The notes under the pieces were generated by a model. It made no database searches and was not told the origin of the DNA. It worked only from the letters and a program-made list of their open reading frames with translations. Below are positions 1 to 64,000 of a stretch of DNA of 64,000 nucleotides, one piece after another. Each line of letters begins with the position of its first letter. Position 1 is the first letter of the stretch. The translations under genes and the position numbers were made by a program. The stretch comes from Muribaculaceae bacterium (GTDB lineage: Bacteria; Bacteroidota; Bacteroidia; Bacteroidales; Muribaculaceae): the NCBI GenBank assembly GCA_022508985.1, contig JAFLUA010000002.1, forward strand, positions 124,001 to 188,000, in the 5' to 3' direction.

Positions 1-2
1 CA

Positions 3-665
3 TTATTTTTTGCACGTCTCAAAGGCTTGGACAAACGCGATGCCGAGCGCTCGCTCCGCCAATGGTTTGAACACCTTGAGATATCGGAGTGGTGGGACAA
101 AAAGGTTGAAGAACTATCGAAGGGTATGGCACAAAAGGTGCAGTTTATTGTAACTGTCCTTCATCGGCCGCAATTGCTGATATTCGACGAGCCTTTCTCG
201 GGCTTCGATCCTATAAACGCCGGCATACTCAAACGCGAGATACTACGACTACGTGACGAAGGTGCCACTGTAATATTCTCGACGCACAACATGGGCAGCG
301 TGGAGGAGCTCTGCGATGAAATAAGCCTCATCAACAGGTCGCGAAACATATTGTCGGGCCCTGTGCACGACCTACGCGAGCAATTCTCCGACAACAGATA
401 TTCACTCGCATTCATAGGCAACCCCACCGAACTTCAAAGCGCCGTCGCCAATATGTGCAACTCATTCGACCTTGGCGGCATCGACACCGACGGCAATGCC
501 ACGGCAACGGTATCGCTTACGAGCCCCGACGCCCTCAAGCCTTTTATCGCGGCTGCCAACGAGGCTATAACTATAAACTCATTCCGACGCCTACTGCCGT
601 CGATGGACGAGATTTTTGTGTCGGCAGTAGAGAATTATAATCAAAAACACACCAGCGACCAATGA
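3..665 (+). CDS. ABC transporter ATP-binding protein (5' end outside window)
   Basis: This is the C-terminal part of a cytoplasmic ABC ATPase that would energise the permease encoded next to it. The reading frame is already open at base 3, so the true start and the Walker A motif lie upstream of the window; a TTG at 27 is only an internal codon. Visible motifs are a variant signature (LSKGM), Walker B (LLIFDEPFSGFDP) and the H-loop (STHNM). The region after about residue 120 matches the extra C-terminal domain (DUF4162-like) of NatA-type exporters. It overlaps the permease start by 4 bases, so the two are translationally coupled. The substrate cannot be told from sequence. Confidence 0.9.
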   Translation, partial: LFFARLKGLDKRDAERSLRQWFEHLEISEWWDKKVEELSKGMAQKVQFIVTVLHRPQLLIFDEPFSGFDPINAGILKREILRLRDEGATVIFSTHNMGSVEELCDEISLINRSRNILSGPVHDLREQFSDNRYSLAFIGNPTELQSAVANMCNSFDLGGIDTDGNATATVSLTSPDALKPFIAAANEAITINSFRRLLPSMDEIFVSAVENYNQKHTSDQ

Positions 666-1924
666 AATCGGCATTAGGTATTATAATAGCACGCGAATAT
701 CTCGAACGCGTAAAACGCAAGAGTTTTATTATCACGACACTGCTTACGCCAATACTTATGATAGCCCTCATGATAGCACCTGCTGCCATCATGTTGTTTA
801 ACACACCCGAAAGCATGAGTGTGGCCGTAATCGACGATTCGGGCGTGCTGTCGCAACGTCTGAAAAGCAGCGATGAAATAACATTTGTCGACTATAAAGA
901 GAGTGTGGAAAGTGCACGTGCCGATAGCGAAATCGAAGCTATCCTCGTAATCGGCCCTAAAGTTATTGAAAACCCCAACAGCTCTATCACCGTATACTTC
1001 CGCGGAGCGCCGGCTATCACTACCGACGCATATATCTCGGGGCAACTGAAAAATGCAATTGAAGATATACGCCTCGAAGCATACAACATACAAGATCTGC
1101 GAAAAATACTCGATGAAGTAGAGGTTGACCTTTCCTATCCTACAATACGCATCGATAAAGACGAAGAAAGCACCGTATCGTCGGCATTGTCGTATTTTAT
1201 AGCCCTGATAATGGATATGATGCTGTATATGTTTATCCTTATCTATGGCTCGATGGTAATGAACAGTATCATCGAAGAGAAGAATAACCGTGTGTTAGAG
1301 ATTGTTGTCTCATCTGTTAAGCCCTCGTCGTTGATGCTCGGCAAGATCGCCGGCATAGGCCTTGTGGCTATTACACAGATTCTAATCTGGGCCGTATTGT
1401 TGGGGGCATGCTCAGCTTGGTTAATGCCGCTATTCGGCAATATGCCAGCCGCACAAGAAGATGCCGAAATAATGGGGGCATTGTCACAACTTAGCGACAC
1501 GGGCTTTGTGGTATCGCTCTTTGCGTATATGATACTGTTCTTTGTAGGCGGTTACCTGTTTTATTCGGCGATGTACGCCGCTATCGGGTCAGCTGTCGAC
1601 AATGCACAGGACGCCTCACAGCTGTCGACGATAGCCACCATGCCTGTGATACTTGGTATCGTAGCATCGATGTCGGCAATACAGAATCCCAATTCGGCAA
1701 TGTCGTTTTGGGTATCGATATTGCCCTTCACCTCGCCTATGGCCATGATGAGCCGCCTGCCCTTTGGTGTACCATTCTGGCAGATTGCCTTATCGCTTGT
1801 CTTGCTTTACGTAAGTTTCCTCTTCTTGATATGGCTGTGCGCAAAAATATATCGTGTGGGCATATTTATGTATGGCAAGAAACCCACTTTCGTGGAAATA
1901 CTGCGTTGGGCTCGATATAAATAG
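662..1924 (+). CDS. ABC-2 type permease (NatB-like)
   Basis: Membrane partner of the preceding ATPase, 420 residues. There is one N-terminal membrane helix (about residues 20-45), a large hydrophilic loop of about 140 residues that should face the periplasm, then five or six hydrophobic helices in the C-terminal half. This topology is that of the NatB/YhaP group of ABC-2 exporters, described for sodium or drug export in other bacteria; the substrate here is unknown. The start ATG overlaps the stop of the ATPase gene. Bacteroidales carry this gene pair often as a stand-alone housekeeping exporter. Confidence 0.88.
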   Translation: MKSALGIIIAREYLERVKRKSFIITTLLTPILMIALMIAPAAIMLFNTPESMSVAVIDDSGVLSQRLKSSDEITFVDYKESVESARADSEIEAILVIGPKVIENPNSSITVYFRGAPAITTDAYISGQLKNAIEDIRLEAYNIQDLRKILDEVEVDLSYPTIRIDKDEESTVSSALSYFIALIMDMMLYMFILIYGSMVMNSIIEEKNNRVLEIVVSSVKPSSLMLGKIAGIGLVAITQILIWAVLLGACSAWLMPLFGNMPAAQEDAEIMGALSQLSDTGFVVSLFAYMILFFVGGYLFYSAMYAAIGSAVDNAQDASQLSTIATMPVILGIVASMSAIQNPNSAMSFWVSILPFTSPMAMMSRLPFGVPFWQIALSLVLLYVSFLFLIWLCAKIYRVGIFMYGKKPTFVEILRWARYK

Positions 1925-1927
1925 CTA

Positions 1928-1957
1928 TTGTAAGTTGAGATTTTTTTTATAACTTTG
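1928..1957 (+). promoter_or_regulatory. Bacteroidetes-type promoter
   Basis: TTG at 1928-1930 and TAACTTTG at 1950-1957 are separated by 19 bases, which fits the Bacteroidetes primary sigma factor consensus (TTTG, 19-21 bases, TAnnTTTG). Transcription would begin near 1963 and cover the hairpin-rich leader of the gene at 2275. Confidence 0.6.
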
Positions 1958-2270
1958 CACCGCAATCGGCAGCAACCGCATTGCGGTGCTTCATATTGTT
2001 TTGCCAATATTTACACAACTTGCTATGACACACACTGCTACAACAATCGACAAAACCCCGCCCAACACGCCTGCGGGTGCAGTGTGAACATAGTTTTCAC
2101 TTTACAGTTTTAATCAATCAAAGACCGATGCCGGCCATTGGTGTGTCGTTTTTGCACCATAGCGCCCGGTAGCGGCCTGGCGCACATTGACATGCTGTTT
2201 TTACAGCGCCGGAGGAAAGGCCTCGGGCGCAAACAACATTATTAACTAACTAATTAATTAAAACTGTAAA
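1957..2270 (+). promoter_or_regulatory. Hairpin-rich structured leader RNA, unknown class
   Basis: The 350-base gap before the ORF at 2275 is filled with perfect inverted repeats: 1957-1965 with 1981-1989 (9 bp), 1993-1998 with 2005-2010 (6 bp), 2031-2038 with 2079-2086 (8 bp, enclosing a 5 bp helix 2057-2061/2073-2077). Then an 18-base arm at 2101-2118 matches 2253-2270 at 17 of 18 positions and would close a multibranch domain holding helices at 2139-2143/2155-2159, 2162-2166/2179-2183, 2194-2198/2203-2207 and 2206-2215/2221-2230. The last two share bases 2206-2207 and are mutually exclusive. The closing helix ends 4 bases before the ATG at 2275, so it would hide the initiation region. It does not match riboswitch classes I can recognise by eye. 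Confidence 0.55.
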
Positions 2271-2274
2271 CAAT

Positions 2275-2664
2275 ATGAATGACTTATTTTTAACTACTTA
2301 TGTAATGAACACTGATGAAGATTGCTCAATCGTTCAAGATATATTCATCGGCTACAACAATAAACTGAGCCTTATAATACGATTAGAACAAAGCGATTAT
2401 ACCAACGACGAACAGTGCCACCTCGATCTCGTTGTGAAGAAAGAAGCGGCCTACCGCTTGTCGCAGCGCTTAAAAGTCTCGATGGTGCAATTGCCCGAGC
2501 GTCTATGGCGAGAAGTGTCGGATTATGGCGATATAATCAACGCCGATTTTAGCGATGCTGCTTCGTGTCTGTGCGATCTTAGAGACTTTATCGAGCGCTA
2601 CGGATGTCGATATAAAGTGAAACGCAAGCCTGCAAATAAGGACTTTTATCATTGGATTGTGTGA
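2275..2664 (+). CDS. Hypothetical protein, 129 aa
   Basis: I do not recognise this protein. It is a small soluble protein with no signal peptide or membrane segment, with an acidic first half and a basic C-terminal tail (RYKVKRKPANK). The gene stands alone: it has its own promoter at 1928-1957, a long structured leader that ends next to its start codon, and a terminator at 2660-2693. The ATG at 2275 is preceded by an A-rich stretch usual for Bacteroidetes initiation sites. Codon use resembles the neighbours, so it is probably a long-standing chromosomal gene. Confidence 0.75.
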   Translation: MNDLFLTTYVMNTDEDCSIVQDIFIGYNNKLSLIIRLEQSDYTNDEQCHLDLVVKKEAAYRLSQRLKVSMVQLPERLWREVSDYGDIINADFSDAASCLCDLRDFIERYGCRYKVKRKPANKDFYHWIV

Positions 2665-2693
2665 GCGCGCCTGCGACTTAGCGCAGGCTCACA
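2660..2693 (+). terminator. Stem-loop terminator
   Basis: GCCTGCG at 2669-2675 pairs with CGCAGGC at 2682-2688, extended on the outside by TGTGAG with CTCACA and a small bulge. The T-rich tail after it is weak. It overlaps the stop codon of the 129-residue gene and separates it from topA. Confidence 0.6.
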
Positions 2694-2749
2694 TTTCTTG
2701 AAAATGCAACTTTTTTTCATCAATTACACATTATTATAATGATTTTGAC

Positions 2750-2757
2750 TAATTTTG
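2750..2757 (+). promoter_or_regulatory. Promoter -7 element for topA
   Basis: TAATTTTG fits the TAnnTTTG element and lies 23 bases before the topA start codon. No clear -33 TTTG is visible at the right distance. Confidence 0.45.
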
Positions 2758-2780
2758 CCGACTGAAACGCAAATAAGGAT

Positions 2781-5135
2781 ATGACTACCCCTAAGAATCT
2801 TGTAATAGTAGAATCCCCGGCCAAGGCCAAAACTATAGAAAAATTTCTCGGAGATGACTATCGTGTCATGTCGAGTTACGGACATATACGCGACCTCAAG
2901 AAGAAGACTTTTAGCATCGAAGTAGACAACGACTTCAAGCCCGTATATGAAATACCGGAAGATAAAAGTCAGCTAGTTGCCGAATTAAAGAAGGCGGCCT
3001 CGAGAGCCCAAATAGTGTGGCTCGCATCTGATGAAGACCGCGAAGGAGAGGCTATCGCGTGGCATCTGTACGAAGTTTTGGGTCTTAAGCCCGAAAAAAC
3101 TAAACGTATAGTATTTCATGAAATAACCAAAAATGCAATACTAAACGCCATATCCAACCCACGTGAGATAGATTTATCACGCGTCGACGCCCAACAGGCT
3201 CGTCGCGTATTAGATCGCATCGTTGGTTTTGAGCTATCACCGGTGCTATGGAAGCGCCTGAGGCCATCATTGTCGGCCGGTCGCGTACAATCGGTTGCAG
3301 TGCGATTGATAGTAGAGCGCGAGCAGGAAATCAAAGATTTTGTCAGCGAGCCCTACTATCGTGTTACCGCCACTTTCGAAGCAGCACGTGCTAAAGAAAC
3401 GCACGTGCGCGCCGAATTGACACATCGGTTGCCGTCGGAAGCTACTGCGCGCGCATTCTTATCGTCGTGCAACGGGGCGACATTCAGCGTAGGAGATGTC
3501 ACAGTGAAGCCGCTTAAAAAGACCCCGGCACCACCATTCACGACCTCTACCTTGCAGCAAGAGGCCGCCCGCAAATTAGGATTCTCGGTATCGCAAACAA
3601 TGATGGTGGCTCAACATCTATATGAGAACGGCCATATCACATATATGCGTACCGACTCCGTCAACCTCTCGGCAGAAGCTGTGAGTGCTATTTCAGCACA
3701 GATAACATCGAACCTCGGCAAAAAATATCTCAAGGTGCGCAAATATCAAACCTCGTCGAAGGGCGCTCAAGAAGCACACGAGGCCATTCGCCCCACCTAC
3801 GTCGATGTTGAAACCATTGCCGGAGCAACGACACAAGAACAGAAATTATATACTCTCATACGCCGCAGGGCTATAGCCTCGCAAATGGCCGACGCCCTTA
3901 TTAAAAAGACAAGCGTAGACATTTCAGCGCCGGGCGTGCCATATCCGTTTACGGCAACCGGTGAGGTAATAGAATTCGACGGATTTTTACGCGTCTATAC
4001 TGAAGGGCACGACGACGAAAACGCCGACGAAAACGAAATGCCAACCTTGCCTTTGCTTGAAAAAGGCGACAACATGGCGTTGATGAGCGCCGAAGCAACC
4101 GAGCGTTTCACACAACAGCCGCCACGCTACACCGAAGCGTCTCTCGTTAAAAAAATGGAAGAGCTTGGCATTGGCCGTCCATCGACCTATGCTCCGACAA
4201 TTTCAACCATACAACAACGCGGATATGTTGAGCGGGGCGAGCGTGAGGGCGTTAACCGCAAGTACACAACCCTTACGCTTGAGAATGGCGGCGAGATAAG
4301 CAAGGAGACAAAGATACAAGTTAGCGGGTCGGACAAGGGCAAATTGTTACCCACCGATACCGGTATAATAGTAAACAATTTCCTTACGGAATATTTCCCC
4401 GATATTCTCGACTATAACTTCACGGCCAACGTTGAAGAAAAGTTCGATGAAATAGCTCGGGGCCGACTATCTTGGACCGACGAAATAGGACAATTCTACC
4501 GCATTTTCCACCCGGCAGTAGATAGCGCCCTGACAATAGGCCAAGGGCCGAAGTTTGGCGAGCGCCGTCTCGGTGAAGAACCGGGCACGGGAGCTCCTGT
4601 CAGTGTTAAGATAGGCCGCTTCGGGCCCATAGTACAAATAGGCGATAGCGACGGCAACAACAAGCCTCGCTTTGCCTCGCTACTCAAAGGGCAATCGATA
4701 TCGACAATAACACTTGAAGAAGCCCTCAAGCTATTTGCTTTCCCACGCGATTTGGGCAGCTTCGAAGGTAAAGATGTGCAAGTCGGCGTGGGGCGTTTTG
4801 GCCCATATGTGAGGCACGACGGCAAATTTGTATCTATCCCTAAAGATGTGGCCCCTGCCGCCTTGTCGCTCGAAGAGGCTATAGCACTCATCGAAGAAAA
4901 ACGTAACTCAGAGTCGCAGAAAGTGCTCCGCACTTACGACAACGACCCCGATATGCAGATACTTAACGGCCGCTACGGGGCTTATATATGCTACCGGAAG
5001 AAAAACTACAAACTGCCACGTGGCATCGAACACCCCGAAAATATAACATACGAAGAGGCAAAAAAAATAGTAAGCGAAACAGCTTCGACGACACCTGCTA
5101 AGGCTCGACGCACCACTTCAAGACGCAAAAAATAA
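2781..5135 (+). CDS. topA: DNA topoisomerase I (type IA)
   Basis: Relaxes negatively supercoiled DNA by transient single-strand cleavage. The N-terminal TOPRIM domain is visible (NLVIVESPAKAKTIEKFLG, and DEDREGEA around residue 93-100). The catalytic tyrosine is Tyr288 in the motif ITYMRTDS. After the core, about residues 590-760 hold C-terminal repeats of the topoisomerase kind (RFGPYVRHDGKF and RYGAYICYRKKNYKLPRG) and the protein ends in a short basic tail rich in Lys/Arg. Length of 784 residues is usual for Bacteroidales. It is followed 11 bases later by an RluA-family gene. Confidence 0.97.
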   Translation: MTTPKNLVIVESPAKAKTIEKFLGDDYRVMSSYGHIRDLKKKTFSIEVDNDFKPVYEIPEDKSQLVAELKKAASRAQIVWLASDEDREGEAIAWHLYEVLGLKPEKTKRIVFHEITKNAILNAISNPREIDLSRVDAQQARRVLDRIVGFELSPVLWKRLRPSLSAGRVQSVAVRLIVEREQEIKDFVSEPYYRVTATFEAARAKETHVRAELTHRLPSEATARAFLSSCNGATFSVGDVTVKPLKKTPAPPFTTSTLQQEAARKLGFSVSQTMMVAQHLYENGHITYMRTDSVNLSAEAVSAISAQITSNLGKKYLKVRKYQTSSKGAQEAHEAIRPTYVDVETIAGATTQEQKLYTLIRRRAIASQMADALIKKTSVDISAPGVPYPFTATGEVIEFDGFLRVYTEGHDDENADENEMPTLPLLEKGDNMALMSAEATERFTQQPPRYTEASLVKKMEELGIGRPSTYAPTISTIQQRGYVERGEREGVNRKYTTLTLENGGEISKETKIQVSGSDKGKLLPTDTGIIVNNFLTEYFPDILDYNFTANVEEKFDEIARGRLSWTDEIGQFYRIFHPAVDSALTIGQGPKFGERRLGEEPGTGAPVSVKIGRFGPIVQIGDSDGNNKPRFASLLKGQSISTITLEEALKLFAFPRDLGSFEGKDVQVGVGRFGPYVRHDGKFVSIPKDVAPAALSLEEAIALIEEKRNSESQKVLRTYDNDPDMQILNGRYGAYICYRKKNYKLPRGIEHPENITYEEAKKIVSETASTTPAKARRTTSRRKK

Positions 5136-5146
5136 TCGACTCCGAC

Positions 5147-6076
5147 ATGGCAGCTTACAAACCGCTTGCATCGAAACCCGGCAGCCACAAACGAAATTTC
5201 CGTGCCGATAATATTCTTCGGTTCACGGCCACGGCCACTTCTCCGTCGACACTACTTGATTTTCTTTTCAGCGTATTTCCGCAATCGAAGCGCACCACAA
5301 TAAAAGATTATCTAAAATATCGGCAGGTGATGCTTAACGGCAATATCACCACGCAGTTTGACGCAGCCGTAAAAGAAGGTTCGGAAGTGTGTGTGAATAC
5401 GACCCGCGAATTTCAAGTTTTTTATAATCCGCGCATAAAACTTGTATACGAAGACGATGATATTATAGTTATCGACAAGGGATACGGCTTGCTGTCGATG
5501 GGTACTGATAAAATCAAGGAAGGCACTGCGTATTCGATATTGCGAGAGTATGTTAAACGTAAAGATCCGCGCAATAAGCTTTTTATCGTACACCGGCTCG
5601 ACCGCGACACCTCCGGCTTAATGATGTTTGCCAAAAGCCAGGAGGCTAAAGAGACGATGCAACATAATTGGAACAATATGGTGCTCGAGCGACGCTACGT
5701 AGCCGTTGTTGAGGGCAGCCTCGACCCCGAGGAAGGCGAGATTCGTTCTTACCTGGCCGAGAATTCGGCGCATGAGGTATATTCTACCGACAATCCTAAT
5801 GAAGGACAATTGGCTGTGACATACTACAAAACGCTGAAACGTCGCAATCCATACTCCACTGTCGAATTAAGTCTTGCCACCGGACGTAAAAACCAGATAC
5901 GAGTGCATATGAAGGAGGCCGGCTGCCCTATCGTGGGTGATAGGCGTTATGGCGCCAAGACTTCACCTATCCACAGGCTATGTCTACACGCTCACACGCT
6001 TAGGTTTGTACATCCTATCAGCCGACAAGATATGAGTTTTGTGTCGCCGCTACCAGCCGGATTTCATCGTCTTTGA
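5147..6076 (+). CDS. RluA-family RNA pseudouridine synthase
   Basis: Isomerises specific uridines in rRNA or tRNA. Residues 30-90 resemble an S4-type RNA-binding domain, and the catalytic domain has the family motif HRLDRDTSG (catalytic Asp) followed by GLMMFAKS, and the later GRKNQIRVH motif. Length (309 aa) is normal. The N-terminal 30 residues are basic and poorly conserved in character. The exact target (RluA, RluC or RluD type) cannot be fixed from sequence. It lies 11 bases after topA and is likely cotranscribed. Confidence 0.93.
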   Translation: MAAYKPLASKPGSHKRNFRADNILRFTATATSPSTLLDFLFSVFPQSKRTTIKDYLKYRQVMLNGNITTQFDAAVKEGSEVCVNTTREFQVFYNPRIKLVYEDDDIIVIDKGYGLLSMGTDKIKEGTAYSILREYVKRKDPRNKLFIVHRLDRDTSGLMMFAKSQEAKETMQHNWNNMVLERRYVAVVEGSLDPEEGEIRSYLAENSAHEVYSTDNPNEGQLAVTYYKTLKRRNPYSTVELSLATGRKNQIRVHMKEAGCPIVGDRRYGAKTSPIHRLCLHAHTLRFVHPISRQDMSFVSPLPAGFHRL

Positions 6077-6141
6077 GTTGAAGAGCGCCACCCCAGGCGA
6101 ACCTTTTAAGCCTCGAAATCGTTGTTATTGTAAAAATGGAA

Positions 6142-6149
6142 TAAATTTG
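6142..6149 (+). promoter_or_regulatory. Promoter -7 element
   Basis: TAAATTTG at 6142-6149, with TTG at 6122-6124 (17 base spacing), upstream of the guanylyltransferase gene. The leader would be about 75 bases. Confidence 0.45.
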
Positions 6150-6225
6150 CTAACTTAGCAGATTGATATAGGGCGTGATTTTTGGCACGTTCTTTGCGTA
6201 AAAGAAGAAAAAAAATCGACGATAT

Positions 6226-7317
6226 ATGGATAAGCGAGCACACCGTTACTGCGTTATAATGTGCGGCGGCATAGGCAGCCGCTTCTGGCCATACAGCCGG
6301 ACACGCCTACCGAAACAATTTATCGACTTTTTAGGGACAGGTCGCACCCTGCTCCAGATGAGTTACGACCGCATTAGCAGTATTATACCCGCAGAGAATA
6401 TAATAATACTAACAAACGAGCGATATTTCGACCTCGTCTGTGAGCAACTGCCTGAGATATCGAAAGAAAACATTCTGCTTGAGCCGGCACGACGCAACAC
6501 GGCGCCTTGTATAGCATGGGCCGCCTGGCACATCGCTTCGCGCGATAGTGAGGCCTCTATGATAGTAACCCCTGCCGACCATGTGATTACTCGAGTGCAG
6601 GAATTCAGGCAGAGCGTAATCGAAGGTTTCGATTTCGTTGAGAGCCACGATGCGCTATTGACACTTGGCATCACCCCGACGCGTCCCGAAACAGGATATG
6701 GTTACATCCAGATTGGCAATCACACCGAAGGCAACATTAGCAAAGTAAAAACCTTTACCGAAAAACCCGACATAGAACTCGCCAAAGTATTTTTGGCATC
6801 GGGAGAATTCTTCTGGAATTCAGGCATTTTTATCTGGACGGCAGCCTCCATTCAATCGGCCCTACGCAAGAATGCGCCCGATATAGCTGGAGTATTCGAC
6901 AGCGCCGACAAGGCTGTTTATCTCAACAAAAAATCGGAAGACGATTTTATAGCATCGGCATTCCCCGGGTGCGTCAGCATCTCTATCGACTACTCTGTGA
7001 TGGAACGTGCCAATAACGTTTTTGTCGAAACGGTGACTTTCGGGTGGAACGACTTGGGCACGTGGAGCGCCCTATACGATTTATCGCCAAAGAATAGCGA
7101 GCAGAACGTGACGCAAAACTGTAACGTCCTCGCATATAACAGCAAGGGTACAATCTTTGCTATCCGCGGTGAGAAGTTAGTCGTTGTCGACGGTCTCGAC
7201 GACTACATCGTGTCTGACGCTGATGGAGTCCTTCTCATCTGTCCCAAATCGCGAGAACAAAAGATAAAACAAATGGTTACCGATGCCAAAGTTAAATTCG
7301 GCGATAAGTACGAATAA
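6226..7317 (+). CDS. Mannose-1-phosphate guanylyltransferase
   Basis: Forms GDP-mannose from mannose-1-phosphate and GTP, a precursor of GDP-fucose and surface glycans. The nucleotidyltransferase signature is near the start (IMCGGIGSRFWPYSRTRLPKQF), followed by the sugar-binding motifs FTEKPD and WNSGIFIW, and WNDLGTWSAL near residue 270. The protein (363 aa) is the short single-domain type without the C-terminal isomerase domain of long ManC/AlgA proteins. It sits upstream of argS with a 45 base gap and appears functionally unrelated to it. Confidence 0.93.
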   Translation: MDKRAHRYCVIMCGGIGSRFWPYSRTRLPKQFIDFLGTGRTLLQMSYDRISSIIPAENIIILTNERYFDLVCEQLPEISKENILLEPARRNTAPCIAWAAWHIASRDSEASMIVTPADHVITRVQEFRQSVIEGFDFVESHDALLTLGITPTRPETGYGYIQIGNHTEGNISKVKTFTEKPDIELAKVFLASGEFFWNSGIFIWTAASIQSALRKNAPDIAGVFDSADKAVYLNKKSEDDFIASAFPGCVSISIDYSVMERANNVFVETVTFGWNDLGTWSALYDLSPKNSEQNVTQNCNVLAYNSKGTIFAIRGEKLVVVDGLDDYIVSDADGVLLICPKSREQKIKQMVTDAKVKFGDKYE

Positions 7318-7362
7318 ACATCGGAATATAAATAACTTACACACATCAAATTTATAGAACAA

Positions 7363-9150
7363 ATGTCGCTTGACAAAGTAATATCAACAGCAGTGGCGCA
7401 CGCCGTAAAAGCACTTTACGGCATTGACGTCGACTCGACGACTATAGTTCCCCAAGCTACTCGTAAAGAATTTGAAGGCAACCTGACCGTTATGGTTTTC
7501 CCCTGGGTCAAAGCCGCGCGCAAATCGCCGGAGGCCGTAGGCGCCGAGATAGGTCAATGGCTTGTTGAGAATGAGGCTGCGGTGTCGTCGTACAACACTG
7601 TTAAAGGTTTTCTCAATATCGTAATAACACCCACATACTGGAATGGCGTACTATCGGCCATCGAGGCCGATGACGCTTACGGGACACAAGCCGCCACAGC
7701 CGACAGCAATCTGGTCATGGTGGAATATTCATCGCCCAACACCAATAAGCCGCTGCATTTAGGACACTTACGAAACATCCTTCTTGGCAGTAGCTTATCC
7801 AAAATTTTGGCGGCATGCGGCAATCGCGTCGTTAAGACAAACATTGTGAACGACCGCGGCATACACATCTGCAAGTCGATGCTTGCGTGGAAAAAATATT
7901 TCAACGGAGCTACACCCGAAAGCAGCGGATTGAAAGGCGACCACCTTGTAGGCGAATGTTATGTGGCATTCGACAAACACTTCAAAGAAGAGATAAAAGA
8001 GCTGATGGATAAAGGCATGAGCGAAGACGAGGCTAAAGCAGCATCTCCCCTTATGGCCGAAGCCCGAGAAATGCTCCGCCTGTGGGAAGAGGGCGATGCC
8101 GAAGTGCGTGGCCTCTGGGAAATGATGAATCAATGGGTTTATGACGGCTTCGATGTTAGCTATAAACGTATGGGCGTTGATTTCGACAAAATATACTACG
8201 AATCACAAACCTATCTCGATGGCAAGGCTAAAGTCATCGAAGGCCTTGAAAAAGGACTTCTCTATAAGAAAGACGATGGCTCGGTATGGGCCGATCTAAC
8301 CGAAGAAGGGCTTGACCACAAGTTGTTGCTTCGTAGCGACGGCACGTCGGTGTATATGACCCAAGATATAGGCACGGCCAAACAGCGATTCGACGATTAT
8401 GCTATCGACCGCATGATTTATGTTGTTGGCAATGAACAGAATTATCACTTCCAGGTATTATCTATCCTCCTCGACCGACTGGGCTTCAAATGGGGTAAAG
8501 ACCTCGTTCACTTCAGTTATGGCATGGTGGAATTGCCCGAAGGAAAAATGAAGAGCCGCGAAGGCACTGTCGTCGATGCCGACGACCTTATGGAAGAGAT
8601 GGTTACCGAGGCGCGTGAAGTATCACAACAACTTGGCAAATTAGACGGCCTTAGCGCATCTGAAATTGAAGAGATAGCCGAAACCGTAGGACTTGGCGCC
8701 TTGAAATATTTCTTGCTAAAAGTTGATCCTCGTCGCAACATGACTTTCAACCCCAAAGAGAGTATCGATTTTAACGGCAATACCGGTCCGTTTATCCAAT
8801 ATACCTATGCACGTATCAAATCGGTGCTCCGTCGTGCCTCTGAAAGCGGCCTCGACAAAGGTGATTACTCAACAGTGACACCAAACGAGAAGGAAATTGC
8901 TCTTATACAACGCTTAAGCGACTTCCCCTCTATCGTGTCGGAAGCAGGCAGGACTTATTCGCCGGCCCTAATTGCCAATTATGCCTACGACTTGGTGAAA
9001 GAATATAACAAATTCTATCACGACTACTCTATTCTGCGTGAAGAAGATGCCGGTATCCGTTCTTTACGCTTAGCCCTCTCCGATGCAACCGCCCGTACGG
9101 TAAAAACGGCGATGGGTCTTCTTGGAATCAACGTTCCGGAACGTATGTAA
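7363..9150 (+). CDS. argS: Arginyl-tRNA synthetase
   Basis: Class I aminoacyl-tRNA synthetase charging tRNA-Arg. The N-terminal additional domain occupies about residues 1-110, the HIGH-type motif is in SSPNTNKPLHLGHLRN, and the KMSKS region is replaced, as usual for ArgRS, by a degenerate form (EGKMKSREGT). The C-terminal DALR anticodon-binding domain ends the protein. Length of 595 residues is normal. The start ATG at 7363 gives a complete N-terminal domain. Confidence 0.97.
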   Translation: MSLDKVISTAVAHAVKALYGIDVDSTTIVPQATRKEFEGNLTVMVFPWVKAARKSPEAVGAEIGQWLVENEAAVSSYNTVKGFLNIVITPTYWNGVLSAIEADDAYGTQAATADSNLVMVEYSSPNTNKPLHLGHLRNILLGSSLSKILAACGNRVVKTNIVNDRGIHICKSMLAWKKYFNGATPESSGLKGDHLVGECYVAFDKHFKEEIKELMDKGMSEDEAKAASPLMAEAREMLRLWEEGDAEVRGLWEMMNQWVYDGFDVSYKRMGVDFDKIYYESQTYLDGKAKVIEGLEKGLLYKKDDGSVWADLTEEGLDHKLLLRSDGTSVYMTQDIGTAKQRFDDYAIDRMIYVVGNEQNYHFQVLSILLDRLGFKWGKDLVHFSYGMVELPEGKMKSREGTVVDADDLMEEMVTEAREVSQQLGKLDGLSASEIEEIAETVGLGALKYFLLKVDPRRNMTFNPKESIDFNGNTGPFIQYTYARIKSVLRRASESGLDKGDYSTVTPNEKEIALIQRLSDFPSIVSEAGRTYSPALIANYAYDLVKEYNKFYHDYSILREEDAGIRSLRLALSDATARTVKTAMGLLGINVPERM

Positions 9151-9166
9151 TAACAAACTAAAATTT

Positions 9167-9871
9167 ATGGCTATGAACCAATATGATTACGAATACAGCT
9201 CGCCAGCACCTCTTGCAACGACTGTCAATAGCACGATGAAAAGAGTGTACCTAAAGATGACACTCGGATTGATAGTGACGGCGTTTACCGCACTATGGGC
9301 AGCCACGTCGCCGGCTTACATCAACTTCTTTGTAGGTCACCCGTGGATAATGATAGCGCTCATTGTCGCCGAACTTGGATTTGTTATCGCTATTTCGGCC
9401 GGCATAAACAAATTGTCGAGTGGCATGGCCACCCTGCTGTTCTATCTCTTTGCTATCATCAACGGGCTCATGCTCTTTACAGTGTTTATCGCATATAGCC
9501 CGGCAGTTATAATAAAAACCTTCTTTATAACGGCCGGCACCTTTGGAGCAATGACCATCTACGGCTACCTCACCTCTAACGACCTGTCTAAATTTGGCAC
9601 CTATCTGATCATGGCCCTTTTTGGGCTAATCATAGCATCGGTCGTTAACATATTCATGAAGAGCAGTTCTCTCGATTGGATTATATCTATCGTAGGCGTG
9701 CTTATCTTCATCGGCCTCACGGCGTGGGATACGCAACAGATTAAGACAATGGCAATGACCGCCGACGGCGACGCTGCAAATAAGCTTGCTACAATCGGCG
9801 CGCTATCGCTATACCTCGATTTCATCAACCTCTTCCTCTATCTCCTACGAATTTTCGGAAGACGCGATTAA
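9167..9871 (+). CDS. BI-1/YccA family membrane protein
   Basis: Bax-inhibitor-1 (TMBIM) family inner membrane protein with seven hydrophobic segments and an N-terminal tail of about 35 polar residues. Bacterial members such as YccA modulate the FtsH protease, and some conduct calcium; which applies here is not known. The ATG at 9167 (MAMNQYDYEYSS) is chosen; a longer frame begins with TTG at 9122 but overlaps the end of argS. It is followed by a strong terminator at 9891-9913. Confidence 0.9.
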   Translation: MAMNQYDYEYSSPAPLATTVNSTMKRVYLKMTLGLIVTAFTALWAATSPAYINFFVGHPWIMIALIVAELGFVIAISAGINKLSSGMATLLFYLFAIINGLMLFTVFIAYSPAVIIKTFFITAGTFGAMTIYGYLTSNDLSKFGTYLIMALFGLIIASVVNIFMKSSSLDWIISIVGVLIFIGLTAWDTQQIKTMAMTADGDAANKLATIGALSLYLDFINLFLYLLRIFGRRD

Positions 9872-9890
9872 TAATTAAGAAAACTTAGAC

Positions 9891-9913
9891 AGGGCGCACC
9901 ACAAGTGCGCCCT
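9891..9913 (+). terminator. Stem-loop between BI-1 gene and MATE gene
   Basis: AGGGCGCAC at 9891-9899 pairs perfectly with GTGCGCCCT at 9905-9913 around a 5-base loop. There is no long T run after it, so its strength as an intrinsic terminator is uncertain. Confidence 0.6.
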
Positions 9914-9935
9914 AACTTATGCCAGCCTAACGCCT

Positions 9936-11285
9936 GTGTCGATACGCACATACTTGCCATACTATAAAAAGATTTTACGTTTAGCTTTCCCTCTGTTTTT
10001 AGGACAGTTAGGTAATATTGCGACGAGTTTTGCCGATAATATAATGGTGGGGCACTACTCTACCGAGGCCTTGGCATCGGCCTCATTTGTAAACAATGTG
10101 TTCAACATTGCAATCTTTGCTTGTATAGGCTTTACCTATGGGCTCACTCCGTTGCTCGGAGCGTTCTTTGCTCGAGGAGAGAACAACCGGATAGGTAGTA
10201 TGCTCCGCATAGGGGTGAGAATAAACGTGCTGTTTACCTTGTTGATAACAGCCCTAATGGCCATCGGATATTTCAATTTGCACCGCATGGGCCAACCGGA
10301 AGAGTTGTTGCCGATAATCCGCCCGTATTACATTATTGTGCTTGTAAGCATGATACCGGTGTGCCTCTTCAATGTTTTTGCACAATGGAGCTATGCAATC
10401 AACAACACGGGCTACCCCACATGGATAGTTTTAGGGGCTAACATTGTGAATGTCGCAGGCAACTATCTACTCATTTATGGCCATGGTGGCCTACCGGAAA
10501 TGGGCCTTACGGGAGCCGGCGTCAGCACACTACTATCGCGCGTACTGTGCTTTGCGGCTATGGCATACGTCTTTTTCGGCACAGGCCTTGGTAAGCCCTA
10601 TCGCAATAGTTTCATGAAACATCAGGTCGAGAAGGGCGATTCACGACTCGTTGCTAAAACCGGCTTCCCGGTAGCGATGCAGATGACATTCGAATCATCA
10701 TCATTTTCGGGGGCAGCTATAATGGCCGGATGGCTTGGGGCGATAGAGCTTGCGGCGTTTCAGATTGTAGCCATAAGCGGCATGCTTGGCTTCTGCCTGT
10801 ACTATAGTATCGGAGCGGCCCTGGCAATACCTGTTAGTCATGGAGCCGGGTATAACGACACTGCGGCGATGCGCAACTCGGCATGGGCCGGCTACCACAT
10901 AATGCTGGTATGTATGAGCCTTGCCATCATACTATTTATGAGCTGTGGCCACGTAATAATGGGCGTCTTCAGCAACGATGAGGCTGTGGTCGGGCTTGCG
11001 GTGACCCTACTCGTTCCGATGGCCTTATACCAGCTTGGCGATGCTACGCAGATAACGTTTGCCAACGCCTTGCGAGGCACCTCGCATGTAATGCCTATGC
11101 TTTATATCGCATTTTTCAGCTACATAGTCGTTGGTCTTCCGGTAACTTACCTCTTCGCATTTCCTGTTGGGCTGGGCTTGTATGGCATAGTATTGAGTTT
11201 TTCGGTATGCCTGCTGATGGCCGCGGCCTTGTTTCTTACGTTTTTTCTACGTTCAACTCGTAAAAATTCCACAGAAAAATATTAA
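9936..11285 (+). CDS. MATE family efflux transporter
   Basis: Multidrug and toxin extrusion protein of the inner membrane, normally exporting cationic compounds in exchange for sodium or protons. About twelve hydrophobic segments in two halves are visible, with family-typical phrases such as FPLFLGQLGNIATSFADNIMVG near the start. The assigned start is a GTG at 9936; no in-frame ATG precedes it close by, and it lies just after the stem-loop at 9891-9913. 449 residues is normal length. The last bases of the gene contain a promoter-like element for pyrH. Confidence 0.9.
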   Translation: MSIRTYLPYYKKILRLAFPLFLGQLGNIATSFADNIMVGHYSTEALASASFVNNVFNIAIFACIGFTYGLTPLLGAFFARGENNRIGSMLRIGVRINVLFTLLITALMAIGYFNLHRMGQPEELLPIIRPYYIIVLVSMIPVCLFNVFAQWSYAINNTGYPTWIVLGANIVNVAGNYLLIYGHGGLPEMGLTGAGVSTLLSRVLCFAAMAYVFFGTGLGKPYRNSFMKHQVEKGDSRLVAKTGFPVAMQMTFESSSFSGAAIMAGWLGAIELAAFQIVAISGMLGFCLYYSIGAALAIPVSHGAGYNDTAAMRNSAWAGYHIMLVCMSLAIILFMSCGHVIMGVFSNDEAVVGLAVTLLVPMALYQLGDATQITFANALRGTSHVMPMLYIAFFSYIVVGLPVTYLFAFPVGLGLYGIVLSFSVCLLMAAALFLTFFLRSTRKNSTEKY

Positions 11286-11290
11286 CTTTG
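11283..11290 (+). promoter_or_regulatory. Promoter -7 element for pyrH-frr
   Basis: TAACTTTG overlaps the end of the MATE gene and lies 16 bases before the pyrH ATG, giving a very short leader. No clear -33 element. Confidence 0.45.
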
Positions 11291-11305
11291 CCAAAAAGGA
11301 TAATT

Positions 11306-12016
11306 ATGGAGCCAAAATATCACAGAATCTTACTCAAACTTAGCGGAGAATCGCTAATGGGAAAACAAGGCTACGGCATCGATGCTGAGCGTTTGGCCTC
11401 GTATGCCGAGCAAATCGACCGATTGGCAAAAAGCGGAGTCGAAATAGGCATTGTAATAGGCGGCGGCAACATTTTCCGCGGATTGTCGGGAGCGGCAAAG
11501 GGTTTCGACCGCGTAAAGGGCGACCAGATGGGAATGTTGGCAACCGTAATCAATTCGCTGGCATTAAGTTCCGCGCTGGAAAACATAGGCTGCAACGCCC
11601 GAGTGCTCACAGCAACGGGTATGTTTCCTATAGGAGAGCCATATAGCCCCGCACGCGCCCTTGAGACGCTTGGCGAGGGTCGTATCGCAATCATAGCCGG
11701 CGGCACCGGCAACCCGTTCTTTACCACCGACACGGCCTCGGCCTTGCGCGCCGTTGAGATTCATGCCGAGGTAATGCTTAAGGGTACACGAGTCGACGGC
11801 ATCTACACAGCTGACCCCGAAAAAGACCCAACGGCAACTAAATTTGACCAGATAACATACGACGAAATATATAATCGCGGCCTTAAGATTATGGACTTAA
11901 CCGCAACTACATTGTGCCGCGAAAACGGCATGAAAATCGTTGTCTTCGATATGGATACCCCCGGTAACCTGCAGAAGGTGATTGAAGGGCAGAATATCGG
12001 CACTTTAGTTTACTAA
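11306..12016 (+). CDS. pyrH: UMP kinase
   Basis: Phosphorylates UMP to UDP in pyrimidine nucleotide synthesis; hexameric bacterial-type enzyme of the amino-acid kinase fold. Motifs: [11 protein letters not shown] at the N-terminus, [11 protein letters not shown] for nucleotide binding, and [14 protein letters not shown]. The ATG at 11306 ([15 protein letters not shown]) is chosen over an in-frame TTG at 11288 that lies within the promoter element. The pair pyrH-frr is a conserved bacterial arrangement and frr follows after 20 bases. Confidence 0.96.
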
Positions 12017-12036
12017 TCAATAAACCTTACTATACT

Positions 12037-12597
12037 ATGACTGACCCTAAAACTTATATCGGCCCCTCTGAGGAAAAGATGGAAATGGCGGTGGCCTATC
12101 TTGATGAAACACTTGCACGCATACGCGCAGGCAAGGCAAACGCTAAAATTCTCGACGGCGTACGTGTAGATTACTACGGCTCGGTAGTGCCCATCTCTAA
12201 CGTGGCTAACATATCAGTGCCCGACGCTCGCACAATAGCAATCACCCCGTGGGAGAAATCAATGTTTAAGGAAATCGAAAAAGCCATAATCAACTCCGAG
12301 GTGGGCATCACGCCCGAAAATAATGGAGAGGTTATCCGACTATCGATACCGCCATTGACTGAAGATCGTCGCAAAACGCTTGTAAAACAATGCAAAGCAG
12401 AGGCTGAGAATGCGAAAGTATCTGTTCGTAACGCTCGCCGCGAAGCTATCGAAGGCCTGAAAAAAGCCGTTAAGCAAGGTATGCCCGAAGATACAGAAAA
12501 AGATGCTGAAAACGACGTTCAAAAGCTTCACGATAAATATCTGAAACAAATCGACGATCTTTTCGCTGCTAAGGAAAAAGAAATTCTCACTGTATAA
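12037..12597 (+). CDS. frr: Ribosome recycling factor
   Basis: Splits the post-termination ribosome together with EF-G. 186 residues, the normal length, with the typical three-helix bundle sequence and family motifs such as [17 protein letters not shown] and the conserved VRNARREA segment near residue 130. It follows pyrH as in most bacteria and ends just before a strong terminator. Confidence 0.96.
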
Positions 12598-12625
12598 TTG
12601 GCTATTACAGCATTTTACCATACCT

Positions 12626-12652
12626 AAGGGGGTGCCTTGCGGGCACCCCCTT
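12626..12652 (+). terminator. Terminator after frr
   Basis: AAGGGGGTGCC at 12626-12636 pairs with GGCACCCCCTT at 12642-12652, an 11 bp perfect stem with a 5-base loop. Confidence 0.75.
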
Positions 12653-12705
12653 ATCGTATCTGATAAGTCGGTGAAAGATAGGTTGAAACGGCATAAAAAT
12701 ATAAA

Positions 12706-12737
12706 TTTGGCGGAGCGGTAAAAAATTAGTAACTTTG
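12706..12737 (+). promoter_or_regulatory. Promoter for pnp
   Basis: TTTG at 12706-12709, 20-base spacer, TAACTTTG at 12730-12737: a full match to the Bacteroidetes consensus, 33 bases before the pnp start. Confidence 0.7.
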
Positions 12738-12770
12738 CATGAATATTGACGAAATAAAAATAATAAATTT

Positions 12771-15005
12771 ATGAATCCCATTAAGAAAACCATCGCGCTT
12801 CCCGACGGCCGTACAATCACAATAGAGACGGGGAAATTGGCAAAGCAAGCCGATGGAGCGGTAGAATTACGCATGGGCAACACAATGCTGTTAGCCACCG
12901 TAGTGTCGGCAAAAGAAGCCGGCGAAGGTGTCGATTTTATGCCCTTGCAAGTTGAATACAAAGAGAAATTTTCGGCAGCCGGCCGTTTCCCGGGCGGTTT
13001 CCTCAAAAGAGAGGGCCGCGCCAGCGATTATGAAATCTTAACGGCCCGCTTAGTCGATCGCGTGTTGCGTCCCCTCTTCCCGGACAACTATCACGCCGAC
13101 ACATTTGTAAATATCACATTATACTCAGCTGATGGCGTTGATGCCCCCGACTGTTTGGCCGGCCTCGCTGCATCGGCCGCCATCGCAGTAAGCGACATCC
13201 CATTTAACGGTCCTATCTCGGAAGTACGAGTAGCACGTGTCGATGGAGAATTTGTTATCAACCCGACATTCGAGCAACTCAAAAACGCCGACATGGAACT
13301 TATGGTAGGAGCCACCTACGACAATATCATGATGGTTGAAGGCGAAATGCAAGAAGCCTCAGAGGCAGAATTACTTGCCGCCCTCCGCGCTGCTCACGAA
13401 GCCATCAAAATACAATGCCAGGCACAAATTGAACTCGCCGAAGCTGTCGGCTCGACAGTGAAACGCGAATATTGCCACGAGGTAAACGATGAAGACCTTC
13501 GTGCCGACGTGAAAGCAAAATGCTACGACCGCGCCTACGCAATAGCAAAGGCAGGTTGTGCCGACAAGCATTGGCGCCAAGATTCGTTCGATGCCATCTG
13601 CGCAGAATATATCGAATCGTTGCCCGAAGAAGAGCGCGACGAAAAGACCCCATTGGTAAAACGCTACTACCACGACGTTGAAAAAGAAGCCGTGCGCCGC
13701 TGTATCCTTGATGAAGGCATACGCTTAGACGGCCGTAAGACGACAGAGATTCGTCCTATCTGGTGCGAAGTAGACTACCTACCGGGGCCTCACGGCTCGG
13801 CAGTGTTTACACGTGGCGAGACACAGTCGCTATCGACAGTAACTCTTGGCACGAAACTCGACGAAAAGATTCTCGACGAAGTTCTCAACCAAGGTCGCGA
13901 ACGCTTCCTGCTCCACTATAATTTTCCTCCCTTCTCTACGGGCGAAGCGAAACCCACACGTGGCGTTGGCCGTCGTGAAATAGGTCACGGCAACCTTGCA
14001 CACCGCGCACTCAAAGGAATGTTACCCGACGACTTCCCCTATGTATGCCGCGTCGTTAGCGACATCCTTGAAAGTAACGGCTCATCGTCGATGGCAACAG
14101 TATGTGCGGGCACCCTGGCGCTCCTCGACGCCGGAGTTAAGATGAAAAAACCTGTTAGCGGTATCGCTATGGGCCTTATCACCGACACCGAAAGCCCCAA
14201 ATATGCCATTCTAAGCGATATCTTGGGCGACGAAGACCACCTCGGTGATATGGACTTCAAGGTAACGGGCACACGCGACGGCATCACAGCAACACAGATG
14301 GATATCAAGTGCGACGGACTTAGCTATGAGATACTTGAGAAAGCACTGCTTCAAGCACGCGAAGGCCGCCTGCACATCCTCAACATCATCGAAAATACGA
14401 TACCGGCACCGCGTGAAGACTATAAGCCTCACGTACCTCGCATCGTAACGATGATAATACCTAAAGAACTTATCGGCGCCGTAATAGGCCCAGGCGGAAA
14501 AGTAATCCAAGGCATCCAAGAAGAAAGTGGCGCCGTTGTATCTATCGACGAAATCGACGAAGGCGGCTATATCGAAGTTGCCGGCACCAACAAAGAATCA
14601 ATCGACAAGGCTCTTGCCATGATTAATGCCATTGTCGAATTGCCCGAAGAAGGCAAGGTATACCAGGGCACAGTGCGCTCTATACTCGATTTCGGTGCGT
14701 TCGTTGAATTTATGCCACATCGCGATGGACTTCTTCACATCAGTGAAATATCGTGGGAGCGTCTCGAAGACATGGAAGCCAGCGGCCTCAAAGAAGGCGA
14801 CAAAGTAGATGTAAAACTCATTGAAATCGACAAGAAGACGGGCAAATATCGCCTGTCGATGCGTGCGCTTCTACCCAAGCCCGAAGGCTATGTAGAACCC
14901 CAGCGTGCCCCACGTGCCGACCGCCCGCGCAACGACCGCGGCCCTCGTCGCGATGGCAACGGGCCCCGCAACAACAGAGGACCTCGCGGACCGAAAAAAG
15001 ACTAA
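12771..15005 (+). CDS. pnp: Polynucleotide phosphorylase
   Basis: 3'-5' phosphorolytic exoribonuclease of RNA turnover, trimeric. Two RNase PH domains fill about residues 1-545; a KH domain ([15 protein letters not shown]) and an S1 domain ([20 protein letters not shown]) follow. After the S1 domain is an Arg/Gly/Pro/Asn-rich basic tail of about 35 residues ([16 protein letters not shown] and on), which is likely disordered and RNA-binding. Total length 744 aa. The gene has its own promoter and a 14 bp stem terminator, so it is a single-gene unit. Confidence 0.97.
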
Positions 15006-15031
15006 GTCGCAAGACTTAATACCAACATAAC

Positions 15032-15070
15032 AATGCCCCGAAAGCGTCTGTTTTTAGCTTTCGGGGCATT
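15032..15070. terminator. Bidirectional terminator after pnp
   Basis: AATGCCCCGAAAGC at 15032-15045 pairs perfectly over 14 bp with GCTTTCGGGGCATT at 15057-15070; the loop holds five T. It ends pnp and could also stop read-through from the minus-strand unit at 15125-15245. Confidence 0.8.
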
Positions 15071-15124
15071 TGCTGTATATGGTGTTTTTTATGATTATAC
15101 CATGGCAAATCATGGCATTGGCAT

Positions 15125-15245
15125 AAAAAGAAAAAATGCAACTACCTATCGCAGGCAATTGCATTCTAACCTATGATTCACTTATTTGTTTGATTGTCTT
15201 GCTTCTAACTTTGAGTGAACTAAGTTAAAAATCTTCCTATGTTTG
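15125..15245 (-). ncRNA. Candidate small RNA with own promoter and terminator
   Basis: A complete minus-strand transcription unit without an ORF lies between pnp and the U32 peptidase gene. The promoter is at 15280-15251. The 3' end is an intrinsic terminator: on the minus strand a 12 bp stem (15164-15153 with 15147-15136) with a 5-base loop is followed by a T run at 15135-15125 interrupted by one C. Two of the stem pairs are G-U when read as minus-strand RNA but A-C mismatches on the plus strand, which supports the minus strand as the transcribed one. Expected length about 120 bases. Apart from this the gap 15071-15351 holds nothing I recognise. Confidence 0.55.
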
Positions 15246-15250
15246 CATTG

Positions 15251-15280
15251 CAAAGTTACATATTTTTTCAGAAAAACAAA
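15251..15280 (-). promoter_or_regulatory. Minus-strand promoter of the candidate small RNA
   Basis: On the minus strand TTTG (15280-15277), an 18-base spacer and TAACTTTG (15258-15251) match the Bacteroidetes consensus. It lies downstream of the U32 gene end, so it does not serve that gene. Confidence 0.6.
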
Positions 15281-15351
15281 TCGGCGAACAGCAGTTTAAC
15301 ATTTATTCACATTGCGTTTTTATGAAACGTCGAGACAGGAGAGGACGGCTA

Positions 15352-16605
15352 TTACGAGTTGCCATTTTGCGTTGGGAGCCACCTGTAAAGGCGGTCGGCG
15401 GGTCTTATTTTTGCGGGGACCGCAATAGAGAAGGCTTCGCCTTTAACAGCCTTGTCGACACTTTTATTGTCTACTCTAATGTCTTCTACTTTAATGATGA
15501 GGGCCCCTGTAGTCGGTCCGGTAATTATAACTTCATCGCCAACACACAGCTCTCCAGCCTCCATAAAAAACTCGCCTACGCCGAGGCGTGAAAAATATTT
15601 CACACCCTTCGCTACATATTGTTTAACCCGAGTGGCCGACGACCCGTACTTTGCCGACCATTCACCAAGGCGCTGTCCAAGATAGTATCCGCCCCAAAAC
15701 CCGCGATTAAAGATTTTTTCAAGACGTTCATCCCAATCCTTGACCATGGCATCGGAATAAGTACCATTACAGATCGCTTCAATTGCCTCTGAATAGCACT
15801 TTACGGCCGTATAGACATATTCCGGCCCTCTTGCACGCCCTTCAATTTTTAATACTGTTACGCCTGCATCGATAAGTCTATCGAGGAAATGAATAGTCTT
15901 GAGGTCTTTGGGCGACATTATATATTTGTTTTCCACAGAAAGTTCATCACCGGTTTCGAGGTCGGTTACGCCATAGCCGCGACGACAAATCTGTGTGCAA
16001 GCGCCTCTATTAGCGCTTGAATTCATTTGATGCAAACTAAGGTAGCACTTTCCGGAAACGGCCATACAAAGGGCTCCATGGCAAAACATCTCAAGCCGTA
16101 TCAATTTTCCGGAAGGCCCTATTATATTTTCAGCCTTGACGGCCTCGGAGATAGCTTTGACCTGGTCGAGATTCAATTCACGGGCCAGAACCATAACATC
16201 GGCAAAAGCAGCGTAAAAGCGTACGGCTTCAATATTTGAGATATTGCATTGCGTAGAAATATGAACCTCAACGCCATGACGCCGACAAGCCGATATAGCA
16301 GCGATGTCGGAAGCAATAATGGCAGAAATCTTAGCTTGGGCCGCTGTTTGAACTATAGCATCGACCTTCTCTAAATCGTTATCGTAGACAATAGTATTAA
16401 CGGTGAGATACGTTTTAACGTTTTCTTTCGAGCAAATCTCGGCTATATTCTTTAAATCGTCGAGAGTGAAATTAGCCGACGACCGCGAACGCATATTAAG
16501 CCCTTCAACGCCAAAGTAAACGGCATCGGCGCCGGCATTAATAGCGGCGGTAAGAGCCTCGTAGCTGCCGACGGGAGCCATTATCTCAAAGTCGCTACGA
16601 TTCAT
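15352..16605 (-). CDS. Peptidase U32 family protein (RNA hydroxylation type)
   Basis: Belongs to the U32 family, whose members include TrhP/YegQ and RlhA, radical-independent enzymes needed for hydroxylation of tRNA or rRNA bases; some were described as collagenases. The family signature is seen at about residues 160-185 (MFCHGALCMAVSGKCYLS) with further conserved cysteines in NRGACTQICRRGY. N-terminus MAPVGSYEALTAAINAGADA is typical. 417 residues matches the short YegQ type. Assignment to TrhP rather than RlhA is not possible by eye. Confidence 0.9.
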   Translation of the reverse strand: MNRSDFEIMAPVGSYEALTAAINAGADAVYFGVEGLNMRSRSSANFTLDDLKNIAEICSKENVKTYLTVNTIVYDNDLEKVDAIVQTAAQAKISAIIASDIAAISACRRHGVEVHISTQCNISNIEAVRFYAAFADVMVLARELNLDQVKAISEAVKAENIIGPSGKLIRLEMFCHGALCMAVSGKCYLSLHQMNSSANRGACTQICRRGYGVTDLETGDELSVENKYIMSPKDLKTIHFLDRLIDAGVTVLKIEGRARGPEYVYTAVKCYSEAIEAICNGTYSDAMVKDWDERLEKIFNRGFWGGYYLGQRLGEWSAKYGSSATRVKQYVAKGVKYFSRLGVGEFFMEAGELCVGDEVIITGPTTGALIIKVEDIRVDNKSVDKAVKGEAFSIAVPAKIRPADRLYRWLPTQNGNS

Positions 16606-16702
16606 AACTATTGAATTAACGATGCAAGGTTACAACAAATCATACCCTGCAAAAGCGATGCAGGATATGATTTTATGATTGAAAAAAGTATTTCCGATAA
16701 AA

Positions 16703-17083
16703 TTATTCAGCGTCGGGTAAAGCAACCGGAGTCGGGTCAACAACAACGGGAGCTTCGCCTTCACCTTCGACAGCCACCGGAGCTGGAGTGTCGAAAACGG
16801 GAACATCTACAGTAGCGGGAGCTTCAACAGGCAGTTCGCGCAGTTGAGTACCGTTAGTGTGACGCGGCATTGTGAAAACGGAAACGATAGAAAGAACAAC
16901 GAGGAGGCTCACGAGCGTCCATGTTGCTTTTTCGAGGAAATCGTTAGTCTGGCGTACGCCCATCACAGCACCGGCACCGCCGAACTGCGAAGAAAGGCCA
17001 CCGCCTTTAGATTTCTGAATAAGAACGATGCCAATAAGAAGGATGGCAACAATAACGGTCAATACGATAATGACAGCGTGCAT
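16703..17083 (-). CDS. secG: Preprotein translocase subunit SecG
   Basis: Small inner-membrane subunit of the SecYEG channel. Two hydrophobic helices (about residues 2-22 and 52-70) flank the conserved cytoplasmic loop KSKGGGLSSQFGGAGAVMG. The protein has an extra C-terminal tail of about 50 residues rich in Pro, Val, Ala and acidic residues, as often seen in Bacteroidales SecG. It is the last gene of a minus-strand cluster with lptE and a TPR-like gene. Confidence 0.94.
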   Translation of the reverse strand: MHAVIIVLTVIVAILLIGIVLIQKSKGGGLSSQFGGAGAVMGVRQTNDFLEKATWTLVSLLVVLSIVSVFTMPRHTNGTQLRELPVEAPATVDVPVFDTPAPVAVEGEGEAPVVVDPTPVALPDAE

Positions 17084-17097
17084 AATTAAACAATTTA

Positions 17098-17889
17098 TTA
17101 AGAGTCGCCCGACGTTTTTTTGTCGTTTAATCGGCGATGGTTTGTAATCAAAATTTGCAAAAAGCGCAATTGGTCTGCAAAGTAAGCACTTTTTTTTGGA
17201 AATTTCAAGTTTAATTGGGATATAATTTCAAAAGCCTTCTCATAACGCCTCTGCTTTATGAATATTTTAGCGAGGCTTTCGCTTAGCAAAGAGTCGTCGG
17301 AATGGTCGGGCTTAGAGACCGGAGTGCTTTCAGTATCAGGCGATTGCGACATTTCATCGATGGGCAACAGCTCCGGGCGGTGCGTTGCCGGGTGCTTACT
17401 TCTGATAAAAGCGTTAATTCTGGCATCTTGCGAGTCGGCATCAAAATCGTCGTCGGAAGGCAGATTCTCCTGCTCCTCTCTTGCCAAAATCTCGGCATAG
17501 TCGGGCGTTGGGTTGAAAATCATCTTTTCGAGGAGTTCCACGTCTTCAGGCGAAGAATTGCCATAAGCTCGCAAGAAAGTATCGATAACGTCGAACGTAG
17601 GCATAGGCATAGCCCGCTCTGCTTCGGGATAAAACTTAGCCCAATCATCGCCGTAAGCCGCAAAGGCTAATGTGCGCTTATCGCTTGCCGACAAAGCCAC
17701 GGCATTTTTCAGCTCAACGATTTCGTCAGGCTCCAGCGCCGCCTCTTGATGCCTCAGGAGTAAAACAGCAGCAAGGGTAAAGTGAGGATATTTTTTTACA
17801 CATTTGCGCAAGGCATCAGCGTCGGCACCACTCAACGGTTGTCCGTCGGGTATTGAAATACACCTTTTTATGATATCGGATAGTTCCAT
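17098..17889 (-). CDS. TPR-like hypothetical protein
   Basis: 263 residues, soluble. The C-terminal part (LSESLAKIFIKQRRYEKAFE, then IISQLNLKFPKKSAYFADQ) reads as a tetratricopeptide-like helix pair; the middle is acidic and low complexity (DDDFDADSQDA). The function is unknown. In many Bacteroidales genomes a gene of this kind lies between lptE and secG, as here: it starts one base after lptE ends and secG follows after 14 bases. It may serve envelope biogenesis, but this is inferred from position only. Confidence 0.75.
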   Translation of the reverse strand: MELSDIIKRCISIPDGQPLSGADADALRKCVKKYPHFTLAAVLLLRHQEAALEPDEIVELKNAVALSASDKRTLAFAAYGDDWAKFYPEAERAMPMPTFDVIDTFLRAYGNSSPEDVELLEKMIFNPTPDYAEILAREEQENLPSDDDFDADSQDARINAFIRSKHPATHRPELLPIDEMSQSPDTESTPVSKPDHSDDSLLSESLAKIFIKQRRYEKAFEIISQLNLKFPKKSAYFADQLRFLQILITNHRRLNDKKTSGDS

Positions 17890-18414
17890 TTACCAGTTAC
17901 CGAGAGTAGCGTTAAAAATAAGTTCAACGAGCTCTTTTGAAATTTCCTCACAGAGTTGGTCTTGCACGTCGGTCAACATTTCAGAAGAGTCGAAGTCGCG
18001 ATAAGCCGAGAACGTCTGATCGGCATCGTTATTATCGGCTTTATTGTCGATATATCTCACTCTCACCGAGATTGTTAGCCTTGTCATCGAAGCGTATGCA
18101 TTCTCAGTAACAGCCTGAGGAGTAAGGTTATAAGCGGTGATTTCGCCTTCCAGCTCGATATCGGCAGCACCGTCGGTAGTGCGAAGTCGCGTATTCTTTG
18201 TAATATAATCGAGCAACTCTGTTTCAAAAGTCTGTTGCAATGGCGGATACACCAATGCCGCACGAATAGGAAAGTCGGAAACCCTTATAGTTTTATATAC
18301 CGTATAATCAAGAGCCGACCCATTCATTTTAATACTTATCCTACAAGCCGTCAATGCTATAAGAGATAAGAACAAAATAACGGAAGCCAATTTCAGGTGT
18401 TTATTCCAAGCCAT
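17890..18414 (-). CDS. lptE: LptE-like LPS assembly lipoprotein
   Basis: Outer-membrane lipoprotein partner of LptD in lipopolysaccharide insertion. A signal peptide ends in the lipobox LTAC (Cys at about residue 24). The following region (ISIKMNGSALDYTVYKTI, then LRTTDGAADIELEGEI) has the alternating strand pattern of the LptE/RlpB fold described for Bacteroidetes. 174 residues is the expected size. The start overlaps the end of the sigma-54 activator gene by 14 bases. Confidence 0.85.
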   Translation of the reverse strand: MAWNKHLKLASVILFLSLIALTACRISIKMNGSALDYTVYKTIRVSDFPIRAALVYPPLQQTFETELLDYITKNTRLRTTDGAADIELEGEITAYNLTPQAVTENAYASMTRLTISVRVRYIDNKADNNDADQTFSAYRDFDSSEMLTDVQDQLCEEISKELVELIFNATLGNW

Positions 18415-19639
18415 ATTCTTTTATTTTACGATAAAGCGTTCTTTCTGATATTTTCAATTCGGCAGCAGCCGCCTTTCTACGACCTTCGTGGCGCTCGAGT
18501 GCACGGCGAATCATGTTTCGTTCATTTTCCTCGAGCGACGCCGGAGAATCAATCACTTCAGAATAGTTTACGTCGCTATACAAAGGAGCCTCGGCAGAAG
18601 GTGCGACGACATCGTTGTTTCGCACCACCAATGTTGTAGGGAATGGCGGCTCGACATTTTCGCCGGCAATTATCGCCGGAGCCGCATCAAAAATACGGCC
18701 AGCAGGCTCAGCGTGTCCGCTTGCTTCAAATCGCTCTTGCATCCTATCGATTCGCTGCTGCAACTTGAAAATCATAGATAAGAGCATCTCACGTTCGCGT
18801 TCATAGGAATGTATCGAAGCTCCCGTTGCTGGAAGATAAGACACCGTAATGTCGGGGAGATAAGTGCGGAGGATGTTGTCGTTGACAGTATTACCGGCCT
18901 CGAATAGAGCAATCTGGTCGATAACATTTTTCAATTGTCGCACATTACCGGGCCATCGATAATGCTTGATAGCATCTTCCGCCTCGTCGGAAAAGATTAT
19001 CGCCGGCACCCTATATCGCTCGGCAAAATCGGCAGCGAACTTGCGCGCTAACAAACGTATGTCGTTGCCTCTGTCGCGCAATGGCGGTATATGAATCTGA
19101 ACAGTCGAAAGCCTGTAATACAAGTCTTCGCGGAATTTGCCATCGGCCACAGCTTTCATCAAGTCGACATTCGTTGCCGCAACGATACGTATGTTTGTTT
19201 TCTGTACCGACGACGAGCCCACTTTAATAAACTCGCCACTCTCGAGAACACGCAACAGGCGAGCTTGAGTAGTGAGCGGCAATTCGGCCACTTCATCGAG
19301 GAAAATGGTGCCTCCGTTAGCCTCTTCGAAGTATCCTTTACGAGAATCGACAGCGCCGGTAAAGGCTCCTTTTTCGTGGCCGAACAACTCGGAGTCGATA
19401 GTGCCTTCGGGTATTGCGCCACAGTTTACGGCAATATATTTGGCGTGTTTACGGGCACTAAACGCGTGTATTATCTGCGGGAAGAATTCCTTACCGGAAC
19501 CGCTCTCGCCCGTAACGAGTACCGACAAGTCGATAGGCGCTACTCTAATGGCTCTTTCAATAGCGGCCGTTAGCGACGGGGCGTTTCCGATAATGCCGAA
19601 GCGCTGTTTTGCTTGCAATATGGTTGCTGTATCCGCCAT
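18401..19639 (-). CDS. Sigma-54 dependent transcription activator, no receiver domain
   Basis: Bacterial enhancer-binding protein. The AAA+ domain starts almost at the N-terminus: Walker A GESGSGKE, the sigma-54 contact loop GAFTGA, Walker B GGTIFLDEVAELPL and the arginine finger region YYRLSTVQIHIPPLRDR. After a linker of about 130 residues with a short coiled coil, a Fis-type helix-turn-helix closes the protein (AAAAELKISERTLYRKIKEYG). There is no N-terminal receiver, PAS or GAF domain, so activity must be controlled by partner proteins or by level. It precedes and overlaps lptE, an arrangement common in Bacteroidales. Confidence 0.93.
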   Translation of the reverse strand: MADTATILQAKQRFGIIGNAPSLTAAIERAIRVAPIDLSVLVTGESGSGKEFFPQIIHAFSARKHAKYIAVNCGAIPEGTIDSELFGHEKGAFTGAVDSRKGYFEEANGGTIFLDEVAELPLTTQARLLRVLESGEFIKVGSSSVQKTNIRIVAATNVDLMKAVADGKFREDLYYRLSTVQIHIPPLRDRGNDIRLLARKFAADFAERYRVPAIIFSDEAEDAIKHYRWPGNVRQLKNVIDQIALFEAGNTVNDNILRTYLPDITVSYLPATGASIHSYEREREMLLSMIFKLQQRIDRMQERFEASGHAEPAGRIFDAAPAIIAGENVEPPFPTTLVVRNNDVVAPSAEAPLYSDVNYSEVIDSPASLEENERNMIRRALERHEGRRKAAAAELKISERTLYRKIKEYGLE

Positions 19640-19643
19640 ACTA

Positions 19644-20054
19644 TTATTTCACCATTAAAGACTGTTCTTTTTCAATGTCACAGAAAGCTTTCCAAATCTG
19701 GCTTATCGGCAGCCTGATACAATTGTTTACGATGTATTCTTTCGACACTTCCTCATCGAGTAGGAAGGAGCACTCCATACGGATATTTCCGTCGCGTACT
19801 ACTGCCACGGGCAAAATGTTGTTGCAATTATGTTTGTTGGCGAGATGATATAAATCGGCAGCCGGAGTATAGTCCATAGCGCCCGCTGCAAACGACAGCT
19901 GGTTGTTATTTACCATAACATAGATTACAACATCGTATGGGAAATTCTCGTCGGCCGACAAGCAGAGCCTTAAGTCGCCATCTTCATCGAGGGTGGTTGC
20001 AATTTGCAATTCGTCGAAAATAGAGCGGATAATATCGCTGTTGATTGAATTCAT
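19644..20054 (-). CDS. YbjN-like hypothetical protein
   Basis: 136 residues, soluble, no signal peptide. The sequence (short helix, then strands such as LRLCLSADENFPYDVVIYVMV, broken here by loops, and a closing helix) resembles YbjN-domain proteins related to type III secretion chaperones. No catalytic motif. It lies 1 base after cysS and 4 bases before the sigma-54 activator, so it is part of the same operon. Function unknown. Confidence 0.6.
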   Translation of the reverse strand: MNSINSDIIRSIFDELQIATTLDEDGDLRLCLSADENFPYDVVIYVMVNNNQLSFAAGAMDYTPAADLYHLANKHNCNNILPVAVVRDGNIRMECSFLLDEEVSKEYIVNNCIRLPISQIWKAFCDIEKEQSLMVK

Positions 20055-20055
20055 A

Positions 20056-21522
20056 TTATATAGACCATTCTACACCATCTTTGGTGTCTTTAACAGAAAA
20101 ACCTATCTGCGCCATTTTGTCGCGGATGAGGTCGGAAGTAGCCCAGTCTTTACGAGCCTTTGCTTCGGCGCGAAGAGACAGGAGGAAATCAACAGCATCG
20201 CGATATGGCCGCAGTGAATCGACGTTAGCGGTGTCAACGCCATCGGGTAATATACCAAGTATTTCCACAAGAAATGTATCCATAAATTTCTTGAGGGAAT
20301 CTATCTCGTCTTGAGTTGCGGTTGCATTGTGATCTTTAATCTGGTTTATCAACCTGACGGCATCGAATAACACACCGATAAGCACCGGAGTATTAAAGTC
20401 GTCGTCGAGAGCTTCGTAAGCGCGCTTCTCAAGGCTTGAGATATCAATTGTAGAGGTGTCGGAAGGCTTAAGCTCGGCCAGGCGTCGATAGCCGTCGAGC
20501 ATACGACCGAGCGCTATTTCGGCCGCTTTAAGAGCCTCGTTAGAAAAGTCGACAGTGCCGCGGTAGTGGGCCTGAAGTATAAAGAAACGGATAGTCATCG
20601 GCGAGTAGGCCTGCTCCAACAACGGGTGTGAACCGCTGAAGAATTCATCGAGGGTAATGAAGTTGCCCAGCGACTTACCCATCTTTTTACCATTGATGGT
20701 AATCATGTTGTTGTGCATCCAATATTTCACCGAGGGCCGGTGGTTGTGAGCTACCGATTGAGCTATTTCACATTCGTGGTGGGGGAACTTTAAGTCCATA
20801 CCCCCGCCATGGATATCGAATTGCTCACCAAGATATTTTTCGCTCATTGTAGAGCACTCGAGGTGCCATCCCGGGAAGCCTTCACTCCAAGGCGACGGCC
20901 AATGCATAATATGCTCGGGGGCAGCTTTTTTCCAAAGCGCGAAATCGGTTGGATTGCGTTTTTCCGACTGTCCGTCTAATTCTCTTGTAGTAGCAAGAAG
21001 TTCGTCGATATTACGCCCTGACAGTTTGCCATATCCAAAATCGCGATTGAATTTCGGCACATCAAAATAGACCGAGCCCTCACTAACATAGGCGTAGCCG
21101 CTATCGAGTATGGCTTTTATGTATTCAATCTGTTCGATAATGTGCCCGGAAGCATGAGGCTCAATCGACGGCGGCAAAACATTAAGCGCCTCCATAGCTT
21201 TATGGTAGCGATTGAGGTAATACTGCACAACTTCCATCGGCTCAAGCTGCTCAATGCGAGCTTTCTTTGCTATTTTGTCTTCGCCATCGTCGGCATCGTG
21301 CTCGAGGTGACCTACGTCGGTAATGTTTCGCACATATCGCACTTTATACCCGATATGGGTAAGATAGCGATACACTACATCGAAAGTAATGGCAGGCCGG
21401 GCATGCCCCAAATGGCCATCGCCATATACGGTAGGACCACACACATACATGCCAACCATCGATTGATGTATCGGCTTAAAAACTTCTTTTTGACGTGTCA
21501 GTGAATTGTAAATAGTCAACAT
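20056..21522 (-). CDS. cysS: Cysteinyl-tRNA synthetase
   Basis: Class I synthetase charging tRNA-Cys. The HIGH motif is in [16 protein letters not shown], the zinc-binding cysteine and histidine residues are in [15 protein letters not shown] and PHHECE, and the KMSKS motif appears as KKMGKSLGN. 488 residues is the normal length. It follows the glycosyltransferase gene after 15 bases. Confidence 0.97.
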
Positions 21523-21537
21523 AAAGAATTATTTTTT

Positions 21538-22626
21538 TCAAGCAGTTGCAACGGTTAAAGTCTTGTTGTCATCAAAGTCAAACATAGCCACTGCTCTCTT
21601 TTTTTTCATCGCCTTGTGCCGTTTCTTTTTCACAGCCACAAGAGCGCTACCCAATATCGGCATCGGCGCTAAAAACGACATAACGACGCACATCAAAGGG
21701 CGTGGCAAATCATTGCGGCGATAGTAATTATCTATTTCGCGTAATTGTTGCAAATCATTGTTTATCAGTGCTATAGAGTAAAGAAACCTTGCATACCTAA
21801 TATATATCGGCCTCATAAACGCTTCAGACAGCGCGTACTTTTGTGCAAAATGTCGTTTAAGCTTCAGGAGCGAATATACGAAGGTGCATTCTTTGGCGGC
21901 ATTGTCGGTATGAGTAACTGTGTCTTTACCAATGGAATAGCGCATTGTAATATCGGGGATATATGCAATGCGGGTATCGCGCGCATAGACCACACTCAGT
22001 TGGAAGTCTTCGAAGGTAATTTCGGAGTTCCAAAATGGATAAGGGTCCTCTTTTTCAGCCTTAAGGAATACATCTTTCCTGTAAAGGGCTGTGCACCAAT
22101 GAATCAACATTTTGTTGACAAACACCGCTTCGAGAAGCTCACCGGGCTCAGAAACAGGCTTGAGAAAAGGGATATTTTCGCCACTTGTATCAGACGGTGA
22201 AATCGCGCCAGTCGCCTCATCGATATACTGCCAATCGGTATGGACTAAGCCGATATCGGTGTTGGCATCGAGTATCTCGACCTGCTTTTGCAGCTTTAGC
22301 GCATCGCACCAGAAGTCGTCGCCTGCACAATCGGCAATATATTCGGCCCGACATCGGAGCAGTGCCCGGTAATAGTTTTCGCGCACACCGAGGTTTCTTT
22401 CATTGCGAGTATATCGAATTTTGTCGGGGTAATTATCGACATATCTTCGACAAATATCGCCGGTAGAGTCGGTAGAACAATCGTCGGCAATTTCTATCTC
22501 AACCGGGAAATCGGTTTTCTGCTCGAGTATCGAATCGAGCGTACGCGCAATCGTACCTTGTTGATTGTATGTAACAACAATCACCGAAACTTTTGGCTTC
22601 CCAGTATCAGAATTATCAATTGCCAT
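21538..22626 (-). CDS. Family 2 glycosyltransferase
   Basis: Cytoplasmic-side glycosyltransferase with a GT-A fold: VSVIVVTYNQQGTIARTLDS at the start, the acidic motif DDCSTDSTGD and CAGDDFW as the probable DXD nucleotide-sugar site. 362 residues. A hydrophobic stretch near residue 315 (LMCVVMSFLAPMPILGSAL) and a basic Lys/Arg cluster after it suggest membrane association. Donor and acceptor sugar cannot be inferred. Embedded in the same minus-strand cluster as cysS. Confidence 0.88.
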   Translation of the reverse strand: MAIDNSDTGKPKVSVIVVTYNQQGTIARTLDSILEQKTDFPVEIEIADDCSTDSTGDICRRYVDNYPDKIRYTRNERNLGVRENYYRALLRCRAEYIADCAGDDFWCDALKLQKQVEILDANTDIGLVHTDWQYIDEATGAISPSDTSGENIPFLKPVSEPGELLEAVFVNKMLIHWCTALYRKDVFLKAEKEDPYPFWNSEITFEDFQLSVVYARDTRIAYIPDITMRYSIGKDTVTHTDNAAKECTFVYSLLKLKRHFAQKYALSEAFMRPIYIRYARFLYSIALINNDLQQLREIDNYYRRNDLPRPLMCVVMSFLAPMPILGSALVAVKKKRHKAMKKKRAVAMFDFDDNKTLTVATA

Positions 22627-22658
22627 GATTAACGCTACCGCAGTATTTTACACGGCCC

Positions 22659-22970
22659 TTATGCCTCGAATGGGTTAGGTATGCCGCCGTTGTTTTTAGG
22701 TGCGGGAACCAGTGTTTTGCGTTTTATTTCGCCAAAATTCTGCTCGTACTTCGTAATGTTGTCACGAAGGGCAAGAAACAGATTCTTAGCATTTTCGGGA
22801 GTCATTATCACCCGGCTCTGAACCTTAGCTTGCGGCATATTAGGGGCAACGGCAATAAAATCGAAGAAAAACTCATTGCCGGAGTGCGAGATAACAGCCA
22901 GATTAGAATAATGGCCGGCAGCTACCTCGGGGGTAAGTTCTATTTTGAGTTCTTGTTGCTTGTTTTCCAT
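22659..22970 (-). CDS. DUF3467 protein
   Basis: 103-residue soluble protein of a family found in Bacteroidetes and other phyla with unknown role. Typical features are the start ELTPEVAAGHYSNLAVISHS, the phrase FFFDFIAVAPNMPQAKVQSR and a MTPENAKNLFLAL helix. It lies 11 bases after a lipoprotein gene and 32 bases before a glycosyltransferase gene. Confidence 0.85.
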   Translation of the reverse strand: MENKQQELKIELTPEVAAGHYSNLAVISHSGNEFFFDFIAVAPNMPQAKVQSRVIMTPENAKNLFLALRDNITKYEQNFGEIKRKTLVPAPKNNGGIPNPFEA

Positions 22971-22981
22971 CTTGATAGTAA

Positions 22982-23698
22982 TTATTCTGTTGGCAAAGAG
23001 GGCTTGGTCGACATCGACGATTTTTCGACTTGAACGACTTTTGTGAATGGGAATATTTCGTCGTTAGAGTAATACACCTTAACTCCTTTGCAATTTTCAC
23101 GTTGGAAGATATTAGCCATCGAATACGACATATAGAATGCGTAGTTGTTTTGATTAGACTCGAGAATGGGGTCGAATAGCAAATAGAGCTCGGGGTACTC
23201 GTCGTCGAGCGACTCGGCGCTTGCCACCAACTGACAGTTGATAACCATAGGGCTGGTCCAGCATTGGAAAATAACATCGAGGTATTCACCATTACGTGCT
23301 ATATTCCACATCTGCACGGGAGCCGAAACCGACGCTTTTATTTTTTCTAATGGGAGCGTTGCCGTTGGCTTGCCTTCGCCAAAAGCTTTTGAGGCAGCCG
23401 ACACTACTACGTTATCGCTCACATAGTGTTCGCCTGAAGCCGGTGTGTAAACCAAAACGACACGATCACCTTCGACGAAATCGACAGCGGGCACCGATTG
23501 CGTTGTTGTGAGTGTTATCAGCTCTGAATCCTCTTTTTCTCTTAGAGTGAAAACAGCGCCATTTTCTCTAAGGCTCGTTACAGTGACAATATCTGTGTAG
23601 AATACTGTCGGGTTGTCGGGCCCGTTACCATTACATGAAGACAATGTGCCAATCAAAATAGCGGCACCAAGTGCGAGTGTAAGATTACGTATTTTCAT
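22982..23698 (-). CDS. NigD-like lipoprotein
   Basis: 238-residue secreted lipoprotein: signal peptide ending in the lipobox TLSSC (Cys at about residue 22). The body is mainly beta-strand. Order of motifs (an OB-like first half with VEGDRVVLVYTP, then a second strand-rich half ending in VKVYYSNDEIFPF) is consistent with the NigD-like family of Bacteroidales, found near immunity or bacteriocin genes in the founding case but mostly of unknown role. Here the neighbours are housekeeping genes. Confidence 0.6.
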   Translation of the reverse strand: MKIRNLTLALGAAILIGTLSSCNGNGPDNPTVFYTDIVTVTSLRENGAVFTLREKEDSELITLTTTQSVPAVDFVEGDRVVLVYTPASGEHYVSDNVVVSAASKAFGEGKPTATLPLEKIKASVSAPVQMWNIARNGEYLDVIFQCWTSPMVINCQLVASAESLDDEYPELYLLFDPILESNQNNYAFYMSYSMANIFQRENCKGVKVYYSNDEIFPFTKVVQVEKSSMSTKPSLPTE

Positions 23699-23706
23699 AA
23701 TGTTAG

Positions 23707-24378
23707 TTATTTGTTTTCAATTTTGTTAATTACGCCGTCGACCATGCGCACAATGACATCGGCATCGGCGGCCAGGCTTTCGTCGTGTGTTACTATTACG
23801 AATGTTGCCCCGATAGAATCGCGCAACTCAAAGAAAAGTCGGTGCAACTGCTTTCTATTTTGCGAATCGAGACTTCCCGATGGCTCGTCGGCAAAAACGA
23901 CGGACGGATGATTTATCAGCGCCCTTGCCACGGCCGCTCTCTGACACTCGCCGCCCGATAATTCGTCAGGGCGATGGTCGTCGCGCCCGTCAAGGCTAAG
24001 TCGTTTTAACAATTTACGCGCCTCATCGAAGGCCTCGCTTCGTTTCTTACCGGCAATGAGTGCCGGCATAGCCACATTTTCCACGAGAGAGAATTCGGGC
24101 AAAAGCTGGTGAAATTGAAAGACGAAGCCAATGTTTTTGTTTCGAAAGTCAGACAATTTGGCATCGCTTAGCTTTGTAATATCACTATCGCCATACAAGA
24201 TCTTACCCTCGGCATCGGGCGACATCAGTGTGCCTAAAATCTGGAGCAGAGTCGTTTTACCGGCACCGCTTGGGCCCACTATTGCCGTAACCTTGCCCGG
24301 AGCAATATCTAAGTCGATGCCCTTTAATACTTCGAGGGCACCGAAAGACTTGTGTATGTTACGCGCCGAAAGCAACAT
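23707..24378 (-). CDS. LolD-like ABC transporter ATP-binding protein
   Basis: ATPase of the LolD/MacB class: Walker [11 protein letters not shown]-loop [12 protein letters not shown], signature [15 protein letters not shown], Walker [15 protein letters not shown]-loop THDESLA. In proteobacteria LolD drives lipoprotein release toward the outer membrane. No permease gene is adjacent, which is frequent in Bacteroidales. The start at 24378 ([13 protein letters not shown]) is chosen; an in-frame start at 24429 would add 17 residues and overlap the preceding gene by 37 bases. Confidence 0.88.
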
Positions 24379-24392
24379 CGTGTTTTTTTTAT

Positions 24393-24971
24393 TTATTGAC
24401 AGTTTCCGCCACAGCAAGCGCCGCCACAATCGCCTGCGCCGCCACAGCCGCCATTGTCACTTCCGCATCCGCCACAGCCACAGGCAGGGCGCATATCCTC
24501 GTCGGTAGCATCGCGCACCAGAAGAACTTCTCCTACATAGTGCACCGAGTCTTTCGCCAAAGGATGATTAAGGTCGAGGACGACAGCCTCGGGCGTGAGT
24601 TTTACCACCGTACCGTCGATACGGAAGCCGTCGGGTGTCATCAGCGGAATCAATGCACCGGGCTCAAACATCTCCTCGTCGAATTTTCCATCGACTGTCA
24701 ATCTCTCGCGCGGAATGTTATAAATCTCTTCTTCGGTGTATGGGCCAAAAGCCTTGTCGGGAGTCGCTGTGAAATCAAATTTATCACCGGCTTTCTTGCC
24801 AAGCAGCTCTTCATCGAGAGCCTCTACAAAGCCAAGAGTAGAGCCGCAAATAGCAGCATCGGGCTCGTCGGCGGTAACTTCGTGTACGAGAGTTTCCGTT
24901 CCGTCGGCATTGATGCGATAAAGGCTATAAGCAATCTCGAAATACTTACCGAGTCGTACTGTTTCTTCCAT
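24393..24971 (-). CDS. SlyD-like FKBP peptidyl-prolyl isomerase with metal-binding tail
   Basis: 192 residues. FKBP domain with an inserted IF (chaperone) domain: start [33 protein letters not shown] and the strand [20 protein letters not shown]. The last 30 residues are almost only Gly and Cys with Asp/Asn ([23 protein letters not shown]), a probable nickel or other metal-binding tail as in SlyD. Unlike E. coli SlyD the tail has no histidines. It is placed after the C69 dipeptidase gene. Confidence 0.88.
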
Positions 24972-25026
24972 AATAAGTTTTTTGTGATGAATAAGACAAA
25001 TAATGTGCCAAAGTGCCCCGGCACTA

Positions 25027-26676
25027 TTATTTCAGATTCGGCTCGACCACTTTAAGGCGGTCGCCTGTTTCATTAACAATCGAACGGAAATAACGTTCGT
25101 TATAGCCACCGAATACAGGTTGCTCGGGCATACCTTCGGGATTGCGGGCAAATTTGCCGTCGCGTTCTTTTTTGATATTTCCGTCGAGATATTTTACAAA
25201 AAGATAATCACCGAGAGCCTTATAGTCGGCTGTTGCTTTTTGCGTCCAATAGTCGGTGAAGGCATTTAGTGCCGCTTGGGCCTCTCCATATCCTTTATCA
25301 GCGAGCGCCGATGCCGTGGTGTCGAGCGTTTTCGCTATATCCGACTCGAGAGTGCTCTGTACACGTCGTATGTCGGGTATCATTTGGGAATAGCGGTTAT
25401 AGGCTTGGTTAGCAACGTAGTTGTTAACCCAAAACATAGCATCCCACGACAAAGTATATAGGTCGGCTGTTTTTTCGTCGAGTGCGTGAGGCACCGCCGT
25501 TGCCGAGTTGAAGACAGGCACATACACACATGTATTGGCATCATCGACACCAAACCAGAGGATGCCTTTCATCGCATCGTGACGGTTGCTGTTTAGGTCG
25601 GCCACGAAAGAAAAGCCTGTTTGCTGAGTAGCGATAGCCCGCTCGTGAGTGTATACGACACCATCGATTTCATATTCCATCGGGCGCCAACGATAAGGAC
25701 AATCGAAAGGACCGGCACCGATATCTTTTGTCATATCGAGGTGGGTGCCTTCGAAGTGGTCGCGCATCATCCATTTTAGGTCGTCGGCCGAGAGCTTTTT
25801 CTCAGGCTTAACCCATATAGGCATGGGCTCGCCTTTACCTTCCATAATCCATGGAATATATTTATCCATGGCGCCTGCTTGAGCGTAGCGGTTGAAATAC
25901 GCCCATACACGAGCATCACATCCTCTCAAAGCGCCGGCGTCGGTTATTGCATAGGCGAACGAGAAATCAAAATCTTTGTCTTTGCCAGAGAAATAACCTT
26001 GGCTACGGGCAAATGAGATAACGTCGGGCGAATATATTGTATTAGGGTCGTTTAGTGGGAATTTATGGATACGCGAGTGGTTGGCATGGCCTGATATATA
26101 ACCGTCGGGCACACGACGAGCCACCCACACGGCACCTTTGTCGGCCTTACCTTTACCTGTTAGCTCTAAAATCCATACTTCGGAAGGGTCGGCTATAGAA
26201 AAAGATTCGCCACCCGAGGCATAGCCATACTCGTTGGCAAGGCCTGTCATTACATCTATAGCTTCACGCGCTGTGCAAGCTCTCTGCAAAGTGATATAGA
26301 TTAGGGAGCCATAGTCTATCATACCGGAGCCTTCAAGCTCGGGGCGACACATCCACGTACTTTCGCCAATGGCAAGGCCATGCTCGTTCATATTACCAAT
26401 TGTGGCATAGGTGTGTGGCACTTCGGGAATCTCTCCAAGCACTTTGTTGGTGTCCCATTCCACTATTTTGCGCATGGCTCCTTCGGGATGGTCGGCCGCA
26501 TCTTGCTTATAAAGAGCGCCATAAAGCGTATGGCTGTCGGCCGCATAAGTAATCATAGCGCTACCATCGGCAGTAGCCCCCGGCGCTGCGATAAGACTTG
26601 TGCAAGCATCAGCATCGAACGACAATGCCGCGACTATCAAAGAAAAGATGTAGAAACAGTGTTTGTGCATACTCAT
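25027..26676 (-). CDS. C69 family dipeptidase, exported
   Basis: N-terminal-nucleophile hydrolase. A signal peptide of about 24 residues ends just before ACTSLIAAPGATADGS; the cysteine there is the expected nucleophile after processing, as in the PepD/C69 family. The middle part holds long conserved blocks (GESTWMCRPELEGSGMIDYG; WILELTGKGK) and the C-terminus a helical region. Location is therefore periplasmic or outer surface. 549 residues is usual for the Bacteroidales version. First gene of the long minus-strand cluster. Confidence 0.9.
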   Translation of the reverse strand: MSMHKHCFYIFSLIVAALSFDADACTSLIAAPGATADGSAMITYAADSHTLYGALYKQDAADHPEGAMRKIVEWDTNKVLGEIPEVPHTYATIGNMNEHGLAIGESTWMCRPELEGSGMIDYGSLIYITLQRACTAREAIDVMTGLANEYGYASGGESFSIADPSEVWILELTGKGKADKGAVWVARRVPDGYISGHANHSRIHKFPLNDPNTIYSPDVISFARSQGYFSGKDKDFDFSFAYAITDAGALRGCDARVWAYFNRYAQAGAMDKYIPWIMEGKGEPMPIWVKPEKKLSADDLKWMMRDHFEGTHLDMTKDIGAGPFDCPYRWRPMEYEIDGVVYTHERAIATQQTGFSFVADLNSNRHDAMKGILWFGVDDANTCVYVPVFNSATAVPHALDEKTADLYTLSWDAMFWVNNYVANQAYNRYSQMIPDIRRVQSTLESDIAKTLDTTASALADKGYGEAQAALNAFTDYWTQKATADYKALGDYLFVKYLDGNIKKERDGKFARNPEGMPEQPVFGGYNERYFRSIVNETGDRLKVVEPNLK

Positions 26677-26694
26677 TTATTTATATCTAAAATG

Positions 26695-26702
26695 CAAAGA
26701 TA
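26695..26702 (-). promoter_or_regulatory. Minus-strand promoter -7 element
   Basis: TATCTTTG on the minus strand, 18 bases before the C69 dipeptidase start. It is the only promoter element I can see at the head of the cluster running down to secG; internal promoters are possible. Confidence 0.5.
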
Positions 26703-26786
26703 TGAATAAAAATCGAGGTTTTGTGCCGATTAAAAGGAAATTCGACAATTTTTATTGCATGGGTGCGAAAACTGCAGATTTTTATG

Positions 26787-26794
26787 TAAATTTG
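26787..26794 (+). promoter_or_regulatory. Promoter -7 element for pheT
   Basis: TAAATTTG 24 bases before the pheT start. No good -33 element at 19-21 bases. Confidence 0.5.
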
Positions 26795-26818
26795 CACAAT
26801 TAAATCAACAGATCGACA

Positions 26819-29305
26819 ATGAATATATCATATAAGTGGCTTAAAGACTATTTAGATTTAAGCCTCAATCCGGATGAATTATCGGCGTTATTGACGTCGA
26901 TAGGCCTTGAGACGGGCTCAGTAGAGCGTGTTGAGAGTATTCGTGGAGGCCTTGCAGGCATCGTAATCGGCAAAGTGCTAACATGTGTTGAACACCCCGA
27001 TAGCGATCATCTTCACATAACGACAGTCGACCTCGAAGGCAAAGGCGAAGCTACGCAGATAGTATGCGGCGCTCCCAATGTTGCCGCAGGGCAGATTGTT
27101 GTGGTTGCTACCGTAGGCACAACACTATATAGCCCCGATGGCGAAGAGTTCAAGATAAAGAAGTCGAAGATACGTGGTGTTGAATCTTTTGGCATGATAT
27201 GCGCCGAAGATGAGATAGGCGTTGGCACATCGCATAACGGCATTATAGTGCTTCCGGCCGAAGCTGAAAGCATGGTAGGGCGACCGGCAGCCGAATATTA
27301 CAATATCGATGACGACTTCGTATTGGAAGTCGATTTGACACCCAACCGCATCGATGCGGCCTCGCATTATGGTGTTGCCCGCGATGTAGCTGCCGCACTG
27401 ACCGGTCGCGGTATAGCCACGGTTACGGCGCACAAGCCCAATATCGACGACTTCAAAATAGATGAGCCGTCGAAGCCGTCGATAAAAGTGCGAGTAGATG
27501 ATAAAGACGGTGTAGTGCGCTATTGCGGCCTCACGCTCGAAGGCGTTAAAGTGGGCCCATCGCCCGAATGGTTAGCTAAACACTTGACAACCATCGGCAT
27601 GCATCCGATAAACAATGTTGTAGACATTACCAACTATATACTACACTCCATCGGCCAGCCGCTCCATGCCTTTGATGCATCGACACTTGCCGACGGGCAG
27701 ATTGTTGTTCGCAGAGCTGCTCACGGCAGCAAATTTATCACTCTTGACGGCGTAGAGCGCACACTCGACGGTGCCGATCTTATGATATGCGACGCAAAAG
27801 AGCCTAAATGTATTGCCGGCGTTTTTGGCGGGCTGAATTCGGGCACGACGGAGACAACGACAAGCGTGTTCCTCGAGTCGGCCTGTTTCAATGCCACATC
27901 GGTGCGCCGCACGGCACGACGCCATGGATTAAGTACCGATTCATCGTTTAGATTTGAACGCGGTGTAGACCCTAACGGATGCCTCTATGCCCTTAAACTT
28001 GCGGCAAAACTCATATGCGAGCTTGCAGGTGCAAAAGTTGTAGGCGAAATTACCGACTACTATCCCGAGGCGGTAGCACCCTATCCCGTAGATATGCGAT
28101 ACGGCGATTTTTCGGCCCTCGTGGGTGCCGAATTCTCGCACGACACTATTGACACCATCTTGAAAGCGCTTGAGATTAAAGTAAATAGCGATGGTGATAA
28201 TCTACATTTAGAGATCCCGACCTATCGTGTCGACGTACGCCGTCCCTGCGACGTAATTGAAGATTTCCTTCGCATATACGATTACAACAAAATATCAATG
28301 AGCGACGAGCTGCACTCCAGCCTATCGTTCAAAACGCCCGTTGATGCAGCCGATGATTTGCGGCGCGTTGTGGCCGAACAGTTAACAGGAGCCGGCTGGA
28401 ACGAGATTCTCAACAACTCGCTAAGTGCCGAAGCATATTATGCCGAGTTGAGCGACTATCCCGTTAGCTACTGCGTACGCCTACTTAACCCGCTCAGCCA
28501 AGACCTCTGCGTTATGCGTCAGACATTGCTTTTCGGCGGTCTCGAATCAATATCTCATAATATCAACCGCCGCAATTCCGATATCGCGTTCTATGAGTTT
28601 GGCAACGTCTATTTCCTTGATCCGAGCAAAACATCGACAGCCGAAGCTACCCTCGCGCCTTACAGTGAAGGTGCGCGTTTAGGTTTATGGCTCGCTGGTG
28701 CAACGCGCCAAGGCAATTGGCTCCGTGCACGAGAAGAAGCAGGCTTCTATGACTTAAAAGCCGCTGTTGCCAATATCATGGCACGCGTTGGCCTCTCATC
28801 GCAGGCCGTGCTAAAAATAGCCGAGCTCGCGCCCGACGGCATTTTCTCTCAGGCCTTGGAAATAAACACCGTAAACGGGGCACGATTAGGCCTGATGGGC
28901 ATTGTATCGCCCGCCGTATGCCACCGTTGCGATATCAAAGTATCGGTATGCTACGCCGAGCTCAACTGGGATATCATCACCCGCCAGGCATCACGACGCA
29001 ATGCGCTCTACACCCCAGTGGCAAAGACACAGGCTGTGAAGCGCGATTTGTCACTTCTGCTCGACACCTCGGTGACGATGGCCGAAGTCGAAGCAACAGT
29101 ACGCGAAGCCGACCGCCGCATCCTTCAGAGGGTGGAACTATTCGACGTGTACGAGGGCAACAAATTGCCTGACGGCAAAAAGTCGTACGCCATCTCTATC
29201 ACGCTTCAAGATGCCGAGAAGACGCTACAGGATAAATACATCGACAAAGTAATGTCGAAAGTTATCGAAAACCTGAAAAGCAAACTCGGTGCAGAGCTGC
29301 GATAA
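26819..29305 (+). CDS. pheT: Phenylalanyl-tRNA synthetase beta subunit
   Basis: Beta subunit of the heterotetrameric PheRS, carrying tRNA binding and editing. Domain order: tRNA-binding EMAP-like domain (about 40-150), B3/B4 editing domain (about 210-400, with GLTLEGVKVG), B5 domain, catalytic-like core, and the C-terminal ferredoxin-fold anticodon-binding domain (KRDLSLLLD to the end). 828 residues is normal. The alpha subunit gene pheS is not in the window, so the two are unlinked here, as commonly in Bacteroidales. Confidence 0.96.
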   Translation: MNISYKWLKDYLDLSLNPDELSALLTSIGLETGSVERVESIRGGLAGIVIGKVLTCVEHPDSDHLHITTVDLEGKGEATQIVCGAPNVAAGQIVVVATVGTTLYSPDGEEFKIKKSKIRGVESFGMICAEDEIGVGTSHNGIIVLPAEAESMVGRPAAEYYNIDDDFVLEVDLTPNRIDAASHYGVARDVAAALTGRGIATVTAHKPNIDDFKIDEPSKPSIKVRVDDKDGVVRYCGLTLEGVKVGPSPEWLAKHLTTIGMHPINNVVDITNYILHSIGQPLHAFDASTLADGQIVVRRAAHGSKFITLDGVERTLDGADLMICDAKEPKCIAGVFGGLNSGTTETTTSVFLESACFNATSVRRTARRHGLSTDSSFRFERGVDPNGCLYALKLAAKLICELAGAKVVGEITDYYPEAVAPYPVDMRYGDFSALVGAEFSHDTIDTILKALEIKVNSDGDNLHLEIPTYRVDVRRPCDVIEDFLRIYDYNKISMSDELHSSLSFKTPVDAADDLRRVVAEQLTGAGWNEILNNSLSAEAYYAELSDYPVSYCVRLLNPLSQDLCVMRQTLLFGGLESISHNINRRNSDIAFYEFGNVYFLDPSKTSTAEATLAPYSEGARLGLWLAGATRQGNWLRAREEAGFYDLKAAVANIMARVGLSSQAVLKIAELAPDGIFSQALEINTVNGARLGLMGIVSPAVCHRCDIKVSVCYAELNWDIITRQASRRNALYTPVAKTQAVKRDLSLLLDTSVTMAEVEATVREADRRILQRVELFDVYEGNKLPDGKKSYAISITLQDAEKTLQDKYIDKVMSKVIENLKSKLGAELR

Positions 29306-29355
29306 CATAAAACAGAAACAATAATTAAATAACAAAACATATAAACGAATAACCC

Positions 29356-30096
29356 ATGGGAAGAGCATTTGAATACCGCAAAGCCCGAAAACTAAAACGC
29401 TGGGGCAATATGTCGCGTACGTTTACGCGCATAGGCAAAGAAATCACCATTGCGGCTAAGGCCGGAGGCCCCGACCCTGACACCAACCCACGTCTTCGCG
29501 CTCTTATGCAAAACGCGAAAGCCGCCAACATGCCCAAAGATACTGTAGAACGCGCCATTAAGAAAGCTACTGAAAAAGATGCCGGCGACTACAAAGAAAT
29601 CACTTACGAAGGATACGGCCCTTTCGGCATTGCTATTTTCGTTGAAGCAGCTACCGACAACAACACACGAACAGTGGCAAACGTACGTTCGTACTTCAAC
29701 AAACATAACGGTAGCCTCGGTACTCAAGGCTCGCTCACCTTCCTTTTCGAGCACAAATGCGTCTTCAAAATCAAGCCCAAAGAAGGCGTGAGCCTCGACG
29801 ACCTCGAGCTCGAACTCATCGACTACGGCGTTGACGAATTAGGCCACGATGAAGACGACGACGGCAACGAGCAGATTGTTCTTTACGGTGCCTTTGAATC
29901 GTACTCACAGATACAGACATATCTCGAAAGCAACGGCTTTGAAATAATCAGTTCTGAATTTGAACGCATACCCAACGACCTCAAAGACGTTACGCCGGAA
30001 CAACGTGAAAGCATCAACAAACTCCTCGAAAAACTCGAAGACGACGAAGATGTGCAGAACGTGTTCCACAACATGCGCGAAGAAGACGAAGAATAA
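29356..30096 (+). CDS. YebC/PmpR family protein
   Basis: 246 residues, the normal family length. N-terminal MGRAFEYRKARKLKRWGNMS and TFTRIGKEITIAAKAGGPDP are the family hallmark. YebC proteins act as DNA-binding regulators in some bacteria and as ribosome-stalling relief factors for proline stretches (YebC2) in others; the class cannot be told here. The C-terminus is strongly acidic (LEDDEDVQNVFHNMREEDEE). It follows pheT after 50 bases and is ended by the terminator at 30121-30169. Confidence 0.93.
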   Translation: MGRAFEYRKARKLKRWGNMSRTFTRIGKEITIAAKAGGPDPDTNPRLRALMQNAKAANMPKDTVERAIKKATEKDAGDYKEITYEGYGPFGIAIFVEAATDNNTRTVANVRSYFNKHNGSLGTQGSLTFLFEHKCVFKIKPKEGVSLDDLELELIDYGVDELGHDEDDDGNEQIVLYGAFESYSQIQTYLESNGFEIISSEFERIPNDLKDVTPEQRESINKLLEKLEDDEDVQNVFHNMREEDEE

Positions 30097-30120
30097 GACC
30101 TGCGTCGAAATAAAAACATA

Positions 30121-30169
30121 CAAGAGAGTGTGTCACAAATATGCCTTGACGCACCCTCTTTGTTTTTTT
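30121..30169 (+). terminator. Intrinsic terminator after the YebC-family gene
   Basis: The arm 30121-30134 pairs with 30148-30162 with one G-T pair and one mismatch, followed directly by TGTTTTTTT. Confidence 0.7.
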
Positions 30170-30215
30170 GGGTACTACAAATGCCCGTTAAACTACCCCT
30201 CACCTTAGATTTTTC

Positions 30216-31649
30216 ATGGAGATAATCAACACAATAAACGACTGGCTATGGACCTATCTGATGATAGGTGTGCTATTAGGCGCCGCTCTTTTCTTTACTA
30301 TCTATACTCGCGGCGTACAATTCAGAATGATTCCACACATGATAAAACTCCTACTGGAATCAAACAAAGGAGGTAGCAAGGTCGAGTCGAAAGACAAGAA
30401 TAAAACTATTAGCTCGTTTCAGGCATTTACGGTGTCGCTGGCGAGCCGTGTCGGCACTGGCAACATTGCTGGTGTTGCTATCGCTATAGCCATGGGCGGC
30501 CCCGGCGCCGTATTCTGGATGTGGGTCGTGGCCCTTATCGGCGCCGCTAACGGCTTTATAGAGTCGACGTTGGCACAAGTATTTAAGGTTAGAGACAAAG
30601 ATTCATTCCGCGGAGGCCCGGCATACTACATTATGAAAGGCCTGCACAAAAAATGGTGGGCATTTACATTTGCAATCCTCATCACATTAACCTTCGGCTT
30701 GGCGAACAATACCGTTCAAGTAAATACCATAGCTGTTGCCATGCATGATGCTTTCGGCTTTGAGCCTCTATGGACCGGCATTTTCACCACAGCCCTCGTG
30801 CTTGTGGTTATCTGGGGCGGGATACACCGCATCTCGACTGTAAGTGAGGTTATTGTGCCCATTATGGCCGTATGCTATATTCTTTTGTCGATATACATAA
30901 TCATAGTAAATATAAGTCAATTCCCGGCCGTGATGAAGCTTATCGTGGAAAATGCATTCGGCTGGGGCCCGGCGATGGGCGGCGGCATGGGCATGGCGGT
31001 TGTCCTCGGAGTAAAACGAGGATTGTTCAGCAACGAGGCTGGCGAAGGCTCGACACCTAATGCGGCGGCTACAGCCAATGTGAGCCACCCTGTTAAGCAA
31101 GGCCTGATACAGACCCTGGGAGTGTATACCGACACGCTGCTCGTATGTACGGCAACAGCCTTCATTATACTATGTAGCGGTGTTTTCACCTCGGGCCTTA
31201 CCGGTGTCGAACTCACCCAATATGCACTCAAAACGCAGGTCGGCGAGTTTGCCACATGGTTTCTCGGCATTGCCGTTTACCTTTTTGCCTTTACAAGTAT
31301 CATCGCCAATTACTATTATAGCGAGACAAACTTAAAATTCATAAAGGACAACCGACGATTACTCTTGGCCTTCCGCGTCACCTTAGGTGCATTGCTAATC
31401 GTAGGGTCTCTATCGGCCCTCGAGGTGGTGTGGGCCATAACCGATATCGCCATGGGCTTGATGACGCTATGTAATATCTGCGCCATCCTCGTCTTGGGGA
31501 AATACGCCATGAGGTGCCTTAAAGACTATGTGTCGCAGATTAAACGCGGCAAAGATCCCTCATTCAGCTGGCGCACACTCCCCGAACTCAAAGATGAGAT
31601 TCAAGATTCGTGGCCCGAATTAGACAGCGACGGCATCACGAAGGAATAA
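30216..31649 (+). CDS. Alanine:sodium symporter (AGCS family)
   Basis: Inner membrane amino-acid importer coupled to sodium. 477 residues with about 10-11 hydrophobic helices; conserved phrases include GVQFRMIPHM, SRVGTGNIAGVAIAI and GLFSNEAGEGSTPNAAA, all typical of AlsT/DagA. It overlaps the convergent helicase gene by 14 bases at the 3' end. Confidence 0.94.
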   Translation: MEIINTINDWLWTYLMIGVLLGAALFFTIYTRGVQFRMIPHMIKLLLESNKGGSKVESKDKNKTISSFQAFTVSLASRVGTGNIAGVAIAIAMGGPGAVFWMWVVALIGAANGFIESTLAQVFKVRDKDSFRGGPAYYIMKGLHKKWWAFTFAILITLTFGLANNTVQVNTIAVAMHDAFGFEPLWTGIFTTALVLVVIWGGIHRISTVSEVIVPIMAVCYILLSIYIIIVNISQFPAVMKLIVENAFGWGPAMGGGMGMAVVLGVKRGLFSNEAGEGSTPNAAATANVSHPVKQGLIQTLGVYTDTLLVCTATAFIILCSGVFTSGLTGVELTQYALKTQVGEFATWFLGIAVYLFAFTSIIANYYYSETNLKFIKDNRRLLLAFRVTLGALLIVGSLSALEVVWAITDIAMGLMTLCNICAILVLGKYAMRCLKDYVSQIKRGKDPSFSWRTLPELKDEIQDSWPELDSDGITKE

Positions 31650-34600
31650 CTTTTTTTATCTTGGATAGTAGCGGATACCACAGGTATCCTGTGATGTTTT
31701 GTCGCCCTAAGCGTTTCATCAAGTCGAGATAGTTTTCAACCTGCTCGAAATGCTCGGGCCTCGGTTCTGACGTAAATTTATAATCGATTACTGTGGTGGA
31801 GCCATCGGGATACACCACCACACGGTCGGGGCGGAATGACATCTCGGCTGTGGCATCATAAATGGCTCGCTCGGCATAGACTTTGCAGGCTTCGTCGAAC
31901 CATGAAGCCGCCAACTCACCGCCTGCGACAATGGCGTTAAGTAGGTCGTTATAATACTCCTCTTGTGTGCTCTTATCGAGACCGAAACGTGCCGCATATT
32001 TAGCGATAGCCGGGGCTAAATCATCAAGCGTTTTCGTAGAAGCCATAATTGCGTGTAAATCGTTGCCACGCTTTGTAGCATCGGCAAGCCGGTCGGCTAA
32101 GATTGCTGATTTTTTATCTACTATGTTTTTATCTTCCTCGCCGCCTATGTCGATATGCTCTGCCATGGCATCATCTATCGACGTTAATTCACGAGTATCT
32201 TTGCGAAAAACGACAGGATACATCCCTGCTGTTACATTTATTTTTAAGTCGTCGTTCGTTTTGTCATCGGCTTTGGGAGTTGTGGCTTGGCCCAAGGTAA
32301 AGGTATGAGTACTTTCATCTAAGTAAGCCGACAAGTCGCAACGTGCCATATCGCCAAGTTCATCGCTATCGGCGGGCAACGAGACAGCCTCCAGCAATTT
32401 ACTGCCTATATTTTTTGTTTCGCTATATACAATGAGTTCTCTTGCCGCTCTTGTGAAAGCAACGTACAAGAGATTTAGGTTGTCGATTTCGTCGTATTTT
32501 TTAGCTTGCTCTATTTCTGCGGCAAATGGCGATACCAAAGGATTCGTCAAAGGCGAGTTCTTGAATACCTTAAGGCGCATCGCCGGCGGCACAATCTTTT
32601 TATCAAATTCTTCGAGGGCATCCATCGACAACCACAGGCTTACATCTTTATGGTTTAGTTCCCAATCGGCAAAAGGTATGTATATACAAGCGGCTGCCAA
32701 TCCTTTCGCTTTGTGCACCGTCATTACGTTGACGGCATCGATATCTCCCGACGATTTAATAGCCCATCGTGATATATTTGCATCGTAAGCCTTTATAAAC
32801 GATGCCAGCGACGGATCTGGCCCCTCCAGGTGCTTTAGTGCAATATCTTGTAATGCGGTGATATACGCATACTCCGATTGGCGTTGTAGTGGCGTTAGTT
32901 TATGCGTTATTATCGACTCGATAAGAGCAACTATATTAGCGGCATTTTCAGCGCGTATTTCTTTTACCTCCTTGTCGAGCGAGCCTAAGGCATTGTCTGA
33001 GGAATTGAGCGCAAGTTTAAGGGCTTCGGGGGCCTCGTAGCCCTCAGAACGATAATAGTCGAAGCGCGTTATCATCATCACGACATCGGACTGAGAAGCA
33101 TATTTAGGAGCCTTATCGTTGAGTTGTGCTTTCCCGGAATACGATGTTTCAACAAGTTTGAGCATGCTCATAATAGTTCTAACAGCGCCTGAGCTACTGA
33201 GCAGCAATGCCTCCGATGACAGAAGAGCTATTTCGGGGTGTGTTTTTGTGAGATATTCAACAATGAAAGCCGCTTCTTTGCGTCTTCGGGTCAGAATCAT
33301 TATATCGCTCCAATTATAACCTTTATCATGCTGCGCAATGATTTCTTGTGCCATCTTTTCGGCAATTTCCTCCTGCACAACGGTTTGTTTTTTGTCAAAA
33401 AACTGTATCTTAATGCAAGCGGACAATGATTTGTAGGCGGGGTTGAGCGATTGCACAACGTTGTCATATCCGGGCACGTCCAAAATACGAGCCATGCGGC
33501 TGAATATTGTATTGTTAACCCTAACTATATCGTGTGCACTCCTGAAGTTGGTGTTATCTTGTGGAAGAGAGCCACGCACGACATGGTTGGTGGGGAAATC
33601 GCGAGTCTGCACAATGCTTCCGAGCAACTCGCTATCGGAGTTTCGGAATCGGTAAATTGCCTGTTTTTCGTCGCCTATAATAAGGCTATCGTTACCATCG
33701 GCCAGGCTATTTGCCACAAGAGGCCTTAGGTTGTGCCACTGTAAGTGCGATGTGTCTTGAAATTCGTCGATAAGCAGGTGCTCAAGTTTCATTCCGAGGC
33801 GCTCATAAATAAAGGGCATTTCGGCATCTGAAATTATCCGGCTTAACAAATCGCCGGTATCAGAAATAAGCACCGTGTTGCTGTCTCGTAGGAATTCCTC
33901 GAGCTTAGCCGTTGCCATACCATAAAAGTCGAGAGGCTCAAGATTATCTTTAATCTCGGTATAGAAGCCAATCCGAGGCACTTCGTTAGAAAAATCGCAG
34001 CAGAAATCATAGAGCAATTCCATATATGGCTCCAGCGATTGGGGATCCACTTTAGCTTTTTTGCATTTCGTTGCGTTTATGAGGTTTGTTTTTGGCTTGT
34101 TGCCTGCCACGATACTATTTATTGTTGGCAGTGGGCTTAGGTCCGTTCTTTGTACCACATTTATTAGGCGGTTGACAACACTTTTATCAAAAAGGACAAG
34201 CGGAATGAAATCGTTGGATGTAGCGTCTAAAAAACAGCGAGCCGAATAATATATCGTTGCCGTAGCCTTTTGAATCTTTTCGGCCAAGGCATTGCGAAAG
34301 GCCTCAATGCGGTTTGGATCTTCGAGATATTTTCGCAGGGGCTCGGAGTATTTGGCATAAGTCTCGTCTGATATAAATTTAGAAAGCCCATCCGATAAGG
34401 TTTTCAAAATATAGCCATCGCGCTGAAAGAAATTATAGCCTTTACCATTCCTCATTTTCGCGAGGGCAAACTTGCTAATCCAGTCAAATAGGCGTCGGGC
34501 ATTTTTGGGATTGGCATAATTAAGGTCGTCGAGCAGTAATGAAACACTTTGTCTGACCGAATCTTTAGTTTCGAGCGACAACTCATAGTCGCCTTGATGA

Positions 34601-35043
34601 TCTACTTCGCGAGAGAATGTGCGCAACACCGTCTGGAAGAAAGCGTCGATGGTGCTCACATTGAAGTTGCCATAATCGTACATCAATTCGGCCAAAGCTT
34701 TTTCGGCGACGAGCTGCAGCTCGTCGTACGTACAGCCGAAGTCGGCAATCATCCACCGAGCGAACAATGTAATCTTACCGTCGGGGCCGGCTGGTGATGT
34801 CAACTTAGAAAGCTCTTTGACAATACGGCTTTTCATTTCCTCTGTTGCCGCATTGGTAAAAGTGATAGCCATGATAGCGCGATGCCGATTGAGGCGCCTC
34901 TTACCAGAAGGAGTATATTTATCGCTATTCAGATGATATTTTTCGGCTCCTCGTTCTTTAACACCGAGGAGCTGCTTTAGGTACTCGTAAGCAAGCGTAA
35001 ACGTCTTGCCAGACCCAGCCGATGCCTTGTAGATAGTGAGCAC
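31636..35043 (-). CDS. UvrD-family helicase with C-terminal PD-(D/E)XK nuclease (AddA/RecB-like)
   Basis: DNA helicase-nuclease of double-strand break repair. Walker A is ASAGSGKT at residues 6-13; Walker B is LLIDEFQDTS; motif V/VI regions include TVHKAKGL and LLYVAFTRAARELIVYS. The C-terminal 150 residues contain the nuclease signature (AEMSFRPDRVVVYPDG, then VIDYKF). 1135 residues. No AddB-like partner lies next to it; in Bacteroidales the partner is often encoded elsewhere. It starts 6 bases after the sugar transferase gene ends and converges with the symporter gene. Confidence 0.92.
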   Translation of the reverse strand: MLTIYKASAGSGKTFTLAYEYLKQLLGVKERGAEKYHLNSDKYTPSGKRRLNRHRAIMAITFTNAATEEMKSRIVKELSKLTSPAGPDGKITLFARWMIADFGCTYDELQLVAEKALAELMYDYGNFNVSTIDAFFQTVLRTFSREVDHQGDYELSLETKDSVRQSVSLLLDDLNYANPKNARRLFDWISKFALAKMRNGKGYNFFQRDGYILKTLSDGLSKFISDETYAKYSEPLRKYLEDPNRIEAFRNALAEKIQKATATIYYSARCFLDATSNDFIPLVLFDKSVVNRLINVVQRTDLSPLPTINSIVAGNKPKTNLINATKCKKAKVDPQSLEPYMELLYDFCCDFSNEVPRIGFYTEIKDNLEPLDFYGMATAKLEEFLRDSNTVLISDTGDLLSRIISDAEMPFIYERLGMKLEHLLIDEFQDTSHLQWHNLRPLVANSLADGNDSLIIGDEKQAIYRFRNSDSELLGSIVQTRDFPTNHVVRGSLPQDNTNFRSAHDIVRVNNTIFSRMARILDVPGYDNVVQSLNPAYKSLSACIKIQFFDKKQTVVQEEIAEKMAQEIIAQHDKGYNWSDIMILTRRRKEAAFIVEYLTKTHPEIALLSSEALLLSSSGAVRTIMSMLKLVETSYSGKAQLNDKAPKYASQSDVVMMITRFDYYRSEGYEAPEALKLALNSSDNALGSLDKEVKEIRAENAANIVALIESIITHKLTPLQRQSEYAYITALQDIALKHLEGPDPSLASFIKAYDANISRWAIKSSGDIDAVNVMTVHKAKGLAAACIYIPFADWELNHKDVSLWLSMDALEEFDKKIVPPAMRLKVFKNSPLTNPLVSPFAAEIEQAKKYDEIDNLNLLYVAFTRAARELIVYSETKNIGSKLLEAVSLPADSDELGDMARCDLSAYLDESTHTFTLGQATTPKADDKTNDDLKINVTAGMYPVVFRKDTRELTSIDDAMAEHIDIGGEEDKNIVDKKSAILADRLADATKRGNDLHAIMASTKTLDDLAPAIAKYAARFGLDKSTQEEYYNDLLNAIVAGGELAASWFDEACKVYAERAIYDATAEMSFRPDRVVVYPDGSTTVIDYKFTSEPRPEHFEQVENYLDLMKRLGRQNITGYLWYPLLSKIKKVIPS

Positions 35044-35049
35044 TTGTTA

Positions 35050-36447
35050 TCAGAAAGCATTTTTCTCGCCCTGTATTGCATTCAATACGGTGCGTACCAT
35101 AATCTTCAAATCGAGGAGTAGCGACCAATGCTCGATATACCAAACATCGTGTTCGACCCGTCGCTCCATTTTCCATAACTCGTCGGTCTGTCCTCGATAG
35201 CCATTAACCTGTGCCCACCCTGTAATACCGGGTTTTACGGAGTGACGCACCATATACATATCGACGAGTCGCGTATAGTCTTTGGTATGAATGAGCATGT
35301 GCGGGCGCGGCCCTACAATAGACATTTCGCCCCTAAACACGTTGATAAATTGGGGCAATTCGTCGATAGATGTGCGTCTCAAGAAATCGCCGACACGTGT
35401 TTTGCGCGGGTCGTTCTGTGTTGCCTGCATCTTGTCGGCATTGTTGTTCATGCGCATTGTTCTGAACTTGTAGCACATGAAAGTCTTGCCTCGATAGCCT
35501 GTGCGCTCTTGCTTGAAATAGACAGGCCCGGGCGACGACAATTTAATAGCAATTGCCACGGGGATATAAATCAGCGGATATAGACAAAGGAAGAGCCCCG
35601 AAACCACAATGTCGAAAATTCTCTTAACGATGCGATTAAATACATTTTTAAGAGGATTGTGGCGTATCGACAGAACCGGGAGCGGGCCGATTGTGTGGAG
35701 CTCAAATTTACGACTTAGAGTGCGCGGAATCTGCGGCACATAATAAAAGTCTACCACATGGTCGTCGGCTATCTTAATCACTCTCGCAAGGGCTTCGCTC
35801 TGACCCGAAAGAGTAAAAAATATCTGTCTTATTTGCTTTTCGACAACAAACGCTTCAAGTTTATCGATGCTGAAAACATCCGTGCCGCAAAAGGTGGTTT
35901 CTTGCGTATCTTCAAAAAACCCGAGGATGCGATATCCAAATCCGGCATCGGTGCGCATACTGGCATACAGTCGCTCGGCAGTGGCATTAGTACCTACGAT
36001 AGCAACTTTAGTAAAGTTAAACCCGCGTCGGCGGTAGGCTTTGAGCATATAGTTGGCCAACACCCGGAATACCGCCAGAGAGCAGAACAACAAAGCGTAA
36101 TAGAAGATGTAAAATCTCCCAGCCAGCCCTACATGTAGAAATGCATTTAACGATAGGAAGACAAGTGCATGAGTGAGCCCTTCGGCAAAACTCGTGCGCA
36201 CAACGGTGTCGAGTGTAATGGCTCGATATGCATGTCGGCGGCCCAAAGTCCATGAAATCATTGGCAGATAGCTCACATTGACAAGGAGCCATAGCACACG
36301 AGAACCCTGCCCCTCCATATTTATATTTGCGATACCAAAGGCTACAAGTGCGATGAAAAATATAATATTTACAATACACAAGTCGCCTACGTTGAGTAGG
36401 AGTCGTATATAATGGCCTCTGTTATATGGACGTTCGGGATGGGGCAT
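35050..36447 (-). CDS. Polyprenyl-phosphate sugar phosphotransferase (WcaJ-like)
   Basis: Starts surface polysaccharide or exopolysaccharide repeat units by moving a sugar-phosphate to undecaprenyl phosphate. Four to five N-terminal membrane helices, a nucleotide-binding-like middle domain (KVAIVGTNATAERLYASM), another helix (FDIVVSGLFLCLYPLIYIP), and the catalytic domain with the motif KLSSPGPVYFKQERTGYRG and the C-terminal MVRHSVKPGITGWAQVNGYRG (split in place by its own sequence order). 465 residues. No other polysaccharide genes are adjacent, so it may act with a locus elsewhere. Confidence 0.92.
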   Translation of the reverse strand: MPHPERPYNRGHYIRLLLNVGDLCIVNIIFFIALVAFGIANINMEGQGSRVLWLLVNVSYLPMISWTLGRRHAYRAITLDTVVRTSFAEGLTHALVFLSLNAFLHVGLAGRFYIFYYALLFCSLAVFRVLANYMLKAYRRRGFNFTKVAIVGTNATAERLYASMRTDAGFGYRILGFFEDTQETTFCGTDVFSIDKLEAFVVEKQIRQIFFTLSGQSEALARVIKIADDHVVDFYYVPQIPRTLSRKFELHTIGPLPVLSIRHNPLKNVFNRIVKRIFDIVVSGLFLCLYPLIYIPVAIAIKLSSPGPVYFKQERTGYRGKTFMCYKFRTMRMNNNADKMQATQNDPRKTRVGDFLRRTSIDELPQFINVFRGEMSIVGPRPHMLIHTKDYTRLVDMYMVRHSVKPGITGWAQVNGYRGQTDELWKMERRVEHDVWYIEHWSLLLDLKIMVRTVLNAIQGEKNAF

Positions 36448-36470
36448 AAATAATGCAAGACGTAAAAGCA

Positions 36471-36500
36471 GTGTGCAGTGGCGTTAATGCCACTGCACAC
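36471..36500 (-). terminator. Terminator of the DUF349 gene
   Basis: GTGTGCAGTGGC at 36471-36482 pairs perfectly with 36489-36500 (12 bp, 6-base loop). On the minus strand it follows the DUF349 stop codon by 14 bases and is trailed by TGCTTTT. Confidence 0.7.
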
Positions 36501-36514
36501 ACCTTATTCAGATG

Positions 36515-38335
36515 TTACGATATCTTTGAATCAATGTGTCGGATTTTTTCTTCGAGCTCGGTGATATCGGTTTTCAATCGTTCGATACGTCTTTCGAGGT
36601 CGCGAATTAGCGTGTCGCCCGATTTAGATTTTGAAGAAAGGAATCCGAGATTGTTTTGGTATGTTCTCAAATCGGCGCGACGCGTCTCCAAGGCGCGCAT
36701 CAAGCGCTCGCGCTCGCGGAAAAGTTTATTGTCGTCACCTTCAATTTCAGCTACAGCAGCTTCAAATTTTTCGCGACGCGCTTTCGACTCGGCTATGGCG
36801 AAGCGGTTGCGCACGGCATCGACAGCGGCACGATAAGCCTCATACAACTTGTCCTTTTCGCGGAAAGGCACATGGCCTATTTCTTGCCATTGAGCTTGCA
36901 ACTTACGCAATTCGGCAATAGCCGCTTCTTTTTCGACAGTCTCTTCTGTGCTGAGAGCCGACAATTGGCCTATTACGTCGCGTTTAGCCTTCAGATTGGC
37001 GGTTTCAACCTGCCGAGTACCCGATCCGGCTTTCTTTTTCCGGTCGAAGAAATAATCGCAAGCCGTTGTAAAGCGTGTCCACAAGTCGTCGCTAAATTTT
37101 TTCGGCACGGCACCTATTGTTTTCCATTCTTTCTGTAATTCGACAAAGACCTCGGTAGCCTTGCGCCAATCGGTAGAATCTTTAAGAGATTCAGCTTTCT
37201 CAACGAGCTGCTGTTTTTTCGATAGATTAGATGCGAGTTCTTCTCGTATCGAGCGATAGAATTCCGCTTTTGCAGCGAAGAAAGCATCGCAACGCTCACG
37301 AAATCGAGCAAAGAGTTGGCGGTTCATCTTTCGCGATGCGAATCCTAATTTGCGCCATTCTTCCTGCAAATCTTGAAGGTTGTGAGTTGCTTCATCCCAT
37401 GCGGCAAAACTCTTCAACGCGGTGAAGTCGATAGCTTCAATCTTCTCGCACAGCTGTGTCTTAGCAGCCTCATTTTCGGCCTCGCGAGCCTTGCGCGCCT
37501 CAAAAAATGCTTGATAGCGCTTATTGACGTCGGCCGATGCTTCGCGGAAATTATTCCATATCTCTTCACGCAATTCTTTTGCAACCGGACCTATCTGGCG
37601 CCATTTATTATGCAGGTCTTGCAATTGGCGATACGCACTGATAACATCTTCTATTCCGGCCAATTCTCGAGCCTGCTCGAGGAGTGCCTCTTTCTCGGTG
37701 AGATTTTTCTTGAAATCGTAATCGCGTAGTTCTTTATTAATCTTTAGGTTGTCGGAGTACTTCTCACGGGCATCTTGGAAGCGTTTCCATAGAGCTGTCT
37801 CATGCGCCGGATCAACATCACCTATAGCATTGAACTCATCTTGGAGCTCGCGATAGCGCGGGAACGTGCGATTTACATTGTCGGTATCATCTGCAAGAGC
37901 TATGATTTCTTCGATAATAGCGTTTTTACGATCGAGGTTAGCAGCCCTTAGGGCTTCTTGTTCATTAGCCCATGCCGCTTTCTTTTCTTTAAGCTGCTCC
38001 AATACGCTTTCAAGCTCGGCATTAATCTCGGGTTGTTGGACTGCATCACCCTCTTGTTCAGCCTCAACATCAGATGCTTCAGGCTTGTTCAGCGAGGCAT
38101 ACAACTGCCGCAGGCGCCTTATCTCATCGCCACCAATTTCGGCTGCATCTTTTTTCAACAACTCGCGAGCATCGGAAAGAAGACTTTCGACGCTAACAAC
38201 TCGTGTTTCGGTTTGTGACTCAAGAGTTTCCGCTACATTTTCGATACCGGTGTCGGCGGCGGTATCCGACACTTCGTTGAGGTTCTGTTCTGTAAGCTCT
38301 TTTAATGGCTCTACAGAGGGGTCTAACAAGTCCAT
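36515..38335 (-). CDS. DUF349 repeat protein
   Basis: 606 residues, soluble, highly charged and helical. At least four or five DUF349 repeats can be read from about residue 150 to 520, each with a W-x-I/L-G-x-V/A-P-x-K/E pattern (KWRQIGPVAKELREEIWNNF, EWKTIGAVPKKFSDDLW, QWQEIGHVPFREKDKLYEAY). The C-terminal 60 residues form a predicted coiled coil. Role not established in Bacteroidetes; the family is linked to stress survival in some bacteria. It is a single-gene unit divergent from the thiamin operon. Confidence 0.88.
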   Translation of the reverse strand: MDLLDPSVEPLKELTEQNLNEVSDTAADTGIENVAETLESQTETRVVSVESLLSDARELLKKDAAEIGGDEIRRLRQLYASLNKPEASDVEAEQEGDAVQQPEINAELESVLEQLKEKKAAWANEQEALRAANLDRKNAIIEEIIALADDTDNVNRTFPRYRELQDEFNAIGDVDPAHETALWKRFQDAREKYSDNLKINKELRDYDFKKNLTEKEALLEQARELAGIEDVISAYRQLQDLHNKWRQIGPVAKELREEIWNNFREASADVNKRYQAFFEARKAREAENEAAKTQLCEKIEAIDFTALKSFAAWDEATHNLQDLQEEWRKLGFASRKMNRQLFARFRERCDAFFAAKAEFYRSIREELASNLSKKQQLVEKAESLKDSTDWRKATEVFVELQKEWKTIGAVPKKFSDDLWTRFTTACDYFFDRKKKAGSGTRQVETANLKAKRDVIGQLSALSTEETVEKEAAIAELRKLQAQWQEIGHVPFREKDKLYEAYRAAVDAVRNRFAIAESKARREKFEAAVAEIEGDDNKLFRERERLMRALETRRADLRTYQNNLGFLSSKSKSGDTLIRDLERRIERLKTDITELEEKIRHIDSKIS

Positions 38336-38385
38336 AACAAATTATAATTAAGGTTAGTGCATTCGACATGATACAAATGCGCTCC

Positions 38386-38393
38386 AAAAATAA
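38386..38393 (-). promoter_or_regulatory. Minus-strand promoter -7 element for the DUF349 gene
   Basis: TATTTTTG on the minus strand, about 50 bases before the DUF349 start codon. The -33 element is not clear. Confidence 0.45.
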
Positions 38394-38500
38394 TAAAAAT
38401 TTATATAACAATACTTATTCGGCTAACGTTTTTTCAGACCCGCGCGCCAAAATTAATGCAAGATGTCTTTGATGCTTATCAAGGTGTCGATATTTTTTAC

Positions 38501-38508
38501 TATTTTTG
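38501..38508 (+). promoter_or_regulatory. Promoter -7 element of the thiamin operon
   Basis: TATTTTTG about 21 bases before the TPP aptamer, so the aptamer would lie near the start of the transcript. A -33 element is not clear. Confidence 0.5.
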
Positions 38509-38528
38509 CGTCATAATAGTTGAAACCG

Positions 38529-38603
38529 AACAAGAGGGGTGCCTACCGGCTGAGATTATACCCTACGAACTTGAAGCGCATAACACCGCCGTAAGGACTT
38601 GTT
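38529..38603 (+). promoter_or_regulatory. TPP riboswitch (thi box)
   Basis: Senses thiamin pyrophosphate and represses the downstream biosynthetic operon. The closing helix P1 is AACAAG (38529-38534) with CTTGTT (38598-38603). The invariant CTGAGA is at 38550-38555, preceded by the GGGGTGC segment and followed by ATACCC, and the second conserved part GAACTTGA is at 38567-38574 (one change from GAACCTGA), with GTAAGGA near 38591-38597. The gap to thiS is about 60 bases and lacks a good intrinsic terminator with a T run, so control of translation start is the more likely mode. Confidence 0.88.
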
Positions 38604-38665
38604 GGCATAATGGCAGCGTAGAATCGGCTATAAGCAAGCTCTCTTGTCGAATAAATGTCGTTGCT

Positions 38666-38866
38666 ATGAAAATATCTATCAATCATCACGAAATCGAAGT
38701 CGAAACGGGCGCCAACCTCGCCGACGTGCTTGCCGCCAATGGCTATGACGGGCCGGGAACGGCTGTTGCCATAGGGTCGAAAGTGATACGTAAACCCGAG
38801 CGCGCCACTACTATACTTAGCGAAGGAACTGAGATTACGGTCATAAAAGCCGTATGCGGCGGATGA
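38666..38866 (+). CDS. thiS: Sulfur carrier protein ThiS
   Basis: 66-residue ubiquitin-like sulfur carrier for thiazole formation; the C-terminus ends in the required Gly-Gly (VCGG). The ATG at 38666 gives a protein of standard size. A longer frame open from 38456 runs through the riboswitch and is not a gene. First gene of the thi operon, overlapping the start of the next gene. Confidence 0.93.
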   Translation: MKISINHHEIEVETGANLADVLAANGYDGPGTAVAIGSKVIRKPERATTILSEGTEITVIKAVCGG

Positions 38867-40041
38867 TGACTCGAATAGTAATAACACTGCCATATTTTTT
38901 CGACGGCGAGAGCGCTGCCATAGAGTGTATGCTCAATAGTGGCGCCGACCGCGTGCATCTACGCAAACCGGGCTGCACCGAAGCCCAGTTACGTACTCTC
39001 ATTGAAGGCATCGGTTGCGAGTATCGATATCGGCTTTCTTTGCACGACCATCTCACTCTTGCATGTGAATATGGTTTGGGAGGCGTACATCTCAACAAGC
39101 GCAACGACAAAGTGCCGGAAGGGTTCACGGGCCTCGTGAGCAAGTCGTGTCACACAATAGCCGAGTTGAATGATAGCGCTTGCTACAATTATGTCTTTTT
39201 AAGCCCGATTTTCGACAGCATATCAAAAGAAGGTTATAAAGCTGCGTTTAACAATGCCGAGCTTGTCGAAGCAAAAGAACGCGGGCTCATCAACAGCCGT
39301 GTATATGCGCTCGGCGGTGTCTACCCGGGCAATTTTGCAGAAACGCAAAGGCTCGGTTTTGGCGGATATGCGCTATTAGGTAGTGCCTGGGCTCCGATGA
39401 AAAAGGGGAATTTCCGATTGCACTATATAGCCGGACCCGTCGAAGGCTCTGATGCGGTAGAAAGTACTTGTACTGGGGCTGTTAAAGCACTTGAAGGCGG
39501 ATGCCGTTGGATACAGATACGGATGAAAGATGCCGATGACGACGAGATGTTAAGAGTGGCACAATACCTTGCACCTATCTGCCACGAGTACGGCGCAACG
39601 CTTCTCCTCGACGACCGCGTAAATCTGGTGCCCGCGAGCGGTGCTCACGGAGTGCACCTTGGCAAAAATGATATGCCGCCGGCCGAAGCACGACGTATTT
39701 TAGGCCCGGGATATATTATAGGTTCTACCGCAAATACTTTTAGCGATATCGAAGCCGCAAACTCTCAAGGAGCCGATTATATAGGGCTTGGTCCTCTGCG
39801 TTTTACCACAACAAAAAAGAACCTCAGTCCCGTACTCGGCTACGAAGGCTACCGCCGTATCTGTGGCGATTGCCGGCGACACAACATATCGTTGCCGATA
39901 GTTGCAATAGGTGGCATAACGCCCGACGATATTGCGCCATTACTCGTGGCCGGAGTGGCCGGAGTGGCCGTGTCGGGAGCCATTGTCAATGCCGATGATG
40001 CGACAGCGGCCACTGCTGAGTTTATTAGTCATTTAAGTTAA
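38866..40041 (+). CDS. thiE: TenI-ThiE fusion: thiamin phosphate synthase with extra N-terminal domain
   Basis: Two homologous TIM-barrel domains in one chain. Residues 1 to about 185 resemble the TenI-like proteins of Bacteroides (VHLRKPGC, LSLHDHLTL, VFLSPIFDSISKEGY). Residues about 190-391 are a full ThiE (IQIRMKD, LLLDDRVNL, GVHLGKNDMPP, IGSTANTFSD, GADYIGLGPL, TKKN, AIGGI), which joins HMP-PP and thiazole phosphate to thiamin phosphate. TenI proteins convert the thiazole tautomer. Start is ATG 38866, overlapping the thiS stop by one base; ATG 38863 is also possible. In many relatives the two domains are separate genes. Confidence 0.88.
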   Translation: MTRIVITLPYFFDGESAAIECMLNSGADRVHLRKPGCTEAQLRTLIEGIGCEYRYRLSLHDHLTLACEYGLGGVHLNKRNDKVPEGFTGLVSKSCHTIAELNDSACYNYVFLSPIFDSISKEGYKAAFNNAELVEAKERGLINSRVYALGGVYPGNFAETQRLGFGGYALLGSAWAPMKKGNFRLHYIAGPVEGSDAVESTCTGAVKALEGGCRWIQIRMKDADDDEMLRVAQYLAPICHEYGATLLLDDRVNLVPASGAHGVHLGKNDMPPAEARRILGPGYIIGSTANTFSDIEAANSQGADYIGLGPLRFTTTKKNLSPVLGYEGYRRICGDCRRHNISLPIVAIGGITPDDIAPLLVAGVAGVAVSGAIVNADDATAATAEFISHLS

Positions 40042-40063
40042 ACTTTTCAGAAAGTAACTATAT

Positions 40064-40831
40064 ATGCAAGAGTTAATTATAGGAGGTCGCGCTTTTAGCT
40101 CGCGACTATTTGTAGGCACAGGTAAATTTCAATCGAATGCCCTGATGGGTGCCGCCATAAAAGCATCAGCCACGGAGATGGTAACAGTGGCCATGAAACG
40201 TGTCGATATGTCGAATCGCGACGATGATATGCTACATCACATTGCCGATAAAAACATACAGCTGCTGCCCAACACGTCGGGGGTACGCAATTCCGCCGAA
40301 GCTATTCTCGCAGCTCAACTGGCCCGCGATGCATTCGAGACTAATTTTATAAAGCTCGAAATACATCCCGACCCTAAATATCTGTTTCCCGACCCTGTAG
40401 AGACGCTTAAGGCTACAGAAGAGCTTGCCAAACTCGGTTTTGTAGTCTTGCCCTACATTCAAGCCGACCCGGTGCTGTGCAAACGCCTCGAAGATGTCGG
40501 TACGGCCGCTGTTATGCCCTTGGGGGCTCCTATCGGCACCAACAAGGGGCTCGTCACGCGTGAAATGCTTTCCATTATAATCGAAGAAAGCAATGTGCCC
40601 GTCATCGTCGATGCAGGCCTTGGAGCACCATCGCATGCTGCCGAAGCGCTCGAAATGGGAGCCGATGCCGTGCTTGTAAACACGGCTATTGCCGTTGCCG
40701 GCGACCCGGTAGCCATGGCCGATGCTTTCCGCCTCGCGGTGATAGCCGGACGCAACGCTTACGAAGCCGGGCTTGGAGGTATCAGCCATAATGCGCAGGC
40801 AAGCAGCCCGTTAACTTCATTTCTTGATTAA
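40064..40831 (+). CDS. thiG: Thiazole synthase
   Basis: Makes the thiazole moiety from deoxyxylulose phosphate, dehydroglycine and ThiS-thiocarboxylate. 255 residues, (beta/alpha)8 barrel. Conserved parts: RLFVGTGKF, the Schiff-base lysine region [39 protein letters not shown] and [20 protein letters not shown]. Third gene of the thi operon, 22 bases after the TenI-ThiE gene. Confidence 0.95.
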
Positions 40832-40848
40832 ACAGGAAAATCGGTATA

Positions 40849-41958
40849 ATGTTTTCGGAAGAAATTAAAAAATACGACTGGGACGATACCACTCGGCAGA
40901 TAGCATCTAAGACATCTGCTGATGTTGAACGTGCTCTGCGCAAAGAACGCCTCAATATCGACGATTTCATGGCTTTGATATCGCCGGCAGCGGCACCTTA
41001 TCTTGAGACAATGGCCGCTCGTAGTCGCATGTTAACACAAAAGCGCTTTGGCAAGACGATTTCGATGTATATCCCGCTATATATCACAAATTCTTGCACC
41101 AACGCTTGCGTGTATTGCGGGTTTAATCGGCACAACAAATTCGCCAGAGTAATTCTCACGCCGCAACAGATTAAAGATGAATGTGAGGCTATACGCCGAC
41201 TCGGGCCCTTTGAAAATCTGCTTATCGTAACCGGCGAAAATCCACATGCGGCCGGGACCGACTATATCGAGGAGGCCCTGCACGTGTGCCGCCCTTACTT
41301 CAACAATCTGAGTATCGAGGTTATGCCACTCGGCAGCGATGACTATGCAAGGTTGACCCGAGCAGGTCTTAATGGTGTGGTATGTTTTCAAGAGACATAC
41401 AATAGCGTCAAGTATAAAACATATCATCCGGCCGGTAAAAAATCAGATTTTGAATGGCGTGTCAACGGCTTCGACCGCATGGGGCAAGCCGGTGTACATA
41501 AGATAGGGATGGGCGTACTTATCGGGCTGGAAGACTGGCGCACCGACGTAACAATGATGGCGCGTCATCTTCTATATCTTCGCAAGCACTATTGGCAAAC
41601 GCGATATAGCGTAAATTTCCCACGCATGCGTCCTTCGGAAGGCCATTTCCAGCCCAATGTTGTGATGAGCGATCGCGAATTGGCGCAACTGACATTCGCT
41701 TTCCGCATCTTTGACAACGATGTTGATATATCGTTTTCGACTCGCGAACGGCCCGATTTCCGCAACAATATAGCAACACTCGGGGCTACGTCGATGAGTG
41801 CCGGTTCTAAAACCGAGCCCGGTGGTTACTACACATATCCGCAGGCCTTAGAGCAATTTGCAGTCAGCGATGAGCGCACACCGGCAGAAGTGGCAGCTGC
41901 TATTCGCCGGGCAGGATACGAAGCCGTATGGAAAGACTGGGATAAAATTTTCGACTAA
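40849..41958 (+). CDS. thiH: 2-iminoacetate synthase (tyrosine lyase)
   Basis: Radical SAM enzyme making dehydroglycine from tyrosine, used with ThiG in anaerobes. The cluster motif is CTNACVYCGF (CxxxCxxC). 369 residues, standard length. Its presence instead of glycine oxidase (ThiO) fits an anaerobic gut bacterium. In Bacteroides thiC lies between thiG and thiH; here thiH follows thiG after 17 bases and thiC is absent. Confidence 0.95.
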   Translation: MFSEEIKKYDWDDTTRQIASKTSADVERALRKERLNIDDFMALISPAAAPYLETMAARSRMLTQKRFGKTISMYIPLYITNSCTNACVYCGFNRHNKFARVILTPQQIKDECEAIRRLGPFENLLIVTGENPHAAGTDYIEEALHVCRPYFNNLSIEVMPLGSDDYARLTRAGLNGVVCFQETYNSVKYKTYHPAGKKSDFEWRVNGFDRMGQAGVHKIGMGVLIGLEDWRTDVTMMARHLLYLRKHYWQTRYSVNFPRMRPSEGHFQPNVVMSDRELAQLTFAFRIFDNDVDISFSTRERPDFRNNIATLGATSMSAGSKTEPGGYYTYPQALEQFAVSDERTPAEVAAAIRRAGYEAVWKDWDKIFD

Positions 41959-41962
41959 CACG

Positions 41963-42661
41963 ATGGACCACGAACGTTATTCACGACAGACAATGCTCGC
42001 CGAGATAGGCGAAGAGGGGCAAAAGCGTCTCTCAGAAAGCAAAGTACTTATAATTGGTGTTGGCGGATTAGGTTCTGCCGCAGCCATCTACCTTGCCGGT
42101 GCCGGTGTGGGCCGGATAGGGTTATGCGACCCCGATGTCGTTAGCATCAGCAACCTGCAACGCCAAGTGCTGTACAGCACCTCGCAAATCGGCGAGTTGA
42201 AGGCTGTGAACGCTGCCCGACGATTAGTAGCACTAAACAGCGACGTAGGGGTTGAAACATTCCACGCCGGCCTCACCGAAGATAATGCCGTGGCTATGGT
42301 TTCAAGTTTCGACCTTGTTATCGACTGCACCGACAACTACGCCACACGTTTTCTTATCGACAAGGCGTGTGCCATTGCCGGCAAACCGTGGATTTATGGC
42401 TCGATAGGAGAATTTGTAGGGCAAACCGCACTTTTCAATGGTCGGTCGGGCACACGATATAGCGATTTATACCCCGATATTGACAGCCTATGCGCAGCGC
42501 CAAAACGCGTATTGGGCGTACTCGGAGCCGTGCCTGGCGTTATAGGCGCTTTGCAAGCCGCGCAAGCCGTTAAATTCTTAACGGGATTTGGAGAGCAACT
42601 CGACGGTCGGCTATTTAACATCGATTTAATAACACTTCAAACTAATATTCTGGATATATGA
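41963..42661 (+). CDS. thiF: ThiF/MoeB-type adenylyltransferase
   Basis: Activates the C-terminus of ThiS by adenylation. E1-like fold with the ATP motif VLIIGVGGLGSA, the DPDVVSISNLQRQVLYS segment and the catalytic Asp in LVIDCTDNYATR. 232 residues. One of the usual two zinc CxxC pairs appears absent or degenerate. The ATG at 41963 (MDHERYSRQTMLAE) is chosen; an earlier in-frame start at 41858 lies inside thiH. Overlaps tenA by 4 bases. Confidence 0.93.
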   Translation: MDHERYSRQTMLAEIGEEGQKRLSESKVLIIGVGGLGSAAAIYLAGAGVGRIGLCDPDVVSISNLQRQVLYSTSQIGELKAVNAARRLVALNSDVGVETFHAGLTEDNAVAMVSSFDLVIDCTDNYATRFLIDKACAIAGKPWIYGSIGEFVGQTALFNGRSGTRYSDLYPDIDSLCAAPKRVLGVLGAVPGVIGALQAAQAVKFLTGFGEQLDGRLFNIDLITLQTNILDI

Positions 42662-43305
42662 GTAGTAAATGGAGCGAGCAAGCGTGGACAGCAGCTCAGC
42701 CTGTCTATGATGCTATTTTAGAATTACCCTTTATCAAGGAACTTATCGCCGGCACACTGCCTAAAGAAAAATTTCTTTTCTATATAAAGCAAGATGCCGC
42801 ATATATAAAAAATTATTGCCGCGTGTTGGCATCGATAGCATCTCGCAGCAACGATAGCGAAGTGATTGAAGCTTTTGTAAAATATGCCGACATGAGTGTC
42901 GCCGTAGAGAAGGCTATGCATGAAGGATATCTGGCAGGCTGTAGTCAAGAAGCAGAAATTTCGCCTTCAAATCTGCTGTATATGTCATATCTCGGAGCCA
43001 AAGCGACAGAGCCCGTTGAGGTGCAGGCTGCTTCCGTACTGCCCTGCTTCTGGGTTTATCTTGAAGTAGGTAAATATATTGCGTCAAAGGCTGTTAAAGA
43101 CAATCCATATTCACAATGGATTGACACCTACTCCGACCAATCTTTCGACGAGGCAACACAATGTGCCATCAGCCTTTGCGACAAGATGGCGGCAAATGCC
43201 TCATCGGAGATACGTCAACGCATGACAGAGGCTTATATCACAGCCACTAAAATGGAATGGCTCTTCTGGGCCAGCGCTTATCGTCTTGAAAAATGGGAAA
43301 TCTAA
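42658..43305 (+). CDS. tenA: TenA family aminopyrimidine aminohydrolase
   Basis: Salvages thiamin breakdown products by converting aminomethyl-pyrimidine to HMP (thiaminase II family). 215 residues, all-helical, with family features FLFYIKQDAAYIKNYCRVLA, LLYMSYLGAKA and PCFWVYLEVGKYI. The catalytic cysteine normally placed near residue 135 is likely the Cys in LPCFW. It overlaps thiF and thiD, so it is firmly part of the operon. Confidence 0.9.
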   Translation: MSSKWSEQAWTAAQPVYDAILELPFIKELIAGTLPKEKFLFYIKQDAAYIKNYCRVLASIASRSNDSEVIEAFVKYADMSVAVEKAMHEGYLAGCSQEAEISPSNLLYMSYLGAKATEPVEVQAASVLPCFWVYLEVGKYIASKAVKDNPYSQWIDTYSDQSFDEATQCAISLCDKMAANASSEIRQRMTEAYITATKMEWLFWASAYRLEKWEI

Positions 43306-44111
43306 ACACTTATCGCCGTGCATTAACGATTGCCGGCAGCGACCCCAGCGGGGGCGCAGGGCTTCAGGCCGACTTAAAAACGTTTTCAGCACTTGGTGTA
43401 TATGGCATGTCGGCAGTAGTTGCCGTTGTCGATGAAAATACGGTAGGAGTTACCGGAGTTCATCCCATACCCGTACCTTTTGTCGAAGGCCAGATACGCT
43501 CGTGTCTCGACGATATAGGCGCCGACGCTGTAAAAATCGGTATGCTACACTCGTCCGAGCTCATCCGAGCCGTGCGCGACACCCTTGAGCCATATAAGAT
43601 ATCAAATATCGTTCTTGACCCGGTAATGGTTGCAACATCAGGCGACCCCCTTCTTGAAGACAGCGCCGTTGCTACGTTGCGCGACGAATTAATACCACAC
43701 GTTGGCGTCATCACGCCTAATGTACCCGAAGCCGAGATTTTAGCAGGCTGCAAAATCGACAGCCAAGAGCAACTGCCCGACCTTGCGCGACAGCTATCAC
43801 AAGGCAAGCGCGTGTCGGTTCTTCTCAAAGCCGGACATCTTGGTGGAGAGCACCTTACCGACATTTTCTACAATGCCAAGACAGGGAAAATGACACCGCT
43901 GAGCTCGCCTCGTGTTGATACAGTCAATACCCATGGCACCGGATGCACACTATCATCGGCCTTCGCCGCATTCTTAGCTCATGGTGCCGACCTCGACGAA
44001 GCGGCAACACGCTCCAAAGCGTATATCGCCGCCGCAATAGCTGCAGGCGCTAAGTATCTTATCGGACATGGTCACGGCCCGGTGCATCACTTCCACAATT
44101 TGTGGAAATAA
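43293..44111 (+). CDS. thiD: HMP/HMP-P kinase
   Basis: Phosphorylates hydroxymethylpyrimidine twice to HMP-PP. Ribokinase-like fold with TIAGSDPSGGAGLQADLKTF near the start, VLDPVMVATSGDPLL and the ATP-site motif NTHGTGCTLSSAFAAFLA. 272 residues. It starts 13 bases before the end of tenA and is the last clear thi gene. Ends with a His-rich GHGHGPVHHFHNLWK. Confidence 0.94.
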   Translation: MGNLNTYRRALTIAGSDPSGGAGLQADLKTFSALGVYGMSAVVAVVDENTVGVTGVHPIPVPFVEGQIRSCLDDIGADAVKIGMLHSSELIRAVRDTLEPYKISNIVLDPVMVATSGDPLLEDSAVATLRDELIPHVGVITPNVPEAEILAGCKIDSQEQLPDLARQLSQGKRVSVLLKAGHLGGEHLTDIFYNAKTGKMTPLSSPRVDTVNTHGTGCTLSSAFAAFLAHGADLDEAATRSKAYIAAAIAAGAKYLIGHGHGPVHHFHNLWK

Positions 44112-44131
44112 CAAATGAATTACTTAATATA

Positions 44132-44269
44132 ATGACAATAGACGATATATTGAAGCGGTATAACCGCAACGGCAAGGATTTTGTAGACGTTGACACGTTC
44201 TATGATATTGACAATGATGACATCACCTTCAAATTTGAAGAGATGCAGAGCGGTCGGCATCGCAATTGA
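44132..44269 (+). CDS. Small hypothetical protein, 45 aa
   Basis: Short ORF with ATG 20 bases after thiD and acidic composition (DVDTFYDIDNDDITFKFEEM). The next small ORF overlaps its stop (TTGA). I do not recognise either. It may be a real small protein or a remnant of a longer gene split by a frameshift with the ORF that follows. Confidence 0.4.
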   Translation: MTIDDILKRYNRNGKDFVDVDTFYDIDNDDITFKFEEMQSGRHRN

Positions 44270-44520
44270 CCTCAAAAAAAATCGAGTCGCCGAAAATAGG
44301 AGTGGTTAATGATAATTCAAGGTCAATATACGATAATAATATCAATAAAATTAAAGCTACGGATGTCGTTGTCCATTCGGGTGACTTCACAATGGCCGGC
44401 AGCGAGGCCGAGGCAACGATGCTCAAAAAGGTAATGACATGGAGACTCATCGGCATCTTCTTAGGCGTGACGACGCTGATTATCATCTTGTCGGGATGTC
44501 TGTTTAATATTATTCTATAA
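44266..44520 (+). CDS. Small protein with one C-terminal membrane helix, 84 aa
   Basis: Starts with TTG at 44266, overlapping the stop of the previous small ORF, and ends one base into the start of the cation efflux gene (TAATG). About 55 polar residues are followed by one hydrophobic helix (LIGIFLGVTTLIIILSGCLF), so it may be a tail-anchored protein. Tight spacing to both neighbours argues that the frame is used. Function unknown. Confidence 0.45.
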   Translation: MTSKKIESPKIGVVNDNSRSIYDNNINKIKATDVVVHSGDFTMAGSEAEATMLKKVMTWRLIGIFLGVTTLIIILSGCLFNIIL

Positions 44521-45425
44521 TGATTACCACAAGGGAGAAACAGATATATAAGGTTACAGCAGTTGGCAGTGTTGTAAATATCTTACTGACTGCTTTCAAA
44601 TTTGTTGCTGGAATACTTGGACGAAGTTCGGCAATGGTAGCTGATGCCGTACATTCTCTGTCTGATTTATTGACCGATATTATTGTTGTAGCCTTTGTTA
44701 GGACCGCTTCAAAGCCTGTCGACCACACTCATGAATATGGTCATGGCAAGTTTGAGACTTTGGCGACATTGATTGTGGGATGTATCCTTATTTTAGCGGG
44801 TATTGGAATCATGGTTGCAGGTATTAAGGATTGTATTGTCTTTTTTCATGGGGAAATTGGAGAGCGTCCTCACATTATAGCTTTAATTGCCGCAGTGTTG
44901 TCCATTATTCTGAAAGAAGGGGTCTTCCGTTATACGTTTTCTCACGGTCGCAAAATAAATTCGCCTATACTTATCGCTAACGCAATGCATCATCGCAGCG
45001 ATGCATTTTCATCTGTCGCTACTTTAATCGGTGTTGCCGGTGCATTGTTTCTTGGCCAAAAAGGAATAATTCTCGACCCTCTCGCCGCCATTCTTGTAAG
45101 TTTCTATATCTGTAAGTCAGGCTATGAGGTTGTGAAACCGAGTATCGACGAATTGCTTGAAAAATCATTATCGCAGGAGACTGTAAAAGAGATTCGGCAA
45201 ATCCTGCACTCTGTCCCGGGCATTGAGGGCGTCCATAAACTCAAGACAAGAAAAATCGGCAACGAAATCGCCATCGAAGCCCACACCGAAATGGACGGGA
45301 AAATGTTGCTTGAAGATGCCCATCGTATTGCTACGGCGGCTGAAAACAAACTAAAAAAACATTTTGGAAGTAAAACTCACGTCGGAATCCATATGGAACC
45401 GGCAAAACATCATGAAGAACAATGA
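44520..45425 (+). CDS. Cation diffusion facilitator (CDF) metal exporter
   Basis: Inner membrane divalent metal/proton antiporter (zinc, cobalt, iron or manganese type). 301 residues with six membrane helices. The metal-site residues appear in VADAVHSLSDLLTD and MHHRSDAFSS (HxxxD patterns), followed by the cytoplasmic C-terminal domain (VPGIEGVHKLKTRKIGNEIA). The next gene, an arsenite exporter, starts 4 bases before its end. The metal cannot be assigned. Confidence 0.92.
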   Translation: MITTREKQIYKVTAVGSVVNILLTAFKFVAGILGRSSAMVADAVHSLSDLLTDIIVVAFVRTASKPVDHTHEYGHGKFETLATLIVGCILILAGIGIMVAGIKDCIVFFHGEIGERPHIIALIAAVLSIILKEGVFRYTFSHGRKINSPILIANAMHHRSDAFSSVATLIGVAGALFLGQKGIILDPLAAILVSFYICKSGYEVVKPSIDELLEKSLSQETVKEIRQILHSVPGIEGVHKLKTRKIGNEIAIEAHTEMDGKMLLEDAHRIATAAENKLKKHFGSKTHVGIHMEPAKHHEEQ

Positions 45426-46468
45426 AAGAATCTAAGGGAATCGGATTTTTCGAGAAATATCTGACGCTGTGGGTGGCCCTGTGCATCGCGGCCGGAATCA
45501 CCGTCGGGCAGCTGTGGCCCGCAATACCCGAGACGCTCGGGCGGTGGGAGTATGCCAATGTGTCGGCGCCGATAGCCGTACTGATTTGGCTGATGATTTA
45601 CCCGATGATGCTCAAGGTCGATTTTCAGAGCGTCAGCAACGTCGCGCGACAGCCGAAAGGCATCATAGTAACCTGCGCCACCAACTGGCTCATCAAACCG
45701 TTCACGATGTTCGGCATCGCATGGTTGTTCTTCTTCGTGGTGTTTCGGGCGTGGATTCCCTCCGCGCTGGCCGACGAATATCTTGCAGGGGCAGTGCTGT
45801 TGGGGGCTGCGCCCTGCACGGCTATGGTCTTTGTGTGGAGTTACCTGACACGCGGAGATGCGGCATATACATTAGTGCAGGTGGCTGTCAATGACCTGAT
45901 TATCCTCGTCGCCTTTGCGCCGATTGTGGCACTGCTGCTCGGAATTGGAGGCGTGGCCGTGCCGATGGATACGCTGCTGCTGTCGGTGCTGCTGTTTGTC
46001 GTGATTCCGCTGGGGGCGGGAGTGCTGACGCGCATAACGGTCGTGCGTCGTCGCGGCATCGACTACTTCAACAATGTATTTGTCAAGAAATTCGACAATA
46101 CTACGATTGTCGGGCTGCTGCTGACGCTCGTCATACTGTTCTCGTTTCAGGGCGAAACCATTCTGTCGAATCCGCTGCATATCGCGCTGATTGCCGTGCC
46201 GCTCATCGTGCAGACGGTCTGCATCTTCTTTGTCGCCTACAGCTGGGCGAGGTGGTGGCGGTTACCCCACTCGGTGGCGGCTCCGGCTGGTCTTATCGGC
46301 GCAAGCAACTTTTTCGAATTGGCGGTGGCGGTAGCCATATCGCTCTTCGGATTGCAGTCAGGTGCGGCACTGGCGACGGTGGTCGGCGTGTTGGTCGAAG
46401 TGCCCGTTATGCTGATGCTCGTCCGCATCGCCAACAATACCCGCCACTGGTTTAATAATGAGCGTTAG
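45422..46468 (+). CDS. ACR3-type arsenite efflux transporter
   Basis: Membrane exporter of arsenite. 348 residues, ten helices, with ACR3 phrases CATNWLIKPFTMFGIAW, LGAAPCTAMVFVWSYL (the functional cysteine is in APCT) and GASNFFELAVAVAI. Codon use is unlike that of all genes around: leucine is mostly CTG/CTC and the gene is G+C-rich, so it looks acquired from another genus. No arsR or arsC gene is visible. It overlaps the CDF gene by 4 bases. Confidence 0.93.
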   Translation: MKESKGIGFFEKYLTLWVALCIAAGITVGQLWPAIPETLGRWEYANVSAPIAVLIWLMIYPMMLKVDFQSVSNVARQPKGIIVTCATNWLIKPFTMFGIAWLFFFVVFRAWIPSALADEYLAGAVLLGAAPCTAMVFVWSYLTRGDAAYTLVQVAVNDLIILVAFAPIVALLLGIGGVAVPMDTLLLSVLLFVVIPLGAGVLTRITVVRRRGIDYFNNVFVKKFDNTTIVGLLLTLVILFSFQGETILSNPLHIALIAVPLIVQTVCIFFVAYSWARWWRLPHSVAAPAGLIGASNFFELAVAVAISLFGLQSGAALATVVGVLVEVPVMLMLVRIANNTRHWFNNER

Positions 46469-46552
46469 ACGGCCGCTGCAAAACAAGGATATTCGAGCTA
46501 TCGGGCTGTCACTGCTCGACGATATATTGCCTATGAAGAATGAATAACCAGC

Positions 46553-46585
46553 AAAAAACGGCAGGTAATTTGTCTGTCGTTTTTT
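46553..46585 (+). terminator. Intrinsic terminator after the ACR3 gene
   Basis: AAAAAACGGCAG (46553-46564) pairs with CTGTCGTTTTTT (46574-46585) with one G-T pair; the T run is part of the stem. Confidence 0.7.
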
Positions 46586-46712
46586 GTGTGATGCCGTCTA
46601 AAAAGCTGATGACTGAAAAATGCGTTTATTACTTAGGCAACCGTTTTTATTTCCTGTTTCCCGAACTTAATGCTCAATTATATAAATATTTTTTCAGTTC
46701 TAAAATAATTAT

Positions 46713-46720
46713 TAAATTTG
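46713..46720 (+). promoter_or_regulatory. Promoter -7 element for the secreted-protein gene
   Basis: TAAATTTG 42 bases before the ATG at 46763. The rest of the gap 46586-46712 shows nothing clear; the small open frame there looks spurious. Confidence 0.4.
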
Positions 46721-46762
46721 TGGTGTTAATCAGCATATTATAAGGCTAACATTAAACATACT

Positions 46763-47284
46763 ATGATAAAAAAATTTTTAACACTACTTTTTTTGATTGT
46801 TTTGTGCGCTTCTGGTCTTTACGCAGAAGAGGTTGTTTGTGGCTGGAGACTCTTTGCATTCCAGGAGGGCGATGGCGATATCAAAGAGTTGCCCGACGGC
46901 ATCAACTTGGCATGGATTGAGGTTGATGGCGACAAGGTCTTTTTTAAGACCAGTTTCGCAGATCTTAGGGAATTTCAACTCAAAGATTTCGATTCGAATG
47001 GCAAAAATGATAACGGAAGCATTATACGCTATTCTGCGAGTTTCGCAGAAGGATATGGATATATTATAATTGACGTAGCAATCGAAGATGACACTAATAA
47101 TATAGCAGCTCTAAGTATTATACAAGATACGACCGATATCTCTTTATTTGCCAATTTTTTAGATGGAGCTACATATCGGGATTTGTCGAATTTGGCATTG
47201 GCGCACATTCGTAAAGGGACAGAATCTCTCGAAACGAAATTCGTAAAAACAAAAAACGATTTTACCAAATTATCACCCCGCTGA
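46763..47284 (+). CDS. Secreted hypothetical protein, 173 aa
   Basis: A signal peptide is evident (MIKKFLTLLFLIVLCASGLYAEE, shown here only by its ends in the usual sense: basic start, hydrophobic core, cut after LYA). The mature part is beta-rich and acidic with no motif I know. No lipobox cysteine sits at the cut site. It converges with the TPM gene, with 15 bases between the stop codons. Confidence 0.65.
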   Translation: MIKKFLTLLFLIVLCASGLYAEEVVCGWRLFAFQEGDGDIKELPDGINLAWIEVDGDKVFFKTSFADLREFQLKDFDSNGKNDNGSIIRYSASFAEGYGYIIIDVAIEDDTNNIAALSIIQDTTDISLFANFLDGATYRDLSNLALAHIRKGTESLETKFVKTKNDFTKLSPR

Positions 47285-47299
47285 TAGTTCGCATCAATA

Positions 47300-48544
47300 T
47301 CACCAACCGCCGGAGGCTCCGCCGCCACCGGTGTGTCCGCCACCAAAACCGCCTCCGCTAAAGCCTCCGCCACCACCGAAACCACCGCCACGATAGATGG
47401 GAGCGGCAACGACAACGGGTATTGCAAATGGTATGGCAGTGATATGGCCACAATGGATGCATGAATATTCATTCACGCCGCGTCCCTGCGTTGTCGCTGT
47501 TGGCTGGCGTAGGATGCGCCGACGTAGCAGCCTTGCAGCGTAGGTGTGACACTGTTCGCACTCCTTGTATCCCGAGGCTGTGTTGACATATTGCTCGATA
47601 TCGGTCTCGCCACAATTTGGGCATAGCCACACGTCGTAATCGACAGAGCCTATGCGCTCCTCAAGGTCTTGATTGCTACGCAGATAGTCGTTATCGTGCA
47701 CCTCATCTACTTTTGTCATGCTCATATAGCATTGCGGGCATTTATGCGGCGCATTGCGGAGCTTATACAAGATAAGTAGAAGCGGCAACGATGCCACCAA
47801 AGGAATGCCGATACCCATCATCGTCATAGGAAGATAGACGGGCTTAAGAGTGGCAAGAGACACATATTTATCGTGCCGGCTTAAAGCGCGAACATTATTT
47901 ATCTTTATAAGCAAGACGATAATCATGACAATAGTGACAACTATTACGATTACCAAATATACTTGGAAGGGGTCGAGATCGTCTTCGCCATTAAAATCGG
48001 CATCAGCCATAGATGAGCGTATCTCTTCGGCCGCGACGGGGTCGGTTAAAATTGTTTCGACAGCTTGGCATGCGGCTATGAGGCCGGCACCATAATCGCC
48101 CTCGCGGAAAGATGGAAACATTTTGTATTTCAAAATATTGGCGCACACTATATCGGGCAACACCCCTTCGAGGCCGTAACCGGGGCGGATGGCCGCTCGA
48201 CGCAAATCTTTCGCCACAAGAATGAGCAGACCATTGTCGAGGTCGCTTTTCCCAAGGCCCCATGCTTCAAAAAGGTCGGTTGCAAAGCCATCGATATCAC
48301 CACCCTCAATGTCTCCTACAATCACCACGGCCGGCTCTGCCGTTGTAGTACGTCGCACAGAGCGCATAAGCGCATTTATCGCTTGCCGGTCGGAGAGATT
48401 AAGGATACCATCGGGGTCGCTCACATAGGCTGCCGTATCGGACAGATGCACATTTGGAATCGTTCCGACAGTGTATGTTGCCGCCCTAAGGGTAACGGCA
48501 AGCAACATCAAGACTATTATTGCAGCAAATTTTCTCAGCGTCAT
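47300..48544 (-). CDS. TPM-domain membrane protein with zinc ribbons
   Basis: Signal peptide, then a TPM domain (about residues 35-165; YVSDPDGILNLSD, VVIVGDIEGGDIDGFATDLF, GLGKSDLDNGLLILVAKD). Two membrane helices follow (about 195-215 and 235-260). The cytoplasmic part holds several CxxC pairs (CPQC, CPNC, CEQC, CIHC) likely to bind zinc, and the protein ends in a Gly-rich tail (GGGGFSGGGFGGGHTGGGG). Relatives include YgcG and TPM phosphatases linked to photosystem repair in plants; the role here is unknown. It follows dgt by 10 bases. Confidence 0.82.
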   Translation of the reverse strand: MTLRKFAAIIVLMLLAVTLRAATYTVGTIPNVHLSDTAAYVSDPDGILNLSDRQAINALMRSVRRTTTAEPAVVIVGDIEGGDIDGFATDLFEAWGLGKSDLDNGLLILVAKDLRRAAIRPGYGLEGVLPDIVCANILKYKMFPSFREGDYGAGLIAACQAVETILTDPVAAEEIRSSMADADFNGEDDLDPFQVYLVIVIVVTIVMIIVLLIKINNVRALSRHDKYVSLATLKPVYLPMTMMGIGIPLVASLPLLLILYKLRNAPHKCPQCYMSMTKVDEVHDNDYLRSNQDLEERIGSVDYDVWLCPNCGETDIEQYVNTASGYKECEQCHTYAARLLRRRILRQPTATTQGRGVNEYSCIHCGHITAIPFAIPVVVAAPIYRGGGFGGGGGFSGGGFGGGHTGGGGASGGW

Positions 48545-48554
48545 GTTTTTATTA

Positions 48555-49904
48555 TCAAACAGCAGGCAAGGACATTCCGTTCAACTTGCGGTATAAATCG
48601 AGAGCATAAACATCGGTCATTGCCGACACATGGTCGAGCACTGCCTGTATCTTCCCAAATTGTGTTGCCGCATGCACATCGTATTGACCAGGCACTTTCG
48701 ATAGCAATAAGCGCGAATAATTAAGGTCGGGCTCGAGAACCGCTCCAACCAGACGTTCTAATAGGAACGTGATAATACGATTGCCAGCCAACTCAATATC
48801 AACAACTTCGGCCGAGCGATATATCTTGGCAAAGGAAATCTCGCTACATTTACGATAGCCTTCTCGCTCCAGCTCTCTTATATGCCCGAGTAGCGAGCCC
48901 TCGAAGCGCCCGGCCAAGATTTCTTCTTCATGCTCGATAAAAGTGAGAGCACATTGCTCCACAAGAGCACCGACAACGCACGAACGCAGATATGCAATTT
49001 TCTCGTTGGGGTCGTCGACAGCATCCATTATTTCCTCCATCCTATCGCGGCGTTCAGGCTCGAAGAAAGCGAGAAAGGCGTCGATAACCTCGCGTGTGGA
49101 GAGGATTTTCAGCTTGTGTGCATCTTCCATATCCATCACCTCGTAGCAGATATCATCTGCCGCCTCGACAATGTATACCAGCGGATGGCGGGCATAGCGC
49201 AACGGCTCTCCCGGTGCCGAGAGTCGCAACATGCCAAGCTCTTGTGCAACCTTCTCAAAATCGGACATTTCAGTGTTGAAAAAGCCAAACTTGCCCTTAG
49301 TAGATAGCGAAGATTCGTATGGGTATTTCACTATCGAGGCCAGCGTCGAGTAGGTCATGGCAAATCCTCCTTTACGGCGCCCCTTGAACTGATGCGTTAG
49401 CACGCGGAAAGCATTGGCATTACCCTCGAAGCGCGTGAGATCGTTCCACTGCTCGGGAGTGAACATCGGCTTGAGACGTTGGCCCTCGCCTTCACTGAAA
49501 AAAGTGCCGATAGCCTTTTCGCCCGAATGCCCGAATGGCGGGTTGCCGAGATCGTGTGCCAGACAGGCGGCTGCCACAATGTCGCCAAGGTGATTGAAAT
49601 GCTCTATCGGTTCGCCCATAGCCGAATATTTCTGGCTCAAAGCAAGGGCCACATTGTCGGCCATCGACTTGCCCACACAAGCCACCTCCATCGAGTGAGT
49701 GAGACGGTTGTGCACGAAAATACTGCCAGGCAAGGGAAAGACCTGCGTTTTATTCTGCAAACGTCTGAAAGGCGATGAGAAAACGAGGCGGTCGTAATCG
49801 CGTCGAAAATCGGTACGTGTACGATTTTTCTTCGGGTCGTGATAATCTTCCAACCCAAAACGTTTATCGTTGACCAAAGAGGCCCAATTCATCTTATTAT
49901 CCAT
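48555..49904 (-). CDS. dgt: Deoxyguanosinetriphosphate triphosphohydrolase-like protein
   Basis: HD-domain hydrolase that removes triphosphate from dNTPs. Residues DRLVFSSPFRRLQNKTQVFP near the N-terminus and the metal-binding HD pair (CLAHDLGNPPFGHSGE) are typical; NRLTHSMEVACVG supplies the first His. 449 residues from the chosen ATG at 49904 (MDNKMNWASL). An earlier in-frame ATG at 49958 is less likely because the promoter element at 49925-49932 lies between the two. dNTPases of this type also limit phage replication in some bacteria. Confidence 0.93.
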   Translation of the reverse strand: MDNKMNWASLVNDKRFGLEDYHDPKKNRTRTDFRRDYDRLVFSSPFRRLQNKTQVFPLPGSIFVHNRLTHSMEVACVGKSMADNVALALSQKYSAMGEPIEHFNHLGDIVAAACLAHDLGNPPFGHSGEKAIGTFFSEGEGQRLKPMFTPEQWNDLTRFEGNANAFRVLTHQFKGRRKGGFAMTYSTLASIVKYPYESSLSTKGKFGFFNTEMSDFEKVAQELGMLRLSAPGEPLRYARHPLVYIVEAADDICYEVMDMEDAHKLKILSTREVIDAFLAFFEPERRDRMEEIMDAVDDPNEKIAYLRSCVVGALVEQCALTFIEHEEEILAGRFEGSLLGHIRELEREGYRKCSEISFAKIYRSAEVVDIELAGNRIITFLLERLVGAVLEPDLNYSRLLLSKVPGQYDVHAATQFGKIQAVLDHVSAMTDVYALDLYRKLNGMSLPAV

Positions 49905-49924
49905 ACTTTCCCTTAAGTTTTGTG

Positions 49925-49932
49925 CAAAAATA
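49925..49932 (-). promoter_or_regulatory. Minus-strand promoter -7 element of dgt
   Basis: TATTTTTG on the minus strand, 21 bases before the dgt ATG at 49904. Confidence 0.5.
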
Positions 49933-50039
49933 CGAAAATTATAGCTGGCATGAAACACCCACCCTAAATTACGAATCTATTGCGAATAAATAGCCGAATT
50001 TTTTTGTTATGGGATTAGCCCCATATAAAACATTTTTTA

Positions 50040-50047
50040 TAAATTTG
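50040..50047 (+). promoter_or_regulatory. Promoter -7 element upstream of the long hairpin RNA
   Basis: TAAATTTG. A start near 50054 would place the RNA hairpin 50101-50317 inside the transcript, either as its own RNA or as leader of the LytTR operon. Confidence 0.5.
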
Positions 50048-50100
50048 CAACGGGTTCTCGATAGAGTCAAAGAGTTGACTTGAGACTCCATACATTTTGT

Positions 50101-50317
50101 AAAAGGTGTTATTGAAATTTTATCTTCCAATATCGAACTTGGCGGTTTGAATTAGCAGTGAAGGTAAGATTGGCAATGGCACCGCATTGATGGCTAATAC
50201 TCCGTCGAGCCGACGGGCTATATAGCAAATCGGTGTGGGGCTATTGTTTTATCTACTGCTAAGGTACGCCAAGACCTGATATTGAGATAAAACAAAGATA
50301 CAGTTCCTGCACCTTTT
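50101..50317 (+). ncRNA. Long irregular hairpin RNA (6S RNA-like shape)
   Basis: Nested complementary arms follow each other from the ends to the middle: 50101-50108 with 50310-50317; 50118-50125 with 50285-50292; AATATC at 50129-50134 with GATATT at 50278-50283; CTTGGCG at 50138-50144 with CGCCAAG at 50266-50272; TTAGCAGT at 50152-50159 with ACTGCTAA at 50255-50262; then CAAT/ATTG, GCACCG/CGGTGT, GCTA/TAGC and a terminal CCGTC/GACGG hairpin at 50202-50206/50212-50216. Nearly all arms pair perfectly. A single rod with internal loops about 215 bases long is the shape of 6S RNA, the promoter mimic that binds RNA polymerase. I cannot confirm that identity by eye; a leader of the LytTR operon is the alternative. 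Confidence 0.55.
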
Positions 50318-50381
50318 TTATATCCATACCAAAGTTTCTTCAGGGGCTGGGAAACAACTCATGCCGAGCACGGATTAATAA

Positions 50382-50759
50382 ATGAAAAATTTTAGAGCCA
50401 CCGATACGACCTTATATTTCAATACACGTGATGAAATGATTAAGGTAAAGTTGGACAAAGTCGCATATTTTGAGGCTGATTCAAACTATTGTCATGTTGT
50501 TTTTATAAATGGGGCAAAAGCAACAGTTTTAACAAGTCTAATTAATATTGAGACACTGCTTTCAGAGAAATTCAGACTAGATTTGCCACTTTTTATTCGT
50601 ATTGGCAAACGGTATATTGTCAACAAAAATTATATTTTTCAAATAAACATACCTCGTCAGAAATTAATTCTTTCCGATTGTTCGTCACCAACTATTCTTG
50701 AGATTAGTATTTCAAAGGAGGCATTAAGAAATTTAAAGTTGCTTTATACAAATGACTAA
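50382..50759 (+). CDS. LytTR DNA-binding domain protein, stand-alone
   Basis: 125 residues consisting almost only of a LytTR DNA-binding domain (VAYFEADSNYCHVVF, LFIRIGKRYIVNKNYI, LEISISKEALRNLKLL). There is no receiver domain or membrane part, so its signal must come from elsewhere, possibly from phosphorylation by the kinases of the island. It heads operon A and overlaps the FHA gene by 8 bases. LytTR proteins bind paired imperfect direct repeats; I did not find a convincing pair, though the leader is long. Confidence 0.85.
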   Translation: MKNFRATDTTLYFNTRDEMIKVKLDKVAYFEADSNYCHVVFINGAKATVLTSLINIETLLSEKFRLDLPLFIRIGKRYIVNKNYIFQINIPRQKLILSDCSSPTILEISISKEALRNLKLLYTND

Positions 50760-51435
50760 AGAATTTATTATCGGTCGTCAAGGCAATCAGAAAATGCCTA
50801 TTAATGACGGCTCAGTCAGCCGTCAGCATTGCAAGGTTACCGACAATGGAGACGGTACATATACTATCGAAAATATCAGTTCAACGGGAGTTACAAAAGT
50901 AGATGGGCGAGAGATTATCAAAACAAAAGCAACTTTAAATAGCCGAATTCAACTTGGGCCAACATTTAGTGCAACGTTAGTAGAATTAATTGGTGCCCAA
51001 TCGTGTAATGATTCTCCAACACCTGGTTCAGATCCAAAGCATGAAGTGAAGACATATAGTATTTCAGGTTTAAAACACATGTGGGAAGAAAATGATGCAA
51101 TTGAGAAAAGGCTTGGGAAGAGAAACAGAGAACTTGGCATTATCAGAAGTTCCTTAGGTATATTTTCATTAGGTGGAATTTTGTCGACAAGACTTATTGG
51201 CGATTCAGGTTTTATTCTTACGGGAATTGGCTTAGCAGGTACATTATATAGTCTATTTATGATGAAAAACATTGAATCATCAGAAGACACACGACAAAGA
51301 AGAATGGAATATAGGAGAAAGTGGGTATGCCCTAATCCGGAATGTGGAAAGGCTTTGAATTTCTCAGATGACTATTATCTATTGAAATCAAACTATCAAT
51401 CATGCCCTTATTGCAAATGCAAATATGTTGAATAA
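50752..51435 (+). CDS. FHA-domain membrane protein with C-terminal zinc ribbon
   Basis: FHA domain at about residues 1-80 with the phosphothreonine-binding residues visible: GRQ at the start, VSRQHC, and the later Asn/Gly turn. Two hydrophobic stretches lie at about 130-175 (LGIFSLGGILSTRLIG and FILTGIGLAGTLYSLFMM), so the FHA and the C-terminus both probably face the cytoplasm. The C-terminal 40 residues contain CPNPECG and CPYCKCK, a four-cysteine zinc ribbon. Probably reads a phosphothreonine made by the kinases of the island. Overlaps the caspase gene by one base. Confidence 0.85.
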   Translation: MTKEFIIGRQGNQKMPINDGSVSRQHCKVTDNGDGTYTIENISSTGVTKVDGREIIKTKATLNSRIQLGPTFSATLVELIGAQSCNDSPTPGSDPKHEVKTYSISGLKHMWEENDAIEKRLGKRNRELGIIRSSLGIFSLGGILSTRLIGDSGFILTGIGLAGTLYSLFMMKNIESSEDTRQRRMEYRRKWVCPNPECGKALNFSDDYYLLKSNYQSCPYCKCKYVE

Positions 51436-52157
51436 TGAGACACATTTTCTTATTTATATTGGTTTCATTTGCTTTACTTGCAAAAGCCGAAACATACGTG
51501 GTATGTGTCGGTATTGGCAATTATGCCAATCCTAAAATGACACTGTATCAGACAGAAAAAGATGCAAAGGATATGGCTGATTTTTACAAGCATGGCACTG
51601 ATAATGTAATTACGATAACCGGAAAAGACGCCACTAAAACCAATGTCCTAAATTGTCTTAAAAGCCAATTTAGTCGTGCCAAGTCAGGCGACAAAATAGT
51701 TTTCTTTTTTAGCGGACATGGCTATGCCGGAGGTTTTTGTCCTTATGAAATGTCAACCACTGCCGATGGGCTGACATATTCAGAAGTGGTCGATATAATG
51801 AGGAGTTCTAAGGCGACAGATAAATTAATTTTCGCCGATGCTTGTAATAGCGGAGCTATTCGTAATGACAAGAAAACCGATTTGCCTGATTTTGGTCATA
51901 TCGTATGCTTTCTTGCCTCTCGAGGACGCGAAGCTGCGACAGAATCAATCACTGCTAACAATGGTTATTTTACAAGAAATTTGATTCGGGGATTATCCGG
52001 TGCGGCCGATACAGATAATGATCGTATAATAACCGCCAAAGAACTTTTTATCTATGTTAGCAACAACGTAAAAGAACAAACGCACGACAAACAACATCCC
52101 GTTATGTGGGGTAATTTTCCCGATGATTTTGTTGTAGTTAAATATCGTAAAAGGTAA
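51435..52157 (+). CDS. Exported caspase-fold peptidase (C14)
   Basis: 240 residues. N-terminal signal peptide (hydrophobic core FLFILVSFALLA, likely cut after AKA). The catalytic pair of the metacaspase/caspase family is clear: His95 in FFFSGHGY and Cys137 in FADACNSG. The N-terminal strand YVVCVGIGNYAN and the helix EKDAKDMADFYK fit the p20 domain. The likely S1 pocket acids are not obvious. Because of the signal peptide it should act in the periplasm or at the surface, unlike cytoplasmic caspase effectors of anti-phage systems. It lies between the FHA gene and kinase 1. Confidence 0.88.
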   Translation: MRHIFLFILVSFALLAKAETYVVCVGIGNYANPKMTLYQTEKDAKDMADFYKHGTDNVITITGKDATKTNVLNCLKSQFSRAKSGDKIVFFFSGHGYAGGFCPYEMSTTADGLTYSEVVDIMRSSKATDKLIFADACNSGAIRNDKKTDLPDFGHIVCFLASRGREAATESITANNGYFTRNLIRGLSGAADTDNDRIITAKELFIYVSNNVKEQTHDKQHPVMWGNFPDDFVVVKYRKR

Positions 52158-52206
52158 TTTATCGAAGTGTATGCACTTAATTGACGACTCACAATTGAAT
52201 AAGTCT

Positions 52207-53289
52207 ATGCATTTAAAACAAAACGCAGAGCTTCAGAATGGTAAATATCGGATTGCCAGAGCATTAGGACAGGGCGGTTTCGGTATTACCTATTTGGCTG
52301 AAAACATTTTGCTTGGCAACCAAGTAGCCATAAAAGAATTTTTTTCTAAAGACTATTGCGGAAGAAATACGACCAGCCATTTAACTTTAGGAACGGAGAG
52401 TAATAGAGAAACAGTTGCAAAATTAAAAGATCGTTTCTTAAAAGAAGCTCGAAATATAGCCAAACTGGATCATCCGGGAATAGTTAGAGTGTTTGATGTT
52501 TTTGAAGAAAATGATACAGCATATTATGTCATGGAGTATATCCATGGCGAAAATCTGAATGAAATCGTCAAACAGAATGGGCCACTACCAGAAGATAAAG
52601 CTATTAAATATGTAACTGAAGTTGGCTCTTCACTGGAATATATTCATTCCAAAAATATGACTCATTTCGATGTCAAACCAGCAAATATTATCATCCGCAA
52701 AAAAGATGATTTACCCATTCTGATTGATTTCGGTCTTTCTAAACAGTATGACAGCAAGGGTGATGCCACTTCAACAATGATGCAAGCTGTCAGCCACGGT
52801 TATTCCCCGATTGAACTCTATAATGCCGGTGCAATCCAAGTATTTTCACCACAAACTGATGTATATTCTTTAGGGGCAACGCTGTATTATTTGGTTACGG
52901 GTGCAGTCCCTCCACATGCTTCAGTCCTAATTGACAAAGGAATTTACCTATCTAATTCTTTTTCAAAATCATTGCAATGCGTTATTATTCAGTCAATGAA
53001 AATTAGTCGTGAAAGAAGAATTAAATCTATATCTGATTTTATAAAATTACTAACAAATCCTGAGTCCAGTATTGAAACTCAACAAATAATTCATAATCCT
53101 AAAATTTCAATGGAGGAATCATCAGGATATATTAATTATAATAGCCCTGATGTGGAAGATGATGATCGGACATTTTACTGCAGGTTCCTCGATAGACTTT
53201 GTGGTGATCGACAATGGGCGCGCGATCTTGTTACTACACTTATTTTAGTTGGGTTGGTTGGTGGAGTGTTTCTTCTTAAGTTTTTATGA
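52207..53289 (+). CDS. Ser/Thr protein kinase 1 with C-terminal membrane anchor
   Basis: Hanks-type kinase. Numbered from ATG 52207: glycine loop LGQGGFG (20-26), catalytic Lys43 in AIK, a family insert with DYCGRNTTSHLTLGT, catalytic Asp155 in HFDVKPAN and metal-binding Asp174 in DFG. The activation end reads YSPIELYNAG where the other two kinases of the island have YAPIEQY or FAPLEQY. After about 290 a linker follows, then one hydrophobic helix at the very C-terminus (TTLILVGLVGGVFLLKFL). A start at 52171 is possible, but 52207 aligns with kinase 2 (MQLKQDTELQNGKY). Confidence 0.92.
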   Translation: MHLKQNAELQNGKYRIARALGQGGFGITYLAENILLGNQVAIKEFFSKDYCGRNTTSHLTLGTESNRETVAKLKDRFLKEARNIAKLDHPGIVRVFDVFEENDTAYYVMEYIHGENLNEIVKQNGPLPEDKAIKYVTEVGSSLEYIHSKNMTHFDVKPANIIIRKKDDLPILIDFGLSKQYDSKGDATSTMMQAVSHGYSPIELYNAGAIQVFSPQTDVYSLGATLYYLVTGAVPPHASVLIDKGIYLSNSFSKSLQCVIIQSMKISRERRIKSISDFIKLLTNPESSIETQQIIHNPKISMEESSGYINYNSPDVEDDDRTFYCRFLDRLCGDRQWARDLVTTLILVGLVGGVFLLKFL

Positions 53290-53315
53290 TTTATATCTAA
53301 TTCAATACAATAAAC

Positions 53316-54191
53316 ATGGGAAATCATAAAATTGACTATTCATCAAAAATTTGTTGCCCTCATTGTGGAGAATATACACGCTCTCTTAAATACTACAACA
53401 TGGTAACAAAAAGGATTTATTTTTTTTACTATTTTGAAATAGGAACGACTCCTTTAGTTGGCTGTCCGAAATGCATAAACCGTCAAAATTTCTGGAGGAC
53501 TTTTAATGATAATATCATTAAAGCAAACATTGCGTGGCCAATTTTACATCTACCGATCGCACTTATAACGTTTATACGTTCAATTACTCCAGGTCATTCC
53601 GGAACTGTAAAATATTATATTGATCAGTACAATCAGAACGAAATAAACTCCTTTTCAAAAGTTTTTCATAATTGGTCTGGAATACCATGTATTCCGCCAC
53701 CTTTCTCTTTGCTTTTGAAAAAAGAAGTAAAAAAAACTGTCAAAAGAGCAATAGAGCTAAAATCATTTGTATGGCTAATAAAGGCATGGTGTTATCTTAA
53801 TCGTGAAATTTTTTATGTAAATTTCAACGGTCATGCTATTGCCTGTGCAGAGAATACGTTATCACCAGGATTTGTTGCCTTTGATAGCGAAAAATCATCT
53901 GAATTATTTTACAGAGACTTCTTCGTTATTCCCTATGATTTTAACCACCTTTTGCAGGAATCTCAGAATTATTTAGATAAATTACAGGAAGAATTAAATT
54001 TTATTGTAGAAAAAGATTCTCAAGGGAATATTCATATACACGCGAAATGCTTGTACGATGTAAACTTTAATGACAATCCAATTAGTCAATTAGATTGGAT
54101 AATGGAACGAGTAATTGGAATAAGAAATGACTTTGCCAAATGGTTTAATAATGCGAAAATTGGTTCGATAGAACAGACCCAACTATTATAA
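53316..54191 (+). CDS. Zinc-ribbon membrane protein, unknown
   Basis: 291 residues, not recognised. The N-terminus has CCPHCGEYTRS and CPKCINRQ, a likely four-cysteine zinc ribbon, followed by a hydrophobic segment (about 72-92, IAWPILHLPIALITFI). The rest is polar with a coiled-coil-prone stretch (LLQESQNYLDKLQEELNFIV). The gene is squeezed between kinase 1 (26 bases) and kinase 2 (1 base), so it likely works with them, maybe as adaptor or substrate. Confidence 0.7.
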   Translation: MGNHKIDYSSKICCPHCGEYTRSLKYYNMVTKRIYFFYYFEIGTTPLVGCPKCINRQNFWRTFNDNIIKANIAWPILHLPIALITFIRSITPGHSGTVKYYIDQYNQNEINSFSKVFHNWSGIPCIPPPFSLLLKKEVKKTVKRAIELKSFVWLIKAWCYLNREIFYVNFNGHAIACAENTLSPGFVAFDSEKSSELFYRDFFVIPYDFNHLLQESQNYLDKLQEELNFIVEKDSQGNIHIHAKCLYDVNFNDNPISQLDWIMERVIGIRNDFAKWFNNAKIGSIEQTQLL

Positions 54192-54192
54192 T

Positions 54193-55653
54193 ATGCAGTT
54201 AAAACAAGATACCGAGCTTCAGAATGGTAAATATCGAATTGTCCGAGTTTTAGGACAAGGCGGTTTCGGAATTACCTATCTTGCAGAGCATACCATGCTC
54301 GACAAGTATGTCGCTATCAAAGAATTCTTTCCAAAAGAATATTGCGATAGAGAAGACACCACGAGCCATGTAACGTTAGGCTCCAAAAATACTGCTGAAC
54401 TCGTGGGGGCATTGAAAACCAAATTTATTAAAGAAGCAAAGAATATATCTAAATTGAGACATCCTAATATTATTACAATTCACGATATATTTGAGGAAAA
54501 TTCCACAGCATATTATGTGATGGAATTTATAGATGGACAGTCTCTTTCTGATACTATTAAGACAAAAGGTGCCATAGATGAGACCTCCGCAGTAAGCTAT
54601 ATTGTAAAAATTTCAGATGCTGTTGGCTATATGCATTCTTTGAGCATGAATCACTTGGATCTTAAGCCGGCCAATATAATGATCCGTTCTATTGACGGCG
54701 AACCTGTTTTGATTGATTTCGGTCTTTCTAAACAATACGATGCAAGCGGAGGTCAAACATCCACGACTCCGATCGGCATCAGTTATGGCTATGCGCCTAT
54801 CGAACAATACCGTCCTGGAGGAGTCGCAACTTTCTCACCGCAAACAGATATTTATGCTCTCGGCGCAACGCTTTTTGCACTGCTCACCGGTAACAATCCT
54901 CCGCATTACAGCGACATACTTGAAGACGGACTGCCTGCGCTTCCTGCAACAGTGTCTAAACGAGCCGCCGATGCCATTGAGCATGCTATGGAGATTAAGA
55001 AGAACAAACGTCCGGAGTCTATTTCCATGTTCCTTTCAGAACTGATTGCTGACGAAAAGATTGTTGAGAAGCCCGAACCGCAACCCGCTGAAGAGGCTAA
55101 AAAGCCAACGGAAGAAACGGTTTTGATTGTTGCAGAGCCTGTCGTTGAAAAGCCAAAAGTAGAGGTCTCTGCTCCGAGAAATATCATAATCGACGGCATT
55201 GAGTTTGTCGACCTCGGGCTATCCGTCCGTTGGGCCAATATGAACATAGGAGCAAAAAAGCCCTCCGATCTCGGAACTTTCATTGACAAAACACACAATA
55301 GTGAGACAAATGCAGTTCTTGAGTACAATCAAAAGGGCGCAAAAATACCAACTATAGGCCAATGGGAAGAACTTAAAAATCATTGTAGTTGGGAATGGAC
55401 CGAAGTGAATGATATGGGCGGATACAAAGTAAAGGGGCGTAATGGCAATTACATTTTTATGCCTTTTACCGGAGAATCTGCCAATACAGGGTTTCGTTCT
55501 TTTGGCCGATTATTCACCTATGAAACATTTTATAGCTCCAACCATAACCACTTTGAATTATATTATTTCTATTTTGCTCATGGAGGGATATATAAATTAA
55601 CGAGATATTCACTTAACTATCGTTGTCCTGTGAGATTAGTTTACGAAAAATAG
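54193..55653 (+). CDS. Ser/Thr protein kinase 2 fused to a Fib_succ_major-like domain
   Basis: 486 residues. Kinase domain with LGQGGFG, Lys43 (AIK), Asp156 in HLDLKPAN, Asp175 in DFG, then a Pro/Glu-rich linker (about 285-325). The last 155 residues read as a Fibrobacter-succinogenes-major-paralog-type domain (FVDLGLSVRWANMNIGAKKP, IPTIGQWEELKNHCSWEW, YKVKGRNGNYIFMPF), usually found in secreted Bacteroidetes proteins. No membrane helix lies between the two, so the domain would be cytoplasmic here. Its first 45 bases of coding sequence closely repeat those of kinase 1, pointing to duplication. Confidence 0.9.
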   Translation: MQLKQDTELQNGKYRIVRVLGQGGFGITYLAEHTMLDKYVAIKEFFPKEYCDREDTTSHVTLGSKNTAELVGALKTKFIKEAKNISKLRHPNIITIHDIFEENSTAYYVMEFIDGQSLSDTIKTKGAIDETSAVSYIVKISDAVGYMHSLSMNHLDLKPANIMIRSIDGEPVLIDFGLSKQYDASGGQTSTTPIGISYGYAPIEQYRPGGVATFSPQTDIYALGATLFALLTGNNPPHYSDILEDGLPALPATVSKRAADAIEHAMEIKKNKRPESISMFLSELIADEKIVEKPEPQPAEEAKKPTEETVLIVAEPVVEKPKVEVSAPRNIIIDGIEFVDLGLSVRWANMNIGAKKPSDLGTFIDKTHNSETNAVLEYNQKGAKIPTIGQWEELKNHCSWEWTEVNDMGGYKVKGRNGNYIFMPFTGESANTGFRSFGRLFTYETFYSSNHNHFELYYFYFAHGGIYKLTRYSLNYRCPVRLVYEK

Positions 55654-55952
55654 GACGCATATATTGTAGATTCCAAATCGAAATGCAAAACTTCGAGTTA
55701 AGAAACTCCTCTCTCCAATTACTCTCGTGAGCGGTAGACGCTGACGAGACAGTCCCCCAAGAACGCATAAATTAATTGCCGTTGACCTGCTGGAAAGTAT
55801 ATAATACAGATAATAAATGCTAATAGCGTAATATACATGTTAGTACGAGTTATCGCAAAATTGTGGTTGCTACATAGATAATATCTTTTTTATGCATTTT
55901 TTGCATTTCATCCATTAATACTAATATTTCATCCAATATACTTCAAAAAGAC
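55654..55952. other. Intergenic region between operons A and B
   Basis: No gene seen. One well-formed hairpin is TCTCGT (55723-55728), G, AGCG (55730-55733), five-base loop, CGCT (55739-55742), G, ACGAGA (55744-55749); smaller repeats are GAGTT/AACTC near 55694-55707 and ATGCA/TGCAT near 55900. No T run follows the main hairpin, so it is not a classical terminator. Confidence 0.4.
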
Positions 55953-55984
55953 TTGACAAACATATATTTATAAAACTACCTTTG
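55953..55984 (+). promoter_or_regulatory. Promoter of operon B
   Basis: TTG at 55953-55955, 21-base spacer, TACCTTTG at 55977-55984: a good Bacteroidetes consensus, 35 bases before the start of the glycine-zipper protein. Confidence 0.65.
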
Positions 55985-56019
55985 CAAAGAAATTCTGAAA
56001 CAAATAAAAACTTAATAAT

Positions 56020-56961
56020 ATGAATAGCGAAGTAAACGGCAAATCCGCTTCACAAAGTGAAGAAACCCGCCTCATCTATGAGGAACCCCAAAATCAGGCT
56101 AAAGAACAGCCAACAAATGAAACTAATAAAAAATCTTCTAAAGGAGCAGCCCTTGCTGCCGGTGTCGGTGGTTTTGTAGCTGGAGCAGCCGTTGGTGCAG
56201 GCGTTAGTGCTGCTGCCGCAACACCTTCTGTAGAAGTCGAAACTGAGACGGAAGAAGCGGTAGTAGATATCGAAACAGAACAACAGAATATACCCGAACC
56301 TGAACATGTAATACTTGCCAATAGCGAAGGAATCCGAGTGGCTCATGTCGACGCTGATAATTTCGCAGATGCATTTGCACAAGCTCGTGCGCAAGTTGGT
56401 CCTGGTGGAGTATTCGAGTATAACGGCAAACTTTATGGCACCTATTATGAAGACGAATGGAACGAAATGTCGCACCAGGAGCGTGCGGATTATCAGGCAC
56501 GCGTAAGCGAAATCACACCTGCTCACCACTCGGATACGGTTCATGATATAGCTTCTGAATCCAACCATCCTGGTGAAATTATTCCTACCAATGCAGAATT
56601 ACTCGGTGTTGAACCAGTGAACAATGAAGTTCACGTGCTCGGAGTTCAAACTGTGCATACTGAAAATGGGGATACAATAGATGTTACAATACTTGAAAAT
56701 CACGGGCAACATGCGCTTTTGGTTGATGTTGAAGGAGAACAAGCCCTCTTTATCGATGTTGATAATGACGGATACTTGGAAATTGCAATGCACGATGACA
56801 ACGTAGATGGGAAAATATCAGAAAACGAGATTCACGACATTTCAAATAGTGGGCTTCACGTATTTGACATCTTAGGGGAGCCAGATGGGCAAGCATTCAA
56901 TACAATTGATGATAATATGCCTGATTATATCAACGACGCCGATTCATTTTTAGACGCTTAA
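56020..56961 (+). CDS. Glycine-zipper protein with EF-hand-like loops
   Basis: 313 residues, acidic. A short polar N-terminus precedes one glycine/alanine-rich hydrophobic stretch (about 42-70, GVGGFVAGAAVGAGV) that could insert in membranes. A central block (FAQARAQVGPGGVFEYNGKL, then YGTYYEDEWNEMS) recurs in Bacteroidetes proteins of unknown role. Two consecutive EF-hand- or dockerin-like calcium loops follow (DVDNDGYLEIAM and DDNVDGKISENE, about residues 246-275). No signal peptide. It heads operon B and overlaps the next gene by one base. Candidate substrate or membrane target of the kinase system. Confidence 0.75.
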   Translation: MNSEVNGKSASQSEETRLIYEEPQNQAKEQPTNETNKKSSKGAALAAGVGGFVAGAAVGAGVSAAAATPSVEVETETEEAVVDIETEQQNIPEPEHVILANSEGIRVAHVDADNFADAFAQARAQVGPGGVFEYNGKLYGTYYEDEWNEMSHQERADYQARVSEITPAHHSDTVHDIASESNHPGEIIPTNAELLGVEPVNNEVHVLGVQTVHTENGDTIDVTILENHGQHALLVDVEGEQALFIDVDNDGYLEIAMHDDNVDGKISENEIHDISNSGLHVFDILGEPDGQAFNTIDDNMPDYINDADSFLDA

Positions 56962-57506
56962 TGAATAAGATTTTTATAACTTGTCCCGAGTGCCAGCAAC
57001 AGCTTTCGTTTAACGAAGTCCCCGGCTATCAAAACATGGTGGTAGAATGTCCGAAATGCCATTTCAAAGCAAATGCCAGCGTTTATCAAAGTGGCCCACA
57101 ATCACGAGGAGCACAAGGCGCAGACGAAATGCCGACACAGTTAGTAATACCACCGACATCGACTATAGATATTGGTCAGATCCGCGTGAAATCGACGAAT
57201 GAGGTCCAATGGCTACGAGAGGGAACAAATATCATTGGGCGCAGAGCCAAATCTGGCGATGCTGACATTAAAATCAGTAATGACATGACTATGAGTCGAC
57301 GGCATCTGCGCATTGATGTAGTAAAAAAAGAAAAAGGATATGAACATCGTCTTGTTGAGATTGGCTCTACAAATATTATAAAGCTAAATGGAGTACCCAT
57401 TCAACGAGAGGACATTCTGAGGCTCAAGTTTGGTGATATTCTCACTCTCGGGAAGACTGATATTATATTCGAATCGAATGATGAAGAGGCAACAAAACTC
57501 TACTAA
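56961..57506 (+). CDS. Zinc-ribbon FHA-domain protein
   Basis: 181 residues, soluble. The N-terminus holds a zinc ribbon (CPECQQQ and CPKCHFK), then a linker, then an FHA domain from about residue 80 with IIGRRAK, MSRRHLRI and STNIIKLNGV, the residues that read phosphothreonine. The linker contains MPTQL and other threonines that could be autoregulatory sites. It sits 3 bases before the PP2C gene, so reader and eraser are coupled. Confidence 0.88.
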   Translation: MNKIFITCPECQQQLSFNEVPGYQNMVVECPKCHFKANASVYQSGPQSRGAQGADEMPTQLVIPPTSTIDIGQIRVKSTNEVQWLREGTNIIGRRAKSGDADIKISNDMTMSRRHLRIDVVKKEKGYEHRLVEIGSTNIIKLNGVPIQREDILRLKFGDILTLGKTDIIFESNDEEATKLY

Positions 57507-57509
57507 GAT

Positions 57510-58520
57510 ATGATTACAATTCGCAAGCCACTAAGCTTCTCTGAAATAGGGCAAAAAGATAACCAAGAAGATTATCTCTTCCCTGTTAACGCAACCACGG
57601 ATTCGCGAGTATTTATATTGTGCGACGGAATGGGTGGACATGACAACGGAGAGGTGGCGAGTAAAACAGCAGCAGAGGCACTCGGCGCATTCCTTTCCTC
57701 GAGGACATCAATTGACAAAGAGGCATTTGAGACTGGTTTGGCAATCGCTTATAAAGCACTCGACAGCATCGATACAAATACATCAAAGAGGCCTGGCACC
57801 ACCATGACATGTCTATGCCTTAATGATAACTCGTATCTTGTTGCTCATATTGGCGATAGTAGAATATATCACATTCGTCCATCATTGTACGACCAAAAGA
57901 CCGGCCGAGGAGGCATAATTTATCAATCTTCCGACCACTCTCTTGTTAATGATTTGCTCAAAGCCGGAGAATTAACCGAAGAAGAAGCTCGCAACTTTCC
58001 TCAAAAAAATATTATCACGCGGGCGATGCAACCGCATCTCTCCAAGAGATACAATGCAGATATGTTTGTGTTTGACAATATTGAAAATGGCGACTATTTC
58101 TTTTTGTGCTCTGATGGCGTTCTCGAGCAACTATCAAACGAACAACTTTGCGAAACCCTTGCGGATCGGTTATTATCGGACGAACAAAAATTAGCTAAAC
58201 TCAAATCGATATGCGATGATCGCACTCGCGACAATTATGCTTGTTGGCTTATTCCTATCAACATAGTTGATGTTAATTCTTCAACTTCTGACTCTTCAAT
58301 GATTATAAAAGCCGAGGCCGAAGAGTTGAATAACTATACCGACGAACCCAGAGAAAATATTGATGTTAGAGCAACACACTCACAAACGCGTAACAAGCTT
58401 CAATTATTCAATAAAGTCAACCCTAAAATAAAAGCCGTTTCATTTAGCATTTTGAATTTAATAGCTCTTTTAGCTATTCTGTATATCGCTTATGTACTAA
58501 TTAAACGACTTTTCTCATAA
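57510..58520 (+). CDS. PP2C-type Ser/Thr phosphatase with C-terminal membrane anchor
   Basis: 336 residues. Metal-dependent phosphatase motifs: GQKDNQEDY, LCDGMGGHDNGEVAS, GTTMTCLCL, HIGDSRIYHI, SSDHSLVNDLL, FLCSDGVLE and DNYACWLI. After about 290 residues comes a single hydrophobic helix at the C-terminus (AVSFSILNLIALLAILYIAY), leaving the catalytic domain in the cytoplasm beside the membrane-bound kinases. It should reverse their phosphorylation. It lies 6 bases before kinase 3. Confidence 0.93.
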   Translation: MITIRKPLSFSEIGQKDNQEDYLFPVNATTDSRVFILCDGMGGHDNGEVASKTAAEALGAFLSSRTSIDKEAFETGLAIAYKALDSIDTNTSKRPGTTMTCLCLNDNSYLVAHIGDSRIYHIRPSLYDQKTGRGGIIYQSSDHSLVNDLLKAGELTEEEARNFPQKNIITRAMQPHLSKRYNADMFVFDNIENGDYFFLCSDGVLEQLSNEQLCETLADRLLSDEQKLAKLKSICDDRTRDNYACWLIPINIVDVNSSTSDSSMIIKAEAEELNNYTDEPRENIDVRATHSQTRNKLQLFNKVNPKIKAVSFSILNLIALLAILYIAYVLIKRLFS

Positions 58521-58526
58521 CGAAAT

Positions 58527-60014
58527 ATGTTATCACTCGGATTGCGACAGGGTTCAATATTGCGAAACGACACATACCGCATTGAACGAATACTCGGTCA
58601 AGGCGGTTTCGGTATTACATATCTTGCCACAGATTTATCACTTGAACGGTTTGTGGCTGTAAAAGAATTCTTCCCCAAAGATTATTGCGAGCGTGAGAGC
58701 ACTACTTCACATATAACTATCGGAACCAGTTCTAATGTTGATTTAGTTTCACGCTTGAAAGCAAAATTCTTAAAAGAAGCAAGGAATATTGCCAAACTTG
58801 ATCATCCGGGGATTATAAAGATTCATACTGCATTTGAGGAGAACAACACTGCCTATTATGTTATGGATTATATAGAGGGCAGAAACCTCAGTGAAATGGT
58901 AAAACAGACTGGTCCTCTTTCTGAATCTAAAGCGATTCAATACATCTCGAAAGTAGGTGACGCACTTGATTATATTCATAAACAGAATATTAATCATTTA
59001 GATATAAAGCCTGCAAATATAATGATTCGTAAATCCGATGACCGTCCAGTCCTTATTGATTTTGGTCTATCCAAACAATATGATGCGAAAGGAAACCAAA
59101 CATCGACGACTCCGACAGGCATTAGTCATGGTTTTGCCCCTTTAGAACAATATAAAGTTGGCGGTGTAAGCGAGTTTTCGCCTCAAACTGATGTATATTC
59201 TCTTGCAGCGACTTTATATTATATAATTTCGGGGACTATTCCTCCGCATGCAACCGATCTTGTCGAAGAAAATATTAAGTTCCCTTCTGGGTTCCCCGTG
59301 AGTATTAGACCTGCTATCACCAAAGCCATGTCTTCGAGTCGAAAAAACAGACATGCTGGTGTATCCCAATTTGTTAAATCTTTGAAAGTTAAGACAGATA
59401 AGGAAAACACACAAGTCATTCATCCGCAACCAGTTCCACAGCCACAACCCGAAATAGAAAATAAAAATTTATCTAAGATATTCCTTGCAATAGGTGTCGT
59501 TGTTGCAATCGCACTGATAATAATCTTCGTCAATAGGACAACATCTGATTCCGGTTCACCATCCAATGAAGGGGATTTTGTTGCAATAGAATCTGAAATC
59601 GAACCTCAAAAGGCCAACTCTGTTACTGGGGCAAAAATACAAACCACTAAAATTGAAATCACAATCGACAACAACACTATGTGCGCCACTTTGGCCGAAA
59701 ATGAAGCCACTAAAGCTCTCATCGAAAAACTATCTTCCGGCCCTATTACAATCACGATGGACAACTATGGCAGGTTTGAGAAAGTTGGAGCTCTGCCTTG
59801 GTCGCTCCCTGCGTCCGATACGCGCGTCACGGCCAAACCGGGCGATATAGTGCTTTATACAAGCAATTACATCGAAATATTTTATGGCACAGATACATGG
59901 TCGTACACTCCTCTCGGAGTACTCGATTCAACGATATCTTCTGAAATAAGTGCCTTTGTAGGATCCGGCGCTAAAAAAGTGACATTATCGTTGGTGGAGT
60001 CGGCCGGAATGTAA
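58527..60014 (+). CDS. Ser/Thr protein kinase 3 with membrane helix and external cyclophilin-like domain
   Basis: 495 residues. Kinase domain with LGQGGFG, Lys46 (AVK), Asp159 in HLDIKPAN, Asp178 in DFG. A Pro/Gln linker precedes one membrane helix (about 317-336, IFLAIGVVVAIALIIIFV). The last 125 residues would be periplasmic and resemble the small cyclophilin-like fold proteins of bacteria (IEITIDNNTMCATLAENEAT, LPWSLPASDTRVTAKPGDIV and LYTSNYIEIFYGT). Kinase receptors with such a sensor are not known to me. A further domain lies out of frame directly behind the stop codon. Confidence 0.9.
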   Translation: MLSLGLRQGSILRNDTYRIERILGQGGFGITYLATDLSLERFVAVKEFFPKDYCERESTTSHITIGTSSNVDLVSRLKAKFLKEARNIAKLDHPGIIKIHTAFEENNTAYYVMDYIEGRNLSEMVKQTGPLSESKAIQYISKVGDALDYIHKQNINHLDIKPANIMIRKSDDRPVLIDFGLSKQYDAKGNQTSTTPTGISHGFAPLEQYKVGGVSEFSPQTDVYSLAATLYYIISGTIPPHATDLVEENIKFPSGFPVSIRPAITKAMSSSRKNRHAGVSQFVKSLKVKTDKENTQVIHPQPVPQPQPEIENKNLSKIFLAIGVVVAIALIIIFVNRTTSDSGSPSNEGDFVAIESEIEPQKANSVTGAKIQTTKIEITIDNNTMCATLAENEATKALIEKLSSGPITITMDNYGRFEKVGALPWSLPASDTRVTAKPGDIVLYTSNYIEIFYGTDTWSYTPLGVLDSTISSEISAFVGSGAKKVTLSLVESAGM

Positions 60015-60250
60015 TAGATGCCGATGATGGCGATATTTTGCCTGGCTGTATTGTATCCTTAGACAATCACATAACAACAATTACAAGTATTGATGGATCA
60101 TATACAATCAACAATGTAAATATTAATTCAGCAATAACGTTTGAACATTATGGATACAAATCAAAGACCATCTTTTTTAAAAATAAGATTCCGCCAACTC
60201 TTAATATCAGTTTGAGACTCGGCGAAGGAAAAGAATTTGAAGTATATTAA
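59975..60250 (+). pseudogene. Out-of-frame carboxypeptidase-regulatory-like domain behind kinase 3
   Basis: In the -1 frame relative to kinase 3, the reading frame is open from 59975 to 60250 and encodes VGRNVIDADDGDILPGCIVS followed by ITSIDGSYTINNV and FEHYGYKSKTI. This is the pattern of the CarboxypepD_reg-like fold, which in Bacteroidetes is attached to membrane and secreted proteins. There is no good start codon (TTG at 60038 cuts the domain). It is probably a former C-terminal domain of kinase 3 separated by an indel near 60008, or reached by slippage on the six A at 59973-59978. Confidence 0.6.
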
Positions 60251-60409
60251 AGGTCTCGGAAAAGAATCATAATGTTTTTGTTTATATCAAAACACTTTAA
60301 TTAGGAGCCCACAAAAATAGCTCGGATGGCGTATGTTGTTACATTTTCCCGAACTTTTTTGTCGTTTCCCGTTATTACTGATTGGTATTTTGGCGGTGTC
60401 GCGTCGGCT

Positions 60410-62446
60410 TTATTTGTAGCCTTTTTCGAGGAATTCGATGAAGCGCGGTATGTTTTCGTCGTACGACATTGGGCCTGATATCAGTTGTCCTTTGTCGTTG
60501 AGGATTACGTAGAAAGGTTGGGCATTGGCGCTAAATTTATATCGTTGCAGATAGCTCCAGCGGTCGCCATAGGTTTCGAGTACTATTTTTTTGCCATTTT
60601 CTTCGACGATGACAGGCTCGGGTAGCGAGCGTTTCTCGTCGACCATAAGTTTTATAACGACAAAGTTATCTTCGATCAAGGAGTGAACGCGGTCGTTGTC
60701 GAGGACCGCTCCTTCCATCTTGCGGCAGTTAACGCACCCATAACCCGAGAAATCTATCATCACAGGCTTACCTTCTTTGCGAGCGGCGGACATGCCTTCT
60801 TCGTAGTCGTCATACTCGACAAATTCGCGGCCATAAAGGTTGAAATCTTGTGTGAACAATGGCGGCACGAATGCGCTGACGGCTTTCAAGGGAGCTCCCC
60901 ACAAACCGGGTATTAGATATATGGCGAAGGCGAGCGATGCCATTGCCGAGAAGAAGCGGAAGACGCCGACGCCGGTGTCGGCTTTGCCGTAATGTGCAAA
61001 GTTGAACTGTCCGAGTAGGTATAGGCCCATCAGCCCGAAGATTACCACCCACAACACGATAAATACTTCGCGGTCGAGGATATGCCATCCGTAAGCTAAA
61101 TCGGCCACTGACAGGAATTTGAGCGACAGCGCAAGTTCGATAAAGCCGAGTACTACTTTCACTGTATTCATCCATGAGCCCGACTTTGGCGCGCTCTGCA
61201 AGAGCGAGGGGAACATTGCAAAGAGGCAGAATGGTATGGCAAGAGCCAGCGAAAAACCAAACATGCCAACAGCCGGGCCGAGTTTATCGCCGGTGCTTGC
61301 AGCCTCGACGAGTAGCGTGCCTATGATAGGGCCGGTGCACGAAAAGGATACGAGCGTAAGCGTAAAGGCCATGAAAAAGATGCTCAACAAGCCGGTAGTC
61401 TTCTCTGCCGTAGAGTCCATCTTATTGCTCCACGATGAGGGCAATGTTATGTCGAAGGCTCCGAAGAACGAGATTGCAAACACCACGAGCAGCAGGAAGA
61501 AGATGATGTTGCACACAGCGCTCGTTGACAGGGCATTAAGCGAGCTTGCCCCAAAGATGGCTGTTATAATGAGGCCCAGCGCCAGATATATAACGATAAT
61601 CGAAACGCCATAGATTGTGGCGTCGATAATCGACTTGGACCGGCTCTTTCCTTTTTTCAAAAAGAAGCTCACTGTCATCGGTATCATAGGCCATACGCAA
61701 GGTGTGAGTAGGGCTATAAAGCCACCGAGGAAACAGGTGAAAAAGATATACCACAATGAGCCCGAGGCGTCGGCCGCTCCCGGTGCCCCATCGCTGTATG
61801 TGACAGGAGCCCACAACGAGGCCTCGTCGACGACATCGGTGGCGGGCACCACTGCGGCACTATCGTCGGGTGTAGCATCTGTTTCTGCTACTTCGGCTGT
61901 TTCTTCGGCCGTGCTGTCAAGTTGGTCCTGTTTTGCTGCGACCTCATCTTGTGGTGCGACTGTAGCGGCCACCTTTGCAGTGCCTGAGAGAACAAACGAC
62001 TCTTTCGTCGGCGGTATACAGTTTTGGTCGTTACAAGCAGAGAATAATATATTTCCAACGATGTCGAAGGCTTCGGCCGTTGCCGTAAACTTCTGGCGCA
62101 GTGTAATCGAGCCTTCCCACCAACTGAGAGTGGCTTCAAACATTTCGTCGTACTCGCTGTGAGCGGCACGCTCGGGCACCAATGCACCCACAAGTTTGAC
62201 GCCCTCAAGCTTAGAATACGATACCGACAAGGGCTCGGGACCAATTTCGGGATCAACATCCATCGAATAGACATGCCAACCGCCATCTATTGCAGCCTTA
62301 AAGACAATCTCGCCACTATTGTCGCCTGTCATTTCAATTGCCGACGACCATTTAGCCGGTGTAAAAATCTGAGCCGCAGAGCTTACAACGCCTATAACTA
62401 ACAATATCGTAAGATGCAATATGCGATTTACCATAATCTTTTTCAA
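60410..62446 (-). CDS. dsbD: Thiol:disulfide interchange protein DsbD
   Basis: Moves reducing power from cytoplasm to periplasm. Signal peptide, an N-terminal periplasmic domain (about 25-145, with SACNDQNCIPPTKESF, a Cys pair), an acidic linker, eight membrane helices with LLTPCVWPMIPMTVSFFLKK and FSCTGPIIGTLLVEA cysteines, and a C-terminal thioredoxin domain with YGCVNCRKMEG. 678 residues is typical for the Bacteroidales form. Forms the right border of the kinase island. Confidence 0.95.
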   Translation of the reverse strand: MKKIMVNRILHLTILLVIGVVSSAAQIFTPAKWSSAIEMTGDNSGEIVFKAAIDGGWHVYSMDVDPEIGPEPLSVSYSKLEGVKLVGALVPERAAHSEYDEMFEATLSWWEGSITLRQKFTATAEAFDIVGNILFSACNDQNCIPPTKESFVLSGTAKVAATVAPQDEVAAKQDQLDSTAEETAEVAETDATPDDSAAVVPATDVVDEASLWAPVTYSDGAPGAADASGSLWYIFFTCFLGGFIALLTPCVWPMIPMTVSFFLKKGKSRSKSIIDATIYGVSIIVIYLALGLIITAIFGASSLNALSTSAVCNIIFFLLLVVFAISFFGAFDITLPSSWSNKMDSTAEKTTGLLSIFFMAFTLTLVSFSCTGPIIGTLLVEAASTGDKLGPAVGMFGFSLALAIPFCLFAMFPSLLQSAPKSGSWMNTVKVVLGFIELALSLKFLSVADLAYGWHILDREVFIVLWVVIFGLMGLYLLGQFNFAHYGKADTGVGVFRFFSAMASLAFAIYLIPGLWGAPLKAVSAFVPPLFTQDFNLYGREFVEYDDYEEGMSAARKEGKPVMIDFSGYGCVNCRKMEGAVLDNDRVHSLIEDNFVVIKLMVDEKRSLPEPVIVEENGKKIVLETYGDRWSYLQRYKFSANAQPFYVILNDKGQLISGPMSYDENIPRFIEFLEKGYK

Positions 62447-62468
62447 CTATTTAATTAAATGATAATTG

Positions 62469-62476
62469 CAAAGGTA
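62469..62476 (-). promoter_or_regulatory. Minus-strand promoter -7 element of dsbD
   Basis: TACCTTTG on the minus strand, 22 bases before the dsbD start. No clear -33 element. Confidence 0.5.
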
Positions 62477-62581
62477 AAGAATTTTTTTCGCTTTTCTACG
62501 CTATAGCTGAAAAAACGAGGGAAACAAGGCTGATGAAACGCGACGGAAAGGCAACATCGGTTGTTGCGGTCTCAAAGAAAT

Positions 62582-63223
62582 TTACACTCCAAACAAGAAG
62601 CGAGAGCCGTTGTAGTGGAATGAGAGGACACCGGCAGCAGCGAGCCTTGCGATGAGCGCATCGGCTGTTGATTGGCTGAGATGAAGGGCGAGCGCTATCT
62701 GGCGCTCATCGAGCAGCGATTTTTGAGATAGCAATGCCGTCAGCGCGAAGTGCCGTTCGTCGAGTGGTCCCATGAGATTGTCGGCTTCAATCTGCCACGC
62801 CCGCACCATAAGCGGGTGCGCCGCGATATTTTCATCGGCGACACGGTAGTATGCTTTGAATTTTCCCTCGCCCTCGTCGACCATCACCGGGCGTTTTTTT
62901 GCCTGTGGTATCTCGGCTATGATAACGTGCAGGCCCTCTACTTTATAAGCCTTGAAGTCGATTGTTTGCGATGGAGTGCAGTAGCGCTCGGCGGCCTGCT
63001 CCACAACGTAGACATCTTCTTCGTTACGGACGCCGGCTATTACGCCGTTATCCTTCACGCCGATTATGAGCCTTCCGCCCTTGTTGTTTGCAAATGCCGA
63101 TATTGAGCGTGCTATTTTTCGTGCATCGGATATTAGATACTTAAAATCTTGCCGGTCATGTTCGCCTTCGGCAACCAGCTGCCGAATGAACGCTGCGCCC
63201 CGTATGGCTTGAATGTCTTTCAC
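62582..63223 (-). CDS. AlbA_2-domain protein with winged helix
   Basis: 213 residues. The N-terminal half has the AlbA_2 (Schlafen-like) pattern: HDRQDFKYL, SISAFANNKGGRLIIGVKDN and YYRVADENIAAHPL. The C-terminal third looks like a winged helix-turn-helix (LLDERQIALALHLSQSTADA). Proteins of this kind are often annotated as transcriptional regulators or RNA-binding proteins. It follows the nucleosidase gene after 3 bases, so both are one operon. Confidence 0.85.
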   Translation of the reverse strand: MKDIQAIRGAAFIRQLVAEGEHDRQDFKYLISDARKIARSISAFANNKGGRLIIGVKDNGVIAGVRNEEDVYVVEQAAERYCTPSQTIDFKAYKVEGLHVIIAEIPQAKKRPVMVDEGEGKFKAYYRVADENIAAHPLMVRAWQIEADNLMGPLDERHFALTALLSQKSLLDERQIALALHLSQSTADALIARLAAAGVLSFHYNGSRFLFGV

Positions 63224-63226
63224 TTA

Positions 63227-63904
63227 TCAAAGCAGGTGTAATAGACGTTCCACTTCGGTGAATGTGCGTAGCGGCGCTTTAACCCAAAATTCGTCGTAAG
63301 CAGCCGCATTACCGCCGTCGCCGGGCGTGTCGCTTACAACTCTAATGCAAACAAAAGGTACGTTCTTTAGGTAGCACACATGTGCAATGGCGGCCGACTC
63401 CATGTCGACAGCTTTGGCATCGGGATATAGTGCGAGTATTCTCTTAAGGTCGGCCGGGTCGTCGACGAAAATATCGCCCGAAGCAATAAGTCCCTCTTTT
63501 ACATTGAGATTGCATCTCACGCTCTCGGGCAAAGGACAGAGAAAACGCGATGGGCACCCTACAGCCTGACCACGCACCGTGCCCGGGCCGCACCACACGT
63601 CGTGATATGCTATTTCGGTAGCGAGAACAACGTCAAGAACCCGCGCCGGGTCGTCGGTAGCACCTGTTCCGCCGGCCACACCGGTGTTTACAATGAGCGC
63701 CGGATGGAAATTTTCGATAAGAGTAAGGGTTCCGACGGCGGCATTAACTTTGCCGATACCACATTTACACGCTATCACCGAATGGTTTCCTATGGTGCCA
63801 CACTGAAATTCAAATCCATTGATGTTTATGGTCGACGGAGTGCCGATGAGAGGCATAAGGAGCGATAACTCCTTATCCATGGCCACTATAATACCGATTT
63901 TCAT
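63227..63904 (-). CDS. mtnN: 5'-methylthioadenosine/S-adenosylhomocysteine nucleosidase
   Basis: Cleaves adenine from MTA and SAH in the methionine and autoinducer-2 route. 225 residues. Motifs: IGIIVAMDKELSLLM at the start, GIGKVNAAVGT, NTGVAGG, the catalytic Glu in VDMESAAIAHVC, and the catalytic Asp in VVSDTPGD. A futalosine hydrolase function (menaquinone pathway) cannot be excluded by eye. Start ATG at 63904 is close to the window edge; nothing recognisable in 63905-64000. Confidence 0.9.
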   Translation of the reverse strand: MKIGIIVAMDKELSLLMPLIGTPSTININGFEFQCGTIGNHSVIACKCGIGKVNAAVGTLTLIENFHPALIVNTGVAGGTGATDDPARVLDVVLATEIAYHDVWCGPGTVRGQAVGCPSRFLCPLPESVRCNLNVKEGLIASGDIFVDDPADLKRILALYPDAKAVDMESAAIAHVCYLKNVPFVCIRVVSDTPGDGGNAAAYDEFWVKAPLRTFTEVERLLHLL

Positions 63905-64000
63905 TTGCGCTATTTATTATCAATAAAACAACCGCCGGCCTGCCAACAGAGGGCTATACCGACGGTCGTGTATGGCGTATGAGAATTTATTTCGAGAATT

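Follow-up and report, generated by a model that had tools for sequence, protein, structure and literature searches.

A recurring Bacteroidota gene cluster of Hanks-type kinases, FHA proteins, a PP2C phosphatase, and a caspase-fold peptidase with a putative common phosphothreonine tag

In GarA and OdhI, FHA reads a phosphothreonine motif of the T-x-V/L-hydrophobic type at the N terminus; TerY-P triads are composed of vWA, PP2C, and kinase proteins, and the type VI secretion threonine phosphorylation pathway consists of kinase, PP2C, and FHA proteins. The locus described here, an island of ten genes (products P1 to P10) in a 64,000-nucleotide stretch of Muribaculaceae DNA (the window), has the same kinase, PP2C, and FHA types as the PknB-PstP-GarA/OdhI system of Actinobacteria; however, its genes are linked with those for a LytTR protein, P7, and a caspase, its motif recurs in kinases, P5, P7, and a Zn-ribbon/FHA protein, and no PASTA domain is found by Pfam in the ten proteins. 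The kinase-phosphatase-FHA logic of the type VI pathway is also recognizable, but type VI genes are absent among the ten proteins, as are secretion genes in general by Pfam. PP2C and kinase genes are neighbors as in TerY-P triads, and a vWA gene adjoins a copy of the gene set on a Runella plasmid, whereas Pfam finds no vWA among the ten island proteins.

According to PMC7517822, cyanobacteria possess Ser/Thr kinases whose C-terminal C-type-lectin-like domain is rewritten by a retroelement, and caspase domains are found there as well; the words “forkhead” and “Bacteroid” are absent from its main text. Retroelement-rewritten C-terminal sensors on Ser/Thr kinases are the feature shared with relatives of our locus; in the systems described there, however, the kinase or caspase itself is fused to the variable domain, whereas the kinases here have caspase, FHA, PP2C, LytTR, and P7 neighbors encoded by genes of their own. 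VMAP/MoxR-vWA ternary conflict systems, in the parts of PMC7159879 and PMC10907252 that describe them, share caspase-type proteases, lectin-fold sensors, and a retroelement link, but neither MoxR nor vWA is found by Pfam among the ten island proteins. The preliminary description knew of no system with this composition, and a full-text literature search of one open-access collection likewise found none.

All ten open reading frames are present on the + strand and span 50382 to 60014, where the last gene stops, rather than the 60250 given previously. They form two blocks, P1 to P6 (50382 to 55653) and P7 to P10 (56020 to 60014), separated by 366 bp; the two blocks are thus as described before, and their status as operons is judged from spacing. 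The island is indeed A+T-richer than its borders (GC 0.32 to 0.44 within, about 0.50 on either side). The flanking genes are presumably dgt and dsbD, as named by reading, but a fixed dgt-island-dsbD site was rejected: at 13 other dgt loci, no LytTR or FHA gene lies within 1.5 kb of dgt. Pfam matches above the cut-offs bear out the gene content first described (one LytTR protein, two FHA proteins, a C14 caspase, three Hanks kinases, a PP2C phosphatase, and two unknowns) and add a Cyclophil_like2 domain in the third kinase; P5 and P7 have no Pfam match. In control DNA of the same bacterial family searched with the same HMMs (325 open reading frames, 302 kb), we found one caspase and no LytTR, FHA, kinase, PP2C, or P7 module, so that the content of the island lies beyond chance. 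The earlier term “self-contained” is fair within the window, but gene composition differs from locus to locus.

The first block opens with P1 (50382 to 50759), a LytTR DNA-binding protein without a receiver domain (PF04397, E 1.6e-9), followed by P2 (50752 to 51435), which has an N-terminal FHA domain (PF00498, E 2.9e-10; IGR, SRQH) and a C-terminal, Zn-ribbon-like Cys pair. P3 (51435 to 52157) is a caspase-fold peptidase (PF00656, E 4.5e-17) with SGHG and DACNSG and, by reading, a signal peptide, MRHIFLFILVSFALLAKA. P4 (52171 to 53289; PF00069, E 8.5e-42) is a Hanks kinase with a C-terminal transmembrane helix (residue 350); the strict linear motif considered below is absent from it, which counts against reading that motif as a phosphothreonine tag. 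P5 (53316 to 54191) has CxxC pairs, a hydrophobic stretch at residue 72, and a terminal EQTQLL (motif, residue 286); it matches no family in Pfam, PADLOC, or NCBIfam and no open reading frame of the related loci collected. Abortive-infection-like proteins proposed to replace it at one locus (L112) were dropped for want of a Pfam match. P6 (54193 to 55653; PF00069, E 1.2e-38) is a kinase with the motif EETVL at residue 307 and, by profile, a FISUMP-like tail (residues 333 to 464); a transmembrane scan found no helix between kinase domain and tail.

In the second block, P7 (56020 to 56961) carries the motif EETRL at residue 14, a glycine-rich helix (residues 42 to 60), a conserved module (residues 107 to 158), and, by reading, an acidic EF-hand-like stretch (residues 246 to 270) and the tail MPDYINDAD, which is conserved as MPDYxNDAD. 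P8 (56961 to 57506; PF00498, E 3.7e-10) combines a Zn ribbon with an FHA domain and has EATKL at its C terminus. P9 (57510 to 58520; PF13672, E 2.3e-10) is a PP2C phosphatase with a C-terminal transmembrane helix, which matches the Stp1/IreP-like model NF033484 with an E value of 3.5e-45, yet below the model cut-off. P10 (58527 to 60014; PF00069, E 1.5e-37) is a kinase with the motif ENTQV at residue 293, a transmembrane helix at residue 313, and a C-terminal cyclophilin-like domain (PF18050, E 1.2e-21). Catalytic and binding motifs are preserved: GQGGFG, VA[IV]K, HxDxKPAN, and DFG in P4, P6, and P10, whose Pkinase domains with Lys, HxD, and DFG predict Hanks-type Ser/Thr phosphorylation; IGR/GR and SRxH in the FHA domains of P2 and P8, typical of FHA readers; DGMGG, GDSR, SDG, and DN in P9, including the metal-binding Asp of PP2C phosphatases; and the His-Cys pair of C14 caspases in P3, a predicted protease.

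Before the first block lies a structured, covarying leader RNA (50101 to 50361, + strand, profile match), with a fold z score of -6.2 (50045 to 50345); for 26 of 62 predicted pairs, one or more members of a 38-sequence alignment differ at both partners. It has no Rfam match at E ≤ 1 and is, by the libraries searched, a new family. The leader is a family-wide element that is not specific to the system, and it was rejected as a component because other clusters lack it.

The P7 module (56338 to 56493, + strand; V.D.MSFxxAFAxARxEVGxGGxFEWxG..Y.TY..EW in module alignments) is likewise a new family by the libraries searched; the best Pfam E value among eight members is 0.0036. Its alignment was seeded from 8 of the 19 loci that the module search returned, leaving 11 outside the seed. 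A Zn-ribbon/FHA gene is present at 18 of the 19 loci (10 of the 11 non-seed loci), a kinase at 18, a PP2C gene at 15, an FHA/Zn-ribbon gene at 14, a caspase at 12, and LytTR at 4. When PP2C was used as the anchor (61 named loci, each at least 12 kb) and partners were sought within 6 kb, 45 loci had at least three of the six; 14 had at most one, and therefore this PP2C subfamily also occurs outside the system. The caspase lies near only 22 of these 61 and therefore cannot be the sole output. At one locus (L135), PP2C is fused to a caspase via a hydrophobic segment, which places PP2C inside and caspase outside. Missing linkage in relatives, which the preliminary description named as counting against its reading, was not seen: the genes recur linked, and these comparisons of sequence support the ten genes as one recurring system. 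PP2C diverges in step with the two FHA families (Mantel rho 0.64 and 0.63, permutation maxima 0.28 and 0.20; 33 loci), a pattern that shared host descent can also produce; for P7, codivergence is weak (0.41 and 0.38, maxima 0.32 and 0.31).

Several of these proteins share the motif [DE]x(0,1)Tx[LIV], enriched 2.9- to 3.8-fold in kinase linkers (149 sites versus 39.6 in shuffled sequences; present in 81 of 126 linkers), in the pre-FHA linkers (60 versus 17.4) and tails (12 versus 4.2) of Zn-ribbon/FHA proteins, and in P7 N termini (52 versus 13.9). Elsewhere, counts stay near the background: 33 versus 75.6 in the kinase domain, 56 versus 53.9 in the distal part of the kinases, 69 versus 68.9 in P7 beyond the module, 20 versus 27.4 in the PP2C tail, and 16 versus 17.0 in the tail of proteins with N-terminal FHA; caspases show a slight excess inside the shuffled range (35 versus 24.7), and 28 kinases outside the system are about at background (6 versus 5.6). 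The pattern was picked after sequence inspection; in sets not inspected beforehand, which are relatives of the inspected ones and cover kinases and FHA proteins only, it occurs 68 times versus 19.5 in 71 kinases and 31 times versus 9.1 in 42 FHA proteins. It further occurs in P1, P3, P6, P7, P8, P9, and P10 at sites that may be due to chance. The motif looks like a putative phosphothreonine tag shared by the kinases, the Zn-ribbon/FHA protein, and P7.

Sensor domains of the kinases vary from locus to locus. At 2 of the 19 P7-module loci (G691 and G683), the cluster harbors a diversity-generating retroelement, with a reverse transcriptase, a template repeat, and variable repeats that depart from the template at its adenines; at each of the two loci, it rewrites the C-terminal sensors of two kinases. 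One variable repeat lies at the 3' end of each of these four kinase genes; pooled, the repeats are changed at 90 of 214 template adenines and 7 of 588 other bases (by repeat, 20/50, 22/50, 24/57, and 24/57 versus 1/146, 3/146, 2/148, and 1/148; p from 2e-12 to 1e-14). Related reverse transcriptases occur in 28 of 393 genomes of the order; 20 stretches from 19 of these 28 genomes lack kinase, FHA, and PP2C genes, and their adenine-biased repeats lie in other genes. In G695, G743, and G781, the reverse transcriptase loci are elsewhere in the genome and have no match to the kinase clusters. Such an element was rejected for the window's own genome: nothing there matches the L127 reverse transcriptase, the sole RVT_1 match carries QGAPTSP rather than GxxxSQ, and window positions 45001 to 64000 show no adenine-biased repeat.

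Sensor swapping, together with retroelement diversification in two relatives, points to recognition of changing ligands over fixed envelope stress. We consider it unlikely that the island is a conserved regulator of envelope stress or surface homeostasis, in which kinases would sense the wall or surface, LytTR would tune expression, and the caspase would trim periplasmic proteins, sensor differences being ordinary domain turnover and the retroelement late and rare. Such a regulator would suit the reduced form of Parabacteroides distasonis and relatives, where the P7 module and caspase are both missing and the order LytTR-FHA-small-FHA-PP2C-kinase is steady, the cyclophilin-like, WG, kelch, LamG, PKD, and OmpA domains within or adjoining clusters, and flanks without a clear excess of defense genes; however, the distribution is uneven (14 of 393 genomes of the order have the P7 module, 15 of 59 genomes of the family have a PP2C with an E value of at most 1.3e-40, and there is the plasmid copy), and adenine-directed hypermutation of kinase sensors suits changing ligands, not a fixed one. 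That separate signaling genes merely drifted together in an A+T-rich pocket, with no common function, is hardly credible: composition does vary by locus, and those 14 of 61 PP2C loci lie outside the set, but conserved order, the common motif, and control DNA (302 kb) in which one caspase was the sole member of these families speak against it, and gene linkage contradicts it.

An anti-phage abortive system, in which kinases would sense phage and the caspase would cause cell death, is quite improbable in our view, even though the caspase is linked at 12 P7 loci and fused to PP2C at one, and the retroelement-diversified sensors resemble conflict systems as presented in parts of PMC10907252 and PMC7159879. 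The caspase of the window carries a signal peptide, and PADLOC matches of the island are to generic kinase, caspase, or PP2C models; the kinase models among them (PD-T4-6 single-kinase defense) match the island kinases as they do Hanks kinases generally. MAD6 scores (NCBIfam) of 120, 106, and 118 bits, far below the curated cut-off of 460, do not place the kinases in the MADS defense system. Among 106 flank proteins, drawn from 331, PADLOC matched 38 families (those listed in one or two proteins each) versus 10 families, one protein each, among 106 controls, a comparison in which several models of one system match one protein, matches are not tallied by protein, and the controls are from one bacterial family; the flanks thus show no clear excess of known defense genes. 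Viral contigs hold no close PP2C and nine weak relatives, and among 50,697 phage records a single one, a 5-kb scaffold that is unverified, has the P7 module.

We lean toward a receptor-kinase system that works through phosphothreonine, has sensors that can be exchanged and are sometimes hypermutated, and counts a periplasmic protease among its outputs; its likeliest purpose would be recognition of variable foreign or neighbor-cell molecules, and its ligand, its output, and any defense role are given here as we infer them. The presence of the retroelement at only 2 of 19 loci, its absence from the window's genome, and the Parabacteroides form with neither P7 module nor caspase count against this explanation. 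A ligand would bind the C-terminal domain, which would lie in the periplasm for P10 and in the cytosol for P6, and activate the kinase; the kinase would then phosphorylate motif threonines in its own linker, P7, and P8. P2 and P8 would recognize these tags through their FHA domains and assemble the complex at the membrane; PP2C would remove the tags, and LytTR would set the operon level. P7 may relay the signal across the membrane via its glycine-rich helix, the periplasmic caspase being one of the outputs. More tentatively, and less likely than not, the cluster may be an immune-like receptor system of Bacteroidota, with swapped lectin-fold kinase tips that are retroelement-rewritten in some strains, a common phosphothreonine tag on kinases, P7, and the Zn-ribbon/FHA protein, assembly by FHA, and signaling through P7 to the periplasmic caspase.

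For few kinase-phosphatase-FHA circuits in Bacteroidota is the substrate motif known and the output defined. Because one operon combines receptors and writer with reader and eraser, a regulator, and a protease, and each partner has a predicted phosphosite, the pathway can be tested with individual peptides. In Bacteroidales, the retroelement connects targeted hypermutation with kinase receptors that have a caspase encoded by a gene of its own, and this link would make bacterial anticipatory recognition testable.

The island genes P1 to P10 lie in two blocks on the forward strand, P1 to P6 (50382 to 55653) and P7 to P10 (56020 to 60014), both in A+T-rich DNA. A Pfam search of the ten proteins identified P1 as a LytTR protein, P2 and P8 as FHA proteins, P3 as a caspase, P4, P6, and P10 as Hanks kinases, and P9 as a PP2C phosphatase, and assigned no known family to P5 and P7. 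The C-terminal end of P10 is a cyclophilin-like domain (Pfam), and that of P6 is a FISUMP-like tail. By residue check, the catalytic and binding motifs are all intact. Hydropathy indicates a signal peptide in P3, one transmembrane helix each in P4, P9, and P10, and a glycine-rich helix in P7; it found no transmembrane helix between the kinase domain and the tail of P6. The whole genome has four Pkinase matches, three of which are P4, P6, and P10. The stretch TACCTTTG (55977 to 55984), located 36 bases ahead of the P7 start codon, resembles the Bacteroides -7 box TAnnTTTG.

Upstream of the island, a multicopy leader RNA occupies 50101 to 50361. Of 59 family genomes, 32 have matches to it; the listing gave 60 matches, and 40 of the 59 foreign ones were studied. 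By reading, its shape is a long rod closed by AAAAGGUGU/ACACCUUUUUU, with a second hairpin ahead of the start codon; both-side changes were observed in 26 of 62 predicted pairs (38 sequences; 3 copies excluded). A same-strand open reading frame (ORF) starts within 170 nt downstream of 37/40 copies versus 645/2000 random positions, and 2/40 copies are on the divergent side. Several of the downstream genes encode exported BspA-type LRR proteins, and the gene behind one copy (L319, 2489 to 3982) combines BspA-type LRR and caspase within one protein. No overlapping Rfam match was found, nor any match in plasmid or phage collections.

Among 247 order genomes, PP2C matches occur in 50 and caspase matches in 82, with adjoining pairs visible. 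Comparison of P7 homologues yielded a module of about 50 residues (P7 residues 107 to 158, window 56338 to 56493; best Pfam E value, 0.0036), which was found in 4/345 phylum genomes and 14/393 order genomes, the window's genome being counted in both. All 19 loci from the resulting 17 genomes were read, several of them truncated by contig ends. The Zn-ribbon/FHA gene (P8 type) lies near the module in 18 loci, the exception (L129) stopping at a contig end; a kinase is present in 18, PP2C in 15, the FHA/Zn-ribbon gene (P2 type) in 14, caspase in 12 (11 plus a copy at L067 known from the caspase search), and LytTR in 4. In the 11 loci outside the eight-locus alignment from which the module was built, the counts are 10 for Zn-ribbon/FHA, 10 for kinase, 8 for PP2C, and 7 for caspase. 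The L119 caspase is encoded on the opposite strand, and at L135 PP2C and caspase are fused in a single ORF with a hydrophobic segment between them.

The named-genome collection was also scanned with PP2C, and the best 80 among the matches listed were taken. These are for the most part Bacteroidales metagenome-assembled genomes, the other hosts being Parabacteroides, Runella, Dyadobacter, Spirosoma, Larkinella, Fibrella, one Ferruginibacter, and one Flavivirga. ORF selection retained the PP2C gene in 76 of these 80 loci, 61 of which are at least 12 kb long; within 6 kb of PP2C, these 61 of the best listed loci carry a kinase (46), P8-type FHA (44), P2-type FHA (35), LytTR (28), the P7 module (25), and caspase (22). 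At least three of these six partners are present in 45, at least five in 16, and at most one in 14. Over all loci, a set partly anchored on PP2C, P8-type FHA is among the next three same-strand genes for 49/61 P7-module ORFs. The commonest order is LytTR, P2-type FHA, P7, [caspase], P8-type FHA, PP2C, and kinase(s); in the window, P2 and P7 are separated by caspase, kinase, P5, and kinase. FHA, a P7-module protein, FHA, PP2C, and caspase are encoded on a Runella rosea plasmid, and a reduced Parabacteroides distasonis operon reads LytTR-FHA-small-FHA-PP2C-kinase, with neither P7 module nor caspase present. In the latter (L139, NZ_OY725779.1, a 375-kb record named plasmid 34), a small acidic protein occupies the P7 place, a histidine kinase gene precedes the operon, and TPR-like and kelch genes follow. 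An unverified 5-kb "Bacteriophage sp." record (L140, MT838606.1) contains LytTR, FHA, P7-module, FHA, and partial PP2C genes, perhaps bacterial DNA inside a virus preparation.

A linear motif, [DE]x(0,1)Tx[LIV], which resembles the GarA/OdhI site, is found in the linkers of the kinases, in the Zn-ribbon/FHA protein, and at the N terminus of P7. Relative to shuffles of the same residues, it is observed 149 versus 39.6 times in 126 kinase linkers, 60 versus 17.4 in 75 pre-FHA regions, 12 versus 4.2 in 28 FHA tails, and 52 versus 13.9 in 54 P7 N termini. The control regions gave 33 versus 75.6 (kinase domains), 56 versus 53.9 (distal kinase parts), 11 versus 21.5 (FHA domains), 49 versus 82.4 (PP2C domains), 20 versus 27.4 (PP2C tails), 69 versus 68.9 (P7 beyond the module), 16 versus 17.0 (P2-type FHA tails), and 35 versus 24.7 (caspases). 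Previously uninspected proteins gave 68 versus 19.5 (71 kinases; maximum of 500 shuffles, 37) and 31 versus 9.1 (42 P8-type FHA proteins; shuffle maximum, 19), and 28 kinases from loci without the system, which span just a few kilobases, gave 6 versus 5.6. In the window, sites lie in the P6 and P10 linkers, close to the P7 N terminus, and at the P5 and P8 C termini; a scan of the island proteins found none in P4, and additional matches are perhaps due to chance. The motif would be phosphorylated and read by FHA.

The system kinases carry or adjoin FGE-sulfatase, WG-repeat, kelch, LamG, PKD, and OmpA domains, and likewise FISUMP/Lcl_C-like tails. At L127 (genome G691), the cluster contains a reverse transcriptase bearing YVDD and GNLTSQ; a 196-nt template lies upstream of it, and two kinase genes each carry a repeat of this template at the 3' end. 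Template adenines are changed at 20/50 and 22/50 positions in these repeats versus 1/146 and 3/146 for other bases (P values of 8e-13 and 2e-12). Genome G683, from a different family, has the same layout, with 24/57 adenines changed in both repeats versus 2/148 and 1/148 other bases (P values of 1e-13 and 1e-14). A scan of the remaining system loci found no further adenine-biased repeat pairs; L078, which has PP2C only, contains one weak T-biased pair with 7 mismatches. Among 30 genomes that carry the system or a closely similar PP2C, 9 have a match to this reverse transcriptase, which lies inside the cluster in two. The window's P6 ends in the same type of domain as the targeted kinases, and no retroelement was found with it. 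L127 also contains three copies of a 58-nt repeat (7656 to 7713, 12364 to 12421, and 12435 to 12492), placed where the reverse transcriptase gene ends and downstream of the second target kinase. Related reverse transcriptases at L381 (G720) and L380 (G707) are accompanied by adenine-biased repeats in nonkinase FISUMP-domain genes. Two genes, encoding 373 and 213 amino acids, come after the window genome's own reverse transcriptase (L332, 6585 to 8264; 559 amino acids, QGAPTSP).

No published account of this gene set was found in one open-access library. The nearest cases found there come from cyanobacteria, in which retroelements diversify kinases and orthocaspases (PMC7517822), and from conflict systems whose sensors are diversified (PMC10907252; PMC7159879); the word "kinase" is absent from the main text of a global retroelement survey (PMC8144416). 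The parts would form a writer-reader-eraser circuit around a common putative phosphothreonine tag, with exchangeable receptors. The diversification of the kinase sensors argues that the system recognizes changing ligands.
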